Shown in pieces: positions 1-64,000 of a stretch of 64,000 bases of DNA. Source of the stretch: Lichina pygmaea (Eukaryota; Ascomycota; Lichinomycetes; Lichinales; Lichinaceae); assembly GCA_963422465.1 (NCBI GenBank), contig OY730173.1:62001-126000 (forward strand). Reading direction: 5' to 3'. The notes beneath the pieces are model-generated. The model did not search any database. It was not told the DNA's origin and saw only the letters and a list, made by a program, of their open reading frames with translations. Position numbers and translations under genes: made by a program. How positions within the stretch are numbered: position 1 is the stretch's first letter; each line of letters begins with the position of its first letter.

Positions 1-852
1 CACGGAGTTCCGATCACGATCATTACAGACAGAGACAAACTCTTCACATCCAACTACTGGAAGACAATCAGTGCAGCCATGGGAACAAAACCCAAAATGT
101 CTACGGCCTATCACCCACGAACTGACGGCCAGACAGAGCGAGCAAACCAAGTCCTGGAGACTTACCTACGGCATTACATCAACAAAACCCACAGCAATTG
201 GGTACAATTATTACCGGTGGCACAGCTGGCAATCAACCAGCACAGATCAGACTCAACAAAGGAATCACCATTTTTTGCCAATTTTGGACGACATGCAAAC
301 ATCGGGATGCCAAGCAGAGCTTCACCAAACACGGAGAAAGCACTCCAACATGACAAGCTCCTACGACAAACGCACACGATGATAAGGCACTACCTTCAAG
401 AGACCTCAGAAAGAATGCAACGCCAAATGGACAAGAAATCGAAAATGGCACCTCAGCTAAAGAAGGGGGATAAAGTCTACCTCCTCACAAGAAATTGGAA
501 AACGAAGAAACCAAGAACAAAGAAACTGGACCATGTTAAGGTCAGACCATTTTCAGTCGAAGAAAGAACTGGACCAGTCAACGTCAGACTGCGACTACCA
601 AGGGATGCCAGAGTCCATCCAAACTTTCATATATCAATGATTGAACCAGCCGACCAGAGCACACCCTTGCAGGAAACATTCCATTACCAACCTGAAGAAG
701 AACAAGAATTTGAGGTTGAACAGATCCTGGCTAGGAAAGGTCAGCAATACCTTGTCAAGTGGAAAGGATACCCAGACTCAGAAAATACCTGGGAACCACT
801 CAAGAACCTCGCGAACTGCCAGCTTCTTCTGCGACAGTTTCGGCAGGAATAG
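1..852 (+). CDS. Ty3/Gypsy pol, integrase core to chromodomain (5' partial)
   Basis: The frame is open from the first base and ends at TAG 850-852. It would insert cDNA and target chromatin in the nucleus. The start shows the second catalytic Asp region (ITDRDKLFTSNYW), then the QTDGQTE-type region ending in the catalytic Glu (DGQTERANQ). A KKGDKVYLLTRNW segment follows, typical of the GPY/F part of chromoviral integrases, and then VHPNFHISMIEP. The C-terminus is a chromodomain (EFEVEQILARKGQQYLVKW, then [16 protein letters not shown]) with the aromatic residues of methyl-lysine readers. No stop or frameshift is seen. Upstream gag, protease, RT and RNase H lie outside the window. Confidence 0.93.
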   Translation, partial: HGVPITIITDRDKLFTSNYWKTISAAMGTKPKMSTAYHPRTDGQTERANQVLETYLRHYINKTHSNWVQLLPVAQLAINQHRSDSTKESPFFANFGRHANIGMPSRASPNTEKALQHDKLLRQTHTMIRHYLQETSERMQRQMDKKSKMAPQLKKGDKVYLLTRNWKTKKPRTKKLDHVKVRPFSVEERTGPVNVRLRLPRDARVHPNFHISMIEPADQSTPLQETFHYQPEEEQEFEVEQILARKGQQYLVKWKGYPDSENTWEPLKNLANCQLLLRQFRQE

Positions 853-895
853 GACCGAACAGCTCGGCCTGCAGGAGGGATGCGTCAATGACTGA

Positions 896-1300
896 TCAAG
901 TCAAATCCTCGCCATCCGACTCTATCTCTTTCACCAAGCACTGAAGCTTCTGCCTCGCACGGACCTCGGCGCCCTCCAACACCTTTCGCTTCCGAGACAG
1001 ACGAGCCTGCACTGTGGCAAGTTGTTCAAAGAGTGCATCACGTGTTGCCTTGTCAGCGGCAACATCCTCACGGAGGTTGTCCCGGGACATGTTCAAAGAT
1101 TCCCAGGACACAGAGACACAAGACCTTCCGTGCTGAGTGCACGCAGCACATTTCAACTTATCGTCCTCTCCCGGCATCTGGAAGCATGGACGACCACGGA
1201 GAACACAAAAGTCGCAGGGCGTACGCGAAACAAAACCCTGATCGCAGATTTGAGCAGCCAGCTGAGTTCGGCTAACAGTCACACATGACTTTGGAGGTAT
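896..1300 (-). CDS. Antisense Zn2Cys6-like protein of GypA (start codon lost)
   Basis: The opposite strand between pol and the 3' LTR holds an open frame of about 134 codons ending at TGA 898-896. It contains C-x2-C-x6-C-x11-C-x2-C-x6-C (from PCDFCVLRGRPC to KCAACTQHGRSC), the exact spacing of fungal Zn(II)2Cys6 DNA-binding domains. A charged, Leu/Ala-rich stretch follows (NLREDVAADKATRDALFEQL onward) that could be a coiled coil. Sister copies start MSPKS/MSAKS; here the ATG is ATA at 1300-1298, so translation would need the GTG at 1282. The frame starts 44 bp from the LTR. I infer DNA binding from cysteine spacing alone, and the basic residues of classic family members are only partly present. 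Confidence 0.72.
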   Translation of the reverse strand: MPPKSCVTVSRTQLAAQICDQGFVSRTPCDFCVLRGRPCFQMPGEDDKLKCAACTQHGRSCVSVSWESLNMSRDNLREDVAADKATRDALFEQLATVQARLSRKRKVLEGAEVRARQKLQCLVKEIESDGEDLT

Positions 1301-1321
1301 GACCAGATTTCATCGAGATGA

Positions 1322-1343
1322 TGAAAGATGGAGAGGAGGATAG
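1322..1343 (+). other. Polypurine tract of GypA-1
   Basis: A purine-rich stretch (GATGGAGAGGAGGATAG at its 3' end) directly abuts the LTR start TGTTACGACC. This is the usual site of plus-strand DNA priming in LTR retrotransposons. The complement CTATCCTCCTCTCC is found at the same place in the two minus-strand GypA copies (15461 and, as CTACCCTCCTCTCC, 25744). Confidence 0.85.
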
Positions 1344-1369
1344 TGTTACGACCCAGGAGGAACACAGTC

Positions 1370-1375
1370 TTTATA
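1370..1375 (-). promoter_or_regulatory. Antisense TATA box in GypA LTR
   Basis: On the minus strand the sequence reads GTATATAAAGAC. It is about 70 bp upstream of the original start codon of the antisense cysteine-rich frame and about 27 bp inside the LTR edge. The same box is at 15428-15435 (GTATAAAG) in GypA-2 and at 25708-25713 (TATAAA) in GypA-3. Its function as a promoter is inferred. Confidence 0.6.
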
Positions 1376-1500
1376 TACTCACAGAAAGCAGCAGACAGGA
1401 TACTGGACGGAAGTACCAGACAGCGTGACACGGGAACCGGTCACGTGACCGGCGAGACAAACCAGGGGGTGCTCGCCGCAGCATGCATATGCACGAACAA

Positions 1501-1720
1501 GTGAGCAAAGTGAGCAGAGCTCACCCAGCTCGCCGCAGCGTGCATGAAAAGTGAGCAAAGTGAGCAGAGCTCACCCAGCTTGCCGCAGCGTGCATGAAAA
1601 GTGAGCAAAGTGAGCAGAGCTCACCCAGCTCACTGCAGCGTGCATGAAAAGTGAGCAAAGTGAGCAGAGCTCACTTATCTCACCGAGTGAGCAAAGTGAG
1701 CAGAGCTCACTCTGCTCACG
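1501..1720 (+). repeat. 50-bp tandem repeats in GypA U3
   Basis: Three near-identical 50-bp units begin at 1501, 1551 and 1601, followed by a rearranged partial unit. Each starts GTGAGCAAAGTGAGCAGAGC and runs into TCACCCAGCT, so GTGAGC occurs twice as a direct repeat and once inverted as GCTCAC per unit. The array lies between the antisense and sense TATA boxes. It may be a set of binding sites that controls LTR promoter strength. Confidence 0.9.
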
Positions 1721-1730
1721 AACTGGGCAC

Positions 1731-1774
1731 TATATAGCCAGGCGATAGTTCCCCTATGGAACGATCGTCTTCAA
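1731..1774 (+). promoter_or_regulatory. Sense TATA box and predicted mRNA 5' end of GypA
   Basis: TATATA at 1731-1736 is conserved in all GypA LTRs. About 31 bp downstream lies GTCTTCAA (1767-1774), which is complementary to the TTGAAGAC located two bases after the 5' LTR in GypA-3 (plus-strand 31076-31083). This is the arrangement expected if the mRNA 5' end folds back to prime reverse transcription. Confidence 0.6.
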
Positions 1775-1975
1775 CTCATGTTGTGATCCAGACAACTAGA
1801 TCTACTTCAATACAATCCTTTTGTACGAAGCCGTTGATCAGGTGTCACCACCACCACGTTCCACCAAACCCCTTCGCACTCCTTGACACTCCTCTCCTGC
1901 GAGAACCAACCCGCCTTCCACCTCTCGCCCTAATCCTATACTCGGATAGGACGGTACGGTACGGACCGCAACACA

Positions 1976-3025
1976 GACAATCTTCAGCTCAAGCTCAGAC
2001 TGGGGAATGTGATTCTCAAACCAAAAGAAGAAGTGTGAGTACTTGGAGTGTACCTAGATGCAAAGCTCCACTGGCACAAACACCAGAGGATTATTCTTCA
2101 AAAAGCACAGAAAGCACTCTCTTCTCTTTCTAGAACTTCCTATTCTACTTGGGGCTTTCCAGTTCACACATCACGTCTGGTGTACACTGCTATACTGAGA
2201 TCTCTACTGAGCTATGCAGTGGGGATCTGGTTTAACCCTCTAAGAAAATCCTCCAATATCTCTTCTCTTGTTTTATTTCAAAACAGATGCCTAAGACTTA
2301 TTGGGGGTGCCTTCAAAGCCACTCCTTCTTTTCTATTAGAGAGTGAGCTTTTTCTTCTACCTCTAGACCTATACTTTAAATTTTGCACTGCCTGTTTTCT
2401 TTCTTCTATTCAAAACTCCCCTCTCAAATACTTTCTTGACAGTATCTTTTCCACTATTTCCAGCTATACCTCTCTCTTGAAGAAACCTTTAAAGGAATCC
2501 TCAACTATCTCTCCTAAGTGGAAATTCACTTGGTTAAGTCAAATAACTACTAACCAGGCTAGTTCAAAGAAAGAACTACAAAAGCTCTTTACTAAAGAGT
2601 GGGAAGACCAATGGGAAGAGAAGAAAAGAAGAAGCTATCCAGGCTGGCAGACTTTCTGTCAAAAGCCACACAAAAACAATCTGAAGCTCTACAAAGAGTT
2701 ACAGAAAGCTGAGGCAAGTCTGCTACTGCAAATCAGGACTGGAAGAATTGGTTTGGCAAGTTTTCTTTTCAGAGCTGGAGTTCCTGACTTCCCTACCCCA
2801 CTATGTGTGTGTGGCCAAGCAGAAGAAACTGCAAAACATATCACCTCTTCATGCTCTCTTTATTCAAGACAAAGACAACAAGTCTCTTTTAATCCCCAAG
2901 ACTTCACCACTATTATCTCAAACCCAGAGCTACTACAGAAGTTCTTGTACTGGTTTATGTCTTTGAAAAGACTAAACCAGTTTAATCTAGCTTTCAAACT
3001 CCACTATTCCCAATCCAATACCTAG
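1976..3025 (+). pseudogene. LINE-A ORF2 C-terminal remnant
   Basis: The frame continues the end of the reverse transcriptase domain (NVILKPKEEV, VLGVYLDAKLHWHKH) and the C-terminal C-x-C-x8-H-x4-C finger (CVCGQAEETAKHITSSC). A TGA at 2036-2038 replaces a CGA that is intact in the full-length copies, a CpG transition. From 2048 the frame is open to TAG 3025. The catalytic RT core is missing, so it cannot act alone. Confidence 0.9.
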
Positions 3026-3102
3026 ATTCTCTTCTCTTACCAGAAACTTCAAGATTTCTTTTGTTACATTCCCTAGTCACACTCTGCCTTCAGTTTTTAT
3101 CT

Positions 3103-3121
3103 CTTCAAAGGTTTTCTGAAG
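3103..3121 (+). other. LINE 3' UTR hairpin
   Basis: Stem CTTCA / TGAAG closes the loop AAGGTTTTC, about 80 nt before the A-rich tail. The same loop with a compensating stem occurs in LINE-B (7266-7284) and in full-length LINE-A (44265-44283). LINE reverse transcriptases often recognise such 3' stem-loops; that role here is inferred. Confidence 0.55.
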
Positions 3122-3202
3122 GAGTTCACTATTAGCTAGAAGATCTGCATGACTGTAAAGCTACTACCAGTGTAAGAATCAAATAAAAATAAAATAAAAA
3201 TC

Positions 3203-5299
3203 CTGCAGTACTTTGATCTGGAGAAAGAGTGTGTTGTTAAGACTGATACTTCTGACTACATCTCTGGTGCTGTCCTGTCACAGCCAGACTATGAAGAAGT
3301 TCTACACCCTGTTGCCTTCTTGTCACACCACCACCTGCCAGCAGAATGCAACTATGAGATCTACAACAAAGAGTTGCTGGCAATTGTCTGTGCCTTTGAA
3401 GAATAGTGAGCAGAGCTTGAAGGATCTCCAGAACCTGTCAAGGTGATCTCTGATCACAAGAACTTGGAGTACTTCATGTTGTCAAAGTGCCTTTCTCACT
3501 GTCAAGTCTGTTGGAGTGAGTTTTTGTCATACTTCAATTTCAAGATCAGCTACTGTCCAGGCAGTCAGTGCAAGGCCAACACTCTCACTTGATGTTCCCA
3601 AGACCTTCTGTCAGACAGTGATCTCTGTCAAGACTTCATAGAGCAAGTTGTCCTCAAGCCCAAGAATCTTGCATATTTAGAGGTTCAAGTCAAGCCTATC
3701 CAGATCCTGAGATGTTCAGAAGCTGCACCAGTTGATACTGAACCTGATGCTACACCTCTTTCAGACATCATCCAAGCTGCCTATAACAACCTTGCTGAAG
3801 ATGATCCAGTGGCAACAGTATCACAGATGCTAAGGGATAGTGTCAGGCATAGTCAAGAAGTATCTCTCTCAGACTGCAGCTTGGAAAATGACTATCTCTT
3901 CTACAAGAACTGACTCTGGATCTCTGAGAATGATGAGCTACACCTACACCTGTTCCAAGAAGTCTATGACCAAGCAATAGCTGGACACACTGGGATTACC
4001 AAGACCCACAATCTTCTGTCTTGTTGGTACTATTAGCCAAAGATAGTGAACATCATACAGCAGTACATCAGGAATTGTCATGTCTGGTCTTGAGCAAAGC
4101 CTGCCTGTGATCACCAAGGAAAGCTACTGTCTCTTCCCATACCTCAGCAATATTGGCAGGATCTGGCTATAGATTTCATTACTGACTTGCCCAAGTCAAG
4201 AGATGCCTGCTTCCCTGGTGCCAAGCACATCTGGGTTATCACTGACTGTCTCACCAAAGAACACCACTTTGTGCTATGTGCTGAGATAACAACCTTGTAT
4301 CTTGTCTGGATGTTCATCCAGTTTGTTGTCTGTACCCATAGCTTACCCAGGAGTATTATCTCAGACAGAGAAGGTCAGTTTGTCAGCTTATTCTGGAAAG
4401 CACTCTGTGCCTATCTTGACATCATGCTACAACTATCCTCAGAACACCACCCAGAGACAGATGGTCAGACAGAACAAGAGAATCAGGAGCTTGAACACTA
4501 CCTGAGATCCTATATCAACTATCTCCAAGATGACTGGGTCTAATAGTTTCCTCTGGCAGAGTTCACGCAGAACAACTCCCAGTCTGATTCCTCTAGTATG
4601 TCACTGTTCTTTGCCAACAAAGAGTTTTATCCACAGCTCAGCATCACACCCATGAGTGAAGCCTGCAACCAAGATGCTATGGAAATCTCTGGAGAAATAA
4701 CGCAGATTCTGGAACAGTTATAAGCTGAACTCCGACTATCCCAGAAAGCTCAAGCTCACACTACCAATTTGCATCAAGTCCTGTCACAGTTCTATCAAAC
4801 TAGAGATCTTGTTTGGCTGAATACCAAGAACATCAGGACATGCCACCCATGCAAAAAGCTTGACAACAAGTGGATTGGACTATTCAAGGTGTTGAAGACA
4901 GTCAGAAGCTGTGCCTGCCATCTGGAGCTTCCACATACTCTCAAGATCCACCCTATCTTTCATGTTTCTCTTCTACATCTGACACCTGCTAATCCTATCC
5001 CTGGCCAATCAAATAAACACTCTGGCCCTGTCATTAGTCAAGACACAGATAAAGAGTTCCAGGTTGAAGAAATCCTTGACTCTAAGACAGTAATATCTTG
5101 ACAGAAGTTCAAGTACCTGGTTAAATAGTCTGGATGGCTATTTGAAGATACCACTGAAGAGCCTATTAAGCATCTTGACAATGCCAAAAACACTATCTAC
5201 AACTTCCATGAGAAATACCCAAGGAAACCACAGCTATAGAACTACACCCACAAGCAGCCTGAGACTCACAGGAGTTCACCATGTGAAGGAGGGGGGTAA
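3203..5299 (+). pseudogene. GypB pol: RNase H, integrase, C-terminus
   Basis: A single frame can be followed from [17 protein letters not shown] (RT/RNase H junction) through integrase to TAA 5297-5299, which touches the LTR start. The integrase core shows ITDCLTKEHHF, IISDREGQF and ETDGQTEQENQ, covering the DDE positions. EEFQVEEILDS-like sequence marks a degenerate chromodomain. The frame has many stop codons (for example TGA in place of the CAA/CGA codon of the C-S-Q-A-K motif near 4093) but no obvious indels, so decay was by transitions. Not functional. Confidence 0.88.
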
Positions 5300-5566
5300 T
5301 GTCACAGTTCTGGCCCAGTTGCATATCTGGCACAAGTCATGCACCTTGCCGGGAAGTTCTATCTGCACTGTTGCCTGTTTGCTCTGCTGTATCCCCTGCC
5401 TATAAGAACTCCTCCTACTCCCCCAGCTTCTTCTCTTCTTCTTTTCTCTTTTCCTTCCTTGTCTTTTGTCTTGTACATCAATCCAAGTCTCAAGTCTCAA
5501 GCCAAGTCAGATCAAGGTTACTGAATCAGTTAGGCTTGAGTTCTGCTCTGCTATTGCCTTGTCACA
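5300..5566 (+). repeat. 3' LTR of GypB-1 (267 bp)
   Basis: The LTR runs from TGTCACAGTTCTGG to GCCTTGTCACA, preceded by the purine tract GAAGGAGGGGGG. It has a TATAAG at 5401-5406 and GTCTTTTGT at 5461-5469, the latter complementary to the GypB primer-binding site. The right flank AGCTG equals the left-flank duplication seen beside the 5' LTR at 51549-51553 (CAGCT on the plus strand). Confidence 0.92.
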
Positions 5567-6564
5567 AGCTGCTGGTGTTGCGGAGTGACAGGCCACCGGA
5601 GATGTCACGCAGGCACCCTGGATACCCCTGTGAAACAGCTACAGTAGAACAGAGGACTGCGACCAAGCTTGGGAGATGAAAACCACCTGACAGACAACTA
5701 CCATGTACACTACAGTCTGAAGCCAGCCCCACAGCTGGTGGATGTGAAGTCTAGACATCTGATAGGGCATCTCTGAAGTAGTCGAGAGAAGTTTTTGTCA
5801 AGTCACCCTCCTAGCAGAGTCTCCAGCTAACATGTGAGGATCTGCTAGGGGGGAGAGTGGCCTTGGCACTGTGGTGTTGTTAATCAAACAGAGACCACCT
5901 GTTAAAGAAGGAGAGTGGTCGTACAAGAAGACATTGCCACTCCAGTGCCTAAGGGCTGTGTGATAGCCAACGTGCTGGCTTGATGGTTTTGCCTAAGGTC
6001 TTGCTACAAAGTCTCTTTGTACAATCCACAATCTGGGGCCGGGGGACTGGGTTATCCAGTGGGCCAACAGGTGCAACCGAGGCCCCACAGGTGACAGCAG
6101 ACCAAGGAAAACTTCTCCCTACTTGGTTAGTGGGCTGGAAAGGCAGCCCTGCAGGTGCTGGCACAGCCTGCAGGTTCTGTAAGGCTTGCGAGGCATGGTC
6201 AGCCTTTGTACAAGAGATCTGCGAAGGTAACACAAAACAGTTAACAACTGCAAGACATAGTATATAATGGCAGTGACAGAGGTAGGGCCTGGGCCTACTA
6301 CAAGACTGTCTATATAGCCTGAGAGAACAGATGCGCATGCCGGTTCGTACAGAGTGCAGACTTAGGCTGCAAACAACAAGCTCAGGGAGCAAACTACAGT
6401 TGGAGTGTGGGCTCTGGGCTGGTGACCCAGCGCTCCGAAGCAGGATCCCAGGGGTGAGCATGTACGGCAGAGTGCAAGAGATCTCTGGACTGTGGGAAAG
6501 TGTGGTAGAGACCCTGTGGGGGGGTGCCAACTCTACACTATGTTCTGGCATAGTACGACTGTGG
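5567..6564 (+). mobile_element. Element X, right part (copy X1)
   Basis: This matches 11283-12284 closely, apart from many CG to TG/CA changes. The first 120 bp of X are missing here but are present, inverted, at 51549-51673. The two parts add up to about 1118 bp after removing the 5-bp duplication, against 1117 bp for the uninterrupted copy. No known domain is recognised. A minus-strand open frame of 211 codons (6584-5949) is shared with the other copy, but I see no motif in it. X is followed directly by LINE-B sequence. Confidence 0.8.
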
Positions 6565-7152
6565 CCTTCTACACTTCTCCACAAACTACACAGTCAAATT
6601 TCTCTCTATGTTTCTTCTCTCAGAACTACACCAAAGTCTCTGACAACTATTTCTCTAAACTGGAGAACAGTCTGGCTGGAACAACTAACTACTAACCAAG
6701 ACTTCTTAAAGAAAAGTCTACAGGAAGTTTTCCACAAAGAATAGGAAGCCAGATGGCAGGTAAGCAGAGGAAATTGTTCTGCTATTTGGGACATGTTCAC
6801 CAGAAGGCCACAGAAGAAAAACCTCAATATCTTCAAAGATTTGAGAAAAGCTGAGTCTAGTCTATTTCTTCAAATTCTGTCAGCAAGAATAGGACTGGCC
6901 AGTTTTCTTTTCAGAGCAAATGTTCCAGACTTTAACTCCCCTCTATGCACCTGTAGTTTTGGAGAAGAAACAGTCCAACACATCACTTTTTTCTGTAACA
7001 AATTTTCAAACCAAAGACAACAAGTCCAATTCCCTCTACAAGATTTCCTATCTATCTTATTCTCCTCCAAGCTACTTCCTAAACTTCTTTTCTGGTTTAT
7101 GTCTTTGAAAAGACTTGACCAGTTCAACCTAGCCCACCAAGTCTCTTTCTAA
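6565..7152 (+). pseudogene. LINE-B ORF2 C-terminal remnant
   Basis: The frame includes a TAG after FHKE (about 6742) and is then open to TAA 7152. It shows SARIGLASFLFRANVPDF and the C-terminal finger C-T-C-x8-H-x4-C (LCTCSFGEETVQHITFFC). There is no RT core. It is homologous to LINE-A residues of about 930-1070. Confidence 0.85.
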
Positions 7153-7265
7153 GCTCTACCAAGTCAACTGTTTGTTTTAACAAATAGCTACATGTACAAA
7201 TCTTCTTAGCTACTGCATATTCCACAAGATTTTCCCTAGTCTCTCCCAAGCTCCAGTTTTTATTC

Positions 7266-7284
7266 CTCCAAAGGTTTTCTGGAG
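7266..7284 (+). other. LINE-B 3' UTR hairpin
   Basis: Stem CTCCA / TGGAG around loop AAGGTTTTC. Compared with LINE-A (CTTCA / TGAAG), one U-A pair has become C-G, a compensatory change that supports a real RNA structure. Confidence 0.55.
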
Positions 7285-7364
7285 AAACAAACATGTACCT
7301 AGAAATTCTGCATAGCTCTACAGCTAAATCAGTGTAAGAATAAAATAAAATAAAATAAAATAAA

Positions 7365-7698
7365 CATAGGCTCTGAGGTACTACTCCAATATTTGGTTTT
7401 GGTGTTCTGTCTACCTGTCAGTCTGTGAGTAGAACACAGTGCTTAACTTTCTTTTGATCTTGAGGAAGTAGTAGAGAGATAACCAAAACTTGGATGTGAA
7501 GACCACCCCTCAGTCTGAGATAATAGCTTGGGGTGTGCTGGCACCCCAAAGAACTCACTTGTGGTAGAACAGATCTGCAAGATTAGCAGTGTTGATATTC
7601 TTTCAGGTGTGGTAGTACTGTGCCAGCTTTGTATACTGATTGACAACAACAAGGATAGAGTTATATGTATGTCCATGTTGGGTATACAGTAGCAAATC
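7365..7698 (-). pseudogene. GypD integrase core fragment
   Basis: Read on the minus strand it gives a chromoviral integrase core: NSILVVVNQYTKLAQYY, then GASTPQAIISD followed by a stop where the family has R or Q, and SQTDRxTEHQNQ. It ends at YLRA beside the LINE-B tail. The next codons of the same protein (RVYVVYQQGN, then STWLPIAEFTYNN) are at 51674 on the plus strand. Bases 7684-7698 (ATACAGTAGCAAATC) are the left target duplication of the LINE-A copy that follows. Confidence 0.82.
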
Positions 7699-7699
7699 C

Positions 7700-8533
7700 C
7701 AAGAGACTAAGAGTTTTCTGGAGAAAGACTCTGCCTGGATATCAGCTATTTTTACCAAGGAAGCAACTATCCAACCCAAGAGATTCCCAGTGTTGATTCA
7801 TGGAGTCAGAACCACAGACATCCAGCCAGAAAACCTGGAAAAAACTCGCCAGACTATCCAGAACAGCAACCTATCCCTGAGCAAGCAAATCACTATTCTA
7901 AGAGCCTACTGGTCAAAGAAGGCTATAGCTCAAAAGAAACCAGTTACTTCACTCCACCTGGATCTGGCCACCCCGGAACAGGCCAATCTTCTAATTGAGA
8001 GTGGAGTAGTGCTGGGCCACAGATTGCATAAGGCAGAGCCTTTTCTGGCTAACACAGTGGTGGCACAATGCTTCAAGTGCTTTGGGTATGGACACCAAGC
8101 TCGCCTGTGCAGGAATCAAGCTGTATGTGGTGCCTGTGGAGGCCAGCATGAAAGAAGAACCTGCCAAATCCCTGAGCAACTGCTAAAGCCAAAATGCAGC
8201 AACTGCAAAGGAGCTCACCCAGCCTGGGCTAGCACATGCCCAGTATGCCAAGAAGCAGTCAAGAAGGCAAGAGAGGCATGGATTTCCCGCCCAGGGAAGT
8301 ATGAGATCTCCACTGCTACCACTGTCCCAGTCACACAGTCTCCAGTTACTTTCCCCTTCATACAGACTCTTCCAGGGGGAAAAAGACGGAAAACCACAGA
8401 GCCAACTAGAAGCTCAGAGAGACTCAGAGGAGAGTCTCCAGAAGTGCAAATTCTGTCTACAAGATCAACAAACACAGGGGGAAAGCAGTCAGTCAACCCC
8501 TTCAAGATCTTTGAAGATGAAATGTCTACATGA
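7700..8533 (+). pseudogene. LINE-A ORF1, 5'-truncated
   Basis: The C-terminal 277 codons of the RNA-binding ORF1 protein are present, from ETKSFLEKDSAWISA to TGA 8531-8533. Three zinc knuckles are intact: CFKCFGYGHQARLC, CGACGGQHERRTC and CSNCKGAHPAWASTC. The N-terminal 200 residues were never copied, since the 5' end of the insertion lies here. An ATG upstream in GypD sequence (7640) is in frame but is not a natural start. Confidence 0.9.
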
Positions 8534-11500
8534 AGAATACAAAGTTCACACTTCTTCAATACAATGTGCAGAAAAGCCAATCAGTCCAAGAGCTACTTCT
8601 AGCAACCCCAACTCTTCAAGAAGTAGATATTATTGCACTTCAAGAACCCTGGAAGAATCCTCACCTTCAAACCAGCACCTCAACTGTTTTTTCTTCTTTT
8701 CTTCCTTTATATTCTCCAGAGATTGGTAGAACTCTTTTTCTTATTAACAAAAACCTGAATCTGTCATCTCTCCACCCTACTTTCTGGAGTAAAGACTTTG
8801 TTTCTCTTGAAATTCATCTGGAAAACACCTCTACTTCTCTGTGGGTGCATAATCTATACTTCACTCCCTCAAGTCAAGAGAACTACCTACAAGCATCAGA
8901 AGCTCTTCTCTGTCTACTCCAAAATGCTTTACAAGCAAAAGGGCAGCATATTCTTCTTACAGACTCAAATCTTCACCACCCTGACTGGTCAAAGAAAAGA
9001 AGACTATATTCTGACACTGCACACAAGTTCCAAACTCTAATGAAAAACTCAAATCTGGAGTTAGCTATTGCACCTTTTACACCCACAAGAGCTAGATCTC
9101 TTTCCCACAAACCCTGTTCACCTATTGATCTTTCCTTTATATCTTCTTCTCTTTCTAACTCTCTAATCTTTTCTAAAATTGCTTTGCAGTTCTTTCATGG
9201 GTCTGACCACAGACCTGTGCTAACTAGCCTGGACCTGGACTCACCAAGAAAAACCTGGAAGCCAGAAAGGAACTGGAAAACACTGGACACAAACCTGGCA
9301 AAACAAGAGTGTAATAATTTGCAGCTGCCCTTCCACTTTCAAGATAAACATGAAGTGGATGAGTACTTGGAATATCTTAACCACTTTCTCCAAGAAATAG
9401 CAGACAGATGCACAGAACTCCAGAAGCAATCTAGCCACTCAGTCCCCTGGTGGAACCAAGAGATCCAAACTAAAGTTAAGCAGGAAAGAAGAATAAGAAG
9501 ACAAGTGCTCAGAGGACAGGCAAGCCAAGAAGAGCTAGAAGAAGCAACTAAGCTCAAGAAGAAAGCTGTCAGAGAAGGCAAACAGAACACCTTCAGAAAA
9601 CAAGTTCATGAGCTAGCCAGTTCCTCAAAATTCTGGAAGCTTGCAAAGTGGGGAAAATCAAAAGCTAACAAGACCCCTGATCTTCCTCTGGTCCCTGATC
9701 TGGAGACTCAAGAAGGACTAGCCAAAAGCTTTGAGGAGAAGACAAAATCTTTCTCAGCTCAATTCTTTCCAGAAGCACGTGTCCCAGAACCAAGTACAGA
9801 AAGTCACCAGAGTACCCCAGAGATCCAGCTTTCCCAGGAGGTTACCACTGAAGAAGTGGAGCAAATTCTGAACAAGAAGAAACCTTTTACAGCAGGAGGA
9901 AAAGACAAGCTGCCAAATGGATTTCTGAAAGCTCTGGGTCCCAAGTTCTGCCAAGCTATAGCTGTTCTCACATCAACATGCTGGAGACTGGAATACTTTC
10001 CAGAGAAATTCAAGAATGCAAAAACAGTCTGTCTAAGAAAACCTGGCAAGGGAATCTATAACCAAGCTAAAGCCTGGCGCCCTATAGCTCTGCTAAACAC
10101 AACTGGCAAGCTGATGGAAGCTATTACAGCAGCCAGACTAAGCAAGGTAGCAGAAGAGGCTAAACTCTTGCCAGAAATCCAGATGGGGTTCAGGAAAGGC
10201 AGATCAACTGAATCAGCACTTTTCCTTCTAACTTCCCAAGTGGAAAAAGTCTGGAAAGAAGGCATGGTTGCATCTCTACTTTCTCTGGACATCTCAGGAG
10301 CATATGACAGAGTTCTTCCAGAGATTCTTCAAAAGATTCTGGAGAGAAAAGGAATCCCTCTCTGGCTAACTTCTTGGATCTTCTCTTTCTGTACCAGACG
10401 TACCACCACCCTAGTTTTTGATGACTCTGAGTCCTCTTCTATTCCTATTCACTGTGGAGTTCCCCAAGGTTCCCCTTTGTCTCCTATTCTTTTTCTATTC
10501 TATATTTCTGAACTTCATGAGACTGTACATTCTCCTACTACTGGTGTTTCTGCTCTGGGATTTGCAGATGATACAAATCTGCTTGCATTTGGACACTCTC
10601 TTAAAAGCAACCTTCTGAAGTTGAAGAATACACATCTTAAATGTCTATCTTGGGCTGCAAGACATGGAATGGTCTTCTCTCCTGAGAAATATGAAATACT
10701 TCATTTTTCCAGAAGAAGATCAGACAATCTGCAGCTCAAGCTTAGACTTGGGAATGTGATTCTAAAACCAAAAGAAGAAGTGCGAGTATTGGGAGTGTAC
10801 CTGGATGCCAAACTCCACTGGCACAAACACCAGAGAATTATTCTTCAAAAAGCACAAAAAGCACTATCTTCTCTTTCTAGAACCTCTTACTCCACCTGGG
10901 GCTTTCCAGTTCTCACAGCATGCCTTGTGTACACTGCAATACTCAGATCTGTACTGAGCTATGCAGTGGGAATTTGGTTCAACCCACTCAGAAAATCCTC
11001 TAATATTTCCTCTCTTATCATATTCCAAAACAAATGTCTGAGACTTATTGGGGGTGCTTTCAAAGCCACTCCTTCTTTTCTATTAGAGAGTGAGCTTTTT
11101 CTTTTACCTCTAGATCTCTATTTTAAATTTCGCACAGCTTGTTTTCTATCTTCTATCCAAACCTCCTGGCCTGCAACGACTCGAACCTCCACGTGGTGCA
11201 GGCTGGGAACCTCGGGGCAGTCGATGGCGGGCGGCTTCCCAGGCTGCTCGTAGTCACTGCACCGAGAGCTAATCGAGTCACCGGTCGAGCTGCTGGTGTT
11301 GCGGAGTGACGGGCCACCAGAGGTGTTGCGCAGGCACCCTGGACACCCCCGTGAAACAGCTACAGCAGAACAGAGGACTGCGACCAAGCTTAGGAGATGA
11401 AAACCACCTGACAGACGACTACCGTGTACACTACGGCCTGAAGCCAGCCCCACAGCTGGTGGATGTGAAGTCTAGGCGTCTGATAGGGCACCTCTGGAGT

Positions 11501-12905
11501 AGTCGAGAGGAGTTCTTGTCATGTCACCCTCCTAGCAGAGTCTCCAGCTAACACATGAGGATCTGCTAGGGGGGGAGTGGCCTTGGCACCGCGGTGTTGT
11601 TAATCAAACGCGGACCACCTGTTAAAGAAGGAGAGTGGTCGTACGAGGAGACGTCGCCGCTCCAGTGCCTAAGGGCTGTGTGATAGCCAAAGTGCTGGCT
11701 TGATGGTTTTGCCTAAGGCCTTGCCACGAAGTCTCTTCGTACAATCCACAATCTGGGGCCAGGGGACTGGGTTATCCAGTGGGCCAACAGGTGCAACCGG
11801 AGCCCCACAGGCGACAGCGGACCAAGGAGAACTCCTCCCTACTTGGTTAGTGGGCTGGAAAGGCAGCCCTGCAGGTGCTGGCACGGCCTGCAGGGTCTGT
11901 AATGCCTGCGAGGCATGGTCGGCCTTTGTACGAGAGATCTGCGAAGGTAACACGAAACAGTTAACAACTGCGAGGTGTGGCATATAATAGCAGTGACGGA
12001 GGTAGGGCCTGGGCCTACTACGAGACTGTCTATATAGCCCAAGAGGACGGATGCGCATGCCGGTTCGTACAGAGTGCAGGCTTAGGCTGCAAACAACAAG
12101 CTCAGGGAGCAAACTACAGTTGGAGCGTGGGCTCTGGGCTGGTGACCCAGCGCTCCGAAGCAGGATCCCAGGGGTGAGCACGTACGGCGGAGTGCAAGAG
12201 ACCTCGGGACTGTGGGAAAGTGTGGTAGAGACCCTGTGGGGGGGTGCCAACTCTACACTATGTTCTGGCATAGTACGACTGTGGTCTATCCAAACCTCCT
12301 CTCTGAAAGACTTTCTTGACAGTACCTTTTCTACTATTTCTTCCTATGCTTCTTCACTGAGGAAACCTTTAAAGAAATGCTCAACTATCTCTCCTAATTG
12401 GAAGTTCACTTGGTTAAGTCAAATAACTACTAACCAGGCTAGTTCAAAGAAAGAACTACAAATACTCTTTACTAAAGAGTGGGAAAACCAATAGGAGGAG
12501 AAGAAAAGAAAAGGCTATGCTGGATGGCAGGTGTTTTGCCAAAAACCTCACTACAATAACCTAAAGCTCTACAAAAAGCTACAGAAAGCTGAGGCAAGTC
12601 TACTACTGCAAACCAGAACTGGGAGAATTAGTCTAGCAAGTTTTCTTTTCAGAGCTGGAGTCCCTGACTTTCCTACCCCCCTATGCATGTGTGGTCAAGC
12701 AGAAGAGACAGTAAAGCATATCACCTCTTCATGCTCTCTCTACTCAAGTCAAAGACAACATGCTCTCTTTAACCCCCAAGATTTCACTACTATTATTTCA
12801 AACCCAGAGCTTCTACAGAAGTTTCTGTACTGGTTTATGTCTTTGAAAAGACTAAACCAATTTAATCTGGCTTTCAAACTTCACTATTCACACTCCAACA
12901 TCTAG
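8530..12905 (+). pseudogene. LINE-A ORF2 interrupted by X
   Basis: The frame opens with ATG 8530, overlapping the ORF1 stop as ATGA. It encodes an APE-type endonuclease, a reverse transcriptase with FADD, and the C-terminal finger. It is open to 11167, where X breaks it; after X it resumes at 12285 and has a TAG (TGG in full-length copies) at about 12492. Without X it would be almost identical to the 1080-aa ORF2 at 40945, with a few differences such as H for Y in LWVYNL. Dead because of the insertion. Confidence 0.93.
11168..12284 (+). mobile_element. Element X, complete copy X2 (1117 bp)
   Basis: It begins GGCCTGCAACGACTCG and ends TAGTACGACTGTGG. It is flanked by a 16-bp direct repeat TCTATCCAAACCTCCT (11152-11167 and 12285-12300) of LINE-A sequence, a long target duplication typical of LINE-driven insertion. 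It has no A-tail, no terminal inverted repeat and no LTR-like ends. It is much richer in CG than its surroundings, and in CG than copy X1. A minus-strand open frame of 200 codons (12271-11669) and a plus-strand one of 95 codons (11700-11987) recur in X1, but neither shows a motif I know. TATATA occurs near 12030. Function unknown. Confidence 0.75.
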
Positions 12906-13081
12906 AAGCTTTTCCTACCAGACACTACAAGATTTCCTTTTGCTACACTTTCTAGTCATCTTCCTGTCTTCAGTTTTTATTCCTTTAAAGGTTTTCTGAA
13001 GAAGTTCACTATTAGCTGGAAGATCTGCATGGCTGTAAAGCTACAAACAGTGTAAGAATCAAATCAAAAAAAAAAATCAAA

Positions 13082-13493
13082 ATACAGTAGCAAATCTGTG
13101 ATGAAGTCTATAGTAATCTCCACAAAGACATTCTTGGGGAGGGGGAGAGATTGCAGTTCACTATAGAGCTTGTGCTATGTCACCTTGATGTACTGGCACA
13201 GATCACAGAAGATAATGTAGGAGTAGGTGTCTTTCACTATACTAGGCCAGTAGTACTAGTACCAGATAAGCTCTAGTGTTCTCTTGTGACTAAAATAACC
13301 AGCCAGGGAGTTGTTGTGATGTGACTGAAGAATTGACCTCCACACACCACCCACTGTCAGTATATAGATCTTGCCTTCATAGCACAACATACTGTCAGTG
13401 TCAATATGCCACAGCAAGTTCTCTTTGTCACAACTCTGAACCTTGTCACACTTTCTTCCAGTATACAGTAACACCTATCAGATCTCTGGTGGC
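13082..13493 (-). pseudogene. GypD integrase zinc-binding region
   Basis: After the right LINE-A duplication (13082-13096), minus-strand GypD sequence continues with an HHCC-type zinc-binding module (HHNNSLAGYFSHKRTLELI, then YYWPSIVKD and CDLCQYIKVT) and the run into the core (ITIDFITDLLL). Stops interrupt it. It joins the core fragment at 7365-7698 once the LINE-A insertion is removed. A GypB LTR interrupts it at 13494. Confidence 0.8.
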
Positions 13494-13874
13494 TGTGACA
13501 AGGCAATAGCAGAGCAGAACTCAAGTCTAACTGATCCAGTAACCTTGACCTGACTTGGCTTGAGACTTGAGACTTGGATTGATGTACAAGATGAAAGACA
13601 AGGAAGGAAGAAAAAAAGAAAAGAAGAGAAGAAGCTGGGGGAGCAGAAGAAGTTCTTATAGGCAGGGGATCAGGCAACAGCAGAGCAAACAGGCAACAGT
13701 GCAGATAGAACTTCCTGGCAAGGTGTGTGCAGATAGAACTTCCCAGCAAGGTGTGTGACTTGTGCCAGATATGCAACAAGGCAATAGCAGAGCAAACAGG
13801 CAACAGTGCAGATGGAACTTCCTGGCAAGGTGTGTGACTTGTGCCAGATATGCAACTGGGCCAGAACTGTGACA
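13494..13874 (-). repeat. 3' LTR of GypB-2 (381 bp, internally duplicated)
   Basis: The ends are the standard TGTGACAAGG..AACTGTGACA (plus-strand view). It is 114 bp longer than the 267-bp form. The segment around CAGATRGAACTTCCYRGCAAG occurs three times (about 13700-13830), so the extra length comes from internal tandem duplication upstream of the TATA box. Confidence 0.9.
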
Positions 13875-14736
13875 TTACCCCCCTCCTTCACATGGTGAAC
13901 TCCTGTGAGCTTCAGACCACTTGTGGGTGTAGTTCCATAGCTGTAGTTTCCTTGGGTATTTCTCATGGAAGTTGTAGATAGTGTTTTTGGTGTTGTCAAG
14001 ATGCTCAATAGACTCTTCAGTAGTATCTTCAATTGGCTATCCAGACTATTTGACCAGGTACTTGAACTTCTGTCAAGACATTGCTGGCTTGGAGTCAAGG
14101 ATTTCTTCAACCTGGAACTCTTCATCTGTGTCTTGACCAATGACAGGGCCAGGGTGTTTATTTGATTGACCAGGGATAGGATTAGCAGGTGTCAGATGTA
14201 GAAGAGAAACATGAAAGACAGGGTGGATCTTGAGAGTGTGTGGAAGCTCTAGATGGCAGGCACAGCTTCCAATTGTCTTCAACACCTTGAATAGTCCAAT
14301 CCACTTGTCATCAAGCTTTTTGCATAGGTGATGTGTCCTGATGTTCTTGGTATTCAGCCAAACAAGATCTCCAGTTTGATAGGACAGTGACAGGACTTGA
14401 TGCAAATTGGTGGCATGAGCTTGAGCTTTCTGAGATAGTCAGAGTTCAGCTTGCAACTGTTCCAGAATCTGTGTTATTTCTCCAGAGATTTCCATAGCAT
14501 CTTGGTTGCAGGCTTCACTTGTGGGTGTGATGCTGAGCTGTGGATGGAACTCTTTGTTGGCAAAGAACAGTGACATGCCAGAGAAATCAGACTGGGAGTT
14601 GTTCTGTGTGAACTCTACCAGAGGAAGCTATTGGACCCAGTCATCTTGGAGATAGTTGACATAGAATCTCAGGTAGTGTTCAAGCTTCTGATTCTCTTGT
14701 TCTGTCTGACTATCTGTCTCTGGGTGGTGTCCTGAG
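13875..14736 (-). pseudogene. GypB pol C-terminus
   Basis: The stop TAA (13877-13875) touches the LTR. Upstream come the purine tract, read as coding, a degenerate chromodomain (EEFQVEEILDS), and the segment VLSLSYQTGDLVWLNTKN, then KKLDDKWIGLFKVLKTIGSC. A stop breaks the chromodomain, where GypB-1 also has one. The open stretch is 14405-14073. Confidence 0.85.
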
Positions 14737-14928
14737 AATTTTATTTTATTTTATTTTATTCTTACACTGATTTAGCTGTAGAGCCATGCAGAACTTCTAG
14801 GTACATGTTTGTTTCTCCAGAAAACTTTTGGAGGAATAAAAACTGGAGCTTGGGAAAGACTAGGGAAAATCTTGTGGAATATGCAGTAGCTAAGAAAATT
14901 TGTACATGTAGCTATTTGTTAAAACAAA
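14737..14928 (-). mobile_element. LINE-B copy Lb2, 3' tail segment
   Basis: The complement of a (TAAAA)n tail and the LINE-B 3' UTR. The 3' hairpin is present with an A for G in the loop. It is interrupted at 14928 by GypA-2, with target duplication ACAAA. The rest of this LINE-B lies at 21374-21505, 23276-24257, 24611-25006 and 37993-38446. It was inserted into GypB pol. Confidence 0.9.
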
Positions 14929-15460
14929 TGTTGCGGTCTGTACTGTACTGTCCTATCCGAGTATAGGATTAGGGCGAGAGGTGAAAGGCAGGTTGGTTCT
15001 CACAGGAGAGGAGTGTCAAGGAGTGTGAAGGGGTTTGGTGGAACGTGGTGGTGATGACACCTGATCAGTGGCTTCGTACAAGATTGTATTGAAGTAGATC
15101 TAGTTGTCTGGATCACAACATGAGTTGAAGACGATTGTTCCATAAGGGAACTATCACCGGACTATATAGTGCTCAGTCTGTGAGCTCAGTGAGCTCTGCT
15201 CACTTTGCTCACTTGTTCATGCATGCTGCAGTGAGCTGGGCAAGCTCTGCTCACTTTGCTCACTGTTCATGCATGCTGCGGTGAGCTGGGCAAGCTCTGC
15301 TCACTCTGCTCACATATATGCATGCTGCGGTGAGCACCCCCTGGTCAGTCTCGCCAGTCATGTGACTGTTTCCCGTGTTATGCTGCCTGGTACTTCTGTC
15401 CAGTATCCTGTCTGCTGCTTTCTGTGAGTATAAAGACTGTGTTCCTCCTGGGTTGTAACA
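14929..15460 (-). repeat. 3' LTR of GypA-2 (532 bp)
   Basis: It runs TGTTGCGGTC..GGTTGTAACA in plus-strand view. The sense TATATA is at 15163-15168, GAGCTCTGCTCACTTTGCTC repeats lie at about 15188-15330, and an antisense-strand GTATAAAG is at 15428-15435. TTGAAGAC at 15125-15132 is the plus-strand form of the self-priming leader. The E-box palindrome has decayed to CAGTCATGTGACTG. Confidence 0.93.
15428..15435 (+). promoter_or_regulatory. Antisense-gene TATA box (GTATAAAG)
   Basis: This lies about 25-32 bp before the inner LTR edge and about 75 bp upstream of the ATG at 15504. It is a good match to a TATA box for the antisense frame and is conserved in position with the boxes at 1370-1375 and 25708-25713. 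Confidence 0.6.
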
Positions 15461-15503
15461 CTATCCTCCTCTCCATCATTCATTATCTTGATGAAACCTG
15501 GTT

Positions 15504-15908
15504 ATGTCTCCAAAGTCACATGCGACTGTTAGCTGAACTCAGCTTGCTACTCAAATCCATGATCAGGATTTTGTTTTACGTACACCCTGCGACTTTTGTG
15601 TTCTCTGTGGTTGTCTGTGCTTCCAGATACCAGGGGAAGACAATAAGTTGAAATGTGGTGTGTGCACTCAGTGCGGGAGGTCTTGTGTCTCTGTGTCCTG
15701 GGAATCCCTGAACATATCCCGGGACAACCTTTGTGAGGATGTGGCCACTGAAAAAGCAACACACAACACACTCTTTGAATAACTTGCTGTGGTGCAAGTT
15801 TGTCTGTCTCAGAAGTGAAAGGTGTTGGAAGGTGCTGAGGTCTGTGCGAGGCAGAAGCTTCAGTGTCTGGTGAAAGAGATAGAGTCAGATGGCGAGGATT
15901 TGACTTGA
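15504..15908 (+). pseudogene. Antisense Zn2Cys6-like frame of GypA-2
   Basis: It starts with ATG (MSPKSHATVS) 44 bp from the LTR and ends at the same TGA as in GypA-1. Cysteine spacing C-x2-C-x6-C-x11-C-x2-C-x6-C is retained (PCDFCVLCGCLC to KCGVCTQCGRSC), although several extra Cys codons arose from CGN codons. Stops after VS, FE and QK break it. Overall it is collinear with 896-1300 without indels. Confidence 0.75.
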
Positions 15909-15951
15909 TCAGTCATTGACATGTCCCTTCTGCAGGCCAAGCTGTTTAGTC

Positions 15952-18900
15952 CTACTCCTGCTGAAACTGTCGCAGAAGAAGCTGGCAGTTCGCAAGGTTC
16001 TTGAGTGGTTCCCAGGTATTCTCTGAGTCTGGGTATCCTTTCCACTTGACAAGGTATCACTGACCTTTCCTAGCCAGGATCTGTTTGACTTTGAATTCTT
16101 GTTCTTCTTCAGGTTGATAATGAAATGTTTCCTGCAAGGGTGTGCTCTGGTCGGCTGGTTCAATCATTAATATATGAAAGTTTGGATGGACTCTGGCATC
16201 CCTTGGTAGTCGCATCTTGATGTTGACTGGTCCTGTTTTCTCTTTAACCAAAAATAGTCTGACCTTGATATTGTCAAGTTTCTTTGTTTTTAGCTTTTTT
16301 GTTTTCCAATTTTTTGTGAGGAGGTAGACTTTATCCCCCTTCTTTAGCTGAGGTGCCATTTTCAATTTTTTGTCTATTTGGCACTGCATTTTCTCTGAGG
16401 TCTCTTGAAGGTAGTGCCTTATCATCGTGTGTGTTTGTCATAGGAGCTTGTTATGTTGGAGTGCTTTCTCCATGTTTGGTGAAGCTCTGCTTGGCATTCT
16501 GATGTTCACATGTTGTCCAAAATTAGCAAAGAATAGTGATTCCTTTGTTGAGTCTGATCTGTGCTGGTTGATTGCCAGCTGTGCCACCGGTAATAACTGT
16601 ACCTAATTGCTGTGGGTCTGGTTGATGTAATGCTGTAAATAAGTCTCCAGGACTTGGTTTGCTCACTCTGTCTGGCTGTCAGTTTGTGGGTGATAGGCTG
16701 TAGATATTTTGGGTTTTGTTCCCATGGCTGCACTGATTGTCTTCCAGTAGTTGGATGTGAAGAGTTTGTTTCTGTCTGTAATGATCATGATTGGAACTCT
16801 GTGGTCTCTGACCAATCTGTCCAGTAAGAGGTGTCCCAACTGTTCTGCTGTGTGGGTCTTCTTGAATAGTACCACTATTAGATATTTTGTGAATCTGTCC
16901 ACTATCACCATAATTGAGTTGTAGGTGATTCCTGTGACTGGGTCTTTGGACTTGGGTAGCTTTGTGATGAAGTCCATTGACACATCTTCCCACAGGCCTC
17001 TTGGTATCATGTTCGGGTGTCCTTCTCCATATAGCTTATGTCTTCTGTGTTTGTTTTTCTGGCATAGTAGACATTTGCTGATGTAGCTTGTGACATGTTA
17101 TCAGAGGTTGATGACATTATTCCCTGCCTGTTGGATAAGGTCTGTGGTCTTGGTGATTCCTGGGTAACCATGTGCTGGGTTGTTGTGGTAGTTCCTTATT
17201 AATTCTTCAGTGTCTTCTGCTGTGAGCTTGTTGATCTGTGGTCAAGGCACCAGGTTTCCTTGCTGGTCCTGCTGTAAGATTGTTCCTTGGTGTTCATCAT
17301 CTTCCATGTGGTCTTTTTGTCAGCTTAGTATGTCTGCTCTCCTGTTGTCTTGTCCAGGGGTGTACAAGATCTTGAACTTGTGTTGCTCTAGGAGTTCAGC
17401 CCATCTGACTTGTCGTCTGTTCAGCTTCTTGGTTGTTGTGAACATTGTCAGATTCTTGTGGTCTGTGAGAACAGTGAGTTCAGAACTGCTTTCTGCGTAC
17501 ACTCTCCAGTGTTCAAGTGTGTTGACAACTGCCAGTAGCTCTTTATTGTGGATATCATAGTTCTGTTCTGCTTGTGTTATTTTTTGTGAGTAGTAGGCAA
17601 CTGGGTGCCACTTGTTGTCTGCCTGTTGGCATAAACATGCTCCCACTGCCTGATCTGAAGCATCTGTCTTGATTTGTGTTGGTTGGCCTGTCTTGAAGTT
17701 GAGGAGAACTGGTTCCTTGGTGCAAGTGTCCTTGAGCTGCTGGAATACTTTTTGTTATCTGTCTGTCCACTGGTACTCCACATTCTTCTTTGTGAGTTCT
17801 GTCAGTGGTGTTACCATCTGTGAGTAGTTCTTGATGAACTGTCAGTTGAAGTTGGCAAATCCTAGGAAGGCTTGTACTTCCTTAACTGATGTCAGTGTTA
17901 GCTATTGTTGAATCACTTTGATTTTCTCAGGGTTGATCTTGATCTTTTTGATTCCTATGATGTATCTGAGGAATTCAACTTCTGGTTTGTTGAACTCACA
18001 TTTCTTCAGGTTGAGCTTGAGCCCTGTCTTTTGTAGGCATTATAGAACATCCTTCACATGTTTGGTATGTTCCTGTTGTGTGTTTGAGTAGACAAGAATG
18101 TTGTCCAAGTAGGTGATAGCTGTTTGGTCCAGGTGTGCTCTGATGATGTTGTTGATCAATGCTTGACATATTGCTGGTGTGTTTGTGAGTCTGAATAGTA
18201 TAACCAGATACTTGTAGTGTCTGTATCAGGTTCTGAAGGCTGTCTTCTATTCTTCTCCTTCTTTCATGCATATCAGGTTGTATGCTTCTTTCAAGTCCAG
18301 CTTGGTAAAGATTGTAGCTTGGCTGATCCTGTCATGCAATTTGTTCGCATTTGGCAACAGATATCAGTTCTTGATGGTAATATTGTTGAGTTTCCTGTAA
18401 TCCACACAAAGTTGAAGACTTCTGTCTTTCTTTGGTGCAAATAGTATCAGGTATCCTGCTGGCGATTGAGATTCTTGAATGAAACCCTTTTTCAGGTTTT
18501 CCTCCAGGTACTTGTGAAGTACTTGGAGCTCTTTCTCTGATAACTGGTAAATTAGTCCAAATCCTGGCTCTGTCCCTGGTTGCAACTTGATCTCATGATC
18601 CCAAGGTTGGTGCTTAGGTAACACTGCTATTGTTGTCTTTTCCTGAAAGAGGTTATCATACCCAGGTCAGTACTCTTCAGAGATCTCCAGAGGGTTAACA
18701 ACTTCCTCTCTCTTCATCTCTGACTGTTTGGCCACCTGGTTCTGGCGTGTACCTGTCAAGGCAGACCTCTTCTCTTGAGAGTCATCCTTTCTGTTGGTGA
18801 GGTTCCACTGAGGACTTCTTCCCTTATCTGTCTACACCTTCTGTGGCTGGTAACAGGTCTGAGCTGTGTTGTTAGTGCAGTTCCTAAACGTGAGTACTTC

Positions 18901-19280
18901 TGTCCTCCAGTTAACAACTGGGTTGTGCTTCTTTAGCCAAGGCATCCCCAAATAGATATCCTGAGTGGCTAACTTGACAATATCAAGGTGGATTCTTTCA
19001 GTATAGTGTCTGGTAACTATTTCCATTGGCTGTGTCTTATGGCAGACTAGCTCTGTCTGTCTATTTGCTATCGCAAGCTGATAAGACTGTCACTTGCATC
19101 TTCTTCCAGTGCCTAGGGTGTTGTAAAGTTGTCTTGAAATGTAGTTTCCACTGGCTCCAGAGTCAACAAGTGCGTATGTCTGTACTGGCATGTTGGCGTG
19201 TAGTGACACAGGTAATCACAGGTGCTTTGTGTTACTAGGGGTCATGTTGTTGAGCTCCTGATGTCACCCCTTGACAAGGG
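15952..19280 (-). pseudogene. GypA-2 pol: protease, RT, RNase H, integrase, chromodomain
   Basis: One minus-strand frame holds, in element order: protease (about 19240-18830, with IYLGMPWLKKHNP), RT (about 18660-17860), RNase H (17646-17320, with LTVLTDHKNLTMF), integrase (about 17060-16400, with MDFITKLPKS and IITDRNKLF) and chromodomain (about 16110-15990). The RT catalytic YLDD reads YLDN at 18111-18100, and many Gln, Arg and Trp codons are stops. The chromodomain has TGA in place of the Gln before YLVKW. Not functional. Confidence 0.9.
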
Positions 19281-20786
19281 AGTCTAATCTTTTTCTGTTT
19301 GAAGTGTTTTCCCACTGACTGGGCAATGGGTCCAGCCATTCCCATCAGTTGTGAGGAATCTGTTCATGAATTTGTCTGGCTGATGCTTGTCACATCCAGG
19401 CTTGAGGCAGTACTGCCAATTGTTGATGTAGCAGTTGTGGTTGTTGCCTTGCTGTAGGAACATGAGGTGTTCGTGCCAATCATGTGTGTGCCTGGGGAAT
19501 GTGGTGTGTTGGTGTTTGTCCCAGAGATAGGTCTCACACACATCCTTCTTGCAGTTGACCCAATGTTCGTGGCAGGTGACATGGTAGGGTGAATGTCCTC
19601 TGTACCTTCGTAGTTGTTCATGGTAGGTGCAGTAGTGCTTCATGCAAAACCTCCACTGTAGTTCGCTGTGCTGTAGGTTTTGTGGGTCCATGCTGTAAGC
19701 ATAGCTTCCTTGTGGTATTTCTTCTTTGATAGATACAGGTTTGTCTCAGTCTCCATCAGAGGTGGTTAAGGACTCCTGTCCCTTGTCCTGACCTGTCTGT
19801 TCTGGTAGATCCTTGCCTCCTGATGTTGCCAGTTGGTGGGCTGCTCCAATATCTGATTGTAGTTGTCCTATTGTTCAAGTAATAGCTGAGCCTCTCCTGG
19901 TGGGTCCTCTGGCTTGATGACATTCCAGTCTCTGTCAAGTGTATTAAGTTGCTTTCAGTGCACCTTGTTCTTTGAACAACAGTCTTTCACTATGTGGCCT
20001 AGCTTGCCACAGGCATAGCACTTCAGTGCTTTCCCCTTCTTGTTGTTCCTTCCCTTTGTGAACCTTCTCTTGTGGTGGACTGCATCCAGTTCCATGGGTG
20101 CATAGCCATATGGGTCATGTGGCAGTGCCTTGTTAGGCAGCTTGTAGTGGTTGCTCACATACCATGCAGGGTGGCTGTATTCTCTGTTGTGGTGTTTCTC
20201 CATCGCTCGCTTGAATAGTTTGTTATTGATGGTGATTGCTTGTGTGATGAGCTTGTCCAGTGTGTAGACTGCTTGTCTGTCAAAGGTGATCTTGTCCTTC
20301 ATGTTTTCCTTGAGTCTACGTCAGTACATGACTATCAGAGTGTTGTCGTCCCAATCAGTCAGTACTGAGTATTGTTTGAACTGTGTGGTGTACTCTGCAG
20401 CTGAGTGTTGTTGTTTGATGTGCTGGATTATTCGTATAGCCACTTTGTCTTTGTTAGATAGTCCAAGGATCCTTTTGATCTTGTCCTTGAATCATGTCTA
20501 TTTTGTCATCCATTCTGTTATGCTGTTGTGGTCTCTGTTTCCTGAGAGATGTCTGTTGACCTTGAGCTTGATCTATCGATAAGTATTGTCTCTCATGTAA
20601 GTGGTTGCAAAGAGAGGCCACTTCTCCTTAGGCAGCCTTGTCTCTGGTTGGAATTGAAAGTAGACTTGGAGTTGCATGAGCCAGTCGTCAACCTTGTTTC
20701 TTTTACTGTAGAACAGGTCTGGCTTGGTGATGCTAATTTTTCCATCTGGGAAGTTAGGGTTGGTTACTCCTGAGGTACTTATTCTT
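19281..20786 (-). pseudogene. GypA-2 gag
   Basis: The N-terminal region resembles the GypA-3 gag start (STSGVTNPNFPDGK); its ATG is ATA. A zinc knuckle CYACGKLGHIVKDC lies at about 20030-19975. The C-terminal part (19691-19284) is a His/Cys-rich array with W-x2-C-x4-C-x2-H modules (WRFCMKHYCTYH, WQYCLKPGCDKH). The knuckle and the array are now in different frames, so an indel lies near 19700-19950. Confidence 0.85.
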
Positions 20787-20800
20787 GAGGGTCTCCAAAG

Positions 20801-21368
20801 TGTTGCGGTCTGTACTGTACTGTCCTATCTGAGTATAGGATTAGGGCAAGAGGTGGAAGGCAGGTTGGTTCTCACAGGAGAGGAGTGTCAAGGAGTGTGA
20901 AGAGGTTTGGTGGAACATGGTGGTGATGACACCAGATCAGTGGCTTTGTACAAGATTGTATTAAAGTAGATCTAGTTGTCTGGATCACAACATGAGTTGA
21001 AGATGATTGTTCCATAAGGGAACTATCACCAGACTATATAGTGCTCAGTCTGTGAGCTCAGTGAGCTCTGCTCACTTTGCTCACTCAGTGAGATTGGTGA
21101 GCTCTGCTCACTTTGCTCACTTGTTCATGCATGCTGCAGTGAGCTGGGCAAGCTCTGCTCACTTTGCTCACTGTTCATGCATACTGCGGTGAGCTGGGCG
21201 AGCTCTGCTCACTCTGCTCACGTATATGCATGCTGCGGCGAGCACCCCCTGGTCAGTCTTGCCAGTCATGTGACTGTTTCCCGTGTTATGCTGCCTGGTA
21301 CTTCTGTCCAGTATTCTGTCTCCTGCTTTCTGTGAGTATAAAGACTGTGTTCCTCCTGAGTCGTAACA
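20801..21368 (-). repeat. 5' LTR of GypA-2 (568 bp)
   Basis: It has the same ends as the 3' LTR but one more 36-bp repeat block, so the two LTRs differ by about 36 bp plus transitions. The primer site just inside reads GGTCTCCAAAG in plus-strand view, one base changed from the GGTCTTCAAAG of GypA-3. Confidence 0.92.
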
Positions 21369-21505
21369 ACAAACAGTTGACTTGGTAGAGCTTAGAAAGA
21401 GAGTTGGTGGGCTAGGTTGAACTGGTCAAGTCTTTTCAAAGACATAAACCAGAAAAGAAGTTTAGGAAGTAGCTTGGAGGAGAATAAGATAGATGGGAAA
21501 TCTTG
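21369..21505 (-). mobile_element. LINE-B Lb2, segment 2
   Basis: Starts with the ACAAA duplication and continues the ORF2 C-terminus of LINE-B (complement of the segment 7020-7150). Ends with GGGAAATCTTG, the left target duplication (21495-21505) of a LINE-A insertion; the right copy is at 23276-23286. Confidence 0.9.
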
Positions 21506-23275
21506 TTTTTTTATTTTTATTTATTTGATTCTTACACTGGTAGTAGCTTTACAGCCATGCAGATCTTCTAGCTAATAGTGAACTCCTTCAGAAAACCTTT
21601 GAAGGGATAAAAACTGAAGGCAGGGTGTGACTAGGGAATGTAACAAAAGGAATCTTGAAGTTTCTGGTAAGAGAAGAGAATCTAGGTATTGGATTGGGAA
21701 TAGTGGAGTTTGAAAGCTAGATTAAACTGGTTTAGTCTTTTCAAAGACATAAACCAGTACAAGAACTTCTGTAGTAGCTCTGGGTTTGAAATAATAGTGG
21801 TGAAGTCTTGGGGATTAAAAGAGACTTGTTGTCTTTGTCTTGAATAAAGAGAGCATGAAGAGGTGATATGTTTTGCAGTTTCTTCTGCTTGGCCACACAC
21901 ACATAGTGGGGTAGGGAAGTCAGGAACTCCAGCTCTGAAAAGAAAACTTGCCAGACCAATTCTTCCAGTCCTGATTTGCAGTAGCAGACTTGCCTCAGCT
22001 TTCTGTAACTCTTTGTAGAGCTTCAGATTGTTTTTGTGTGGCTTTTGACAGAAAGTCTGCCAGCCTGGATAGCTTCTTCTTTTCTTCTCTTCCCATTGGT
22101 CTTCTCACTCTTTAGTAAAGAGCTTTTGTAGTTCTTTCTTTGAACTAGCCTGGTTAGTAGTTATTTGACTTAACCAAGTGAATTTCCACTTAGGAGAGAT
22201 AGTTGAGGATTCCTTTAAAGGTTTCTTCAAGAGAGAGGCATAGCTGGAAATAGTGGAAAAGATACTGTCAAGAAAGTATTTGAGAGGGGAGTTTTGAATA
22301 GAAGAAAGAAAACAGGCAGTGCAAAATTTAAAGTATAGGTCTAGAGGTAGAAGAAAAAGCTCACTCTCTAATAGAAAAGAAGGAGTGGCTTTGAAGGCAC
22401 CCCCAATAAGTCTTAGGCATCTGTTTTGAAATAAAACAAGAGAAGAGATATTGGAGGATTTTCTTAGAGGGTTAAACCAGATCCCCACTGCATAGCTCAG
22501 TAGAGATCTCAGTATAGCAGTGTACACCAGACGTGATGTGTGAACTGGAAAGCCCCAAGTAGAATAGGAAGTTCTAGAAAGAGAAGAGAGTGCTTTCTGT
22601 GCTTTTTGAAGAATAATCCTCTGGTGTTTGTGCCAGTGGAGCTTTGCATCTAGGTACACTCCAAGTACTCGCACTTCTTCTTTTGGTTTGAGAATCACAT
22701 TCCCCAGTCTGAGCTTGAGCTGAAGATTGTCTGATCTTCTTCTGGAAAAATGAAGTATTTCATATTTCTCAGGAGAGAAGACTATTCCATATCTTGCGGC
22801 CCATGATAGACATTTGAGGTGTGTGTTCTTTAAGTTCAGAAGGTTACTTTTCAAGGAGTGACCAAAAGCAAGCAGATTTGTATCATCTGCAAACCCCAGG
22901 GCAGATACACCAGAAGAGGGAATATGCACAGTCTCATGCAATTCAGAAATGTAGAATAGAAAAAGAATAGGGGATAATGGAGAATCTTGAGAAACTCCAC
23001 AATGAATAGGAATTGAACAAGACTCAGAATCATCAAAGACAAGAGTGGTAGAGTGCTTATCACAGAAGGAGTAGATCCAGGAAGCTAGCCAGGCAGGTAT
23101 TCCTTTTCTTTTCAGAATTTGCTGTAGTATCTTGGGGAGAACTCTGTCATAGGCTCCTGAGATATCCAGTGAGAGTAGGGATGCAACCATGCCTTCCTTC
23201 CAGACTTTTTCCACTTGGGAGGTTAGAAGGAAAAGTGCTGCTTCTGTGGATCTTCCTTTCCTAAAGCCTATCTGG
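21506..23275 (-). mobile_element. LINE-A La3, 5'-truncated
   Basis: An A-rich tail (as poly-T) at 21506-21530 is followed by 3' UTR and the last half of ORF2, truncated at the GFRKGRSTE motif. It is flanked by the 11-bp duplication GGGAAATCTTG in LINE-B. A clear TPRT insertion. Confidence 0.93.
21682..23275 (-). pseudogene. LINE-A ORF2 C-terminal half
   Basis: The frame is open from 23214 to 22105 (VEKVWKEGMVASLLSLDISG, FADDTNLLAFGHS) and again to 21682 (CGQAEETAKHITSSC). The break is a TGA (GAC/TGG region near 22105) next to KEWEDQ. The endonuclease and the N-terminal RT blocks are absent because of truncation. The FADD site itself is intact. Confidence 0.9.
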
Positions 23276-24257
23276 GGGAAATCTTGTAGAGGGAATTGGA
23301 CTTGTTGTTTTTAGTTTGAAAATTTGTTACAGAAAAAAGTGATATGTTGGGCTGTTTCTTCTCCAAAACCACAGGTGCATAGAGGGGAGTTAAAGTCTGG
23401 AACATTTGCTCTGAAAAGAAAACTGGCCAGTCCTATTCTTGCTGACAGAATTTGAAGAAATAGACTAGACTCAGCTTTTCTCAAATCTTTGAAGATATTG
23501 AGGTTTTTCTTCTGTAGCCTTCTGGTGAACATGTCCCAAATAGTAGAACAATTTCCTCTGCTTACCTGCCATCTGGCTTCCTATTCTTTGTGGAAAACCT
23601 TCTGTAGACTTTTCTTTGAGAAGTCTTGGTTAGTAGTTAGTTATTCCAGCCAGACTGTTCTCCAGTTTAGAGAAATAGTTGTCAGAGACTTTGGTGTAGT
23701 TCTGAGAGAAGAAACATAGAGAGAAATTTGACTGTGTAGTTTGTGGAGTGTAGAAGGAGAGTTGGGTAGTGTGTTTGAATAGAAAGATAAAAGAAAACAT
23801 GCTGTTCTCAGCTTGAAGTATAAGTCTAGAGAGGGTAGAAATAGTTCTGATTCAAGTAGGAAAATAGGAGTGGCTTTAAAGACACCTCCTATAGCTCTTA
23901 AACATTTATTTTGGAAAGTAGATAATGAAATAATATTAGAGAGTTTCTTTTGGGGATTGAACCAGACTCCTACTGTATAACTAAGAAGAGATCTTAGTCT
24001 AGCAGTGTAGACATGACATGCTGTTAGGACTGGTAGTCCCCAAGTAGAGTAGATTGTTCTGGATAAAGCTGAGAAATATTTGGAAGCTTTCTGTGACATG
24101 ATTTTTTGGTGTGTTTTCCTGACAAGTTTTGAGTCAAAGTAAAGTCCCAAGATGCGCACTTCTTTTTTTGGTTGAAGTACCACTTCTCCAAGTCTTAGAC
24201 TGAGCTGAAGATTGTCTTTTCTTCTTCTAGAAAAATAGAGAAGTTTATACTTTTCAG
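23276..24257 (-). mobile_element. LINE-B Lb2, segment 3 (ORF2 C-terminal part)
   Basis: The minus-strand frame 24183-23641 reads KKEVRILGLYFDSKLVRKTH to SLNWRTVWLE, the region after the RT palm in LINE-B; 23532-23311 continues to the C-terminal finger (LCTCGFGEETAQH). Stops separate the blocks. The right end TTATACTTTTCAG (24245-24257) is the target duplication of the next insertion. Confidence 0.88.
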
Positions 24258-24597
24258 TTCAAGACAAAGACAACAAGTCTCTTTTAATCCCCAAGACTTC
24301 ACCACTATTATTTCAAACCCAGAGCTACTACAGAAGTTCTTGTACTGGTTTATGTCTTTGAAAAGACTAAACCAGTTTAATCTAGCTTTCAAACTCAACT
24401 ATTCCCAATCCAATACCTAGATTCTCTTCTCTTACCAGAAACTTCAAGATTCCTTTTGTTACATTCCCTAGTCACACTCTGCCTTCAGTTTTTATCCCTT
24501 CAAAGATTTTCTGAAGGAGTTCACTATTAGCTAGAAGATCTGCATGGCTGTAAAGCTACTACCAGTGTAAGAATCAAATAAAAAAAATAAAAATAAA
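24258..24597 (+). mobile_element. LINE-A La4, 340-bp tail insertion
   Basis: Only the last 50 codons of ORF2, the 3' UTR and the A-rich tail were copied, in plus orientation. A 13-bp duplication TTATACTTTTCAG (24245-24257 and 24598-24610) flanks it. It includes the 3' hairpin, so this small tail suffices for insertion. Confidence 0.93.
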
Positions 24598-24610
24598 TTA
24601 TACTTTTCAG

Positions 24611-25006
24611 GTGCAAACTTCATACTATGTTTTCTTGCCCAGTCCTGACATTTGGAATGTGTAGACTTCAACTTGAGAAGGTTGCTTTTCAAGGAAGAGG
24701 AGAATGCAAGAAGATTAGTGTCATCTGCAAAACCAAGTGCTGAAACTCCTTTCTCAGGGGTGTGTACAGTATTGTGCAGTTCTGAGATATAGAAAAGAAA
24801 TAGAATAGAAGAGAAAGTGATTCTTGAGGGACTCCACAGTATATAGAGAACTGGGGGGATTCTGAGTTATCAAACACCAGAGAGGTAGTATGTGAAGTAG
24901 TGAAGGAAAAGATCCAGGATACAAACCACTTAGGAATCTTTCTCTTAATCAGGATCTTTCTGAGAACTTCTGGCAAGACTCTGTCATAGGCTTCAGAGAT
25001 GTCTAG
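24611..25006 (-). mobile_element. LINE-B Lb2, segment 4 (RT core)
   Basis: It encodes the RT palm of LINE-B on the minus strand: LDISEAYDRVLPEVL, IYCGVPQESL and the LVLQMTLIF shadow of the FADD region, with frameshifts. It ends at the 5-bp duplication TCTAG (25002-25006), into which GypC inserted. Confidence 0.88.
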
Positions 25007-25142
25007 TGTTAAAGGCCAGGCCGGGTTCACACAGAAGCCAGTACAGTCTGTTGCTTCGCAGGGTGGATTCTAGACAGAGACTTGATAGGTGAATAGACAG
25101 GTGGGTAACTCTTCCCTGTACTATTGTTCTCATACAATGTGT
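25007..25142 (-). repeat. 3' LTR of GypC, outer part
   Basis: This matches 37574-37710 of the other GypC LTR. GypA-3 interrupts it after TGTGT (25138-25142), repeated at 31685-31689. Confidence 0.92.
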
Positions 25143-25743
25143 TGTTGCGGGCTGTACCGTACTGTCCTATCCAAGTATAGGATTAGAGTGAAAGGTGGAA
25201 GGTGGGTTGGTTCTTGCAGGAGAGGAGTGTCAAGGAGTGCGAAGGGGTTTGGTGGAACATGGTGGTGGTGACACCTGATCAATGGCTTTGTACAAAAGGA
25301 TTGTATTGAAGTAGATCTAGTTGTCTGGATCACAACATAAGTTGAAGATGATTGTTCCATAAGGGAACTATCGCCAGACTATATAGTGCTGGCCTGTCAA
25401 GATGATCAAGATTGTCTTGACAGTCTTGACGTCAAGACAGGTGAGATTGTCTTGACAGTCCCACCATGTTATACACTCTGCGTCAAGACTGGTAAGATTG
25501 TCTTGATGCTTCATGCATCCTGCGTCAAGACTGGTGAGATTGTCTTGATGCTTCATGCATCCTGCGTCAAGACTGGTAAGATTGTCTTGATGCTTCATGC
25601 ATGCTGCGTCAAGACTCCTGTGTGTGTCTCGACAGTCACGTGACCCCTTGTTGGTTGGTCACTTGACTTCCATGGTGTCCTCTTGCCTGGCCTGCAGCCT
25701 GATTGCCTATAAATGAGTGGCTCCCATCCCCTGGGTTGTAACA
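25143..25743 (-). repeat. 3' LTR of GypA-3 (601 bp)
   Basis: The first 240 bp (plus view) match GypA-1 and GypA-2 LTRs, including TATATA at 25380-25385. The centre is three 42-bp units starting GCGTCAAGACTGGT at 25480, 25522 and 25564, next to TGTCTTGACAGTCTTGACG palindromic blocks. GTCACGTGAC is kept at 25635-25644. On the antisense side TATAAA lies at 25708-25713. Confidence 0.92.
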
Positions 25744-25787
25744 CTACCCTCCTCTCCTTTATTCATCATCCTGATGAATTCTTGAGT

Positions 25788-26288
25788 ATGTCTGCAAAAT
25801 CACATACCTCTACTTACCAAAACCAACTGGCAGCCCAGATCTGTGATCATAACTTTGTGTCGCTTGCTCTGTGTGACTTCTATGTTTTGAACCACAAGTC
25901 CTGCTTCTGAATGTCTGACAACAACAATAAATTGAAGTGTGCTGAATGCACTTGTTGTGGGAAGTCCTGTGTGTCACTTTCTTGGGAGTCGCTGAACATG
26001 ACTCAGGATAACCTTCGTGAGGATTTGGCTGTTGATGAGGCTAAGCAGGATGCTCTTGTTGAGCAGCTTGCCAAGCTGCAGGCTTGTGTGTCCTGAAAGC
26101 AAAAGATTCTTGAAGGTGCTGAAGGCCGAGCAAAGAAGAAGCTCCAGTGTCTTGTTGCTGAAATGGAGGTGGATGGTGAAGACTTGTCGGCGACAGTCAT
26201 TGACATGTCTGTACTGCAGGCCGAGCTGTTCAGTCCTGCCTCTGCCGGAACTGCTGCAGGAGGAGCTGGCAGTTCACGAGGTTCCTGA
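25788..26288 (+). pseudogene. Antisense Zn2Cys6-like frame of GypA-3
   Basis: ATG at 25788 (MSAKSHTSTYQNQLAAQI) is 45 bp from the LTR. It is collinear with 896-1300: CDFYVLNHKSCF, stop, then KCAECTCCGKSCV, WESLNMTQDNLREDL, a second stop, and KILEGAEGRAKKKLQCL. One cluster Cys is Tyr (TGT to TAT). Unlike GypA-1, the frame runs on to 26288 and overlaps the pol 3' end by about 55 bp. Similarity to GypA-1 is clear at the protein level despite divergence. Confidence 0.72.
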
Positions 26289-29200
26289 GTGGTTCCCAGG
26301 TATTTTCCGAGTCTGGGTAGTTTTTCCACTTGACAAGGTATCACTGACCTTTTCTCTTCAAGATCTGTTTGACCTTGAATTCCTGTTCTTCCTCTGGTTG
26401 GTAATGAAATGTTTCCTGCAAGGGTGTGCTCTGGTCAGCTAATTCAATCATTGAGATGTGAAAGTTTGGGTGTACCCAAGCATCTCTTGGTAGTCGCAGT
26501 CTGACGTTGACTAGTCCAGTTTTTTCTTTGACTGAAAATAGTCTGACCTTGACATGGTCCAGTTTCTTTGTTCTTGGTTTCTTTGTTTTCCAATTTCTTG
26601 TGAGGAGGTAGACTTTATCCCCCTTCTTTAGCTGAGGTGCCATTTTGGATTTCTTGTCCATTTGATGTTGCATTCTTTCTGAGGTCTCTTGAAGGTAGTG
26701 CCTCATCATTGTGTGTGTTTGTTGTAGGAGCTTGTCATGTTGGAGTGCTTTCTCTGTGTTTGGTGAAGCTCTGCTTGGTATCCTGATGTTCGCATGTTGT
26801 CCAAAATTGGCAAAAAATAGTGATTCCTTTGTTGAGTCTGATCTGTGCTGGTTGATTGCCAGCTGTGCCACCAGTAATAACTGTACCCAATTGCTGTGGG
26901 TCTTGTTGATGTAATGCTGTAAGTAAGTCTCCAGGACTTGGTTTGCTTGCTCTGTCTGGCTGTCAGTTCATGGGTGATAGGCCATAGATATTTTGGGTTT
27001 TGTTCCCATGGCTGCACTGATTGTCTTCCAGTAGTTAGATGTGAAGAGTTTGTCTCTGTCTGTAATGATTGTGATTGGAACTCTGTGGTCTCTGACCAAT
27101 CTGTCTAGTAATAGGTGTCCCAACTGTTCTGCTGTGTGGGTCTTCTTGAATAGTACTGCTATTAGATATTTTGTGAATCTGTCTACTATCACTATAATCA
27201 AGTCGTAGGTGATTCCTGTGACTGGGTCTTTGGACTTGGGTAGCTTTGTGATGAAGTCTATTGACACGTCTTCCCACAGGCCTCTTGGTATCGTGTTCGG
27301 ATGTCCTTCTCCATATAGCTTATGTCTTCCATGTTTGTTTTTCTGGCATAGTAGACACTTGCTGATGTAGTTTGTGACATGTTGTCAGAGGTTAATGACA
27401 TTATTCCCTGCCTGTTAGATAAGGTCTGTGGTCTTGGAGATTCCTGGGTGACCATGTGCTGGATTATCGTGGTAGTTCCTTATTAGTTCTTCAGTGTCTT
27501 CTGCCATGAGCTTGTTGATCTGTGGTTGAGGTACCAGGTTTCCTTGCTGGTCCTGCTGTAAGATTGTTCCTTGGCATTCATCATCTTCTATGTGGTTTTT
27601 TTGTCAGCTTAGTGCGTCTGCTCTCCCATTGTCTTGTCCAGGGGTGTACAAGATCTTGAACTTGTGTTGCCCTGGGAGTTCAGCCCATCTGACTTGCTGT
27701 CTGTTCAGCTTCTTGGTTGTTGTGAACATTGTCAGATTCTTGTGGTCTGTGAGAACAGTGAGTTCAGAACTGCTTTCCGCGTACAGTCTCCAGTGTTCGA
27801 GTGCGTTGACAACTGCCAGTAGCTCTTTGTCATAGATATCATAGTTTTGTTCTGCTTGTGTTATTTTTTGTGAGTAGTAGGCAACTGGGTGCCACTTGCC
27901 ATCTGCCTGTTGGCATAGACATGCTCCCACTGCCTGATCTGAAGTGTCTGTCTCAATTTGTGTTGGTTGGCCTGTCTTGAAGTTGAGGAGAAATGGTTCC
28001 TTGGCGCAAGTGTCCTTGAGCTGTTAGAATACTTTTTGTTATCTCTCTGTCCACCAGTACTCCATGTCCTTCTTTGTGAGTTCTGTCAGTGGTGTTGCCA
28101 TCTGTGAGTAGTTCTTTATGAACTGTCAGTTGAAGTTGGCAAATCCTAGGAAGGCTTGTACTTCCTTAACTGATGTCAGTGTTGGCCATTGCTGAATCAC
28201 TTTGATTTTCTCAGGGTCAATCTTGATCTCTTCAATCCCTATGACATATCTGAGGAATTCAACTTCCAGTTTGTTGAACTCGCATTTCTTTGGGTTGAGC
28301 TTGAGCCCTGCCTGTTGTAGGTATCGTAGAACATCCTTCACGTGTTTGGTATGTTCCTGTTGCGTGTTCGAGTAGACAAGAATGTTGTCCAGGTAGACGA
28401 TAGCTGTTTGGTCCAGGTGTGCTCTGATGATGTTGTTGATCAATGCTTGACATGTTGCTGGTGCGTTTGTGAGTCTGAATAGCATAACCAGATACTTGTA
28501 GTGTCTGTATCAGGTTCTGAAGGCTGTCTTCCATTCTTCTTCTTCTTTCATGCGTATCAGGTTGTATGCTCCTTTCAAGTCCAGCTTGGTAAAGATTGTA
28601 GCTTGGCTGATCCTGTCTTGCAATTTGTTCGCATTTGGCAACAGATATCAGTTCTTGATGGTAATGTTGTTGAGTTTCCTGTAATCTACACAAAGTCAAA
28701 GACTTCTGTCTTTCTTTGGTACAAATAGTATCAGGTATCCTGCTGGTGATTGAGATTCTTGAATGAAACCCTTTTTCAGGTTTTCCTCCAGGTACTCACG
28801 AAGTACTTGGAGCTCTTTCTCTGATAACTGGTAAATTAGTCCAAATCCTGGCTCTGTCCCTTGTTGCAACTTGATCTCATGATCCCAAGGTTGGTGCTTA
28901 GGCAACACTACTGTCATTGTCTCTTCCTGAAAGAGGTTATCATACCCAGGTCAGTACTCTTCAGAGATCTCCAGAGGGTTAACAACTTCCTCTCTCTTCA
29001 TCTCTGACTGTTTGGCCACCTGGTTCTGGGGTGTGCCTGTCAAGGCAGACCTCTTCTCTTGAGAGTTGTCCTTTCTGTCAGTGAGGTTCCACTGAGGACT
29101 CCTTCTCTCATCTGTCCACACCTTCTGCGGCTGGTAACAGGTCCGAGCTGCGTTGTTAGTGCAGTTCCTAAACATGAGTACTCCTGTCCTCCAGTTAACA

Positions 29201-29568
29201 ACTGGGTTGTGCTTCTTTAGCCAAGGCATCCCCAAATAGATATCCTGAGTGGCCAACTCAACAATATCAAGGTGGATCCTTTCAGTATAGTGTCCAGTAA
29301 CTATTTCTATTGGCTGCGTCTCATGGCAGACTAGCTCTGTCTGTCCATTTGCTATTGCGAGCTGATAGGGCTGCTGCTTGCGTCTCCTTCCAGTGCTGAG
29401 GGTGTTGTAAAGTTGTCTCAAGATGTAGTTTCCACTGGCTCCAGAGTCAACAAGTGTGTATGTCCGTACTGGTGTGTTGGTGTGTAGTGACACAGGCAAT
29501 CACAGGTGCTTTGTGTTGCTAGGGGTCATGTTGTTGAGCTCCCGATGTTACCCCTTGACAAGGGAGTT
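26230..29568 (-). pseudogene. GypA-3 pol: protease to chromodomain
   Basis: The domains in element order are: protease (29499-28951, with LVDSGASGNYI and IYLGMPWLKKHNP), RT (28917-28126), RNase H (27930-27604, with DTSDQAVGACLCQQ just upstream), HHCC zinc region, integrase core (27267-26968, with MSIDFITKLPKS and IITDRDKLF), and C-terminus (26871-26341), then a chromodomain after a TGA. RT has YLDN instead of YLDD at 28395-28384. The frame is -1 relative to gag. Several stops; no function expected. Confidence 0.92.
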
Positions 29569-31067
29569 CAGTCTTTTCCTGATTGAAGTGTCTTTCCACT
29601 GACTGGGCAATGGGTCCAGCCATTCCCATCAGTCCTGAGGAATCTGTTCATGAATTTGTCTTGCTGATGCTTGTCACATCCAGGCTTGAGGCAGTACTGC
29701 CAATTGTTGACGTAGCAGTTGTGGTTGTTGCCTTGCTGTAGGAACATGAGGTGTTCGTGCCAATCATGTGTGTGCCCGGGGAATGTGGTGTGTTGGTGTT
29801 TGTCCCAAAGATGGATCTCACACACATCCTTCTCGCAATTGATCCAATACTTGTGGCAGGTGGCGTGGTAGGGTGAATGTCCTCTGTACCTTTGTAGTTG
29901 TTTGTGGTAGGTGCAGTAGTGCTTTGTGCAAAACCTCCACTGTAGTTCACTGTGCTGTAGATTTCATGGGTCCATGCTGTAAGTATAGCTTCCTTGTGGT
30001 ATTTCTTCTTTGATAGACGCGGGTTCATCTTGGTCCCTATCAGAGGTGGTTAAGGGCTCCTGTCCCTTGTCCTGACCTGTCTGTTCTGGTAGGTCCTTGC
30101 CTCCTGATGTTGCCAGTTGGTGGGCTGCTTCCAATGTCTGATTGTAGTTGTCCTATTGTTTGAGGGATAGCTGAGCCTCTCCTGGTGGGTCCTCTGGCTT
30201 GATGACATTCCAGTCTCCATCAAGTGTATTAAGTTGCTGTCAGTGCACCTTGTTCTTTGAACAACAGTCTTTCACTATGTGGTCTAGCTTGCCACAGGCA
30301 TAGCACTTCAGTGCTTTCCCCTTTTTGTTGTTCCTTCCCTTTGTGAACCTTCTCTTGTGGTGGACTGCATCCAGTTCCATAGGTGCATAGCTATATAGGT
30401 CATGTGGCAGTGCCTTGTTAGGTGGCTTGTAGTGGTTGCTCACATGCCATGTGGGGTGGCTGTATCCTCTGTCATAGTGTTTCTCTATTGCTCACTTGAA
30501 TAGTTTGTTATTGATGTTGATTGCTTGTGTGATGAGTTTGTCCAGTGTGTTGACTGCTCGTCTGTCAAAGGTGATTTCATCCTCCATGTTTTCCTTGAGT
30601 CTATGTCAGTACATGACTATCAGGGTATTGTTGTCCCAGTCAGTCAGTACTGAGTATTGTTTGAACTGCGTGGTGTACTCTGCGGCTGAGTGTTGTTGCT
30701 TGATGTGCTGGATCATTCGTATAGCCACTTTGTCTTTGTTAGATGGTCCAAGGATCCTTTTGATCTTGTCCTTGAATTGTGTCCATTTTGTCATCTATTC
30801 TGTTGTGCTGTCGTGGTCTCTGTTTCCTGAGAGATGTTTGTTGACGTAGAGCTTGATCCATTGATAAGCATTACCTCTCATATAAGTGGTTATGAAGAGG
30901 GGCCACTTTTCCTTAGGCAGCTTTGTCTCTGGTTGGAATTGAAAGTAGACTTGGAGTTGCATAAGCCAGTCATCAACCTTGTTTCTTTTGCTGTAGAACA
31001 GGTCTGGCTTGGTGACACTAATCTTTCCATCTGGGAAGTTGGGGTTGGTTGCTCCTGAGGTACTCAT
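29568..31067 (-). pseudogene. GypA-3 gag with His/Cys array
   Basis: It starts ATG 31067 (MSTSGATNPNFPDGK), only 18 bp after the 5' LTR. Capsid-like region 30960-30500 (WLMQLQVYFQFQPETK, AEYTTQFKQYSVLTDWD), zinc knuckle CYACGKLDHIVKDC (about 30305), then three W-x2-C-x4-C-x2-H modules (about 29945, 29845 and 29700). Stop TGA at 29570-29568, preceded by the A-rich TCAGGAAAAGAC. A few internal stops. Confidence 0.88.
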
Positions 31068-31075
31068 CCTTGAGG

Positions 31076-31085
31076 GTCTTCAAAG
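31076..31085 (-). promoter_or_regulatory. Self-priming primer-binding site of GypA-3
   Basis: In element sense the 5' LTR ends AACA, followed by CT and TTGAAGAC. TTGAAGAC is complementary to GTCTTCAA located about 31 bp after the sense TATA in the GypA-1 LTR (1767-1774); GypA-3 itself has ATCTTCAA (31292-31285), one mismatch. I saw no tRNA-like TGG at the LTR edge. Confidence 0.6.
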
Positions 31086-31684
31086 TGTTGCGGTCTGTAC
31101 TGTACTATCCTATCCGAGTATAGGATTAGGGCGAAAGATGGAAGGCGAGTTGGTTCTCGCAGGAGAGGAGTGTCAAGGAGTGTGAAGGGGTTTGGTGGAA
31201 CATGGTGGTGGTGACACCTGATCAATAGCTTTGTACAAAAGGATTGTATTGAAGTAGATCTAGTTGTCTGGATCACAACATAAGTTGAAGATGATTGTTC
31301 CATAAGAGAACTATCACTGGACTATATAGTGCTGGCCTGTCAAGACAATCAAGATTGTCTTGACAGTCTTGATGTCAAGATGGGTGAGATTGTCTTGACA
31401 GTCCCACTATGTTATACACCCTGCGTCAAGACTGGTGAGATTGTCTTGATGCTTCATGCATCCTGTGTCAAGACTGGTGAGATTGTCTTGATGCTTCATG
31501 CATCCTGTGTTGAGACTGGTGAGATTGTCTTGATGCTTCATGCATGCTGTGTCAAGACTCCTGTGTGTCTTGACAGTCACGTGACCCCTTGTTGGTTGGT
31601 CACTTGACTTCCATGGTGTCCTCTTGCCTGGCCCGCGGCCTGATTGCCTATAAATGAGTGGCTCCCATCCCCTGGGTCGTAACA
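31086..31684 (-). repeat. 5' LTR of GypA-3 (599 bp)
   Basis: Nearly identical in layout to 25143-25743, including the 42-bp repeats at about 31422-31547 and TATATA near 31322. The TGTGT duplication follows at 31685. Confidence 0.93.
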
Positions 31685-32002
31685 TGTGTTCAGCCTGGAG
31701 AGCTAATCTTTCTGGACTCTTGGGGGGTCTTTATGCAGATGCCCAAGGGGGGGAGTCTTCCCCAAAGAGTATTGTTCTTTTGCGTGGACAAGCTCCTTGC
31801 TTAGCTCCTGCTTGTCCACCAGACAAGCTCCTTGCTTAGCTCCTGCTTGTCCACCAGACAAGCTCCTCACTTAGCTCCTGCTCATCCACCAGACAAGCTC
31901 CTCACTTAGCTCTTGCTTGTCCACTGGACTGGTCAGATGTTGTTCTGTATGACTAACACTCCTCCCTCACTTACCTAGGCTGTTCTGGCCTAGACCTTAA
32001 CA
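31685..32002 (-). repeat. 3' LTR of GypC, inner part
   Basis: It continues the GypC LTR after the TGTGT duplication. It has four 35-bp units beginning GACAAGCTCCTTGCTTAGCT (31787-31926), each closing with the inverse GCTTGTCC. It ends CTTAACA at 32002 and is followed by the complement of the purine tract (CTATCCTCTCTCTCC). Confidence 0.92.
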
Positions 32003-32063
32003 CTATCCTCTCTCTCCAAGAGTTCTGTCCCCAGATCCTTTTTCTTCCTACCCCTCTTTTGTC

Positions 32064-32636
32064 ATGAACTGAGATCAGACAACTTGAACTTGTTGTCGCA
32101 GTTCTCTTTCTTGTTGTATTGGCAAAATAGACAAGGAATCAAAAATCACATGCAGTGCTTGTTGTCATGACCACACTAAGTTTGTCGTGAGTTCTGCATT
32201 GTCTTTTTGTTGTCAGTGTGTCAAGAAGGGTTGTCACTGTGACCTTCATCTCTCAGAATCAGAATGGAAGAATATGGAACTTGAGTGCAAGCAGCTCAAG
32301 ACTCAGCTGCGAGAGACTGACAACCAATTGTCAAAGTTGCTTCCCCAGCAGATCCACCTCTGCCAGCAGCTGGGTTATCTCTCACAGAAGAAGGCTGATG
32401 CTATCTGTCGTGAGCTGTCAGCCATCAAGGATCAAGAGTCTCTTGATCCTCAGGAGCAAGAGACTCTCTGTGTTATCTGTGAACAGAAGGCCAGTCAGGC
32501 TGCCACTCCACTGTTCTTTGAGGATGTCTTCTCTTCAGAGACTTTGGCTTCTCTTGAGCTGTTGTCCCTGTCAGACCTGGTCACTGTGGGTTTGCTCAGT
32601 GGTAATCCACCAGCTTCTGGTTCATCACAGGGCTGA
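32064..32636 (+). pseudogene. Antisense cysteine-rich frame of GypC
   Basis: Starting at ATG 32064, 62 bp from the LTR, the frame has two early TGA codons (32070 and about 32082) and is then open to TGA 32636. The N-terminal part has C-C-x11-C (CCIGKIDKESKITC) and C-x2-C-x6-C (CCQCVKKGCHC). A long charged helical region follows (WKNMELECKQLKTQLRETDN onward), then CVICEQKA. It overlaps the 3' end of pol by about 41 bp. The layout matches the GypA and GypD antisense frames; the function is unknown, and a zinc-binding, perhaps DNA-binding, protein is an inference. Confidence 0.65.
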
Positions 32637-35600
32637 AGTTCTTGGTTGGTTCCCATGAATTCTCCTCTTTGTCAAACCCTAACCACTTCACCAGGTACTC
32701 AGTTTTCTGTCTGTTTCTTCAACTATCCAGAATCCTTTCAACATCGTACTCTTCTTCATCATCCTTGAAGTTCTATTCTGTCTCAATCTCTGTGTCACTG
32801 GGTGCTGGTTTGAGTAGCAAGACATGGAATACTCAGTGTATCCTTGCTTTTTGTGGTAGTCTCAGTTGATAGTTGACTTTCCCAGTGCACTTCTCAATTT
32901 TGAATAGTCTGATTTGTACATAGTCCAGCTTTTTGCTCAGTCACTTCAAGCACAGGTTTTTTGTTGATAGGTAGACCTTATCCTCTTTTTCCAGGGTTGG
33001 TCTCTTCAACCTTTTATTATGTAGTTGGCGGGTGGTGGTGTTCTGGGCACAGTTGATTATTGTTTTCATCATCTTGTGCATAGTAGCAAGTTTGTTAACA
33101 TTGACAATATTACCTTCTGCTGTTGCCTGCCATCAGAGGTTTCTTCCATAGTTTGCAAAGAACAGTGTTATCCCTGTCACACTGTGTTGCTGGTTGTTGT
33201 ACACAAACTAGACTATTGGTAGCAGTTCCACCCAGTTATCCTGCTAGTGGTTAACGTAGTATTGTAGATACTGCTCCATTGTCTGGTTTGTCCACTCAGT
33301 TTGTCTGTCAGTTTGTGGGTGGTAGGCTGTTGACATCCTTGTATCAATGCCAAGTTGCCTTGTCTATGTGTTCTAGAATTTCAAGGTGAAGAGTTTGTCT
33401 TGATCTGAGATGATTGTTTTTGGTAGTCCTTGGTGACTTACCAACTTTTTGAGTAGGACACTCGCAAGTTTGTTCGTGGTTCCTGACTCTTTCCACAGGA
33501 CTAGGTGGGTGTATTTGGTGAGCTTGTCAACAACTACCAAAATACTATTGTATACCACCTTTGTTGCTGGATCTGTTGACTTTGGCAACTTGACCACAAA
33601 ATCCATCATGATAGTTTCCTATAGTGTCTTGGGTAGATCTATTTGCTGTGCCTACCCGTAGGGCTTATGTCTTGATAGTTTGTTCTTCGCACACTGTTCA
33701 CAGTTGTGGATAAACTCTGTCACTTTGCACTTCATTCTGTTGAAGTGGTAGTTTCTTTGGATTTTCTCCAAGGTTTTATCTTGCCTGAGGTGTCTGTGCA
33801 AAAACCTGTCATGGTGCCTCCAGATCACCTCCTCTTGTGCTCTTTCTGGCACAATTTCCTTTTTGTTTGCCACCTTGTGGCCAAGGGTAAGGAGTGGACT
33901 CTTTGTTTCAGTTGTTGCCAGTTGGGGTTAGGCATAGACCAGGGTTTATCCTTTTGTTGCTAGGATTGGGTGTTCCTCTGTTGTTTTCTTGTCCATCAGG
34001 TCTGGTCACCTGCTGAGTACGTCCACTTGAGCATTTTCAGTACTTTTCCAGTAGAGGATTTGAAAGTTGTATGATGCCAACAACTCTGCCCATCGAACTT
34101 GTTGTCAGTTTAGCTTCTTTGTTGTTGTGAAGTAAGCTAAGTTCTTGTGGTCTGAGTACATGTCTATTATGTATTTTGCCCTCTCCAAGTAAGGTCTCTA
34201 TTCTTGGAATACATCAACAATTGCTAACAGCTCTTTGTCATGAACATCATATCTCAGTTCTGGGCCAGAGAACTTTCTTGATCAGTACACAACAGGGTGT
34301 AAGTGGTTGTCAGTGTCTGGTTGACACAAGCAGGATCCCAATGCTTGGTCTGAGGCATCAGTCTCCAAAATAATCCTTTTCTCAGGGTTGAATGATGCTA
34401 AAATAGGTGTGGAGATGAATTTGTTCTTCAACTCCTGGAAGGCCACTTGTTGGCTCTCCCCCCACCTGAAAGATTTGTTCTTTCTGGTTAACTCCATCAA
34501 GACTGCTGCTGTTCTTGAGTAGTCCTTGATGAATCATCAGTAGAAGTTTGCAAATCCTAGGAAGGATTGTACTTCTTTGAGGTTTTTGGGTGTTGGCTAG
34601 TCTTGTACTACTGCTGTCTTTGTGTTGTCTATTCAGATTCCTTCTGTTGTTAGGATTGACCCTAAATATTCCACTTCTTTTGTGTAGAAAACACTTTTAT
34701 CAAGGTGTAACCTCATGCCTGCTTTCTGGAGTGCATGTAGGATCTTCTTGACATGCTGTTTATACTCCTCCAAGGTTCCATTGGTGTATACCAAGACGTC
34801 ATCAATGTAGGTGGTGATAAATATGTTCAGGTATTATCAGAGGACAGTGTTAATAAGTGATTGGAATATCACCAGTGTATTCATAAGGCTGAATGGTATC
34901 ACAGTATACTTGTAACACCCGTATCTTGTATGAAAGGCTGTCTTCCATTCTTTGCTGTCTTTCATCCTAACCAGGTTGAAAGTGTCTTGAATATCAAACT
35001 TGGTAAACTATTTGGCTCCTTGGATCCAGTCCTGGATTTCTGATATCAATGGCAGTGGGTAGCAGTTTTTCACTGTGATTGCATTTAGCCACCGATAATC
35101 AACACACAGTCGAAATTTGCTGTCTTTCTTTAGCACAAACAATATCAGGTATCCAGCTGGTGATGTTGAAGGTCTTATGAACCTTTTCACTAGGTTCTTG
35201 TTCAGGTAGTCTCTCAGGGCCTCAAGCTCTTTTGCTGACAGAGTGTAGATAGGGCTATGTGTGGGTTTTTTTCTGTCTTCTAGCAGAATCTTGTGGTCCC
35301 ACTCCTGATGTTCTGGGAGTGTCACAATCACTGTTTCTTTGAATATCTCCTGGTATTCTTTATACTCACTTGGCAACTGCGGTGCCTGAGTCTTGCCCAC
35401 AGTGTCTTGCGTAGTGCAAAGTTGTTATGTTCAGAGTTTCATCCAGGCCACACAGACCTCCCTGCACTGGTGGTGTTTTTTGCACTGTGTCAGTGAGATT
35501 TCTTTAATCATCACTCCTGGTTCTGACTTGACCAGTGTCTTATCTGGAAAGACTAGTTACCTTCTTTTCCAGTCAATCCTTGGGTTTTGTTTTTCCAACC

Positions 35601-35997
35601 ACAGAAGTCCCAATATAACTTTGTGTGGTATTCAGACCAAGTTGAAGTCCTCTGTTCTGATTGTTGTGCCATGGACACTCAGTCTCAGACTCTTGGTCTT
35701 CTTTATCACTTGTTCTTTGTCTTTGGAGAGTGGTGTTCCATCCACTACTGTCAACTGGTAAGAGTCTTTTTTGCCTTGGACTGGAACCTTATTTCTTCTG
35801 GCAAAACTTTCTGACATGAAGTTGCCAGTCACACCAGAGTTGATCATGGCCTTAGCCAACTACCCATTGACTCTGATCTTGATGTGAAAGTGTAGGCTGC
35901 AGGCTGTTATGTCAAGGCTCAGCTTGACTTCTTCCTCCTGGAGTGTTGTCTTGCCTGCTCTTCTGACCCTAGTTTTGAAGAGTGCTGCTAGTTTTTT
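32596..35997 (-). pseudogene. GypC pol: protease, RT, RNase H, integrase, chromodomain
   Basis: The frame begins at the gag slippage site (KKLAALFKTRVRRAGK). Protease about 35850-35630 (MINSGVTGNF, with Asn for the catalytic Asp), RT 35400-34560 with YIDD intact at 34809-34798, RNase H from 34500 (ILETDASDQALGSC), integrase zinc region 33873-33652 (HHDRFLHRH, CEQC), core 33609-33373 (MMDFVVKLPKS, IISDQDKLF), chromodomain about 32745-32640 (EYDVERILDS, EYLVKWLGF) and TGA 32598-32596. Multiple stops, no net frameshift. Confidence 0.9.
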
Positions 35998-37538
35998 GAG
36001 CTGCCTAGACTCTGGGCCTGACACTCTACTGTGTGTTGTTTGCATCGTGTGGTGAGGCATTGTTCCCACAGGTCTTGGTTGCAATCATCTTGTTCAGGGT
36101 TGACTCTTTGGATGTGCATATTCCATCATGCTTCCACCTCAGACCCTGGGAACCACATCTTCTTTCTTTTCTCTAGAAGGTGTTCCTTGCAGTGGTTGTC
36201 TTCGCACACCTTCCAATAAGGTTGTCTGCAGGCTGCTGTAGTAGTCTGGTGTAGGTCTACTTGTGTGGTGATGTCTCTGACCTGTGTGATGCTGAGAGTA
36301 TCATCAACCCATCATGACACTTGTGTTTCCCCTATTTCTGATAGGGTTGTGTCCTGTCATTGAAGGACAGGTTTGTCGGGGACTGGTGGTGGCTGGGCTT
36401 CTTTGTCGTCAACCTATTCCTCTATGTAGCTGGTTGTGTTGAACTCGGAGATCAGGTCTTCCTCTCAGTGGATTCTGTTGACTTTCCTCTGGACCTTGTT
36501 GAGGTGATCCAAGGTTTCTTGAAGTATGTTCTCAAGTTTTTCAGCATGTTGTCAGAGGTCATCTTCCTCTCTGAGGAGTGCTGCCTCAGGGTGATTGTGG
36601 GGTAGTGTGCCTTGGGGAGCCCTCTGGGGCTCCTCCATCTCTCTGCCTTTCCAGGCACTTGTGGTGTTCAACTGCTTCAATCTGCTCTTCTTGTTCTTCT
36701 TCTTGCTTCTGCAGTTCACTGCAAGGTAGTCTACTTTCTAACAGTTGTAACACTTCTGTGTCTTCTTCTTTTGTGGTTCCACTGCATTGATTTCCATAGG
36801 TACCAAGCTGTAGTTATCTTTGACAGGTGTTGGCTTTTTCTTCACCCATAGTTTCATCTGCTTGCCTCACTTCTCAAGCTCTCTCTTGAACTGTCAGTTG
36901 TCAATACAAGCTGCAGTCTTGATCATTTTGTAGAGCTTGGTTGGTCAGTCTCCTTGTGCAATATTGTCCTTGACTTGTTCCTTGAGACCTTGGTAGAATA
37001 GCACTGTTAGTGCACTATCCTCTCACTGGGTTCTCACTGCTAGTTGTTGGAACTTCACCGTGAACTCCAATGCTAATCCTGTTTGCCACAGTGCTTGGAG
37101 CTTTCGTTCTGCATCCCTTTTCTTGTCAAGAATCTCAAACATCTTTCTCATAGCTGTCTTAAAGGTTTTCAAGCTTCCCATGACCTGTCAGGTATTATCT
37201 TCTTGCTTCTTGGGGTCTGCCTGATTGTCTAGGTAATCTCTTAAGTAGATGTTGAATCAAGCAAAGGCTGGTCCTTCCAGGTAGGAGGCTGCGAATAGCA
37301 CCTTCTCCTGGTCTGTTGGGAACTGGGCTGTGTTGAACTTATAGTAAAGCTCCAGTTGTGAGAAGAACAACTCCAGTCCTCCCCTGGATCCATCATACCT
37401 CTTCAGGGCACCTACCTTCAAGGGCTTTGGGGGTAGGTTAACAATAGGTGCTGCCTGGACAGTCTGGGCCTGAGCCACCTGAGCAGTCTGGGCTTGAGCT
37501 ATCTGGGAAGGGGTAGGGCTTTGTGAATCCACTATCAT
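35988..37538 (-). pseudogene. GypC gag
   Basis: ATG 37538 (MIVDSQSPTPSQIAQAQTAQ), a Gln/Ala-rich leader, then a capsid-like region (FFSQLELYYKFNTAQF, YLEGPAFA). A nucleocapsid knuckle near 36750 has Tyr for His (CYNC to NC). One W-x2-C-x4-C-x2-H module (WKVCEDNHCKEH, then WFPGSE) lies near 36180. Gag ends TAG at 35990-35988 directly after AAAAAAC. Several transition stops. Confidence 0.87.
35991..35997 (-). promoter_or_regulatory. -1 ribosomal slippage heptamer A AAA AAC (gag/pol)
   Basis: In gag phase the codons are TCA AAA AAC TAG, so the heptamer A AAA AAC is in the canonical X XXY YYZ phase and is followed at once by the gag stop. The -1 frame continues as KKLAALFKTRV into protease. No check for a downstream pseudoknot was possible. 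Confidence 0.75.
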
Positions 37539-37563
37539 ATCAAGTCAGTGTCCTATATGTTAG

Positions 37564-37573
37564 AGGCTGAAAC
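37564..37573 (-). promoter_or_regulatory. Self-priming primer-binding site of GypC
   Basis: In element sense the 5' LTR ends TTAACA, then GT, then TTCAGCCT. The complementary AGGCTGAA lies in the same LTR (plus view TTCAGCCT at 37709-37716), about 34 bp after a CATAAA box. This is the same geometry as in GypA. Confidence 0.6.
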
Positions 37574-37987
37574 TGTTAAAGGCCAGGCTGGGTTCACACA
37601 GAAGCCAGTACAGTCTGTTGCTTTGCAGGGTGGATTCTAGACAGGGACTTGATAGGTGAATAGACAGGTGAGTAACTCTTCCCTGTACTATTGTTCTTAT
37701 ACAATGTGTTCAGCCTGGAGAACTAATCCCTCCAAGCTCTTGGGGGATCTTTATGCAGATGCCCAAGGGGGGGGGTCTTCCCCAAGAGGTATCATCCTTT
37801 TGCGTGGACAAGCTCCTTGCTTAGCTTCTGCTTGTGCACCAGACAAGCTCCTCACTTAGCTCCTGCTTGTCCACCAGACAAGCTCCTCACTTAGCTCTTG
37901 CTTGTCCACCGGACTGGTGAGATGTTGTTCTGTATGACTAACACTTCTCCCTCACTTACCTAGACTGTTCCGGCCTAGGCCTTAACA
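37574..37987 (-). repeat. 5' LTR of GypC (414 bp)
   Basis: It runs from TGTTAAAGG to CTTAACA with three 35-bp units (37807-37911) against four in the 3' LTR. TCTAG follows (37988-37992). Confidence 0.93.
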
Positions 37988-38446
37988 TCTAGAGAGAGAA
38001 GACTAGCAACCATTCCTTCTTTCCAGATCTTTTCTACCTGGGAGGTCAGAAGAAAAAGTGCTGATTCTGTTGATCTTCCTTTTCTGAATCCTATCTGGAT
38101 TTCTGGCAAGAGATTTTCTTTCTCAGCTAGTTCACTTAGTCTTGCAGCTGCAATAGCTTCTATTAGCTTCCCAATTGTATTCAGGAGAGCTATAGGGCAC
38201 TATGCTTTTGCTTGACAGTAGGATCTCTTGCCAGGTTTCCTTAGGCAGATTGTCTTGGCTGACTTATACCTCTCTGGAAAGTATTCCAGTCTCCAGCAAG
38301 CCTCCAAAACCTTAGCAATTCTTTTGTTGAAAGGGTCTCCCAGTGCCCTTAGAAATCTATTTGGTAGAGTATCTTGGCCTGGTGCTGAGAGAGATTTTTT
38401 CTTCTTTAGAACCTCTTGTACTTCTTCCTTTGAGACTTCTTGGGAT
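37988..38446 (-). mobile_element. LINE-B Lb2, segment 5 (ORF2 RT N-terminal part)
   Basis: After the TCTAG duplication the minus strand continues LINE-B ORF2 upstream of the palm: LLTSQVEKIWKEGMVASLL, GFRKRRSTESALF, ALLNTIGKLIEAIAA, LEYFPERYKSAKTICLRKPG. Stops are few. The 5' half of LINE-B is missing, because a LINE-A tail begins at 38447 and no LINE-B follows on the far side. Confidence 0.88.
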
Positions 38447-38915
38447 TTTTTTTTTTTTTTTTATTTTTATTTGATTCTTACACTGGTAGTAGCTTTACAG
38501 CCATGCAGATCTTCTAGCTAATAGTGAACTCCTTCAGAAAACCTTTGAAGGGATAAAAACTGAAGGCAGGGTGTGACTAGGGAATGTAACAAAAGGAATC
38601 TTGAAGTTTCTGGTAAGAGAAGAGAATCTAGGTATTGGATTGGGAATAGTGGAGTTTGAAAGCTAGATTAAACTGGTTTAGTCTTTTCAAAAACATAAAC
38701 CAGTACAAGAACTTCTGTAGTAGCTCTGGGTTTGAAATAATAGTGGTGAAGTCTTGGGGATTAAAAGAGACTTGTTGTCTTTGTCTTGAATAAAGAGAGC
38801 ATGAAGAGGTGATATGTTTTGCAGTTTCTTCTGCTTGGCCACACACACATAGTGGGGTAGGGAAGTCAGGAGCTCCAGCTCTGAAAAGAAAACTTGCCAG
38901 ACCAATTCTTCCAGT
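38447..38915 (-). mobile_element. LINE-A La5, 3' part
   Basis: A poly-T tail, 3' UTR and the ORF2 C-terminus (open 38957-38628, with CGQAEETAKHITSSC). At 38904-38915 (AATTCTTCCAGT) a full-length LINE-A inserted. La5 continues at 44357. Confidence 0.9.
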
Positions 38916-39505
38916 GAAAAAACTCTTCCCAGTACCACTACGTTCAAGGACCATCACTTCTGATAATCACCGGACTTTGTCAGAAGTTCTGGAAACCAAG
39001 CGAGTATCTGTTGGGAACCACCAAAACCTTAAGGTGAAAACCCATCACTTTGGGTAACCCAGCTTGTTTGTCAAAAGTTGTGATCTCTGAATCTTCGATC
39101 TTCAACTTCAACAACCAACAGACTATCTATAACAAGGCAGAGAGTGGCCAGTGGGATTCTGAAAGACTGGGGACAGGCCCCAAGTACCTAGGAACACTCA
39201 GTCTTGGGGTGTGGTCCCAGGATTGAGCAAGTACTCCCAGTCAGACAGATAACAGCTTGAACTTCTCTCAAGAGAAACATCTAGCATCAAGGAGATCAGG
39301 GCTCCCAGGATAAGAGAAATAGTTTAGAGCTTGCCTCTAGTGCTGGTAGAGTTGAAAAACTCTAGGAAAGCTCAGGCAGGGGGTGTGGTCTCCAGCTTGA
39401 GTTAATACAGCCAGATTTCCCTAGAGTCTAGTTGGAAAAGACTGCCCAGGAAAGTACAGTCTTGGGGAGTGGTCCCAGGATTGTGCAATTACTGCTAGGA
39501 ACCAG
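38916..39505 (+). promoter_or_regulatory. LINE-A 5' UTR / internal promoter region
   Basis: The first about 15 bases (GAAAAAACTCTTCCC) differ from La7; from AGTACCACTACGTTC on both are alike. A degenerate unit of about 40 bp (GGGGTGTGGTCCCAGGATTG and variants) occurs three times, at about 39202, 39372 and 39459, which may be a repeated regulatory site. A short open frame before ORF1 cannot be judged. Confidence 0.55.
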
Positions 39506-40948
39506 GTGACCCTTTGTGAACAACCCACTGTGCAGGTTACCTACCCTATGCCTGTCAAAAAGAAGAAACCGGACTCCTCCCAGAACACTACCAGAAAAAC
39601 AACACCTTCTCCAACAATGCCAGCTCCCAGTTCTGCTGGTACTCAGCCTAGTTCTTCTACCCCCTATCCAGCTCTCCAGAATGACTACAACCTACTGGAC
39701 TCATGGCTCAAGACTCAAGCTACCCCAGAATCTGTACTGAAAAGCTGGGAGAATATTAAGAAAAACTCTTGTACTAATGAAGCCCAGTCCACCAAAACCC
39801 AGTCTCTCCCCACTGGTCTGACCAACAAGATTTTCCAGGAGCTGGAGAATATTAGCAAGCGGCTAGACAAGCAAGAATCCAAGCCATCATATGCCCAGGC
39901 TGTTCAGAAACATATCCCAGCTCAAATCCCTCTAGCTCCAAGGATTCTGAAGGAAGTTCTTGTCCACCCTGGTAACCAGACACCTGATATGGCCAACAGG
40001 ACTCACATCCAGCTTTTTCAAGCTCTCCAAGACAGACTCCCCAGTCCCTATAATAAACAAGTCAGAGCAGTGAGAAAACTTCCCTCAGGGGACATTCTTA
40101 TTAACACTGAAACCCAAGAGACTAAGAGTTTTCTGGAGAAAGACTCTGCCTGGATATCAGCTATTTTTACCAAGGAAGCAACTATCCAACCCAAGAGATT
40201 CCCAGTGTTGATTCATGGAGTCAGAACCACAGACATCCAGCCAGAAAACCTGGAAAAAACTCGCCAGACTATCCAGAACAGCAACCCATCCCTGAGCAAG
40301 CAAATCACTATTCTAAGAGCCTACTGGTCAAAGAAGGCTATAGCTCAAAAGAAACCAGTTACTTCACTCCACCTGGATCTGGCCACCCCGGAACAGGCCA
40401 ATCTTCTAATTGAGAGTGGAGTAGTGCTGGGCCACAGATTGCATGAGGCAGAGCCTTTTCTGGCTAACACAGTGGTGGCACAATGCTTCAAGTGCTTTGG
40501 GTATGGACACCAAGCTCGCCTGTGCAGGAATCAAGCTGTATGTGGTGCCTGTGGAGGCCAGCATGAAAGAAGAACCTGCCAAATCCCTGAGCAACTGCTA
40601 AAGCCAAAATGCAGCAACTGCAAAGGAGCTCACCCAGCCTGGGCTAGCACATGCCCAGTACGCCAAGAAGCAGTCAAGAAGGCAAGAGAGGCATGGATTT
40701 CCCGCCCAGGGAAGTATGAGATCTCCACTGCTACCACTGTCCCAGTCACACAGTCTCCAGTTACTTTCCCCTTCATACAGACTCTTCCAGGGGGAAAAAG
40801 ACGGAAAACCACAGAGCCAACTAGAAGCTCAGAGAGACTCAGAGGAGGGTCTCCAGAAGTGCAAATTCTGTCTACAAGATCAACAAACACAGGGGGAAAG
40901 CAGTCAGTCAACCCCTTCAAGATCTTTGAAGATGAAATGTCTACATGA
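39506..40948 (+). CDS. LINE-A ORF1, zinc-knuckle RNA-binding protein (480 aa)
   Basis: A Gag-like nucleic-acid-binding protein that would coat LINE RNA in the ribonucleoprotein. The first 140 residues are Pro/Ser/Gln-rich; residues about 150-320 form the conserved core (RAVRKLPSGDILINTETQE, FPVLIHGVRTTDI, LRAYW). Three knuckles follow: C-x2-C-x4-H-x4-C at about 327 (CFKCFGYGHQARLC), C-x2-C-x3-H-x4-C at about 346 and C-x2-C-x3-H-x6-C at about 370, the trio known from I/R1/Tad-type LINEs. A basic GGKRRK lies near 432. The stop overlaps the ORF2 start as ATGA (40945-40948). The start is the first ATG of the frame; an in-frame ATG lies at codon 15. Confidence 0.95.
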   Translation: MTLCEQPTVQVTYPMPVKKKKPDSSQNTTRKTTPSPTMPAPSSAGTQPSSSTPYPALQNDYNLLDSWLKTQATPESVLKSWENIKKNSCTNEAQSTKTQSLPTGLTNKIFQELENISKRLDKQESKPSYAQAVQKHIPAQIPLAPRILKEVLVHPGNQTPDMANRTHIQLFQALQDRLPSPYNKQVRAVRKLPSGDILINTETQETKSFLEKDSAWISAIFTKEATIQPKRFPVLIHGVRTTDIQPENLEKTRQTIQNSNPSLSKQITILRAYWSKKAIAQKKPVTSLHLDLATPEQANLLIESGVVLGHRLHEAEPFLANTVVAQCFKCFGYGHQARLCRNQAVCGACGGQHERRTCQIPEQLLKPKCSNCKGAHPAWASTCPVRQEAVKKAREAWISRPGKYEISTATTVPVTQSPVTFPFIQTLPGGKRRKTTEPTRSSERLRGGSPEVQILSTRSTNTGGKQSVNPFKIFEDEMST

Positions 40949-43900
40949 AGAATACAAAGTTCACACTTCTTCAATACAATGTGCAGAAAAGCCAATCAGT
41001 CCAAGAGCTACTTCTAGCAACCCCAACTCTTCAAGAAGTAGATATTATTGCACTTCAAGAACCCTGGAAGAATCCTCACCTTCAAACCAGCACCTCAACT
41101 GTTTTTTCTTCTTTTCTTCCTTTATATTCTCCAGAGATTGGTAGAACTCTTTTTCTTATTAACAAAAACCTGAATCTGTCATCTCTCCACCCTACTTTCT
41201 GGAGTAAAGACTTTGTTTCTCTTGAAATTCATCTGGAAAACACCTCTACTTCTCTGTGGGTGTATAATCTATACTTCACTCCCTCAAGTCAAGAGAACTA
41301 CCTACAAGCATCAGAAGCTCTTCTCTGTCTACTCCAAAATGTTTTACAAGCAAAAGGGCAGCATATTCTTCTTACAGACTCAAATCTTCACCACCCTGAC
41401 TGGTCAAAGAAAAGAAGACTATATTCTGACACTGCACACAAGTTCCAAACTCTAATGAAAAACTCAAATCTGGAGTTAGCTATTGCACCTTTTACACCCA
41501 CAAGAGCTAGATCTCTTTCCCACAAACCCTGTTCACCTATTGATCTTTCCTTTATATCTTCTTCTCTTTCTAACTCTCTAATCTTTTCTAAAATTGCTTT
41601 GCAGTTCTTTCATGGGTCTGACCACAGACCTGTGCTAACTAGCCTGGACCTGGACTCACCAAGAAAAACCTGGAAGCCAGAAAGGAACTGGAAAACACTG
41701 GACACAAACCTGGCAAAACAAGAGTGTAATAATTTGCAGCTGCCCTTCCACTTTCAAGATAAACATGAAGTGGATGAGTACTTGGAATATCTTAACCACT
41801 TTCTCCAAGAAATAGCAGACAGATGCACAGAACTCCAGAAGCAATCTAGCCACTCAGTCCCCTGGTGGAACCAAGAGATCCAAACTAAAGTTAAGCAGGA
41901 AAGAAGAATAAGAAGACAAGTGCTCAGAGGACAGGCAAGCCAAGAAGAGCTAGAAGAAGCAACTAAGCTCAAGAAGAAAGCTGTCAGAGAAGGCAAACAG
42001 AACACCTTCAGAAAACAAGTCCATGAGCTAGCCAGTTCCTCAAAATTCTGGAAGCTTGCAAAGTGGGGAAAATCAAAAGCTAACAAGACCCCTGATCTTC
42101 CTCTGGTCCCTGATCTGGAGACTCAAGAAGGACTAGCCAAAAGCTTTGAGGAGAAGACAAAATCTTTCTCAGCTCAATTCTTTCCAGAAGCACGTGTCCC
42201 AGAACCAAGTACAGAAAGTCACCAGAGTACCCCAGAGATCCAGCTTTCCCAGGAGGTTACCACTGAAGAAGTGGAGCAAATTCTGAACAAGAAGAAACCT
42301 TTTACAGCAGGAGGAAAAGACAAGCTGCCAAATGGATTTCTGAAAGCTCTGGGTCCCAAGTTCTGCCAAGCTATAGCTGTTCTCACATCAACATGCTGGA
42401 GACTGGAATACTTTCCAGAGAAATTCAAGAATGCAAAAACAGTCTGTCTAAGAAAACCTGGCAAGGGAATCTATAACCAAGCTAAAGCCTGGCGCCCTAT
42501 AGCTCTGCTAAACACAACTGGCAAGCTGATGGAAGCTATTACAGCAGCCAGACTAAGCAAGGTAGCAGAAGAGGCTAAACTCTTGCCAGAAATCCAGATG
42601 GGGTTCAGGAAAGGCAGATCAACTGAATCAGCACTTTTCCTTCTAACTTCCCAAGTGGAAAAAGTCTGGAAAGAAGGCATGGTTGCATCTCTACTTTCTC
42701 TGGACATCTCAGGAGCATATGACAGAGTTCTTCCAGAGATTCTTCAAAAGATTCTGGAGAGAAAAGGAATCCCTCTCTGGCTAACTTCTTGGATCTTCTC
42801 TTTCTGTACCAGACGTACCACCACCCTAGTTTTTGATGACTCTGAGTCCTCTTCTATTCCTATTCACTGTGGAGTTCCCCAAGGTTCCCCTTTGTCTCCT
42901 ATTCTTTTTCTATTCTATATTTCTGAACTTCATGAGACTGTACATTCTCCTACTACTGGTGTTTCTGCTCTGGGATTTGCAGATGATACAAATCTGCTTG
43001 CATTTGGACACTCTCTTAAAAGCAACCTTCTGAAGTTGAAGAATACACATCTTAAATGTCTATCTTGGGCTGCAAGACATGGAATGGTCTTCTCTCCTGA
43101 GAAATATGAAATACTTCATTTTTCCAGAAGAAGATCAGACAATCTGCAGCTCAAGCTTAGACTTGGGAATGTGATTCTAAAACCAAAAGAAGAAGTGCGA
43201 GTATTGGGAGTGTACCTGGATGCCAAACTCCACTGGCACAAACACCAGAGAATTATTCTTCAAAAAGCACAAAAAGCACTATCTTCTCTTTCTAGAACCT
43301 CTTACTCCACCTGGGGCTTTCCAGTTCTCACAGCACGCCTTGTGTACACTGCAATACTCAGATCTGTACTGAGCTATGCAGTGGGAATTTGGTTCAACCC
43401 ACTCAGAAAATCCTCTAATATTTCCTCTCTTATCATATTCCAAAACAAATGTCTGAGACTTATTGGGGGTGCTTTCAAAGCCACTCCTTCTTTTCTATTA
43501 GAGAGTGAGCTTTTTCTTTTACCTCTAGATCTCTATTTTAAATTTCGCACAGCTTGTTTTCTATCTTCTATCCAAACCTCCTCTCTGAAAGACTTTCTTG
43601 ACAGTACCTTTGCTACTATTTCTTCCTATGCTTCTTCACTGAGGAAACCTTTAAAGAAATCCTCAACTATCTCTCCTAATTGGAAGTTCACTTGGTTAAG
43701 TCAAATAACTACTAACCAGGCTAGTTCAAAGAAAGAACTACAAATACTCTTTACTAAAGAGTGGGAAAACCAATGGGAGGAGAAGAAAAGAAAAGGCTAT
43801 GCTGGATGGCAGGTGTTTTGCCAAAAACCTCACTACAACAACCTAAAGCTCTACAAAGAGCTACAGAAAGCTGAGGCAAGTCTACTACTGCAAACCAGAA

Positions 43901-44187
43901 CTGGGAGAATTGGTCTAGCAAGTTTTCTTTTCAGAGCTGGAGTCCCTGACTTTCCTACCCCCCTATGCATGTGTGGTCAAGCAGAAGAGACAGTAAAGCA
44001 TATCACCTCTTCATGCTCTCTCTACTCAAGTCAAAGACAACATGCTCTCTTTAACCCCCAAGATTTCACTACTATTATTTCAAACCCAGAGCTTCTACAG
44101 AAGTTTCTGTACTGGTTTATGTCTTTGAAAAGACTAAACCAATTTAATCTGGCTTTCAAACTTCACTATTCACACTCCAACATCTAG
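40945..44187 (+). CDS. LINE-A ORF2, endonuclease-reverse transcriptase (1080 aa)
   Basis: The enzyme nicks target DNA and copies LINE RNA there. Residues 1-235 are an APE-type endonuclease (LLQYNVQKS, ALQEPW, LLTDSNLHHPDW, GSDHRPVL). Residues of about 440-760 are the RT: RPIALLNTTGKLMEAI, GFRKGRSTESALF, SLDISGAYDRV, GVPQGSPLSP, FADD at about 678-681 and LGVYLDAKLHWHKH. A C-terminal C-x-C-x8-H-x4-C finger (CMCGQAEETVKH) lies near 1008. I see no RNase H domain between RT and finger. Start overlaps the ORF1 stop, suggesting termination-reinitiation. Closest by layout to Tad/I-like fungal LINEs; the clade is uncertain. Confidence 0.96.
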   Translation: MKNTKFTLLQYNVQKSQSVQELLLATPTLQEVDIIALQEPWKNPHLQTSTSTVFSSFLPLYSPEIGRTLFLINKNLNLSSLHPTFWSKDFVSLEIHLENTSTSLWVYNLYFTPSSQENYLQASEALLCLLQNVLQAKGQHILLTDSNLHHPDWSKKRRLYSDTAHKFQTLMKNSNLELAIAPFTPTRARSLSHKPCSPIDLSFISSSLSNSLIFSKIALQFFHGSDHRPVLTSLDLDSPRKTWKPERNWKTLDTNLAKQECNNLQLPFHFQDKHEVDEYLEYLNHFLQEIADRCTELQKQSSHSVPWWNQEIQTKVKQERRIRRQVLRGQASQEELEEATKLKKKAVREGKQNTFRKQVHELASSSKFWKLAKWGKSKANKTPDLPLVPDLETQEGLAKSFEEKTKSFSAQFFPEARVPEPSTESHQSTPEIQLSQEVTTEEVEQILNKKKPFTAGGKDKLPNGFLKALGPKFCQAIAVLTSTCWRLEYFPEKFKNAKTVCLRKPGKGIYNQAKAWRPIALLNTTGKLMEAITAARLSKVAEEAKLLPEIQMGFRKGRSTESALFLLTSQVEKVWKEGMVASLLSLDISGAYDRVLPEILQKILERKGIPLWLTSWIFSFCTRRTTTLVFDDSESSSIPIHCGVPQGSPLSPILFLFYISELHETVHSPTTGVSALGFADDTNLLAFGHSLKSNLLKLKNTHLKCLSWAARHGMVFSPEKYEILHFSRRRSDNLQLKLRLGNVILKPKEEVRVLGVYLDAKLHWHKHQRIILQKAQKALSSLSRTSYSTWGFPVLTARLVYTAILRSVLSYAVGIWFNPLRKSSNISSLIIFQNKCLRLIGGAFKATPSFLLESELFLLPLDLYFKFRTACFLSSIQTSSLKDFLDSTFATISSYASSLRKPLKKSSTISPNWKFTWLSQITTNQASSKKELQILFTKEWENQWEEKKRKGYAGWQVFCQKPHYNNLKLYKELQKAEASLLLQTRTGRIGLASFLFRAGVPDFPTPLCMCGQAEETVKHITSSCSLYSSQRQHALFNPQDFTTIISNPELLQKFLYWFMSLKRLNQFNLAFKLHYSHSNI

Positions 44188-44264
44188 AAGCTTTTCCTAC
44201 CAGACACTACAAGATTTCCTTTTGCTACACTTTCTAGTCACCTCCCTGTCTTCAGTTTTTATTC

Positions 44265-44283
44265 CTTTAAAGGTTTTCTGAAG
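44265..44283 (+). other. LINE-A 3' UTR hairpin in La6
   Basis: Stem CTTTA / TGAAG (one U-G pair) around loop AAGGTTTTC, about 75 nt before the tail. The same in La7 on the minus strand. Confidence 0.55.
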
Positions 44284-44356
44284 AAGTCCACTATTAGCTG
44301 GAAGATCTGCATGGCTGTAAAGCTACAAACAGTGTAAGAATCAAATCAAAAAAAAA

Positions 44357-46285
44357 AATTCTTCCAGTCCTGATTTGCAGTAGCAGACTTGCCTCAGCTT
44401 TCTGTAACTCTTTGTAGAGCTTCAGATTGTTTTTGTGTGGCTTTTGACAGAAAGTCTGCCAGCCTGGATAGCTTCTTCTTTTCTTCTCTTCCTATTGGTC
44501 TTCCCACTCTTTAGTAAAGAGCTTTTGTAGTTCTTTCTTTGAACTAGCCTGGTTAGTAGTTATTTGACTTAACCAAGTGAATTTCCACTTAGGAGAGATA
44601 GTTGAGGATTCCTTTAAAGGTTTCTTCAAGAGAGAGGCATAGCTGGAAATAGTGGAAAAGATACTGTCAAGAAAGTATTTGAGAGGGGAGTTTTGAATAG
44701 AAGAAAGAAAACAGGCAGTGCGAAATTTAAAGTATAGGTCTAGAGGTAGAAGAAAAAGCTCACTCTCTAATAGAAAAGAAGGAGTGGCTTTGAAGGCACC
44801 CCCAATAAGTCTTAGGCATCTGTTTTGAAATGAAACAAGAGAAGAGATATTGGAGGATTTTCTTAGAGGGTTAAACCAGATCCCCACTGCATAGCTCAGT
44901 AGAGATCTCAGTATAGCAGTGTACACCAGACGTGATGTGTGAACTGGAAAGCCTCAAGTAGAATAGGAAGTTCTAGAAAGAGAAGAGAGTGCTTTCTGTG
45001 CTTTTTGAAGAATAATCCTCTGGTGTTTGTGCCAGTGGAGCTTTGCATCTAGGTACACTCCAAGTACTCGCACTTCTTCTTTTGGTTTGAGAATCACATT
45101 CCCCAGTCTGAGCTTGAGCTGAAGATTGTCTGATCTTCTTCTGGAAAAATGAAGTATTTTATATTTCTCTGGTGAGAAGACTATTCCATGTCTTGTAGCC
45201 CAGGATAGACATTTGTGGTGTGTTCTTTAACTTCAGAAGGTTACTTTTCAAGGAGTGACCAAAAGCAAGCAGATTTGTATCATCTGCAAACCCCAGGGCA
45301 GATACACCAGAAGAGGGAGTATGCAGTCTCATGCAATTCAGAAATGTAGAATAGAAAAAGAATAGGGGATAATGGAGAACCTTGAGGAACTCCACAATGA
45401 ATAGGAATTGAACAAGACTCAGAATCATCAAAGACAAGAGTGGTAGAGCACTTATCACAGAAGGAGTAGATCCAGGAAGCTAGCCAGGCTGGTATTCGTT
45501 TTCTTTTCAGAATTTGCTGTAGTATCTTGGGGAGAACTCTGTCATAGGCTCCTGAGATATCCAGTGAGAGTAGGGATGCAACCATGCCTTCCTTCCAGAC
45601 TTTTTCCACTTGGAAGGTTAGAAGGAAAAGTGCTACTTCTGTGGATCTTCCTTTCCTAAAGCCCATCTGGATATCTGGCAATAGTCCAGCTTCTTCTGCT
45701 ATCTTGCTTAGTCTGGCTGCAGCAATAGCTTCCATCAGCTTGCCTGTTGTGTTTAGCAGAGCTATAGGGCGCCAGGCTTTAGCTTGATTGTAGGTTCTCT
45801 TGCCAGGTTTCCTCAAGCAGACTGTTTTTGCACTCTTAAATCTTTCAGGGAAGTACTCCAGTTTCCAGCATGTTGAAGTCAGAATAGCTAGAGCTTGGCA
45901 GAACCTAGGCCCCAGAGCTCTCAGAAATCTATTTGGCAGCTTATCTCTCCCTCCTGCTGTGAAAGGTTTCTTCTTGGCCAGAATTTGCTCCACTTCTTCA
46001 CATGTTACCTCCTGGGAGAGCTGTATCTCAGAGATAGTCTGGGAGCTTTCTGAGCCTGGTTCTGGAACTAGAGCTTTTGGAAAGAACTGTTGTGAGAAGG
46101 CTTTAGTCTTTTCCTCAAAGGTTTTGGCTATTCCTTCTTGTGTTTCCAGGTCAGGAACCAGAGGAAGATCAGGAGTCTTGTTGGCTTTGGACTTTCCCCA
46201 CTTTGCAAGCTTCCAGAACTTTGAAGAGCTGGCCAGCTCATGGATTTGGTGTCTGAAAGTGTTCTGTTTTCCATCTCTGACTGCC
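44357..46285 (-). mobile_element. LINE-A La5, 5' part
   Basis: This resumes La5 after the duplicated AATTCTTCCAGT and runs to the ORF2 spacer before the RT (VRDGKQNTFRHQIHELASS). It ends at about 46285 inside a GypB RT. The other end of La5 lies in LINE-B, so the flanks do not match and a deletion after insertion is likely. Confidence 0.9.
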
Positions 46286-46431
46286 ATATTATCCACATAG
46301 GCAGTACCAAAGATGTCAAGAATGTCAGGTCCCAAAACATTATTGATGTAGTTCTGGAATGTGCTTGGAGTATTGGCAAGACCAAAGAGTATAACAAAGT
46401 ATTCGTAGAGGCCTGAGCGTGTGTAGAACAC
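44492..46431 (-). pseudogene. LINE-A ORF2 remnant fused in frame to GypB RT
   Basis: A 383-codon open frame (46431-45280) starts in GypB RT (MFYTRSGLYEYFVILFGLAN, then TAYVDNM) and crosses, without a stop, into LINE-A ORF2 (AVRDGKQNTFR to SELHETAYS). A frameshift near 45320 and another near 45230 follow; the FADD segment is in a second frame (45458-45159), and 44926-44492 holds the RT-distal part. It is a chimera of two reverse transcriptases, with GypB broken exactly at its YVDD site. Probably accidental. Confidence 0.88.
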
Positions 46432-47543
46432 AGTCTTCTATTCTTCACCTTCCTTCATCTGGATACAGTTGAAGGCACCAACAATGTCAAGCTTGGTGTA
46501 CCACACAGCTTTGCAGAGCTAGTCCAACATCTCCCGGATCAGTGGCAGGGGGTAACAATTCTTGATGGTGATGGTGTTGAGTACTCTGTAGTCTACACAG
46601 AAATGTAATCCACCTTCTGACTTCTTGACAAAAAGGACTGGTGCAGTAGCAGGTGATGAAGATGCTTGAATAAAGTCCTTGTTCAGGTTCTCTGTCAGGT
46701 ACTTCTTGAGAACTTCAAGTTCTTCTCTGCTCATGCTGTACAGAGGTCCAGAGGGTGCCTGGGTTCCTGGTTCTATCTTGATCTTGTGGTCAACTCCTGG
46801 GTGTAGAGGAGGAAGCTTGTCAGTGTTATCCTTGCTGAAGACATCCAGGAACTTGTAGTACTGAGCAGGGAGAAGTGTGGTAGGATCCACACACTTCTTT
46901 GGCTTCAACACCTGCTCAATGTCTCTTAGAGAAATACTGAACACCTGGTGATTTGGCTTGGCAGCAAGGAGAGAAAATGTGGCAGCATTGATAGGGATTG
47001 GTGTGGCAGAAAGAGGCTTGGGATTCTGAGACTTTCCAGCAGACATCTTGGCTTCAAGATTCAAAGAGATTGGATAGCTATTGTTTGACTTAAGACATGC
47101 AGATCAGCAGTGATCTGACTTGAACATAATTAAGGTGTTTGTCTGATCAATGTGTGGCCTGTGCTTCTGGAGCTATGGCATCCCCAGAATCATATCATAG
47201 TGAAGACAAGGAGATACAAAGAGAGAGACTTCCTCCTGGTGCACGCTATGTGCTGTGGTCATGATTGTCTTGGCGAGATAAGTGGTTTGTGACATCTTGC
47301 CATTGAATGATTGCAATATGTGTGGGTAGGGGAGAGGTTCTTGGTGAAGAGATTGCGCAAAGAAAGCACTAATGCAGCCAAATGCTGAACAGCCAGAGTT
47401 AATAAGAGTATTGCACTTGAATTTCCCATCTAGGATACAAGGAAGAAACAAGTACTTGCTGTCCAATTGCTGGTCTGGAGACAGATAGCCAACATAGAGA
47501 TTCTTTTCATATCCTTGGGCATGATGATGACCAAGGACTACTT
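46286..47543 (-). pseudogene. GypB-3 pol: protease and RT N-terminus
   Basis: Protease 47466-47173 (NTLINSGCSAFGCI, Asn for the catalytic Asp; YDMILGMP). RT 47064-46519 ([54 protein letters not shown]), then after a TAG the LDIVGAFN region and FYTRSGLYEYFV up to TAYVDN. The frame is -1 relative to gag. Stops are transitions. Confidence 0.88.
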
Positions 47544-48494
47544 GTTTTCCAACTCTGGAGTAGTCTCAACAGTGGCAGACTTGGTGGTGGTTGTGGTGGT
47601 GGTAACAACAGGCATGCTTTTCACTGGACAGAAGGTTGAGATATAACCTTGGTTCCCACAGTAGAAGCAGAGGCCTTTGCTTCAGTGATGTTCTTGCTCT
47701 TCTGGTGTCAGCTTAGAGTGGCTGAGATCTATGGTAGGACTTGGTGGCTGTGGCGTGAAGACTGGCTTGATGAACCCTGGACACAGAACTGAAGCTTCTG
47801 ACTGTGGAACTGAGGCTTGGGTGGGAGGTGCTTGATATGGACAGTGAGAGTTGGCAGAAGTGGCACGCAAGTGGTTGTCCTGCAGCTGGCATTCCTCAAC
47901 AAGCTTCTGATAGCTGATGTTCTTAAGGTTGATACTGACAAGCTGCTTGGCAAGCTCTTCAGAGACAGTGCATTGAAGATAGTACTTCAAGACCTTGTTA
48001 TTGAAGTCTGTGCGTGGAGCATACTGATTGAACTCTGTGAAGAACTTGGCAAAGGAACAGTTGGCCTGACACAAGGTGATGAGCTTCCTCTGAGCTAGGA
48101 ACTCTGGGTCTTGGTTGGAGAAGGTATTCCAGAGATCTTGGACAATGTTGTGCCAGTCAATGTACTGGCCAGCTGTGATCTTAGCTGAGATGTAGGACTA
48201 CGCAGTGCCAGTCGTGCGTGAAAAGACATACGCAATCTGTGATGTTTCTGTGGGGTACCAGTCAGTGTTGAGCATCATCTTGAGTAACAGTGATGTGATG
48301 AAGCTCTCAAGCTTCTCATACATGATTTCTGTGTTTCTGCCATCACCACTGAAGATCTCTGGGTCAGCAGTGTGTTCAGACTTGGACTTGGGAGTAGTGT
48401 TAGTAGCTTGAATTCACATGAACTCTGCAAACATGTTGTGAAGAAACTTGTTATTTCCAGCAACTGGCATAGCTTGGTCTGGTTGTTGAGACAT
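47538..48494 (-). pseudogene. GypB-3 gag
   Basis: ATG 48494 (MSQQPDQAMPVAG) to TAG 47540-47538, no net frameshift. The region 48074-47682 is open (NCSFAKFFTEFNQYAP, SINLKNISYQKLVEECQLQD), typical of Ty3 capsid. A CCHC knuckle CFYCGNQG..C lies near 47660. The run GGAAAACAAGTAG at the stop is conserved in three copies. Confidence 0.85.
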
Positions 48495-48552
48495 GACAAG
48501 GACATAAACATGGCTTGGTGAAGTGTGATATGGTTGGGTAGATCTTTTGTAG

Positions 48553-48819
48553 TGTGACAAGGTAATAGCAGAGCAGAACTTAAGTCTAACTGATTTGGTA
48601 ACCTTGACCTGACTTGGCTTGAGACTTGAGACTTGGATTGATGTACAAGATGAAAGACAAGGAAGAAAAAAAGAAAAGAAGAAGAGAAGAAGCTGGGGGA
48701 GTAGCAGAAGTTCTTATAGGCAGGGGATACAGTGGAGCAAACAGGCAACAGTGCAGATGGAACTTCCCAGCAAGGTGTGTGACTTGTGCCAGATATGCAA
48801 CTGGGCCAGAACTGTGATA
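48553..48819 (-). repeat. 5' LTR of GypB-3 (267 bp)
   Basis: Plus-strand view TGTGACAAGG..AACTGTGATA; the outer TGTCACA has become TATCACA by one transition. The same length as the LTRs at 5300 and 51282. Confidence 0.92.
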
Positions 48820-50272
48820 TTGGCTGGGTCCATGCTCACAGATCTGGGTCAGCCATCTTCAGTGGTAGACTGAATGATGAGGCCAAGGTACTTGACTTGA
48901 TGCACTTCAAAGTTGCACTTGGAGATGTCAACTTGCAGGCTTGCATCTTGTAGTCAACTGAGAACAAGCTTGACATACTTCTGGTGTTCCTTGAGTGTCT
49001 GACTGTAGACAAGAATGTCATCCACATAGGCAGTGCCAAAGACATCAAGGATGTCAGGTCCCAAAACATTATTGATGTAGTTCTGGAATGTGCTTGGAGT
49101 ATTGGCAAGACCAAAGAGTATAACAAAGTATTCGTAGAGGCCTGAGCGTGTGTAGAACACAGTCTTCTATTCTTCACCTTCCTTCATCTGGATACAGTTG
49201 AAGGCACCAACAATGTCAAGCTTGGTGTACCACACAGCTTTGCAGAGCTAGTCCAACATCTCCCGGATCAGTGGCAGGGGGTAACAATTCTTGATGGTGA
49301 TGGTGTTGAGTACTCTGTAGTCTACACAGAAATGTAATCCACCTTCTGACTTCTTGACAAAAAGGACTGGTGCAGTAGCAGGTGATGAAGATGCTTGAAT
49401 AAAGTCCTTGTTCAGGTTCTCTGTCAGGTACTTCTTGAGAACTTCAAGTTCTTCTCTGCTCATGCTGTACAGAGGTCCAGAGGGTGCCTGGGTTCCTGGT
49501 TCTATCTTGATCTTGTGGTCAACTCCTGGGTGTAGAGGAGGAAGCTTGTCAGTGTTATCCTTGCTGAAGACATCCAGGAACTTGTAGTACTGAGCAGGGA
49601 GAAGTGTGGCAGAATCCACACACTTCTTTGGCTTCAACACCTGCTCAATATCTCTCAGAGAAACACTGAACAACTGGTGATCTGGCTTGGCAGCAAGAAG
49701 AGAAAATGTGGTAGCATTGATGGGGATTGGTGTGGCAGAAAAAGGCTTGGGATCCTGAGACTTTCCAGCAGACATCTTGACTTCAAGATCTAAAGAGATT
49801 GGATAGCTATTGTTTGACTTGAGGTATGCAGATCAGCAGTGATCTGACTTGAACATGATTGAGGTGTTTATCTAATCAATGTGTGGTCTGTGCTTCTGGA
49901 GCCATAGCATCTCCAGAATCACATTATAGTGAAGACCAGGAGACACAAAGAGAGAGACTTCTTCCTGGTGCACACCATGTGCTGTGGTCATGATTGTCTT
50001 GGCGAGATGTGTGGTTTGTGACATCTTACTATCAAACAATCACAATATGTGTGGGTAGGGAAAAGGTTCTTGGTGAAGAGATTACGTAAAGAAAGTACCA
50101 ATGCAGCCAAATACTGAACAGTCAGAGTCAATAAGAGTATTGCACTTGAATTTCCTATCTAGGATACAAGGAAGAAACAAGCACTTGCTGTCTAATTGCT
50201 GGTCTGGAGACAGATAGCCAATATGGAGATTCTTTTCATGTTCTTGGGTGTGACAATAACCAAGGACTACTT
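48820..50272 (-). pseudogene. GypB-4 pol: protease and RT
   Basis: The RT segment 49775-49248 and the palm 49160-48954, with intact YVDD (49028-49017, TAYVDDILVYSQTLKEHQKYV). Protease at about 50200-49900 has stops. The frame is -1 relative to gag. A TAG after LIREMLD separates the two open RT blocks. Confidence 0.88.
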
Positions 50273-51223
50273 GTTTTCCGACTCTGGAGTAGTCTCAACA
50301 GTGGCAGACTTGGTGGTGGTTGTGGTAGTAGCAACAACAGGCATACTTTTCACTAGACAGAAGGTTGAGACATAACCTTGGTTCCTACAGTAGAAGCAGA
50401 GATCTTTGCTTCAGTGATGTTCTTGCTCTTCTGGTGTCAGCTTAGAGCAGCTGAGATCTATGGTAGGACTTGGTGGCTATAGTGTGAAGGCTGGCTTGAT
50501 GAACTCTGGACACAGAACTGAAGCTCCTGACTGTGGAACTGAGACTTGGGTGGGAGGTGCTTGACGTGGATAGCAAGAGTTGGCAGAAGTGGCACGCAAC
50601 TGGTTGTCCTGCAGCTGGCATTCCTCAACAAGCTTCTGATAGCTGATGTTCTTGAGGTTGATGCTGACAAGCTGCTTGGCAAGCTCTTCAGAGATAGTGC
50701 ATCAAAGATGGCACTTCAAGGTCTTGTTGTTGAAGCCTGTGTGTGGAGTATACTGATTGAACTCTGTGAAGAACTCAGCAAAGGAACAGTTGGTCTGACA
50801 TAAGGTGATAAGCTTTCTCTGAGCTAGGGACTCTGGGTCTGGGTCAGAGAAAGTATTCCAGAGATCTTGGATGATGTTGTGCTAGTCAATGTACTGGCCA
50901 GCTGTGATCTTAGCTGAGATGTAGGACTGCACAGTGCCAGTCGTGTGTGAAAAGATGTACACAATCTATGATGTTTCTGTGGAGTACCAGTCAGTGTTGA
51001 GTGTTATCTTGAGTGACAGTGATGTGATGAAGCTCTCAAGCTTCTCATGCGTGATTTCTGTGTTTCTGCCATCACCACTGAAGATCTCTAAGTCAGCAGT
51101 GTGTTTGGACTTGGACTTGGAAGTAGTGTTAGTAGCTTGAATTTACATGAACTCTGCAAACATGTTGTGAAGGAACTTGTCATTTCCAGCAACTGGCATG
51201 GCTTGGTCTGGTTGTTGAGACAT
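50267..51223 (-). pseudogene. GypB-4 gag
   Basis: ATG 51223 (MSQQPDQAMPVAG) to TAG 50269-50267, one frame with several stops. Capsid-like KITAGQYID and LVEECQLQDNQLRATSA; the knuckle reads CFYCRNQGYVSTFC, so His has become Tyr. It encodes the structural protein of the virus-like particle in intact relatives. Confidence 0.83.
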
Positions 51224-51270
51224 GACAAGGACATGAACATAGCTTGGTGAAGTGTGTTATAGTTGGGTAG

Positions 51271-51281
51271 GTCTTTTGTAG
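51271..51281 (-). promoter_or_regulatory. Self-priming primer-binding site of GypB
   Basis: In element sense the LTR ends TCACA, then CT, then ACAAAAGAC. GTCTTTTGT, complementary over 9 nt, lies in the same LTR (plus view ACAAAAGAC at 51379-51387), about 55 nt after TATAAG. The offset of two bases is the same as in GypA and GypC. Confidence 0.58.
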
Positions 51282-51548
51282 TGTGACAAGACAATGGCAG
51301 AGCAGAACTCAAGTCTAACTGATTCAGTAACCTTGACCTGACTTGGCTTGAGACTTGAGACTTGGATTGATGTATAAGACAAAAGACAAGGAAGGAAAAG
51401 AGAAAAGAAGAAGAGAAGAAGCTGGGGGAACAGGAGAAGTTCTTATAGGCAGGGGATACAGTGGAGCAAACAGGCAACAGTGCAGATGGAACTTCCCAGC
51501 AAGGTGTGTGACTTGTGCCAGATATACAACTGGGCCAGAACTGTGACA
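51282..51548 (-). repeat. 5' LTR of GypB-4 (267 bp)
   Basis: Plus view TGTGACAAGA..AACTGTGACA, followed by CAGCT (51549-51553), which matches AGCTG beside the 3' LTR at 5566. Confidence 0.93.
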
Positions 51549-51673
51549 CAGCTTGACTGGTGACTTGATTAGCTCTTGGTGCATCAACTACAAGCAGTCT
51601 GGGAAGCTGCCCGCCATCGACTGCCCCGAAGTTCCCAGCCTGCACCATGTGGAGGTTCGAGTTGTTGCAGGCC
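51549..51673 (-). mobile_element. Element X, left end (copy X1)
   Basis: Complement of the first 120 bp of X2 (11168-11290), ending GTTGTTGCAGGCC. The target duplication CAGAGTCTATG (51674-51684) then leads into GypD. Together with 5567-6564 it reconstitutes one X copy. Confidence 0.88.
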
Positions 51674-52439
51674 CAGAGTCTATGTAGTATACCAGCAAGG
51701 CAACTAGAGTACCTGGCTACCAATAGCTGAGTTTACCTACAACAACAGCTTCCACCCAGTCTTAGACTGTTCACTGTTCTACACACTCCAGAGTGCAGAC
51801 CCAGTGATCCAACAGCAGCTTGTCAAGAAGATAGATACTAATATTCCAGCCACCAAGAAACAGACTGAAGCTATAGCCACAATGCACACTGATGTCAAAG
51901 TGCAGTGAGTCTACACACAGTACACCCAGGCCACCTACACAAACTGGAAGACAAAACCTTAGGTGTTCAATATTGGAGACATGGTGTAGCTATCAGACTG
52001 CAACCTTAAGACACAGCAGTCTAACAAGAAGCTTGACTTCAAGTTCTTGAACTTCTTTAAGGTTGAAGATAGGGTGGAGATACAGGTGTACCACCTGGAG
52101 CTTCTGCATACTATAAGAGTTCACCCAGTCTTTCATGTCTTTCTGCTCAAGCTATGCAAGAGTAGCAATTACCCCAATAAGTGGCCACCTTCTGATGTTG
52201 TCAGTAACAATAAGAAGGAGTACAAGATTGAAGAGATACTGGACAGCTATCACTACTGTGGGCATGTCCAGTACCTGGTCAAATAGAAAAACTACCCTGA
52301 CTACAACAACCAGTGGGAGCTGCCTGGGAACCTTGGCAACACTGAGAACACACTCCAGGATTTTCTTTTGAAGTACTCTGGGAAGCTAGGCCACCACTGT
52401 CCCAACACTTCCATGAAGAGTATAGCTGCTGCAGACTGA
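51674..52439 (+). pseudogene. GypD pol C-terminus: integrase end and chromodomain
   Basis: The frame starts RVYVVYQQGN and STWLPIAEFTYNN, which continues the integrase ending at 7365. Then VFNIGDMV, FLNFFKVEDRVEIQVYHLEL, VHPVFHVFLLKL and a chromodomain (EYKIEEILDSYHYC, HVQYLVK, stop, NYPDYNNQWELP). TGA at 52437-52439. Several stops; the best open stretch is 52047-52286. Confidence 0.82.
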
Positions 52440-53156
52440 CCTACTGGGAAATAATAACAGAGGGCTACTACTGGACTGCAGTAAGCTCTTGCAGGCACAC
52501 AACCTCTGTAGCTTTCTCTTGGGAATCACAGGTCTATGCTAGATCTTTCACAAAACTTAACAAAACTATATTTTAATTCTACTAAGAGAGACAGTCAATT
52601 CTGCAATCAATTATATTACCACTGTCACTACAGCCAGACCACACTACTACCAAACACACACTCACACCTGGTACTAATCAGCTCCCATCACTATCACCAT
52701 CACTATCATTATTGCTATCAGACTGGTTGATAGTGTCCACAATATCACTAACCTAGTTCTACTTGATCAGCTCCTTATAGGTCTACAACCAGTTAGTATA
52801 GACTGACAACAGTCCACAGGTGGTCCAGCCACTCACTGTCTTACAGGTGGTATTGGCTGTGATGTGGCTAGCTTTCAGTGTCTCCAACATGATTACCAGG
52901 TGGTACCTCTGTGGCACTATGTTAGCCAACATCAACAAAAAACAAAGTAGATCTACCTACCTCCAGAGTGCTTATCAACATGTTCTTTAGCACACCTGAT
53001 AGCTTCTGCTGCAAGATGTGCTGGTACACTGTAAAGTACTTCTTGAGCTTATTCTTCTGTGCCTCTGTCAGCTTGGTGGTGTTGTGAACAACAAACACAG
53101 TCTTTATCAGTGTCTTCACCACTTTGACTGCACACACCAGGACCTGTCCACCTATT
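52440..53156 (+). mobile_element. GypD 3' region, mostly without recognisable genes
   Basis: 52440-52900 holds no gene I can support; 52665-52720 is a CAT/CAC-rich simple stretch. A minus-strand open frame 53137-52922 (KTVFVVHNTTKLTEAQKNKL and on) is helical and charged and may be the C-terminal tail of the antisense cysteine-rich frame described at 58606-59233, in a shifted frame. Bases 53141-53156 (GACCTGTCCACCTATT) are the left duplication of the LINE-A that follows. Confidence 0.6.
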
Positions 53157-53335
53157 TATTTTTTTTTTTATTTTTTATTTGATTCTTACACTGTTTGTAG
53201 CTTTACAGCCATGCAGATCTTCCAGCTAATAGTGAACTTCTTCAGAAAACCTTTAAAGGAATAAAAACTGAAGACAGGGAGGTGACTAGAAAGTGTAGCA
53301 AAAGGAAATCTTGTAGTGTCTGGTAGGAAAAGCTT

Positions 53336-56300
53336 CTAGATGTTGGAGTGTGAATAGTGAAGTTTGAAAGCCAGATTAAATTGGTTTAGTCTTTTCAAAG
53401 ACATAAACCAGTACAGAAACTTCTGTAGAAGCTCTGGGTTTGAAATAATAGTAGTGAAATCTTGGGGGTTAAAGAGAGCATGTTGTCTTTGACTTGAGTA
53501 GAGAGAGCATGAAGAGGTGATATGCTTTACTGTCTCTTCTGCTTGACCACACATGCATAGGGGGGTAGGAAAGTCAGGGACTCCAGCTCTGAAAAGAAAA
53601 CTTGCTAGACCAATTCTCCCAGTTCTGGTTTGCAGTAGTAGACTTGCCTCAGCTTTCTGTAGCTCTTTGTAGAGCTTTAGGTTGTTGTAGTGAGGTTTTT
53701 GGCAAAACACCTGCCATCCAGCATAGCCTTTTCTTTTCTTCTCCTCCCATTGGTTTTCCCACTCTTTAGTAAAGAGTATTTGTAGTTCTTTCTTTGAACT
53801 AGCCTGGTTAGTAGTTATTTGACTTAACCAAGTGAACTTCCAATTAGGAGAGATAGTTGAGGATTTCTTTAAAGGTTTCCTCAGTGAAGAAGCATAGGAA
53901 GAAATAGTAGCAAAGGTACTGTCAAGAAAGTCTTTCAGAGAGGAGGTTTGGATAGAAGATAGAAAACAAGCTGTGCGAAATTTAAAATAGAGATCTAGAG
54001 GTAAAAGAAAAAGCTCACTCTCTAATAGAAAAGAAGGAGTGGCTTTGAAAGCACCCCCAATAAGTCTCAGACATTTGTTTTGGAATATGATAAGAGAGGA
54101 AATATTAGAGGATTTTCTGAGTGGGTTGAACCAAATTCCCACTGCATAGCTCAGTACAGATCTGAGTATTGCAGTGTACACAAGGCGTGCTGTGAGAACT
54201 GGAAAGCCCCAGGTGGAGTAAGAGGTTCTAGAAAGAGAAGATAGTGCTTTTTGTGCTTTTTGAAGAATAATTCTCTGGTGTTTGTGCCAGTGGAGTTTGG
54301 CATCCAGGTACACTCCCAATACTCGCACTTCTTCTTTTGGTTTTAGAATCACATTCCCAAGTCTAAGCTTGAGCTGCAGATTGTCTGATCTTCTTCTGGA
54401 AAAATGAAGTATTTCATATTTCTCAGGAGAGAAGACCATTCCATGTCTTGCAGCCCAAGATAGACATTTAAGATGTGTATTCTTCAACTTCAGAAGGTTG
54501 CTTTTAAGAGAGTGTCCAAATGCAAGCAGATTTGTATCATCTGCAAATCCCAGAGCAGAAACACCAGTAGTAGGAGAATGTACAGTCTCATGAAGTTCAG
54601 AAATATAGAATAGAAAAAGAATAGGAGACAAAGGGGAACCTTGGGGAACTCCACAGTGAATAGGAATAGAAGAGGACTCAGAGTCATCAAAAACTAGGGT
54701 GGTGGTACGTCTGGTACAGAAAGAGAAGATCCAAGAAGTTAGCCAGAGAGGGATTCCTTTTCTCTCCAGAATCTTTTGAAGAATCTCTGGAAGAACTCTG
54801 TCATATGCTCCTGAGATGTCCAGAGAAAGTAGAGATGCAACCATGCCTTCTTTCCAGACTTTTTCCACTTGGGAAGTTAGAAGGAAAAGTGCTGATTCAG
54901 TTGATCTGCCTTTCCTGAACCCCATCTGGATTTCTGGCAAGAGTTTAGCCTCTTCTGCTACCTTGCTTAGTCTGGCTGCTGTAATAGCTTCCATCAGCTT
55001 GCCAGTTGTGTTTAGCAGAGCTATAGGGCGCCAGGCTTTAGCTTGGTTATAGATTCCCTTGCCAGGTTTTCTTAGACAGACTGTTTTTGCATTCTTGAAT
55101 TTCTCTGGAAAGTATTCCAGTCTCCAGCATGTTGATGTGAGAACAGCTATAGCTTGGCAGAACTTGGGACCCAGAGCTTTCAGAAATCCATTTGGCAGCT
55201 TGTCTTTTCCTCCTGCTGTAAAAGGTTTCTTCTTGTTCAGAATTTGCTCCACTTCTTCAGTGGTAACCTCCTGGGAAAGCTGGATCTCTGGGGTACTCTG
55301 GTGACTTTCTGTACTTGGTTCTGGGACACGTGCTTCTGGAAAGAATTGAGCTGAGAAAGATTTTGTCTTCTCCTCAAAGCTTTTGGCTAGTCCTTCTTGA
55401 GTCTCCAGATCAGGGACCAGAGGAAGATCAGGGGTCTTGTTAGCTTTTGATTTTCCCCACTTTGCAAGCTTCCAGAATTTTGAGGAACTGGCTAGCTCAT
55501 GGACTTGTTTTCTGAAGGTGTTCTGTTTGCCTTCTCTGACAGCTTTCTTCTTGAGCTTAGTTGCTTCTTCTAGCTCTTCTTGGCTTGCCTGTCCTCTGAG
55601 CACTTGTCTTCTTATTCTTCTTTCCTGCTTAACTTTAGTTTGGATCTCTTGGTTCCACCAGGGGACTGAGTGGCTAGATTGCTTCTGGAGTTCTGTGCAT
55701 CTGTCTGCTATTTCTTGGAGAAAGTGGTTAAGATATTCCAAGTACTCATCCACTTCATGTTTATCTTGAAAGTGGAAGGGCAGCTGCAAATTATTACACT
55801 CTTGTTTTGCCAGGTTTGTGTCCAGTGTTTTCCAGTTCCTTTCTGGCTTCCAGGTTTTTCTTGGTGAGTCCAGGTCCAGGCTAGTTAGCACAGGTCTGTG
55901 GTCAGACCCATGAAAGAACTGCAAAGCAATTTTAGAAAAGATTAGAGAGTTAGAAAGAGAAGAAGATATAAAGGAAAGATCAATAGGTGAACAGGGTTTG
56001 TGGGAAAGAGATCTAGCTCTTGTGGGTGTAAAAGGTGCAATAGCTAACTCCAGATTTGAGTTTTTCATTAGAGTTTGGAACTTGTGTGCAGTGTCAGAAT
56101 ATAGTCTTCTTTTCTTTGACCAGTCAGGGTGGTGAAGATTTGAGTCTGTAAGAAGAATATGCTGCCCTTTTGCTTGTAAAACATTTTGGAGTAGACAGAG
56201 AAGAGCTTCTGATGCTTGTAGGTAGTTCTCTTGACTTGAGGGAGTGAAGTATAGATTATACACCCACAGAGAAGTAGAGGTGTTTTCCAGATGAATTTCA

Positions 56301-56578
56301 AGAGAAACAAAGTCTTTACTCCAGAAAGTAGGGTGGAGAGATGACAGATTCAGGTTTTTGTTAATAAGAAAAAGAGTTCTACCAATCTCTGGAGAATATA
56401 AAGGAAGAAAAGAAGAAAAAACAGTTGAGGTGCTGGTTTGAAGGTGAGGATTCTTCCAGGGTTCTTGAAGTGCAATAATATCTACTTCTTGAAGAGTTGG
56501 GGTTGCTAGAAGTAGCTCTTGGACTGATTGGCTTTTCTGCACATTGTATTGAAGAAGTGTGAACTTTGTATTCTTCAT
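53336..56578 (-). CDS. LINE-A ORF2, endonuclease-reverse transcriptase (1080 aa)
   Basis: The translation is identical, as far as I can compare, to the ORF2 at 40945-44187: APE endonuclease (QEPW, TDSNLHHPDW, SDHRPV), RT with FADD, C-terminal C-x-C-x8-H-x4-C finger, and no RNase H. The start overlaps the ORF1 stop (ATGA at 56578-56575). It would act in cis on its own RNA in the nucleus. Confidence 0.96.
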   Translation of the reverse strand: MKNTKFTLLQYNVQKSQSVQELLLATPTLQEVDIIALQEPWKNPHLQTSTSTVFSSFLPLYSPEIGRTLFLINKNLNLSSLHPTFWSKDFVSLEIHLENTSTSLWVYNLYFTPSSQENYLQASEALLCLLQNVLQAKGQHILLTDSNLHHPDWSKKRRLYSDTAHKFQTLMKNSNLELAIAPFTPTRARSLSHKPCSPIDLSFISSSLSNSLIFSKIALQFFHGSDHRPVLTSLDLDSPRKTWKPERNWKTLDTNLAKQECNNLQLPFHFQDKHEVDEYLEYLNHFLQEIADRCTELQKQSSHSVPWWNQEIQTKVKQERRIRRQVLRGQASQEELEEATKLKKKAVREGKQNTFRKQVHELASSSKFWKLAKWGKSKANKTPDLPLVPDLETQEGLAKSFEEKTKSFSAQFFPEARVPEPSTESHQSTPEIQLSQEVTTEEVEQILNKKKPFTAGGKDKLPNGFLKALGPKFCQAIAVLTSTCWRLEYFPEKFKNAKTVCLRKPGKGIYNQAKAWRPIALLNTTGKLMEAITAARLSKVAEEAKLLPEIQMGFRKGRSTESALFLLTSQVEKVWKEGMVASLLSLDISGAYDRVLPEILQKILERKGIPLWLTSWIFSFCTRRTTTLVFDDSESSSIPIHCGVPQGSPLSPILFLFYISELHETVHSPTTGVSALGFADDTNLLAFGHSLKSNLLKLKNTHLKCLSWAARHGMVFSPEKYEILHFSRRRSDNLQLKLRLGNVILKPKEEVRVLGVYLDAKLHWHKHQRIILQKAQKALSSLSRTSYSTWGFPVLTARLVYTAILRSVLSYAVGIWFNPLRKSSNISSLIIFQNKCLRLIGGAFKATPSFLLESELFLLPLDLYFKFRTACFLSSIQTSSLKDFLDSTFATISSYASSLRKPLKKSSTISPNWKFTWLSQITTNQASSKKELQILFTKEWENQWEEKKRKGYAGWQVFCQKPHYNNLKLYKELQKAEASLLLQTRTGRIGLASFLFRAGVPDFPTPLCMCGQAEETVKHITSSCSLYSSQRQHALFNPQDFTTIISNPELLQKFLYWFMSLKRLNQFNLAFKLHYSHSNI

Positions 56579-58017
56579 GTAGACATTTCATCTTCAAAGA
56601 TCTTGAAGGGGTTGACTGACTGCTTTCCCCCTGTGTTTGTTGATCTTGTAGACAGAATTTGCACTTCTGGAGACCCTCCTCTGAGTCTCTCTGAGCTTCT
56701 AGTTGGCTCTGTGGTTTTCCGTCTTTTTCCCCCTGGAAGAGTCTGTATGAAGGGGAAAGTAACTGGAGACTGTGTGACTGGGACAGTGGTAGCAGTGGAG
56801 ATCTCATACTTCCCTGGGCGGGAAATCCATGCCTCTCTTGCCTTCTTGACTGCTTCTTGGCGTACTGGGCATGTGCTAGCCCAGGCTGGGTGAGCTCCTT
56901 TGCAGTTGCTGCATTTTGGCTTTAGCAGTTGCTCAGGGATTTGGCAGGTTCTTCTTTCATGCTGGCCTCCACAGGCACCACATACAGCTTGATTCCTGCA
57001 CAGGCGAGCTTGGTGTCCATACCCAAAGCACTTGAAGCATTGTGCCACCACTGTGTTAGCCAGAAAAGGCTCTGCCTCATGCAATCTGTGGCCCAGCACT
57101 ACTCCACTCTCAATTAGAAGATTGGCCTGTTCCGGGGTGGCCAGATCCAGGTGGAGTGAAGTAACTGGTTTCTTTTGAGCTATAGCCTTCTTTGACCAGT
57201 AGGCTCTTAGAATAGTGATTTGCTTGCTCAGGGATGGGTTGCTGTTCTGGATAGTCTGGCGAGTTTTTTCCAGGTTTTCTGGCTGGATGTCTGTGGTTCT
57301 GACTCCATGAATCAACACTGGGAATCTCTTGGGTTGGATAGTTGCTTCCTTGGTAAAAATAGCTGATATCCAGGCAGAGTCTTTCTCCAGAAAACTCTTA
57401 GTCTCTTGGGTTTCAGTGTTAATAAGAATGTCCCCTGAGGGAAGTTTTCTCACTGCTCTGACTTGTTTATTATAGGGACTGGGGAGTCTGTCTTGGAGAG
57501 CTTGAAAAAGCTGGATGTGAGTCCTGTTGGCCATATCAGGTGTCTGGTTACCAGGGTGGACAAGAACTTCCTTCAGAATCCTTGGAGCTAGAGGGATTTG
57601 AGCTGGGATATGTTTCTGAACAGCCTGGGCATATGATGGCTTGGATTCTTGCTTGTCTAGCCGCTTGCTAATATTCTCCAGCTCCTGGAAAATCTTGTTG
57701 GTCAGACCAGTGGGGAGAGACTGGGTTTTGGTGGACTGGGCTTCATTAGTACAAGAGTTTTTCTTAATATTCTCCCAGCTTTTCAGTACAGATTCTGGGG
57801 TAGCTTGAGTCTTGAGCCATGAGTCCAGTAGGTTGTAGTCATTCTGGAGAGCTGGATAGGGGGTAGAAGAACTAGGCTGAGTACCAGCAGAACTGGGAGC
57901 TGGCATTGTTGGAGAAGGTGTTGTTTTTCTGGTAGTGTTCTGGGAGGAGTCCGGTTTCTTCTTTTTGACAGGCATAGGGTAGGTAACCTGCACAGTGGGT
58001 TGTTCACAAAGGGTCAC
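56575..58017 (-). CDS. LINE-A ORF1, zinc-knuckle RNA-binding protein (480 aa)
   Basis: Identical in translation to ORF1 at 39506-40948, with the same three knuckles and basic GGKRRK. The 5' UTR of about 590 bp (58018-58605) carries the same three degenerate repeats. Confidence 0.95.
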   Translation of the reverse strand: MTLCEQPTVQVTYPMPVKKKKPDSSQNTTRKTTPSPTMPAPSSAGTQPSSSTPYPALQNDYNLLDSWLKTQATPESVLKSWENIKKNSCTNEAQSTKTQSLPTGLTNKIFQELENISKRLDKQESKPSYAQAVQKHIPAQIPLAPRILKEVLVHPGNQTPDMANRTHIQLFQALQDRLPSPYNKQVRAVRKLPSGDILINTETQETKSFLEKDSAWISAIFTKEATIQPKRFPVLIHGVRTTDIQPENLEKTRQTIQNSNPSLSKQITILRAYWSKKAIAQKKPVTSLHLDLATPEQANLLIESGVVLGHRLHEAEPFLANTVVAQCFKCFGYGHQARLCRNQAVCGACGGQHERRTCQIPEQLLKPKCSNCKGAHPAWASTCPVRQEAVKKAREAWISRPGKYEISTATTVPVTQSPVTFPFIQTLPGGKRRKTTEPTRSSERLRGGSPEVQILSTRSTNTGGKQSVNPFKIFEDEMST

Positions 58018-58605
58018 CTGGTTCCTAGCAGTAATTGCACAATCCTGGGACCACTCCCCAAGACTGTACTTTCCTGGGCAGTCTTTTCCAACTAGACTCT
58101 AGGGAAATCTGGCTGTATTAACTCAAGCTGGAGACCACACCCCCTGCCTGAGCTTTCCTAGAGTTTTTCAACTCTACCAGCACTAGAGGCAAGCTCTAAA
58201 CTATTTCTCTTATCCTGGGAGCCCTGATCTCCTTGATGCTAGATGTTTCTCTTGAGAGAAGTTCAAGCTGTTATCTGTCTGACTGGGAGTACTTGCTCAA
58301 TCCTGGGACCACACCCCAAGACTGAGTGTTCCTAGGTACTTGGGGCCTGTCCCCAGTCTTTCAGAATCCCACTGGCCACTCTCTGCCTTGTTATAGATAG
58401 TCTGTTGGTTGTTGAAGTTGAAGATCGAAGATTCAGAGATCACAACTTTTGACAAACAAGCTGGGTTACCCAAAGTGATGGGTTTTCACCTTAAGGTTTT
58501 GGTGGTTCCCAACAGATACTCGCTTGGTTTCCAGAACTTCTGACAAAGTCCGGTGATTATCAGAAGTGATGGTCCTTGAACGTAGTGGTACTGCTGGCAA
58601 GATGT
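58018..58605 (-). promoter_or_regulatory. LINE-A 5' UTR of La7
   Basis: Inverse copy of 38929-39505 plus 13 different bases at the extreme 5' end. No gene inside. Confidence 0.55.
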
Positions 58606-59233
58606 GACCTGTCCACCTATTAGCCACCAACAAGCTGAACACACACTTCTGACTCACCTTCTCACACTTTTTCTTTGTGCCCTGGCACCAAGAACAGATG
58701 TACCCACCCTTGACAGTCTAACAGTGTGACGAGGCAATAGCAGAGCAGAACTTGAGCCTAACTGATTCAGTAACCTTGACCTGACTTGGCTTGAGACTTG
58801 AGACTTGGATTGATGTACAAGATGAAAGACAAGGAAGGAAAAAAGAAAAGAAGAAGAGAAGAAGCTGGGAGAGCAGGAGAAGTTCTTATAGGCAGAGGAT
58901 ACAGTAGAGCAAACAGGCAACAGTGCAGATGGAACTTCCCAGCAAGTTGTGTGACTTGTGCCAGATATGCAACAAGGCAATAGCAGAGCAAACAGGCAAC
59001 AGTGCAGATAGAACTTCCTGGCAAGGTGTGTGACTTGTGCCAGATATGCAACTGGGCCAGAACTGTGACAAACAGATTGTCACTGGCTTAGTGCCAAGGT
59101 TGTACACACAACAGCAACATATCTTGGTACACTCTGTCATCAGGGTGTTAGGTCCAGGGTGTGCAGTAGAAGTACCAGGAGAGGCTATCATCAAGCCCAA
59201 GAAAAAACAGACAAAAAAAGGTGGACAAGACAC
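58606..59233 (-). pseudogene. Antisense cysteine-rich frame of GypD
   Basis: When the solo LTR is removed, the minus strand reads (from about 59190) TSTAHPGPNTLMTECTKICC, then CCVYNLGTKPVTIC, a TAG, and TVKGGYICSWCQGTKKKCEK. The C-C-x11-C and C-x2-C-x6-C pattern equals that of the GypC antisense frame in spacing. It continues KVSQKCVFSLLVANRWTG into the La7 target site. It lies beyond the GypD chromodomain on the opposite strand, as in GypA and GypC. Split by two insertions and at least one stop. Confidence 0.58.
58725..59070 (-). repeat. Solo GypB LTR (346 bp)
   Basis: Plus view TGTGACGAGG..AACTGTGACA, flanked by the 5-bp duplication AACAG (58720-58724, 59071-59075). No internal GypB sequence adjoins, so it arose by LTR-LTR recombination. 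It carries one internal duplication of about 79 bp relative to the 267-bp LTR. Confidence 0.93.
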
Positions 59234-59682
59234 AGCAACAGGGATAGGACAACAGTGTTGACTAGAGTTCTTGGATGTTTGAAAAAAAGAAACTCTGACA
59301 AGCTGGGGGAGTCTCTCTTATACACACCCTCTTCTACATCATCTGACAACCACACCCACCCTGCCCTCAGTAAACAAACAGAATCCACTGACACAAGGAG
59401 AGCTCTGGACATCCAACAGCAGTCTCTGGAAGTGCCAGAGGCACCTTCAGCTATCTACAGATACTTCTGGAGATAGCATTAAGTGCTGTTCACACTGCAT
59501 GCAGGAATTGACAGAACAAGATGCACTTCTTTGTCAAATCTGCCTCTTCATGCAGAGACTACTGTACCCCACACACCACAATGAAATCTTGGGTAAGCTG
59601 CATGTGGTACTGCCACAAAAGCACACTTCTTGTCAGTTCTATCAGCTCTCCTCTAGAACACATCAAAAACCTGGGTAGCTTA
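59076..59682 (+). other. Remaining GypD-side sequence with an unassigned open stretch
   Basis: The first part is the N-terminal side of the antisense frame. From 59283 to 59678 the plus strand is open for 131 codons without an early ATG and contains C-x2-C-x11-C-x2-C (CSHCMQELTEQDALLCQIC). I cannot assign it. No LTR end is recognised before the GypB LTR at 59683. Confidence 0.4.
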
Positions 59683-60035
59683 TGTTATAGTTCTGGCCCA
59701 GTTGCATATCTGGCATAAGTCACACACCTTGCTGGGAAGTCCCATCTGCACTGTTGCCTGTTTGCTCTGCTATTGCCTTGTTGCATATCTGGCACAAGTC
59801 ACACACCTTGCCAGAAAGTTCCATCTGCACTGTTGCCTGTTTGCTCCGCTGTTGCCTGATCCCCTGCCTATAAGAACTTCTTCTGCTCCCCCAGCTTCTT
59901 CTCTTCTTTTCTTTTTTTCTTCCTTCCTTGTCTTTTGTCTTGTACATCAATCCAAGTCTCAAGTCTCAAGCCAAGTCAGGTCAAGGTTACTGAATCAGTT
60001 AGACTCAAGTTCTGCTCTGCCATTGCCTTGTCACA
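59683..60035 (+). repeat. 5' LTR of GypB-6 (353 bp)
   Basis: It starts TGTTATAG (two transitions from TGTCACAG) and ends CCTTGTCACA. A unit of about 85 bp (TTGCATATCTGGCAYAAGTC and following) is present twice, which explains the extra length. CTACGAAAGACC follows as the primer site. Confidence 0.9.
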
Positions 60036-60093
60036 CTACGAAAGACCTACACAACTATAACACACCTCACCAAGCCATGTTCACATCCTTGTC

Positions 60094-60442
60094 ATGTCTC
60101 AACAACCAGTTGTGTGCCACTTCTGCCAACTCTCACTGTCTATGTCAAGCATCTCCCACCCAAGCCTCAGTTCCACAGTCAGGAGCTTCAGTTCTGTGTC
60201 CAGGGTTCATCAAGCCAGCCTTCACACCACAGCCACCAAGTCCTACCATGGATCTCAGCCACTCTAAGCTGATGCCAGAAGAGCAAGAACATTACCAAAG
60301 CAAAGACCTCTGCTTCTACTGTGGGAACCAAGGTCATGTCTCAACCTTCTGTCCAGTGAAAAGCATGCCTGTTGTTACCACCACCACAACCACCACCAAG
60401 TCTGCCACTGTTGAGACTACTCCAGAGTTGGAAAACAAGTAG
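60094..60442 (+). pseudogene. GypB-6 gag, internally deleted
   Basis: ATG 60094 (ATGTCTCAACAACCAG) is joined directly to the sequence that normally follows residue of about 190 (CAGTTGTGTGCCACTTC). ACAACCAG occurs at both ends of the missing block in intact copies, so a short direct repeat probably mediated the deletion. The C-terminal part, out of frame with the ATG, keeps the knuckle CFYCGNQGHVSTFC and a Thr run. Capsid is lost. Confidence 0.88.
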
Positions 60443-63400
60443 TCCTTGGTCATCGTCACACCCAAGAACATGAAAAGAATCTCCATGTTGGCTATCTGTC
60501 TCCAGACCAGCAGTTGGACAGTAAGTGCTTGTTTCTTCCTTGTATCCTAGATGGGAAATTCAAGTGCAATACTCTTATTGACTCTGGCTGTTCAGTATTT
60601 GGCTGCATTGGTGTTTCCTTTGCGCAATCTCTTCACCAAGAACCTCTCCCCTACCTATGCACATTGTGATTATTTGATGGCAAGATGTCACAAACCACAC
60701 ATCTCACCAAGACAATCATGACCACAGCACATAGTGTGCACTAGGAGGAAATCTCTCTCTTTGTGTCTCCTGGTCTTCACTATAATGTGATTCTGAGGAT
60801 GCCATAGCTCCAGAAGCACAGGCCACACATTGATTGGACAAACACCTCAATCATGTTTAAGTCAGATCACTGCTGATCTGCATGCCTTAAGTCAAACAAT
60901 GGCTATCCAATCTCTTTGGATCTTGAAGCCAAGATGTCTGCTGGAAAGCCTCAGGATCCCAAGCCTCTTTCTGCTACACCAATCCCCATCAATACTGCCA
61001 CATTTTCTCTCCTTGCTGCCAAGCCAGATCACCAGGTGTTCAGTGTTTCTCTAAGAGACATTAAGTAGGTGTTGAAGCCAAAGAAGTGTGTGGATCCTGC
61101 CACACTTCTCTCTGCTCAGTACCACAAGTTCCTGGACATCTTCAGCAAGGATGATGCTGACAAGCTTCCTCCTCTACACCCAGAAGTTGACCACAAGATC
61201 AAGATGGAACCAGGAATCCAGGCACCCTCTGGACCTCTGTACAGCATGAGCAGAGAAGAACTTGAAGTTCTTAAGAACTACCTGACAGAGAACCTGAACA
61301 AGAGCTTTATTCAAGCATCTTCATCACCTGCTGCTGCACCAGTCCTTTTTGTCAAGAAGTCAGAAGGTGGATTACATTTCTGTGTAGACTACAGAGCACT
61401 CAACACTATCACCATCAAGAACTGTTACCCCCTGCCACTGATCTGGAAGATGTTAGACCAGCTTTGCAAAGCTGTGTGGTACACCAAGCTTGACATTGTT
61501 GGTGCCTTCAACTGTATCTGGATGAAGGAAGGTGAAGAATAGAAGACTGCGTTCCGCACACACTCAGACCTCTACAAATACCTTGTCATGCCCTTTGGTC
61601 TTGCCAATACTCCAAGCATGTTCCAGAACTACATCAATGGTGTTTTGGGACCTGACATCCTTGATGTCTTTGGCACTGCCTATGTAAATAACATTCTTGT
61701 CTACAGTCAGACACTCAAGAAACACCAGAAGCATGTCAAGCTTGTTCTCAGTCAACTACAAGATGCAAGCCTACAAGTTGACATCTCCAAGTGCGACTTT
61801 GAAGTCCATCAAGTCAAGTACCTTGGCCTTATCATTCAGTCTACCACTGAAGATGGCTGACCCAGATCTGTGAGTATAGACCCAGCCAAGACTGACACCA
61901 TCAAGGAGTGGAAGCCTTCTGCCAGTCTCAAGGAAGTGCAGAGCTTCATTGCCTTTGCAAACTTCTACCACCAGTTCATCAAAAACTTTACCAAGCTTGT
62001 ATCCCTGCTCACAGCTCTGACCAAGAAGAATGTTGCCTTCAAGTGGGAAACCCCAGAGCAGTGCTTGTTTGAAAGCATCAAGAAGATGTTCAGCACTACA
62101 CCCATCCTACAGTACTTTGATCCAGAGAAGGAGTGTGTTGTTGAGACTGACACTTCTGACTACATCTCTGGCACTGTCCTGTCACAGCCAGATCATGAAG
62201 GAGTTCTACACTCTGTTGCCTTCTTGTCACACCACCACCTGCCAGCAGAATGCAACTACAAGATCTACAACAAAGAGTTGCTGGCAATTGTCTGTGCCTT
62301 TGAAGAATAGTGAGCAGAGCTTGAAGAATCTCCAGAACCTGTCAAGGTGATCTCTGATCACAAGAACTTGGAGTACTTCATGTTGTCAAAGTGTCTTTCC
62401 CACTGTTAAGCCTGTTGGAGTGAGTTCTTGTCACACTTCAATTTCAAGATCAGCTACTGTCCAGGCAGTCAGTGCAAGGCCAACACCCTCACTTGATGTT
62501 CCCAAGACCTCCTGTCAGACAGTGATCTCTGTCAAGACTTCATGGAGTAAGTTATCCTCAAGCCCAAGAATCTTGTACATTCAGAGGTTCAAGTCAAGCC
62601 CATCCAGATCCTGAGATGTTCAGAAGCTACACCAGTTAACAATAAACCTGATGCTACACCTCTTTCAGACATCATCCAAGCTACCTATAACAACCTTGCT
62701 GAAGGTGATCCAGTGGTAACAGTGTCACAGATACTAAGAGATAGTGTCAGGCACAGTCAAGAAGTGTCTCTCTCAGACTGCAGCTTGGAAAATAACTGTC
62801 TCTTCTACAAGAACTAACTCTGGATCCCTGAGAATAATAAGCTACACCTACACCTGTTCCAAGAAGCCCATGACCAAGTAATGGCTGGCCACACTGGGAT
62901 TGCCAAGATTCACAATCTTCTGTCTTGTTAGTACTATTGGCCAAAGATGGTGAACATCATACAGCAGTACATCAGGAATTGTCATGTCTGCTCTCAAGCA
63001 AAGCCTGCCTGTGATCACCAAGGAGAGCTGCTGTCTCTTCCCATACCTCAGCAATGTTGGCAGGATCTGGCTATGGATTTCATTACTGACTTGCCCAAGT
63101 CAAGAGATACCTGCTTCCCTGGTGCCAAGCACATCTGGGTCATCACTGACTGTCTCACCAAAGAATACCACTTTGTGCTATGTGCTGAGATGAGAACCTC
63201 ACATCTTATCCAGATATTCATCCAGTTTGTTGTCTGTACCCATGGCTTGCCCAGGAGTATTATCTCAGACAGAGGAGGTCAGTTTGTCAGCTTATTCTAG
63301 AAAGCACTCTGTGCCCATCTTGACATCATGCTACAACTATCCTCAGAACACTACCCAGAGATAGATGGTCAGACAGAACAAGAGAATCAGGAGCTTGAAC

Positions 63401-64000
63401 ACTACCTGAGATCCTATGTCAACTATCTCCAAGATGACTGGGTCCAATAGCTTCCTCTGGCAGAGTTCACACAGAACAACTCCCAGTCTGATTCCTCTGG
63501 CATGTCACTGTTCTTTGCCAACAAAGGGTTCCATCCACAGCTTAGCATCACACCTACAAGTGAAGTCTGCAACCAAGATACTATAGAAATCTTTGGAGAA
63601 ATAACGTAGATTCTGGAACAGTTATAAGCTGAACTCCAACTATCCCAGAAAGCTCAAGCTCATGCCACCAATTTGCATCAAGTCCTGTCACTGTCCTATC
63701 AAACTGGAGATCTTGTTTAGCTGAATACCAAGAACATCAGGACACACCACCCATGCAAAAAGCTTGACGACAAGTGGATTGGACTATTCAAGGTGTTGAA
63801 GACAGTCGGAAGCTGTGCCTGCCATCTGGAGCTTCCACACACTCTTAAGATCCACTCTGTCTTTCATGTTTCTCTTCTATGTCTGACACCTGCTAATCCT
63901 ATCCCTGGCCAATCAAATGAACACCCTGGCCCTGTTATTGGTCAAGACACAGATGAAGAGTTCCAGGTTAAAGAAATCCTTGACTCCAAGCCAGCAATGT
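60433..64000 (+). pseudogene. GypB-6 pol: protease, RT, RNase H, integrase
   Basis: One frame, -1 to gag, without net indels to the window end. Protease near 60560-60815 (NTLIDSGCSVFGCI, catalytic Asp kept). RT 61069-61860 ([25 protein letters not shown]), with YVNN instead of YVDD at 61681-61692, so both catalytic Asp are lost. RNase H from about 62090 ([18 protein letters not shown]). Integrase zinc region near 62880-63000 (CHVCSQAK), core 63075-63440 (MDFITDLPKS, IISDRGGQF, then a TAG). C-terminal part to EEFQVKEILDSKPAM. At least ten stops. Confidence 0.92.

What the first reader, a model, noticed from the sequence alone, without database searches (positions are those of the whole stretch)
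896..1300. Zn2Cys6-type protein encoded antisense between pol and the 3' LTR of GypA
Seen directly: three GypA copies (896-1300 minus, 15504-15908 plus, 25788-26288 plus) share a collinear frame on the strand opposite to gag-pol. Two keep C-x2-C-x6-C-x11-C-x2-C-x6-C, the spacing of fungal Zn(II)2Cys6 domains, followed by a charged helical tail; the third differs by one Cys to Tyr change. GypA-1 and GypA-3 have diverged in sequence but keep the cluster frame and LREDxAxDxAxxDALxEQLA-type tail. Inference: GypA encodes its own DNA-binding regulator. I do not know of an established function for such a frame.
Basis: partly seen in the sequence, partly recalled or inferred. Interest (0 to 1): 0.85.

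Follow-up and report, generated by a model that had tools for sequence, protein, structure and literature searches.

The report
Retrotransposon antisense gene and matching switch
A fungal jumping gene carries, on its opposite strand, a conserved gene for a zinc-cluster protein that looks like a DNA-binding switch, and its own control region holds palindromic sites that differ between subfamilies together with that gene, as in a phage repressor-operator pair; the binding itself has not been tested.

Summary
The frame is real and longer than reported: 166 codons, window 800-1300 minus, cut short in this copy by a premature TGA and a lost ATG. It belongs to a protein family found in many fungi; all six cysteines are invariant in 106 distinct relatives that I aligned. 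Two subfamilies in this genome (A: window copies 1 and 2; B: copy 3) differ in that frame under purifying selection (omega 0.17); no other frame is open. AlphaFold models suggest a Gal4-type Zn2Cys6 cluster before a long helix. An antisense TATA box lies inside the LTR 75-80 bp before the start codon. The LTR's U3 holds palindromes of four half-sites at 9-bp steps, the last one 11 bp before the sense TATA. Their core CGAG is followed by C in A and by A in B, although the U3s are otherwise strongly diverged. A and B share nearly identical gag-pol and R-U5 but differ strongly over [antisense ORF + U3], so gene and putative operator move as a cassette. Best reading: a self-encoded autoregulator, perhaps an immunity module. 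DNA binding, antisense RNA and the sign of regulation are untested. Antisense genes at this position are known (brtn, Grande, Retand); operator and cassette were not found in the searches made.

The parts
800..1300 (-). Antisense ORF of GypA copy 1 (subfamily A), 166-codon frame; six Cys kept; start codon ATA and a TGA at codon 135 in this copy; overlaps the pol frame antisense at 800-852
1..852 (+). 3' part of pol (SH3_Tf2-1 domain and chromodomain) of GypA copy 1
1344..1973 (+). 3' LTR of GypA copy 1
   Evidence: edges by pattern; seen
1370..1375 (-). Antisense TATA box (TATATAAA context), 75 bp before the antisense start codon
1501..1719 (.). Operator-like array in U3: five four-half-site palindromes (cores start at 1502, 1552, 1602, 1652, 1688)
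1730..1737 (+). Sense TATA box CTATATAG of the LTR, 11 bp after the core of the last palindrome
15504..16004 (+). Antisense ORF of GypA copy 2 (subfamily A); six Cys kept, 4 premature stops
14929..15460 (-). 3' LTR of GypA copy 2; antisense TATA at 15429; palindromes at 15181, 15232, 15282; sense TATA at 15162
20801..21368 (-). 5' LTR of GypA copy 2 with palindromes at 21053, 21089, 21140, 21190 (outer edge read by eye)
25788..26288 (+). Antisense ORF of GypA copy 3 (subfamily B); one Cys to Tyr, 2 premature stops
25143..25743 (-). 3' LTR of GypA copy 3; antisense TATA at 25708; repeat array in U3 up to 25637, full palindrome at 25398; sense TATA at 25379
31086..31684 (-). 5' LTR of GypA copy 3 with palindrome at 31341

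Best explanation
GypA is a chromodomain Ty3/Gypsy element that encodes, antisense between pol and the 3' LTR, a protein of about 166 aa with an N-terminal Gal4-like Zn2Cys6 cluster, a roughly 60-residue helix (coiled coil) and an acidic tail. Shown by computation: the frame is a conserved protein gene; a TATA box in the LTR lies at the right place to start an antisense mRNA near the LTR edge; U3 carries a conserved palindromic array whose half-site base differs between subfamilies; the gene and U3 together form a block with another history than the shared gag-pol. Inferred: the protein dimerises through the coiled coil, binds the four-half-site palindromes lying between the antisense and sense TATA boxes, and so regulates transcription from its own LTR. 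I think negative autoregulation (copy-number control) somewhat more likely than activation, because exchange of a regulator-operator cassette would let an element escape resident copies.
For: Selection: A versus B omega 0.167 in the antisense frame (dN 0.207, dS 1.25), against 1.08-1.54 in four other frames; the remaining one (0.27) shares third positions with it and is never open. Columns with no shared base fall 23/18/53 on codon positions 1/2/3 (p 1e-5). Six Cys invariant in 106 distinct aligned relatives. Fold: matches over 33-38 residues to PPR1 (1.3 A), LEU3 (1.7 A), 1cld (1.7 A; LAC9 by recall) and HAP1 (2.1 A). Antisense TATA in 31 of 31 A and 32 of 33 B copies. Palindromes: 14 in the 64-kb window, all inside GypA LTRs, 0 in 20 shuffles; 37 exact sites genome-wide, 0 with the reversed control pattern (not checked that each of the 37 lies in an LTR). 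Base after CGAG: C in 452 of 465 half-sites in A, A in 508 of 508 in B with L066; last core to sense TATA 11 bp in 30 of 31 and 33 of 34 copies, not measurable in the other two. Block structure: transversions 0-1% in gag and most of pol and 0.0% in R-U5, but 6-16% per 100 bp in the ORF and 17-24% in U3; at fourfold sites 1.3% in pol against 31.5% in the ORF.
Confidence: 0.6

Rival explanations
1. The antisense ORF encodes a functional protein, but not a regulator of its own LTR: for example a nuclear cofactor of integration, an RNA-binding or particle factor, or a modulator of host genes. The U3 palindromes are sites for a host transcription factor.
For: Coding evidence fits any protein function. 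Basic residues lie in the second half-cluster (TRRGK-P-C) and not in the loop used by Gal4 (recalled). Structural similarity is weak.
Against: The change of the same half-site base throughout the array together with the ORF type, and the ORF plus U3 block, are expected for a self-encoded factor and coincidental for a host factor.
Confidence: 0.25
2. The A/B block pattern is ordinary LTR-retrotransposon recombination: template switching or gene conversion homogenised gag-pol and R-U5, and ORF+U3 stayed together only because they are neighbours. It says nothing about function. (This rival concerns the cassette reading and can hold together with the others.)
For: Template switching is usual in this class (recalled). 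The breakpoints fall near the sense TATA box (by eye) and in the last part of pol. Exclusive A and B pol clades are not rejected (AU p 0.238).
Against: It does not explain why the palindrome architecture survives in strongly diverged U3s while one base of nearly every half-site differs by type. The pol trees need 4 to 5 A/B changes, and 0% of 200 bootstrap trees make the groups exclusive.
Confidence: 0.3
3. The antisense transcript acts as RNA (interference or small-RNA trigger) and the frame is a by-product.
For: Antisense RNAs are described as acting against Ty1 in yeast (PMC12786077, passages seen). The antisense TATA would make such an RNA.
Against: Omega 0.17, third-position bias and invariant cysteines across fungal relatives.
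Confidence: 0.05
4. A chance open frame, or the shadow of a sense-strand gene.
For: Several frames over 120 codons are open in copy 1.
Against: No sense frame is open in any of 64 copies. The only sense frame with low omega shares its third positions with the antisense frame.
Confidence: 0.02

Closest known systems
brtn, antisense gene of Boty-like retrotransposons of Botrytis (Zhao et al. 2011, Virology; seen only as citations and remarks in PMC8365987, PMC7264820, PMC4227169, PMC5987419, passages)
   Same: Fungal Gypsy element with chromodomain; additional antisense gene, placed between pol and 3' LTR by PMC7264820
   Different: The BRTN sequence could not be compared (paper not held). Whether it has the six-Cys cluster, and whether its LTR has operators, is unknown to me; one cited form is called brtn-106, against 166 codons here
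aORF-3R of plant LTR retrotransposons (Grande gene23, RIRE2, Retand TRP28; PMC7264820 passages and one section, PMC11963269 passages)
   Same: Same place and orientation; nuclear or DNA-binding role suggested; antisense promoter reported for Grande (PMC7264820)
   Different: Another protein domain (TRP28 in Retand); no matching LTR operator in the passages read
HTLV-1 HBZ (PMC11963269 and PMC7264820, passages)
   Same: Antisense gene with a promoter in the 3' LTR, nuclear regulatory protein
   Different: bZIP (recalled), not a zinc cluster; a retrovirus of people
Gal4-class Zn2Cys6 transcription factors (GAL4, PPR1, PUT3, HAP1, LEU3)
   Same: Six-Cys spacing, predicted fold, long helix after the cluster; palindromic sites (recalled)
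   Different: Only 166 aa; first loop poor in basic residues; below the Pfam cut-off; encoded by a transposon; four half-sites with CGAG core rather than CGG pairs (recalled)
Immunity regions of temperate phages (repressor plus operators; recalled)
   Same: Regulator and cognate sites carried as a block on otherwise near-identical elements
   Different: Eukaryotic retrotransposon; neither binding nor repression shown

Membership tests
Zn2Cys6 (fungal binuclear cluster) proteins | Spacing C-x2-C-x6-C-x5..12-C-x2-C-x6..8-C (range recalled) | tested here: met
   Six Cys columns invariant in 106 distinct relatives of my choice from the listed hits; 34 of 34 and 37 of 37 covered rows in A3, where one row (P0121) has longer loops; window copies 1 and 2
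Zn2Cys6 (fungal binuclear cluster) proteins | Pfam PF00172 score at or above the curated cut-off | tested here: not met
   P0001 10.0 bits against 21; P0033 14.2; P0207 17.2; 59 of 107 relatives match at E 1 or better, best E 2.7e-4, bit scores not listed for them
Zn2Cys6 (fungal binuclear cluster) proteins | Binuclear cluster fold: two short helices, one at each CxxC | tested here: inconclusive
Zn2Cys6 (fungal binuclear cluster) proteins | Zinc binding and sequence-specific DNA binding | not testable with these tools
   Needs protein
[quoted passage not shown]
   among copies found by this ORF; copies without it were not counted
Antisense additional ORF (aORF-3R) of LTR retrotransposons | Antisense transcript | not testable with these tools
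   Only a TATA box at a near-fixed place
BRTN family of Boty | Sequence homology to BRTN | not tested
   Paper and sequence not held
Phage-like immunity module | Regulator and putative operator inherited and exchanged together | tested here: met
   No A/B mismatch: one search assigned 32 A/A (one copy counted twice) and 25 B/B; 8 B copies, L079 and L080 were left unassigned by its crude motif count; one search finds only CGAGA half-sites in B (508 of 508) and 452 of 465 CGAGC in A
Phage-like immunity module | Repression of incoming elements of the same type only | not testable with these tools
   Needs a reporter experiment

The most novel reading that the evidence does not exclude
GypA carries a portable immunity cassette: an antisense-encoded zinc-cluster repressor plus its own U3 operators. 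Swapping this cassette by template switching creates heteroimmune families that escape copy-number control by resident copies, as lambdoid phages do. The half-site base after CGAG (C or A) and the cluster loop (LRGR/QP or LNHKP) would be the two sides of one specificity code.
Probability: 0.3. Interest if true: 0.92.

Novelty: new variant of a known kind. Interest (0 to 1): 0.74.

Why it matters
Antisense accessory genes of LTR retrotransposons have been known for years, and their function is not known (stated in PMC7264820). Here likely target sites are visible in the same element, with a spacing and a base that go with the gene, so the function becomes directly testable by one binding assay and one yeast reporter. 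If the cassette is an immunity module, it would be a self-encoded, type-specific copy-number control in a eukaryotic retrotransposon, and would explain how new families arise by swapping it.

Tried and rejected
Rejected: a sense-strand (env-like) gene (stops in every copy); a chance frame (omega); an RNA hairpin as the reason for the palindromes: spacers between half-sites pair in only 22-46% of positions, G-T counted, against 87-98% for half-sites (the half-site figure is partly by construction, since four of six positions were selected for). Weak Pfam matches to other, unrelated families were ignored; those whose cut-off was shown lie below it.

Led nowhere: relatives with flanking DNA in viral contigs and in prokaryote genomes: none. 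So the arrangement could be examined only in this genome; whether the distant relatives are also retrotransposon-borne is not shown (several lie on contigs of 6-7 kb, about the size of such an element). Sequence search of solved structures: GAL4 appears but not significantly (E 0.14; 0.95) and is absent for A5 and P0001. NCBIfam: nothing useful. A single exclusive clade of A in the pol tree was not rejected (AU p 0.238), so the number of cassette exchanges is uncertain (5 changes on the quick tree; 4 on the careful one; starred branches force 2 and 1). Paper searches listed no report of a zinc-cluster antisense ORF with LTR operators; the library holds open-licence papers only. In four fungal papers with retrotransposon surveys (PMC4427930, PMC5872316, PMC3248453, PMC12037069) the word antisense does not occur.

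Full report
WHAT WAS CHECKED. The window lies in a 32.5-Mb genome of 8 contigs, a fungus by its genes and relatives; the species was not identified. The reported frame is present. Its full length, seen in better preserved copies, is 166 codons: window 800-1300 on the minus strand for copy 1, 15504-16004 for copy 2 and 25788-26288 for copy 3. It starts about 45-50 bp inside the 3' LTR edge and its end overlaps the end of the pol frame, antisense (53 bp in copy 1; in 59 of 65 other A and B copies pol runs on up to 39 bp further). All three window copies are decayed (stops; ATA start in copy 1; Cys to Tyr in copy 3). Window copy 1 is the same as locus L009; it is counted once (31 A and 33 B copies, 34 B with L066) and twice.

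A PROTEIN GENE. tblastn over the genome scored 150 of 504 candidates, all 150 rows covering the whole query. Two main subfamilies were sampled (A, B), with L066 as a divergent B, and two loci (L079, L080) of a third type, D. Between A and B the antisense frame shows dN 0.207, dS 1.25, omega 0.167; four other frames give 1.08-1.54, and the sense frame that shares third positions gives 0.27. D against A and B gives 0.13-0.24. Columns without any shared base fall 23/18/53 on the three codon positions (p 1e-5), and only this frame is ever open (17 of 64). Within subfamilies omega is 0.41-0.43, as expected for decay mixed with selection. Protein searches found 47, then 148, then 431 relatives (the last two with alignments, at E 0.01 and 1e-6, 120 listed each). 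Named ones come from Watsoniomyces, Sporormia, Cercospora, Macroventuria, Periconia, Elsinoe, Xanthoria and Variospora; UniRef calls the Periconia one a Zn(2)-C6 fungal-type domain protein. Of 107 aligned rows (106 distinct, chosen by me from the listed hits, truncated and some other hits left out) all have the six Cys. Among 64 sampled genome copies 62 have all six. The loop between Cys2 and Cys3 varies a lot, while the second half (xLKCAECTRxGxxCV) and SWESL after it are well conserved.

PROMOTER. On the antisense strand a TATAAA begins 75 bp (A) or 79-80 bp (B) before the start codon, inside the LTR and about 25 bp from its edge: 31 of 31 A, 32 of 33 B. The exception, L061, has no LTR there; L079 and L080, where the LTR is flipped, also lack it.

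OPERATOR-LIKE ARRAY. Both U3 types carry tandem palindromic repeats. Read together they share one architecture: CGAG, nine bases on CGAG again, then CTCG and CTCG, each at 9-bp steps. Allowing a single CpG decay per half-site, the window has 14 such sites, all in GypA LTRs, and 20 shuffled windows have none. The undecayed pattern occurs at 37 places in the genome and its reversed control at none (the surroundings of the 37 were not examined). In A and D the core is followed by C, in B by A (A 452 of 465, B with L066 508 of 508; D 25 of 28). The core of the last palindrome ends 11 bp before the sense TATA in 30 of 31 A and 33 of 34 B copies, the other two not measurable, and in 2 of 2 D. B mostly has three of the four half-sites per repeat and one full palindrome next to TATA. 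The array thus lies between the antisense and the sense TATA box.

CASSETTE. Along the A and B elements of the window, transversion divergence is 0-1% from R-U5 through gag and most of pol, then climbs through 3-6% at the end of pol to 11-21% over the antisense ORF and U3. Twenty-five A-B pairs of genome copies give the same picture: R-U5 0.0%, pol 0.1-0.7%, the stretch around the pol end 2-3%, ORF 12-13%, U3 17-24% (60-68% identity). At fourfold-degenerate sites pol shows 1.3%, the last 110 pol codons 6.5% and the ORF 31.5% (pairs of six A by six B copies). A against D (L080): ORF 4-6%, pol 0-2.5% just upstream. A 25-fold rate difference at such sites is hard to get within one element, so the block has another history: recombination. 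Near-fixed A/B differences in 841 alignment columns of pol: 0. The pol trees need 5 and 4 changes of type; 0% of 200 bootstrap trees need only one, yet one clade is not rejected by the AU test (p 0.238). The ORF tree needs one change.

HOW IT PROBABLY WORKS. Inference: the antisense mRNA starts at the LTR edge, the protein dimerises by its coiled coil, and two dimers may sit on the four half-sites beside the sense TATA, controlling sense and perhaps antisense transcription. That the base after CGAG differs in nearly every half-site together with the cluster loop (LRGRP in A, LRGQP in D, LNHKP in B) is what a self-encoded factor with changed specificity would leave. The spacers of the palindromes are mostly not complementary, which argues against an RNA hairpin. 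Whether it represses or activates is open; cassette exchange favours repression, since a new pair escapes resident repressors.

AGAINST KNOWN THINGS. Antisense genes at this place are known in plants and in Boty of Botrytis (PMC7264820, PMC11963269, PMC8365987; passages and one section seen). The original brtn paper is not held. The searches listed showed no report of a Zn2Cys6-type antisense ORF with matching LTR operators. I file it as a new variant of a known kind.

Noticed in passing
window 38930-44358 and 53164-58593: Two inverted copies of a LINE-like element, 99.95% identical over 5.43 kb, both with the same two long ORFs (507 and 1083 aa; endonuclease and RT domains in the second): very recent activity. 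The 4763-bp ORF stretch has 0 mismatches.
   Followed up: partly
L080 about 808-1335 and L079 about 890-1456: The LTR next to the antisense ORF is flipped, so that the sense LTR promoter would point at the ORF; may be self-integration or nested insertion.
   Followed up: partly
L061 1459-1956: An open B-type antisense ORF without an LTR beside it, behind DNA that matches no GypA part; a place to look for captured expression.
   Followed up: no
window 500-852 and the pol 3' ends of the loci: The last 110 codons of pol, which hold the chromodomain, show intermediate divergence between A and B (6.5% at fourfold sites), so a second breakpoint or partial exchange of the chromodomain is likely.
   Followed up: no
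GypA copies of the window and loci L009-L084: Many apparent C-to-T changes at CpG, on both strands and to different degrees among copies; seen by eye, not counted.
   Followed up: no
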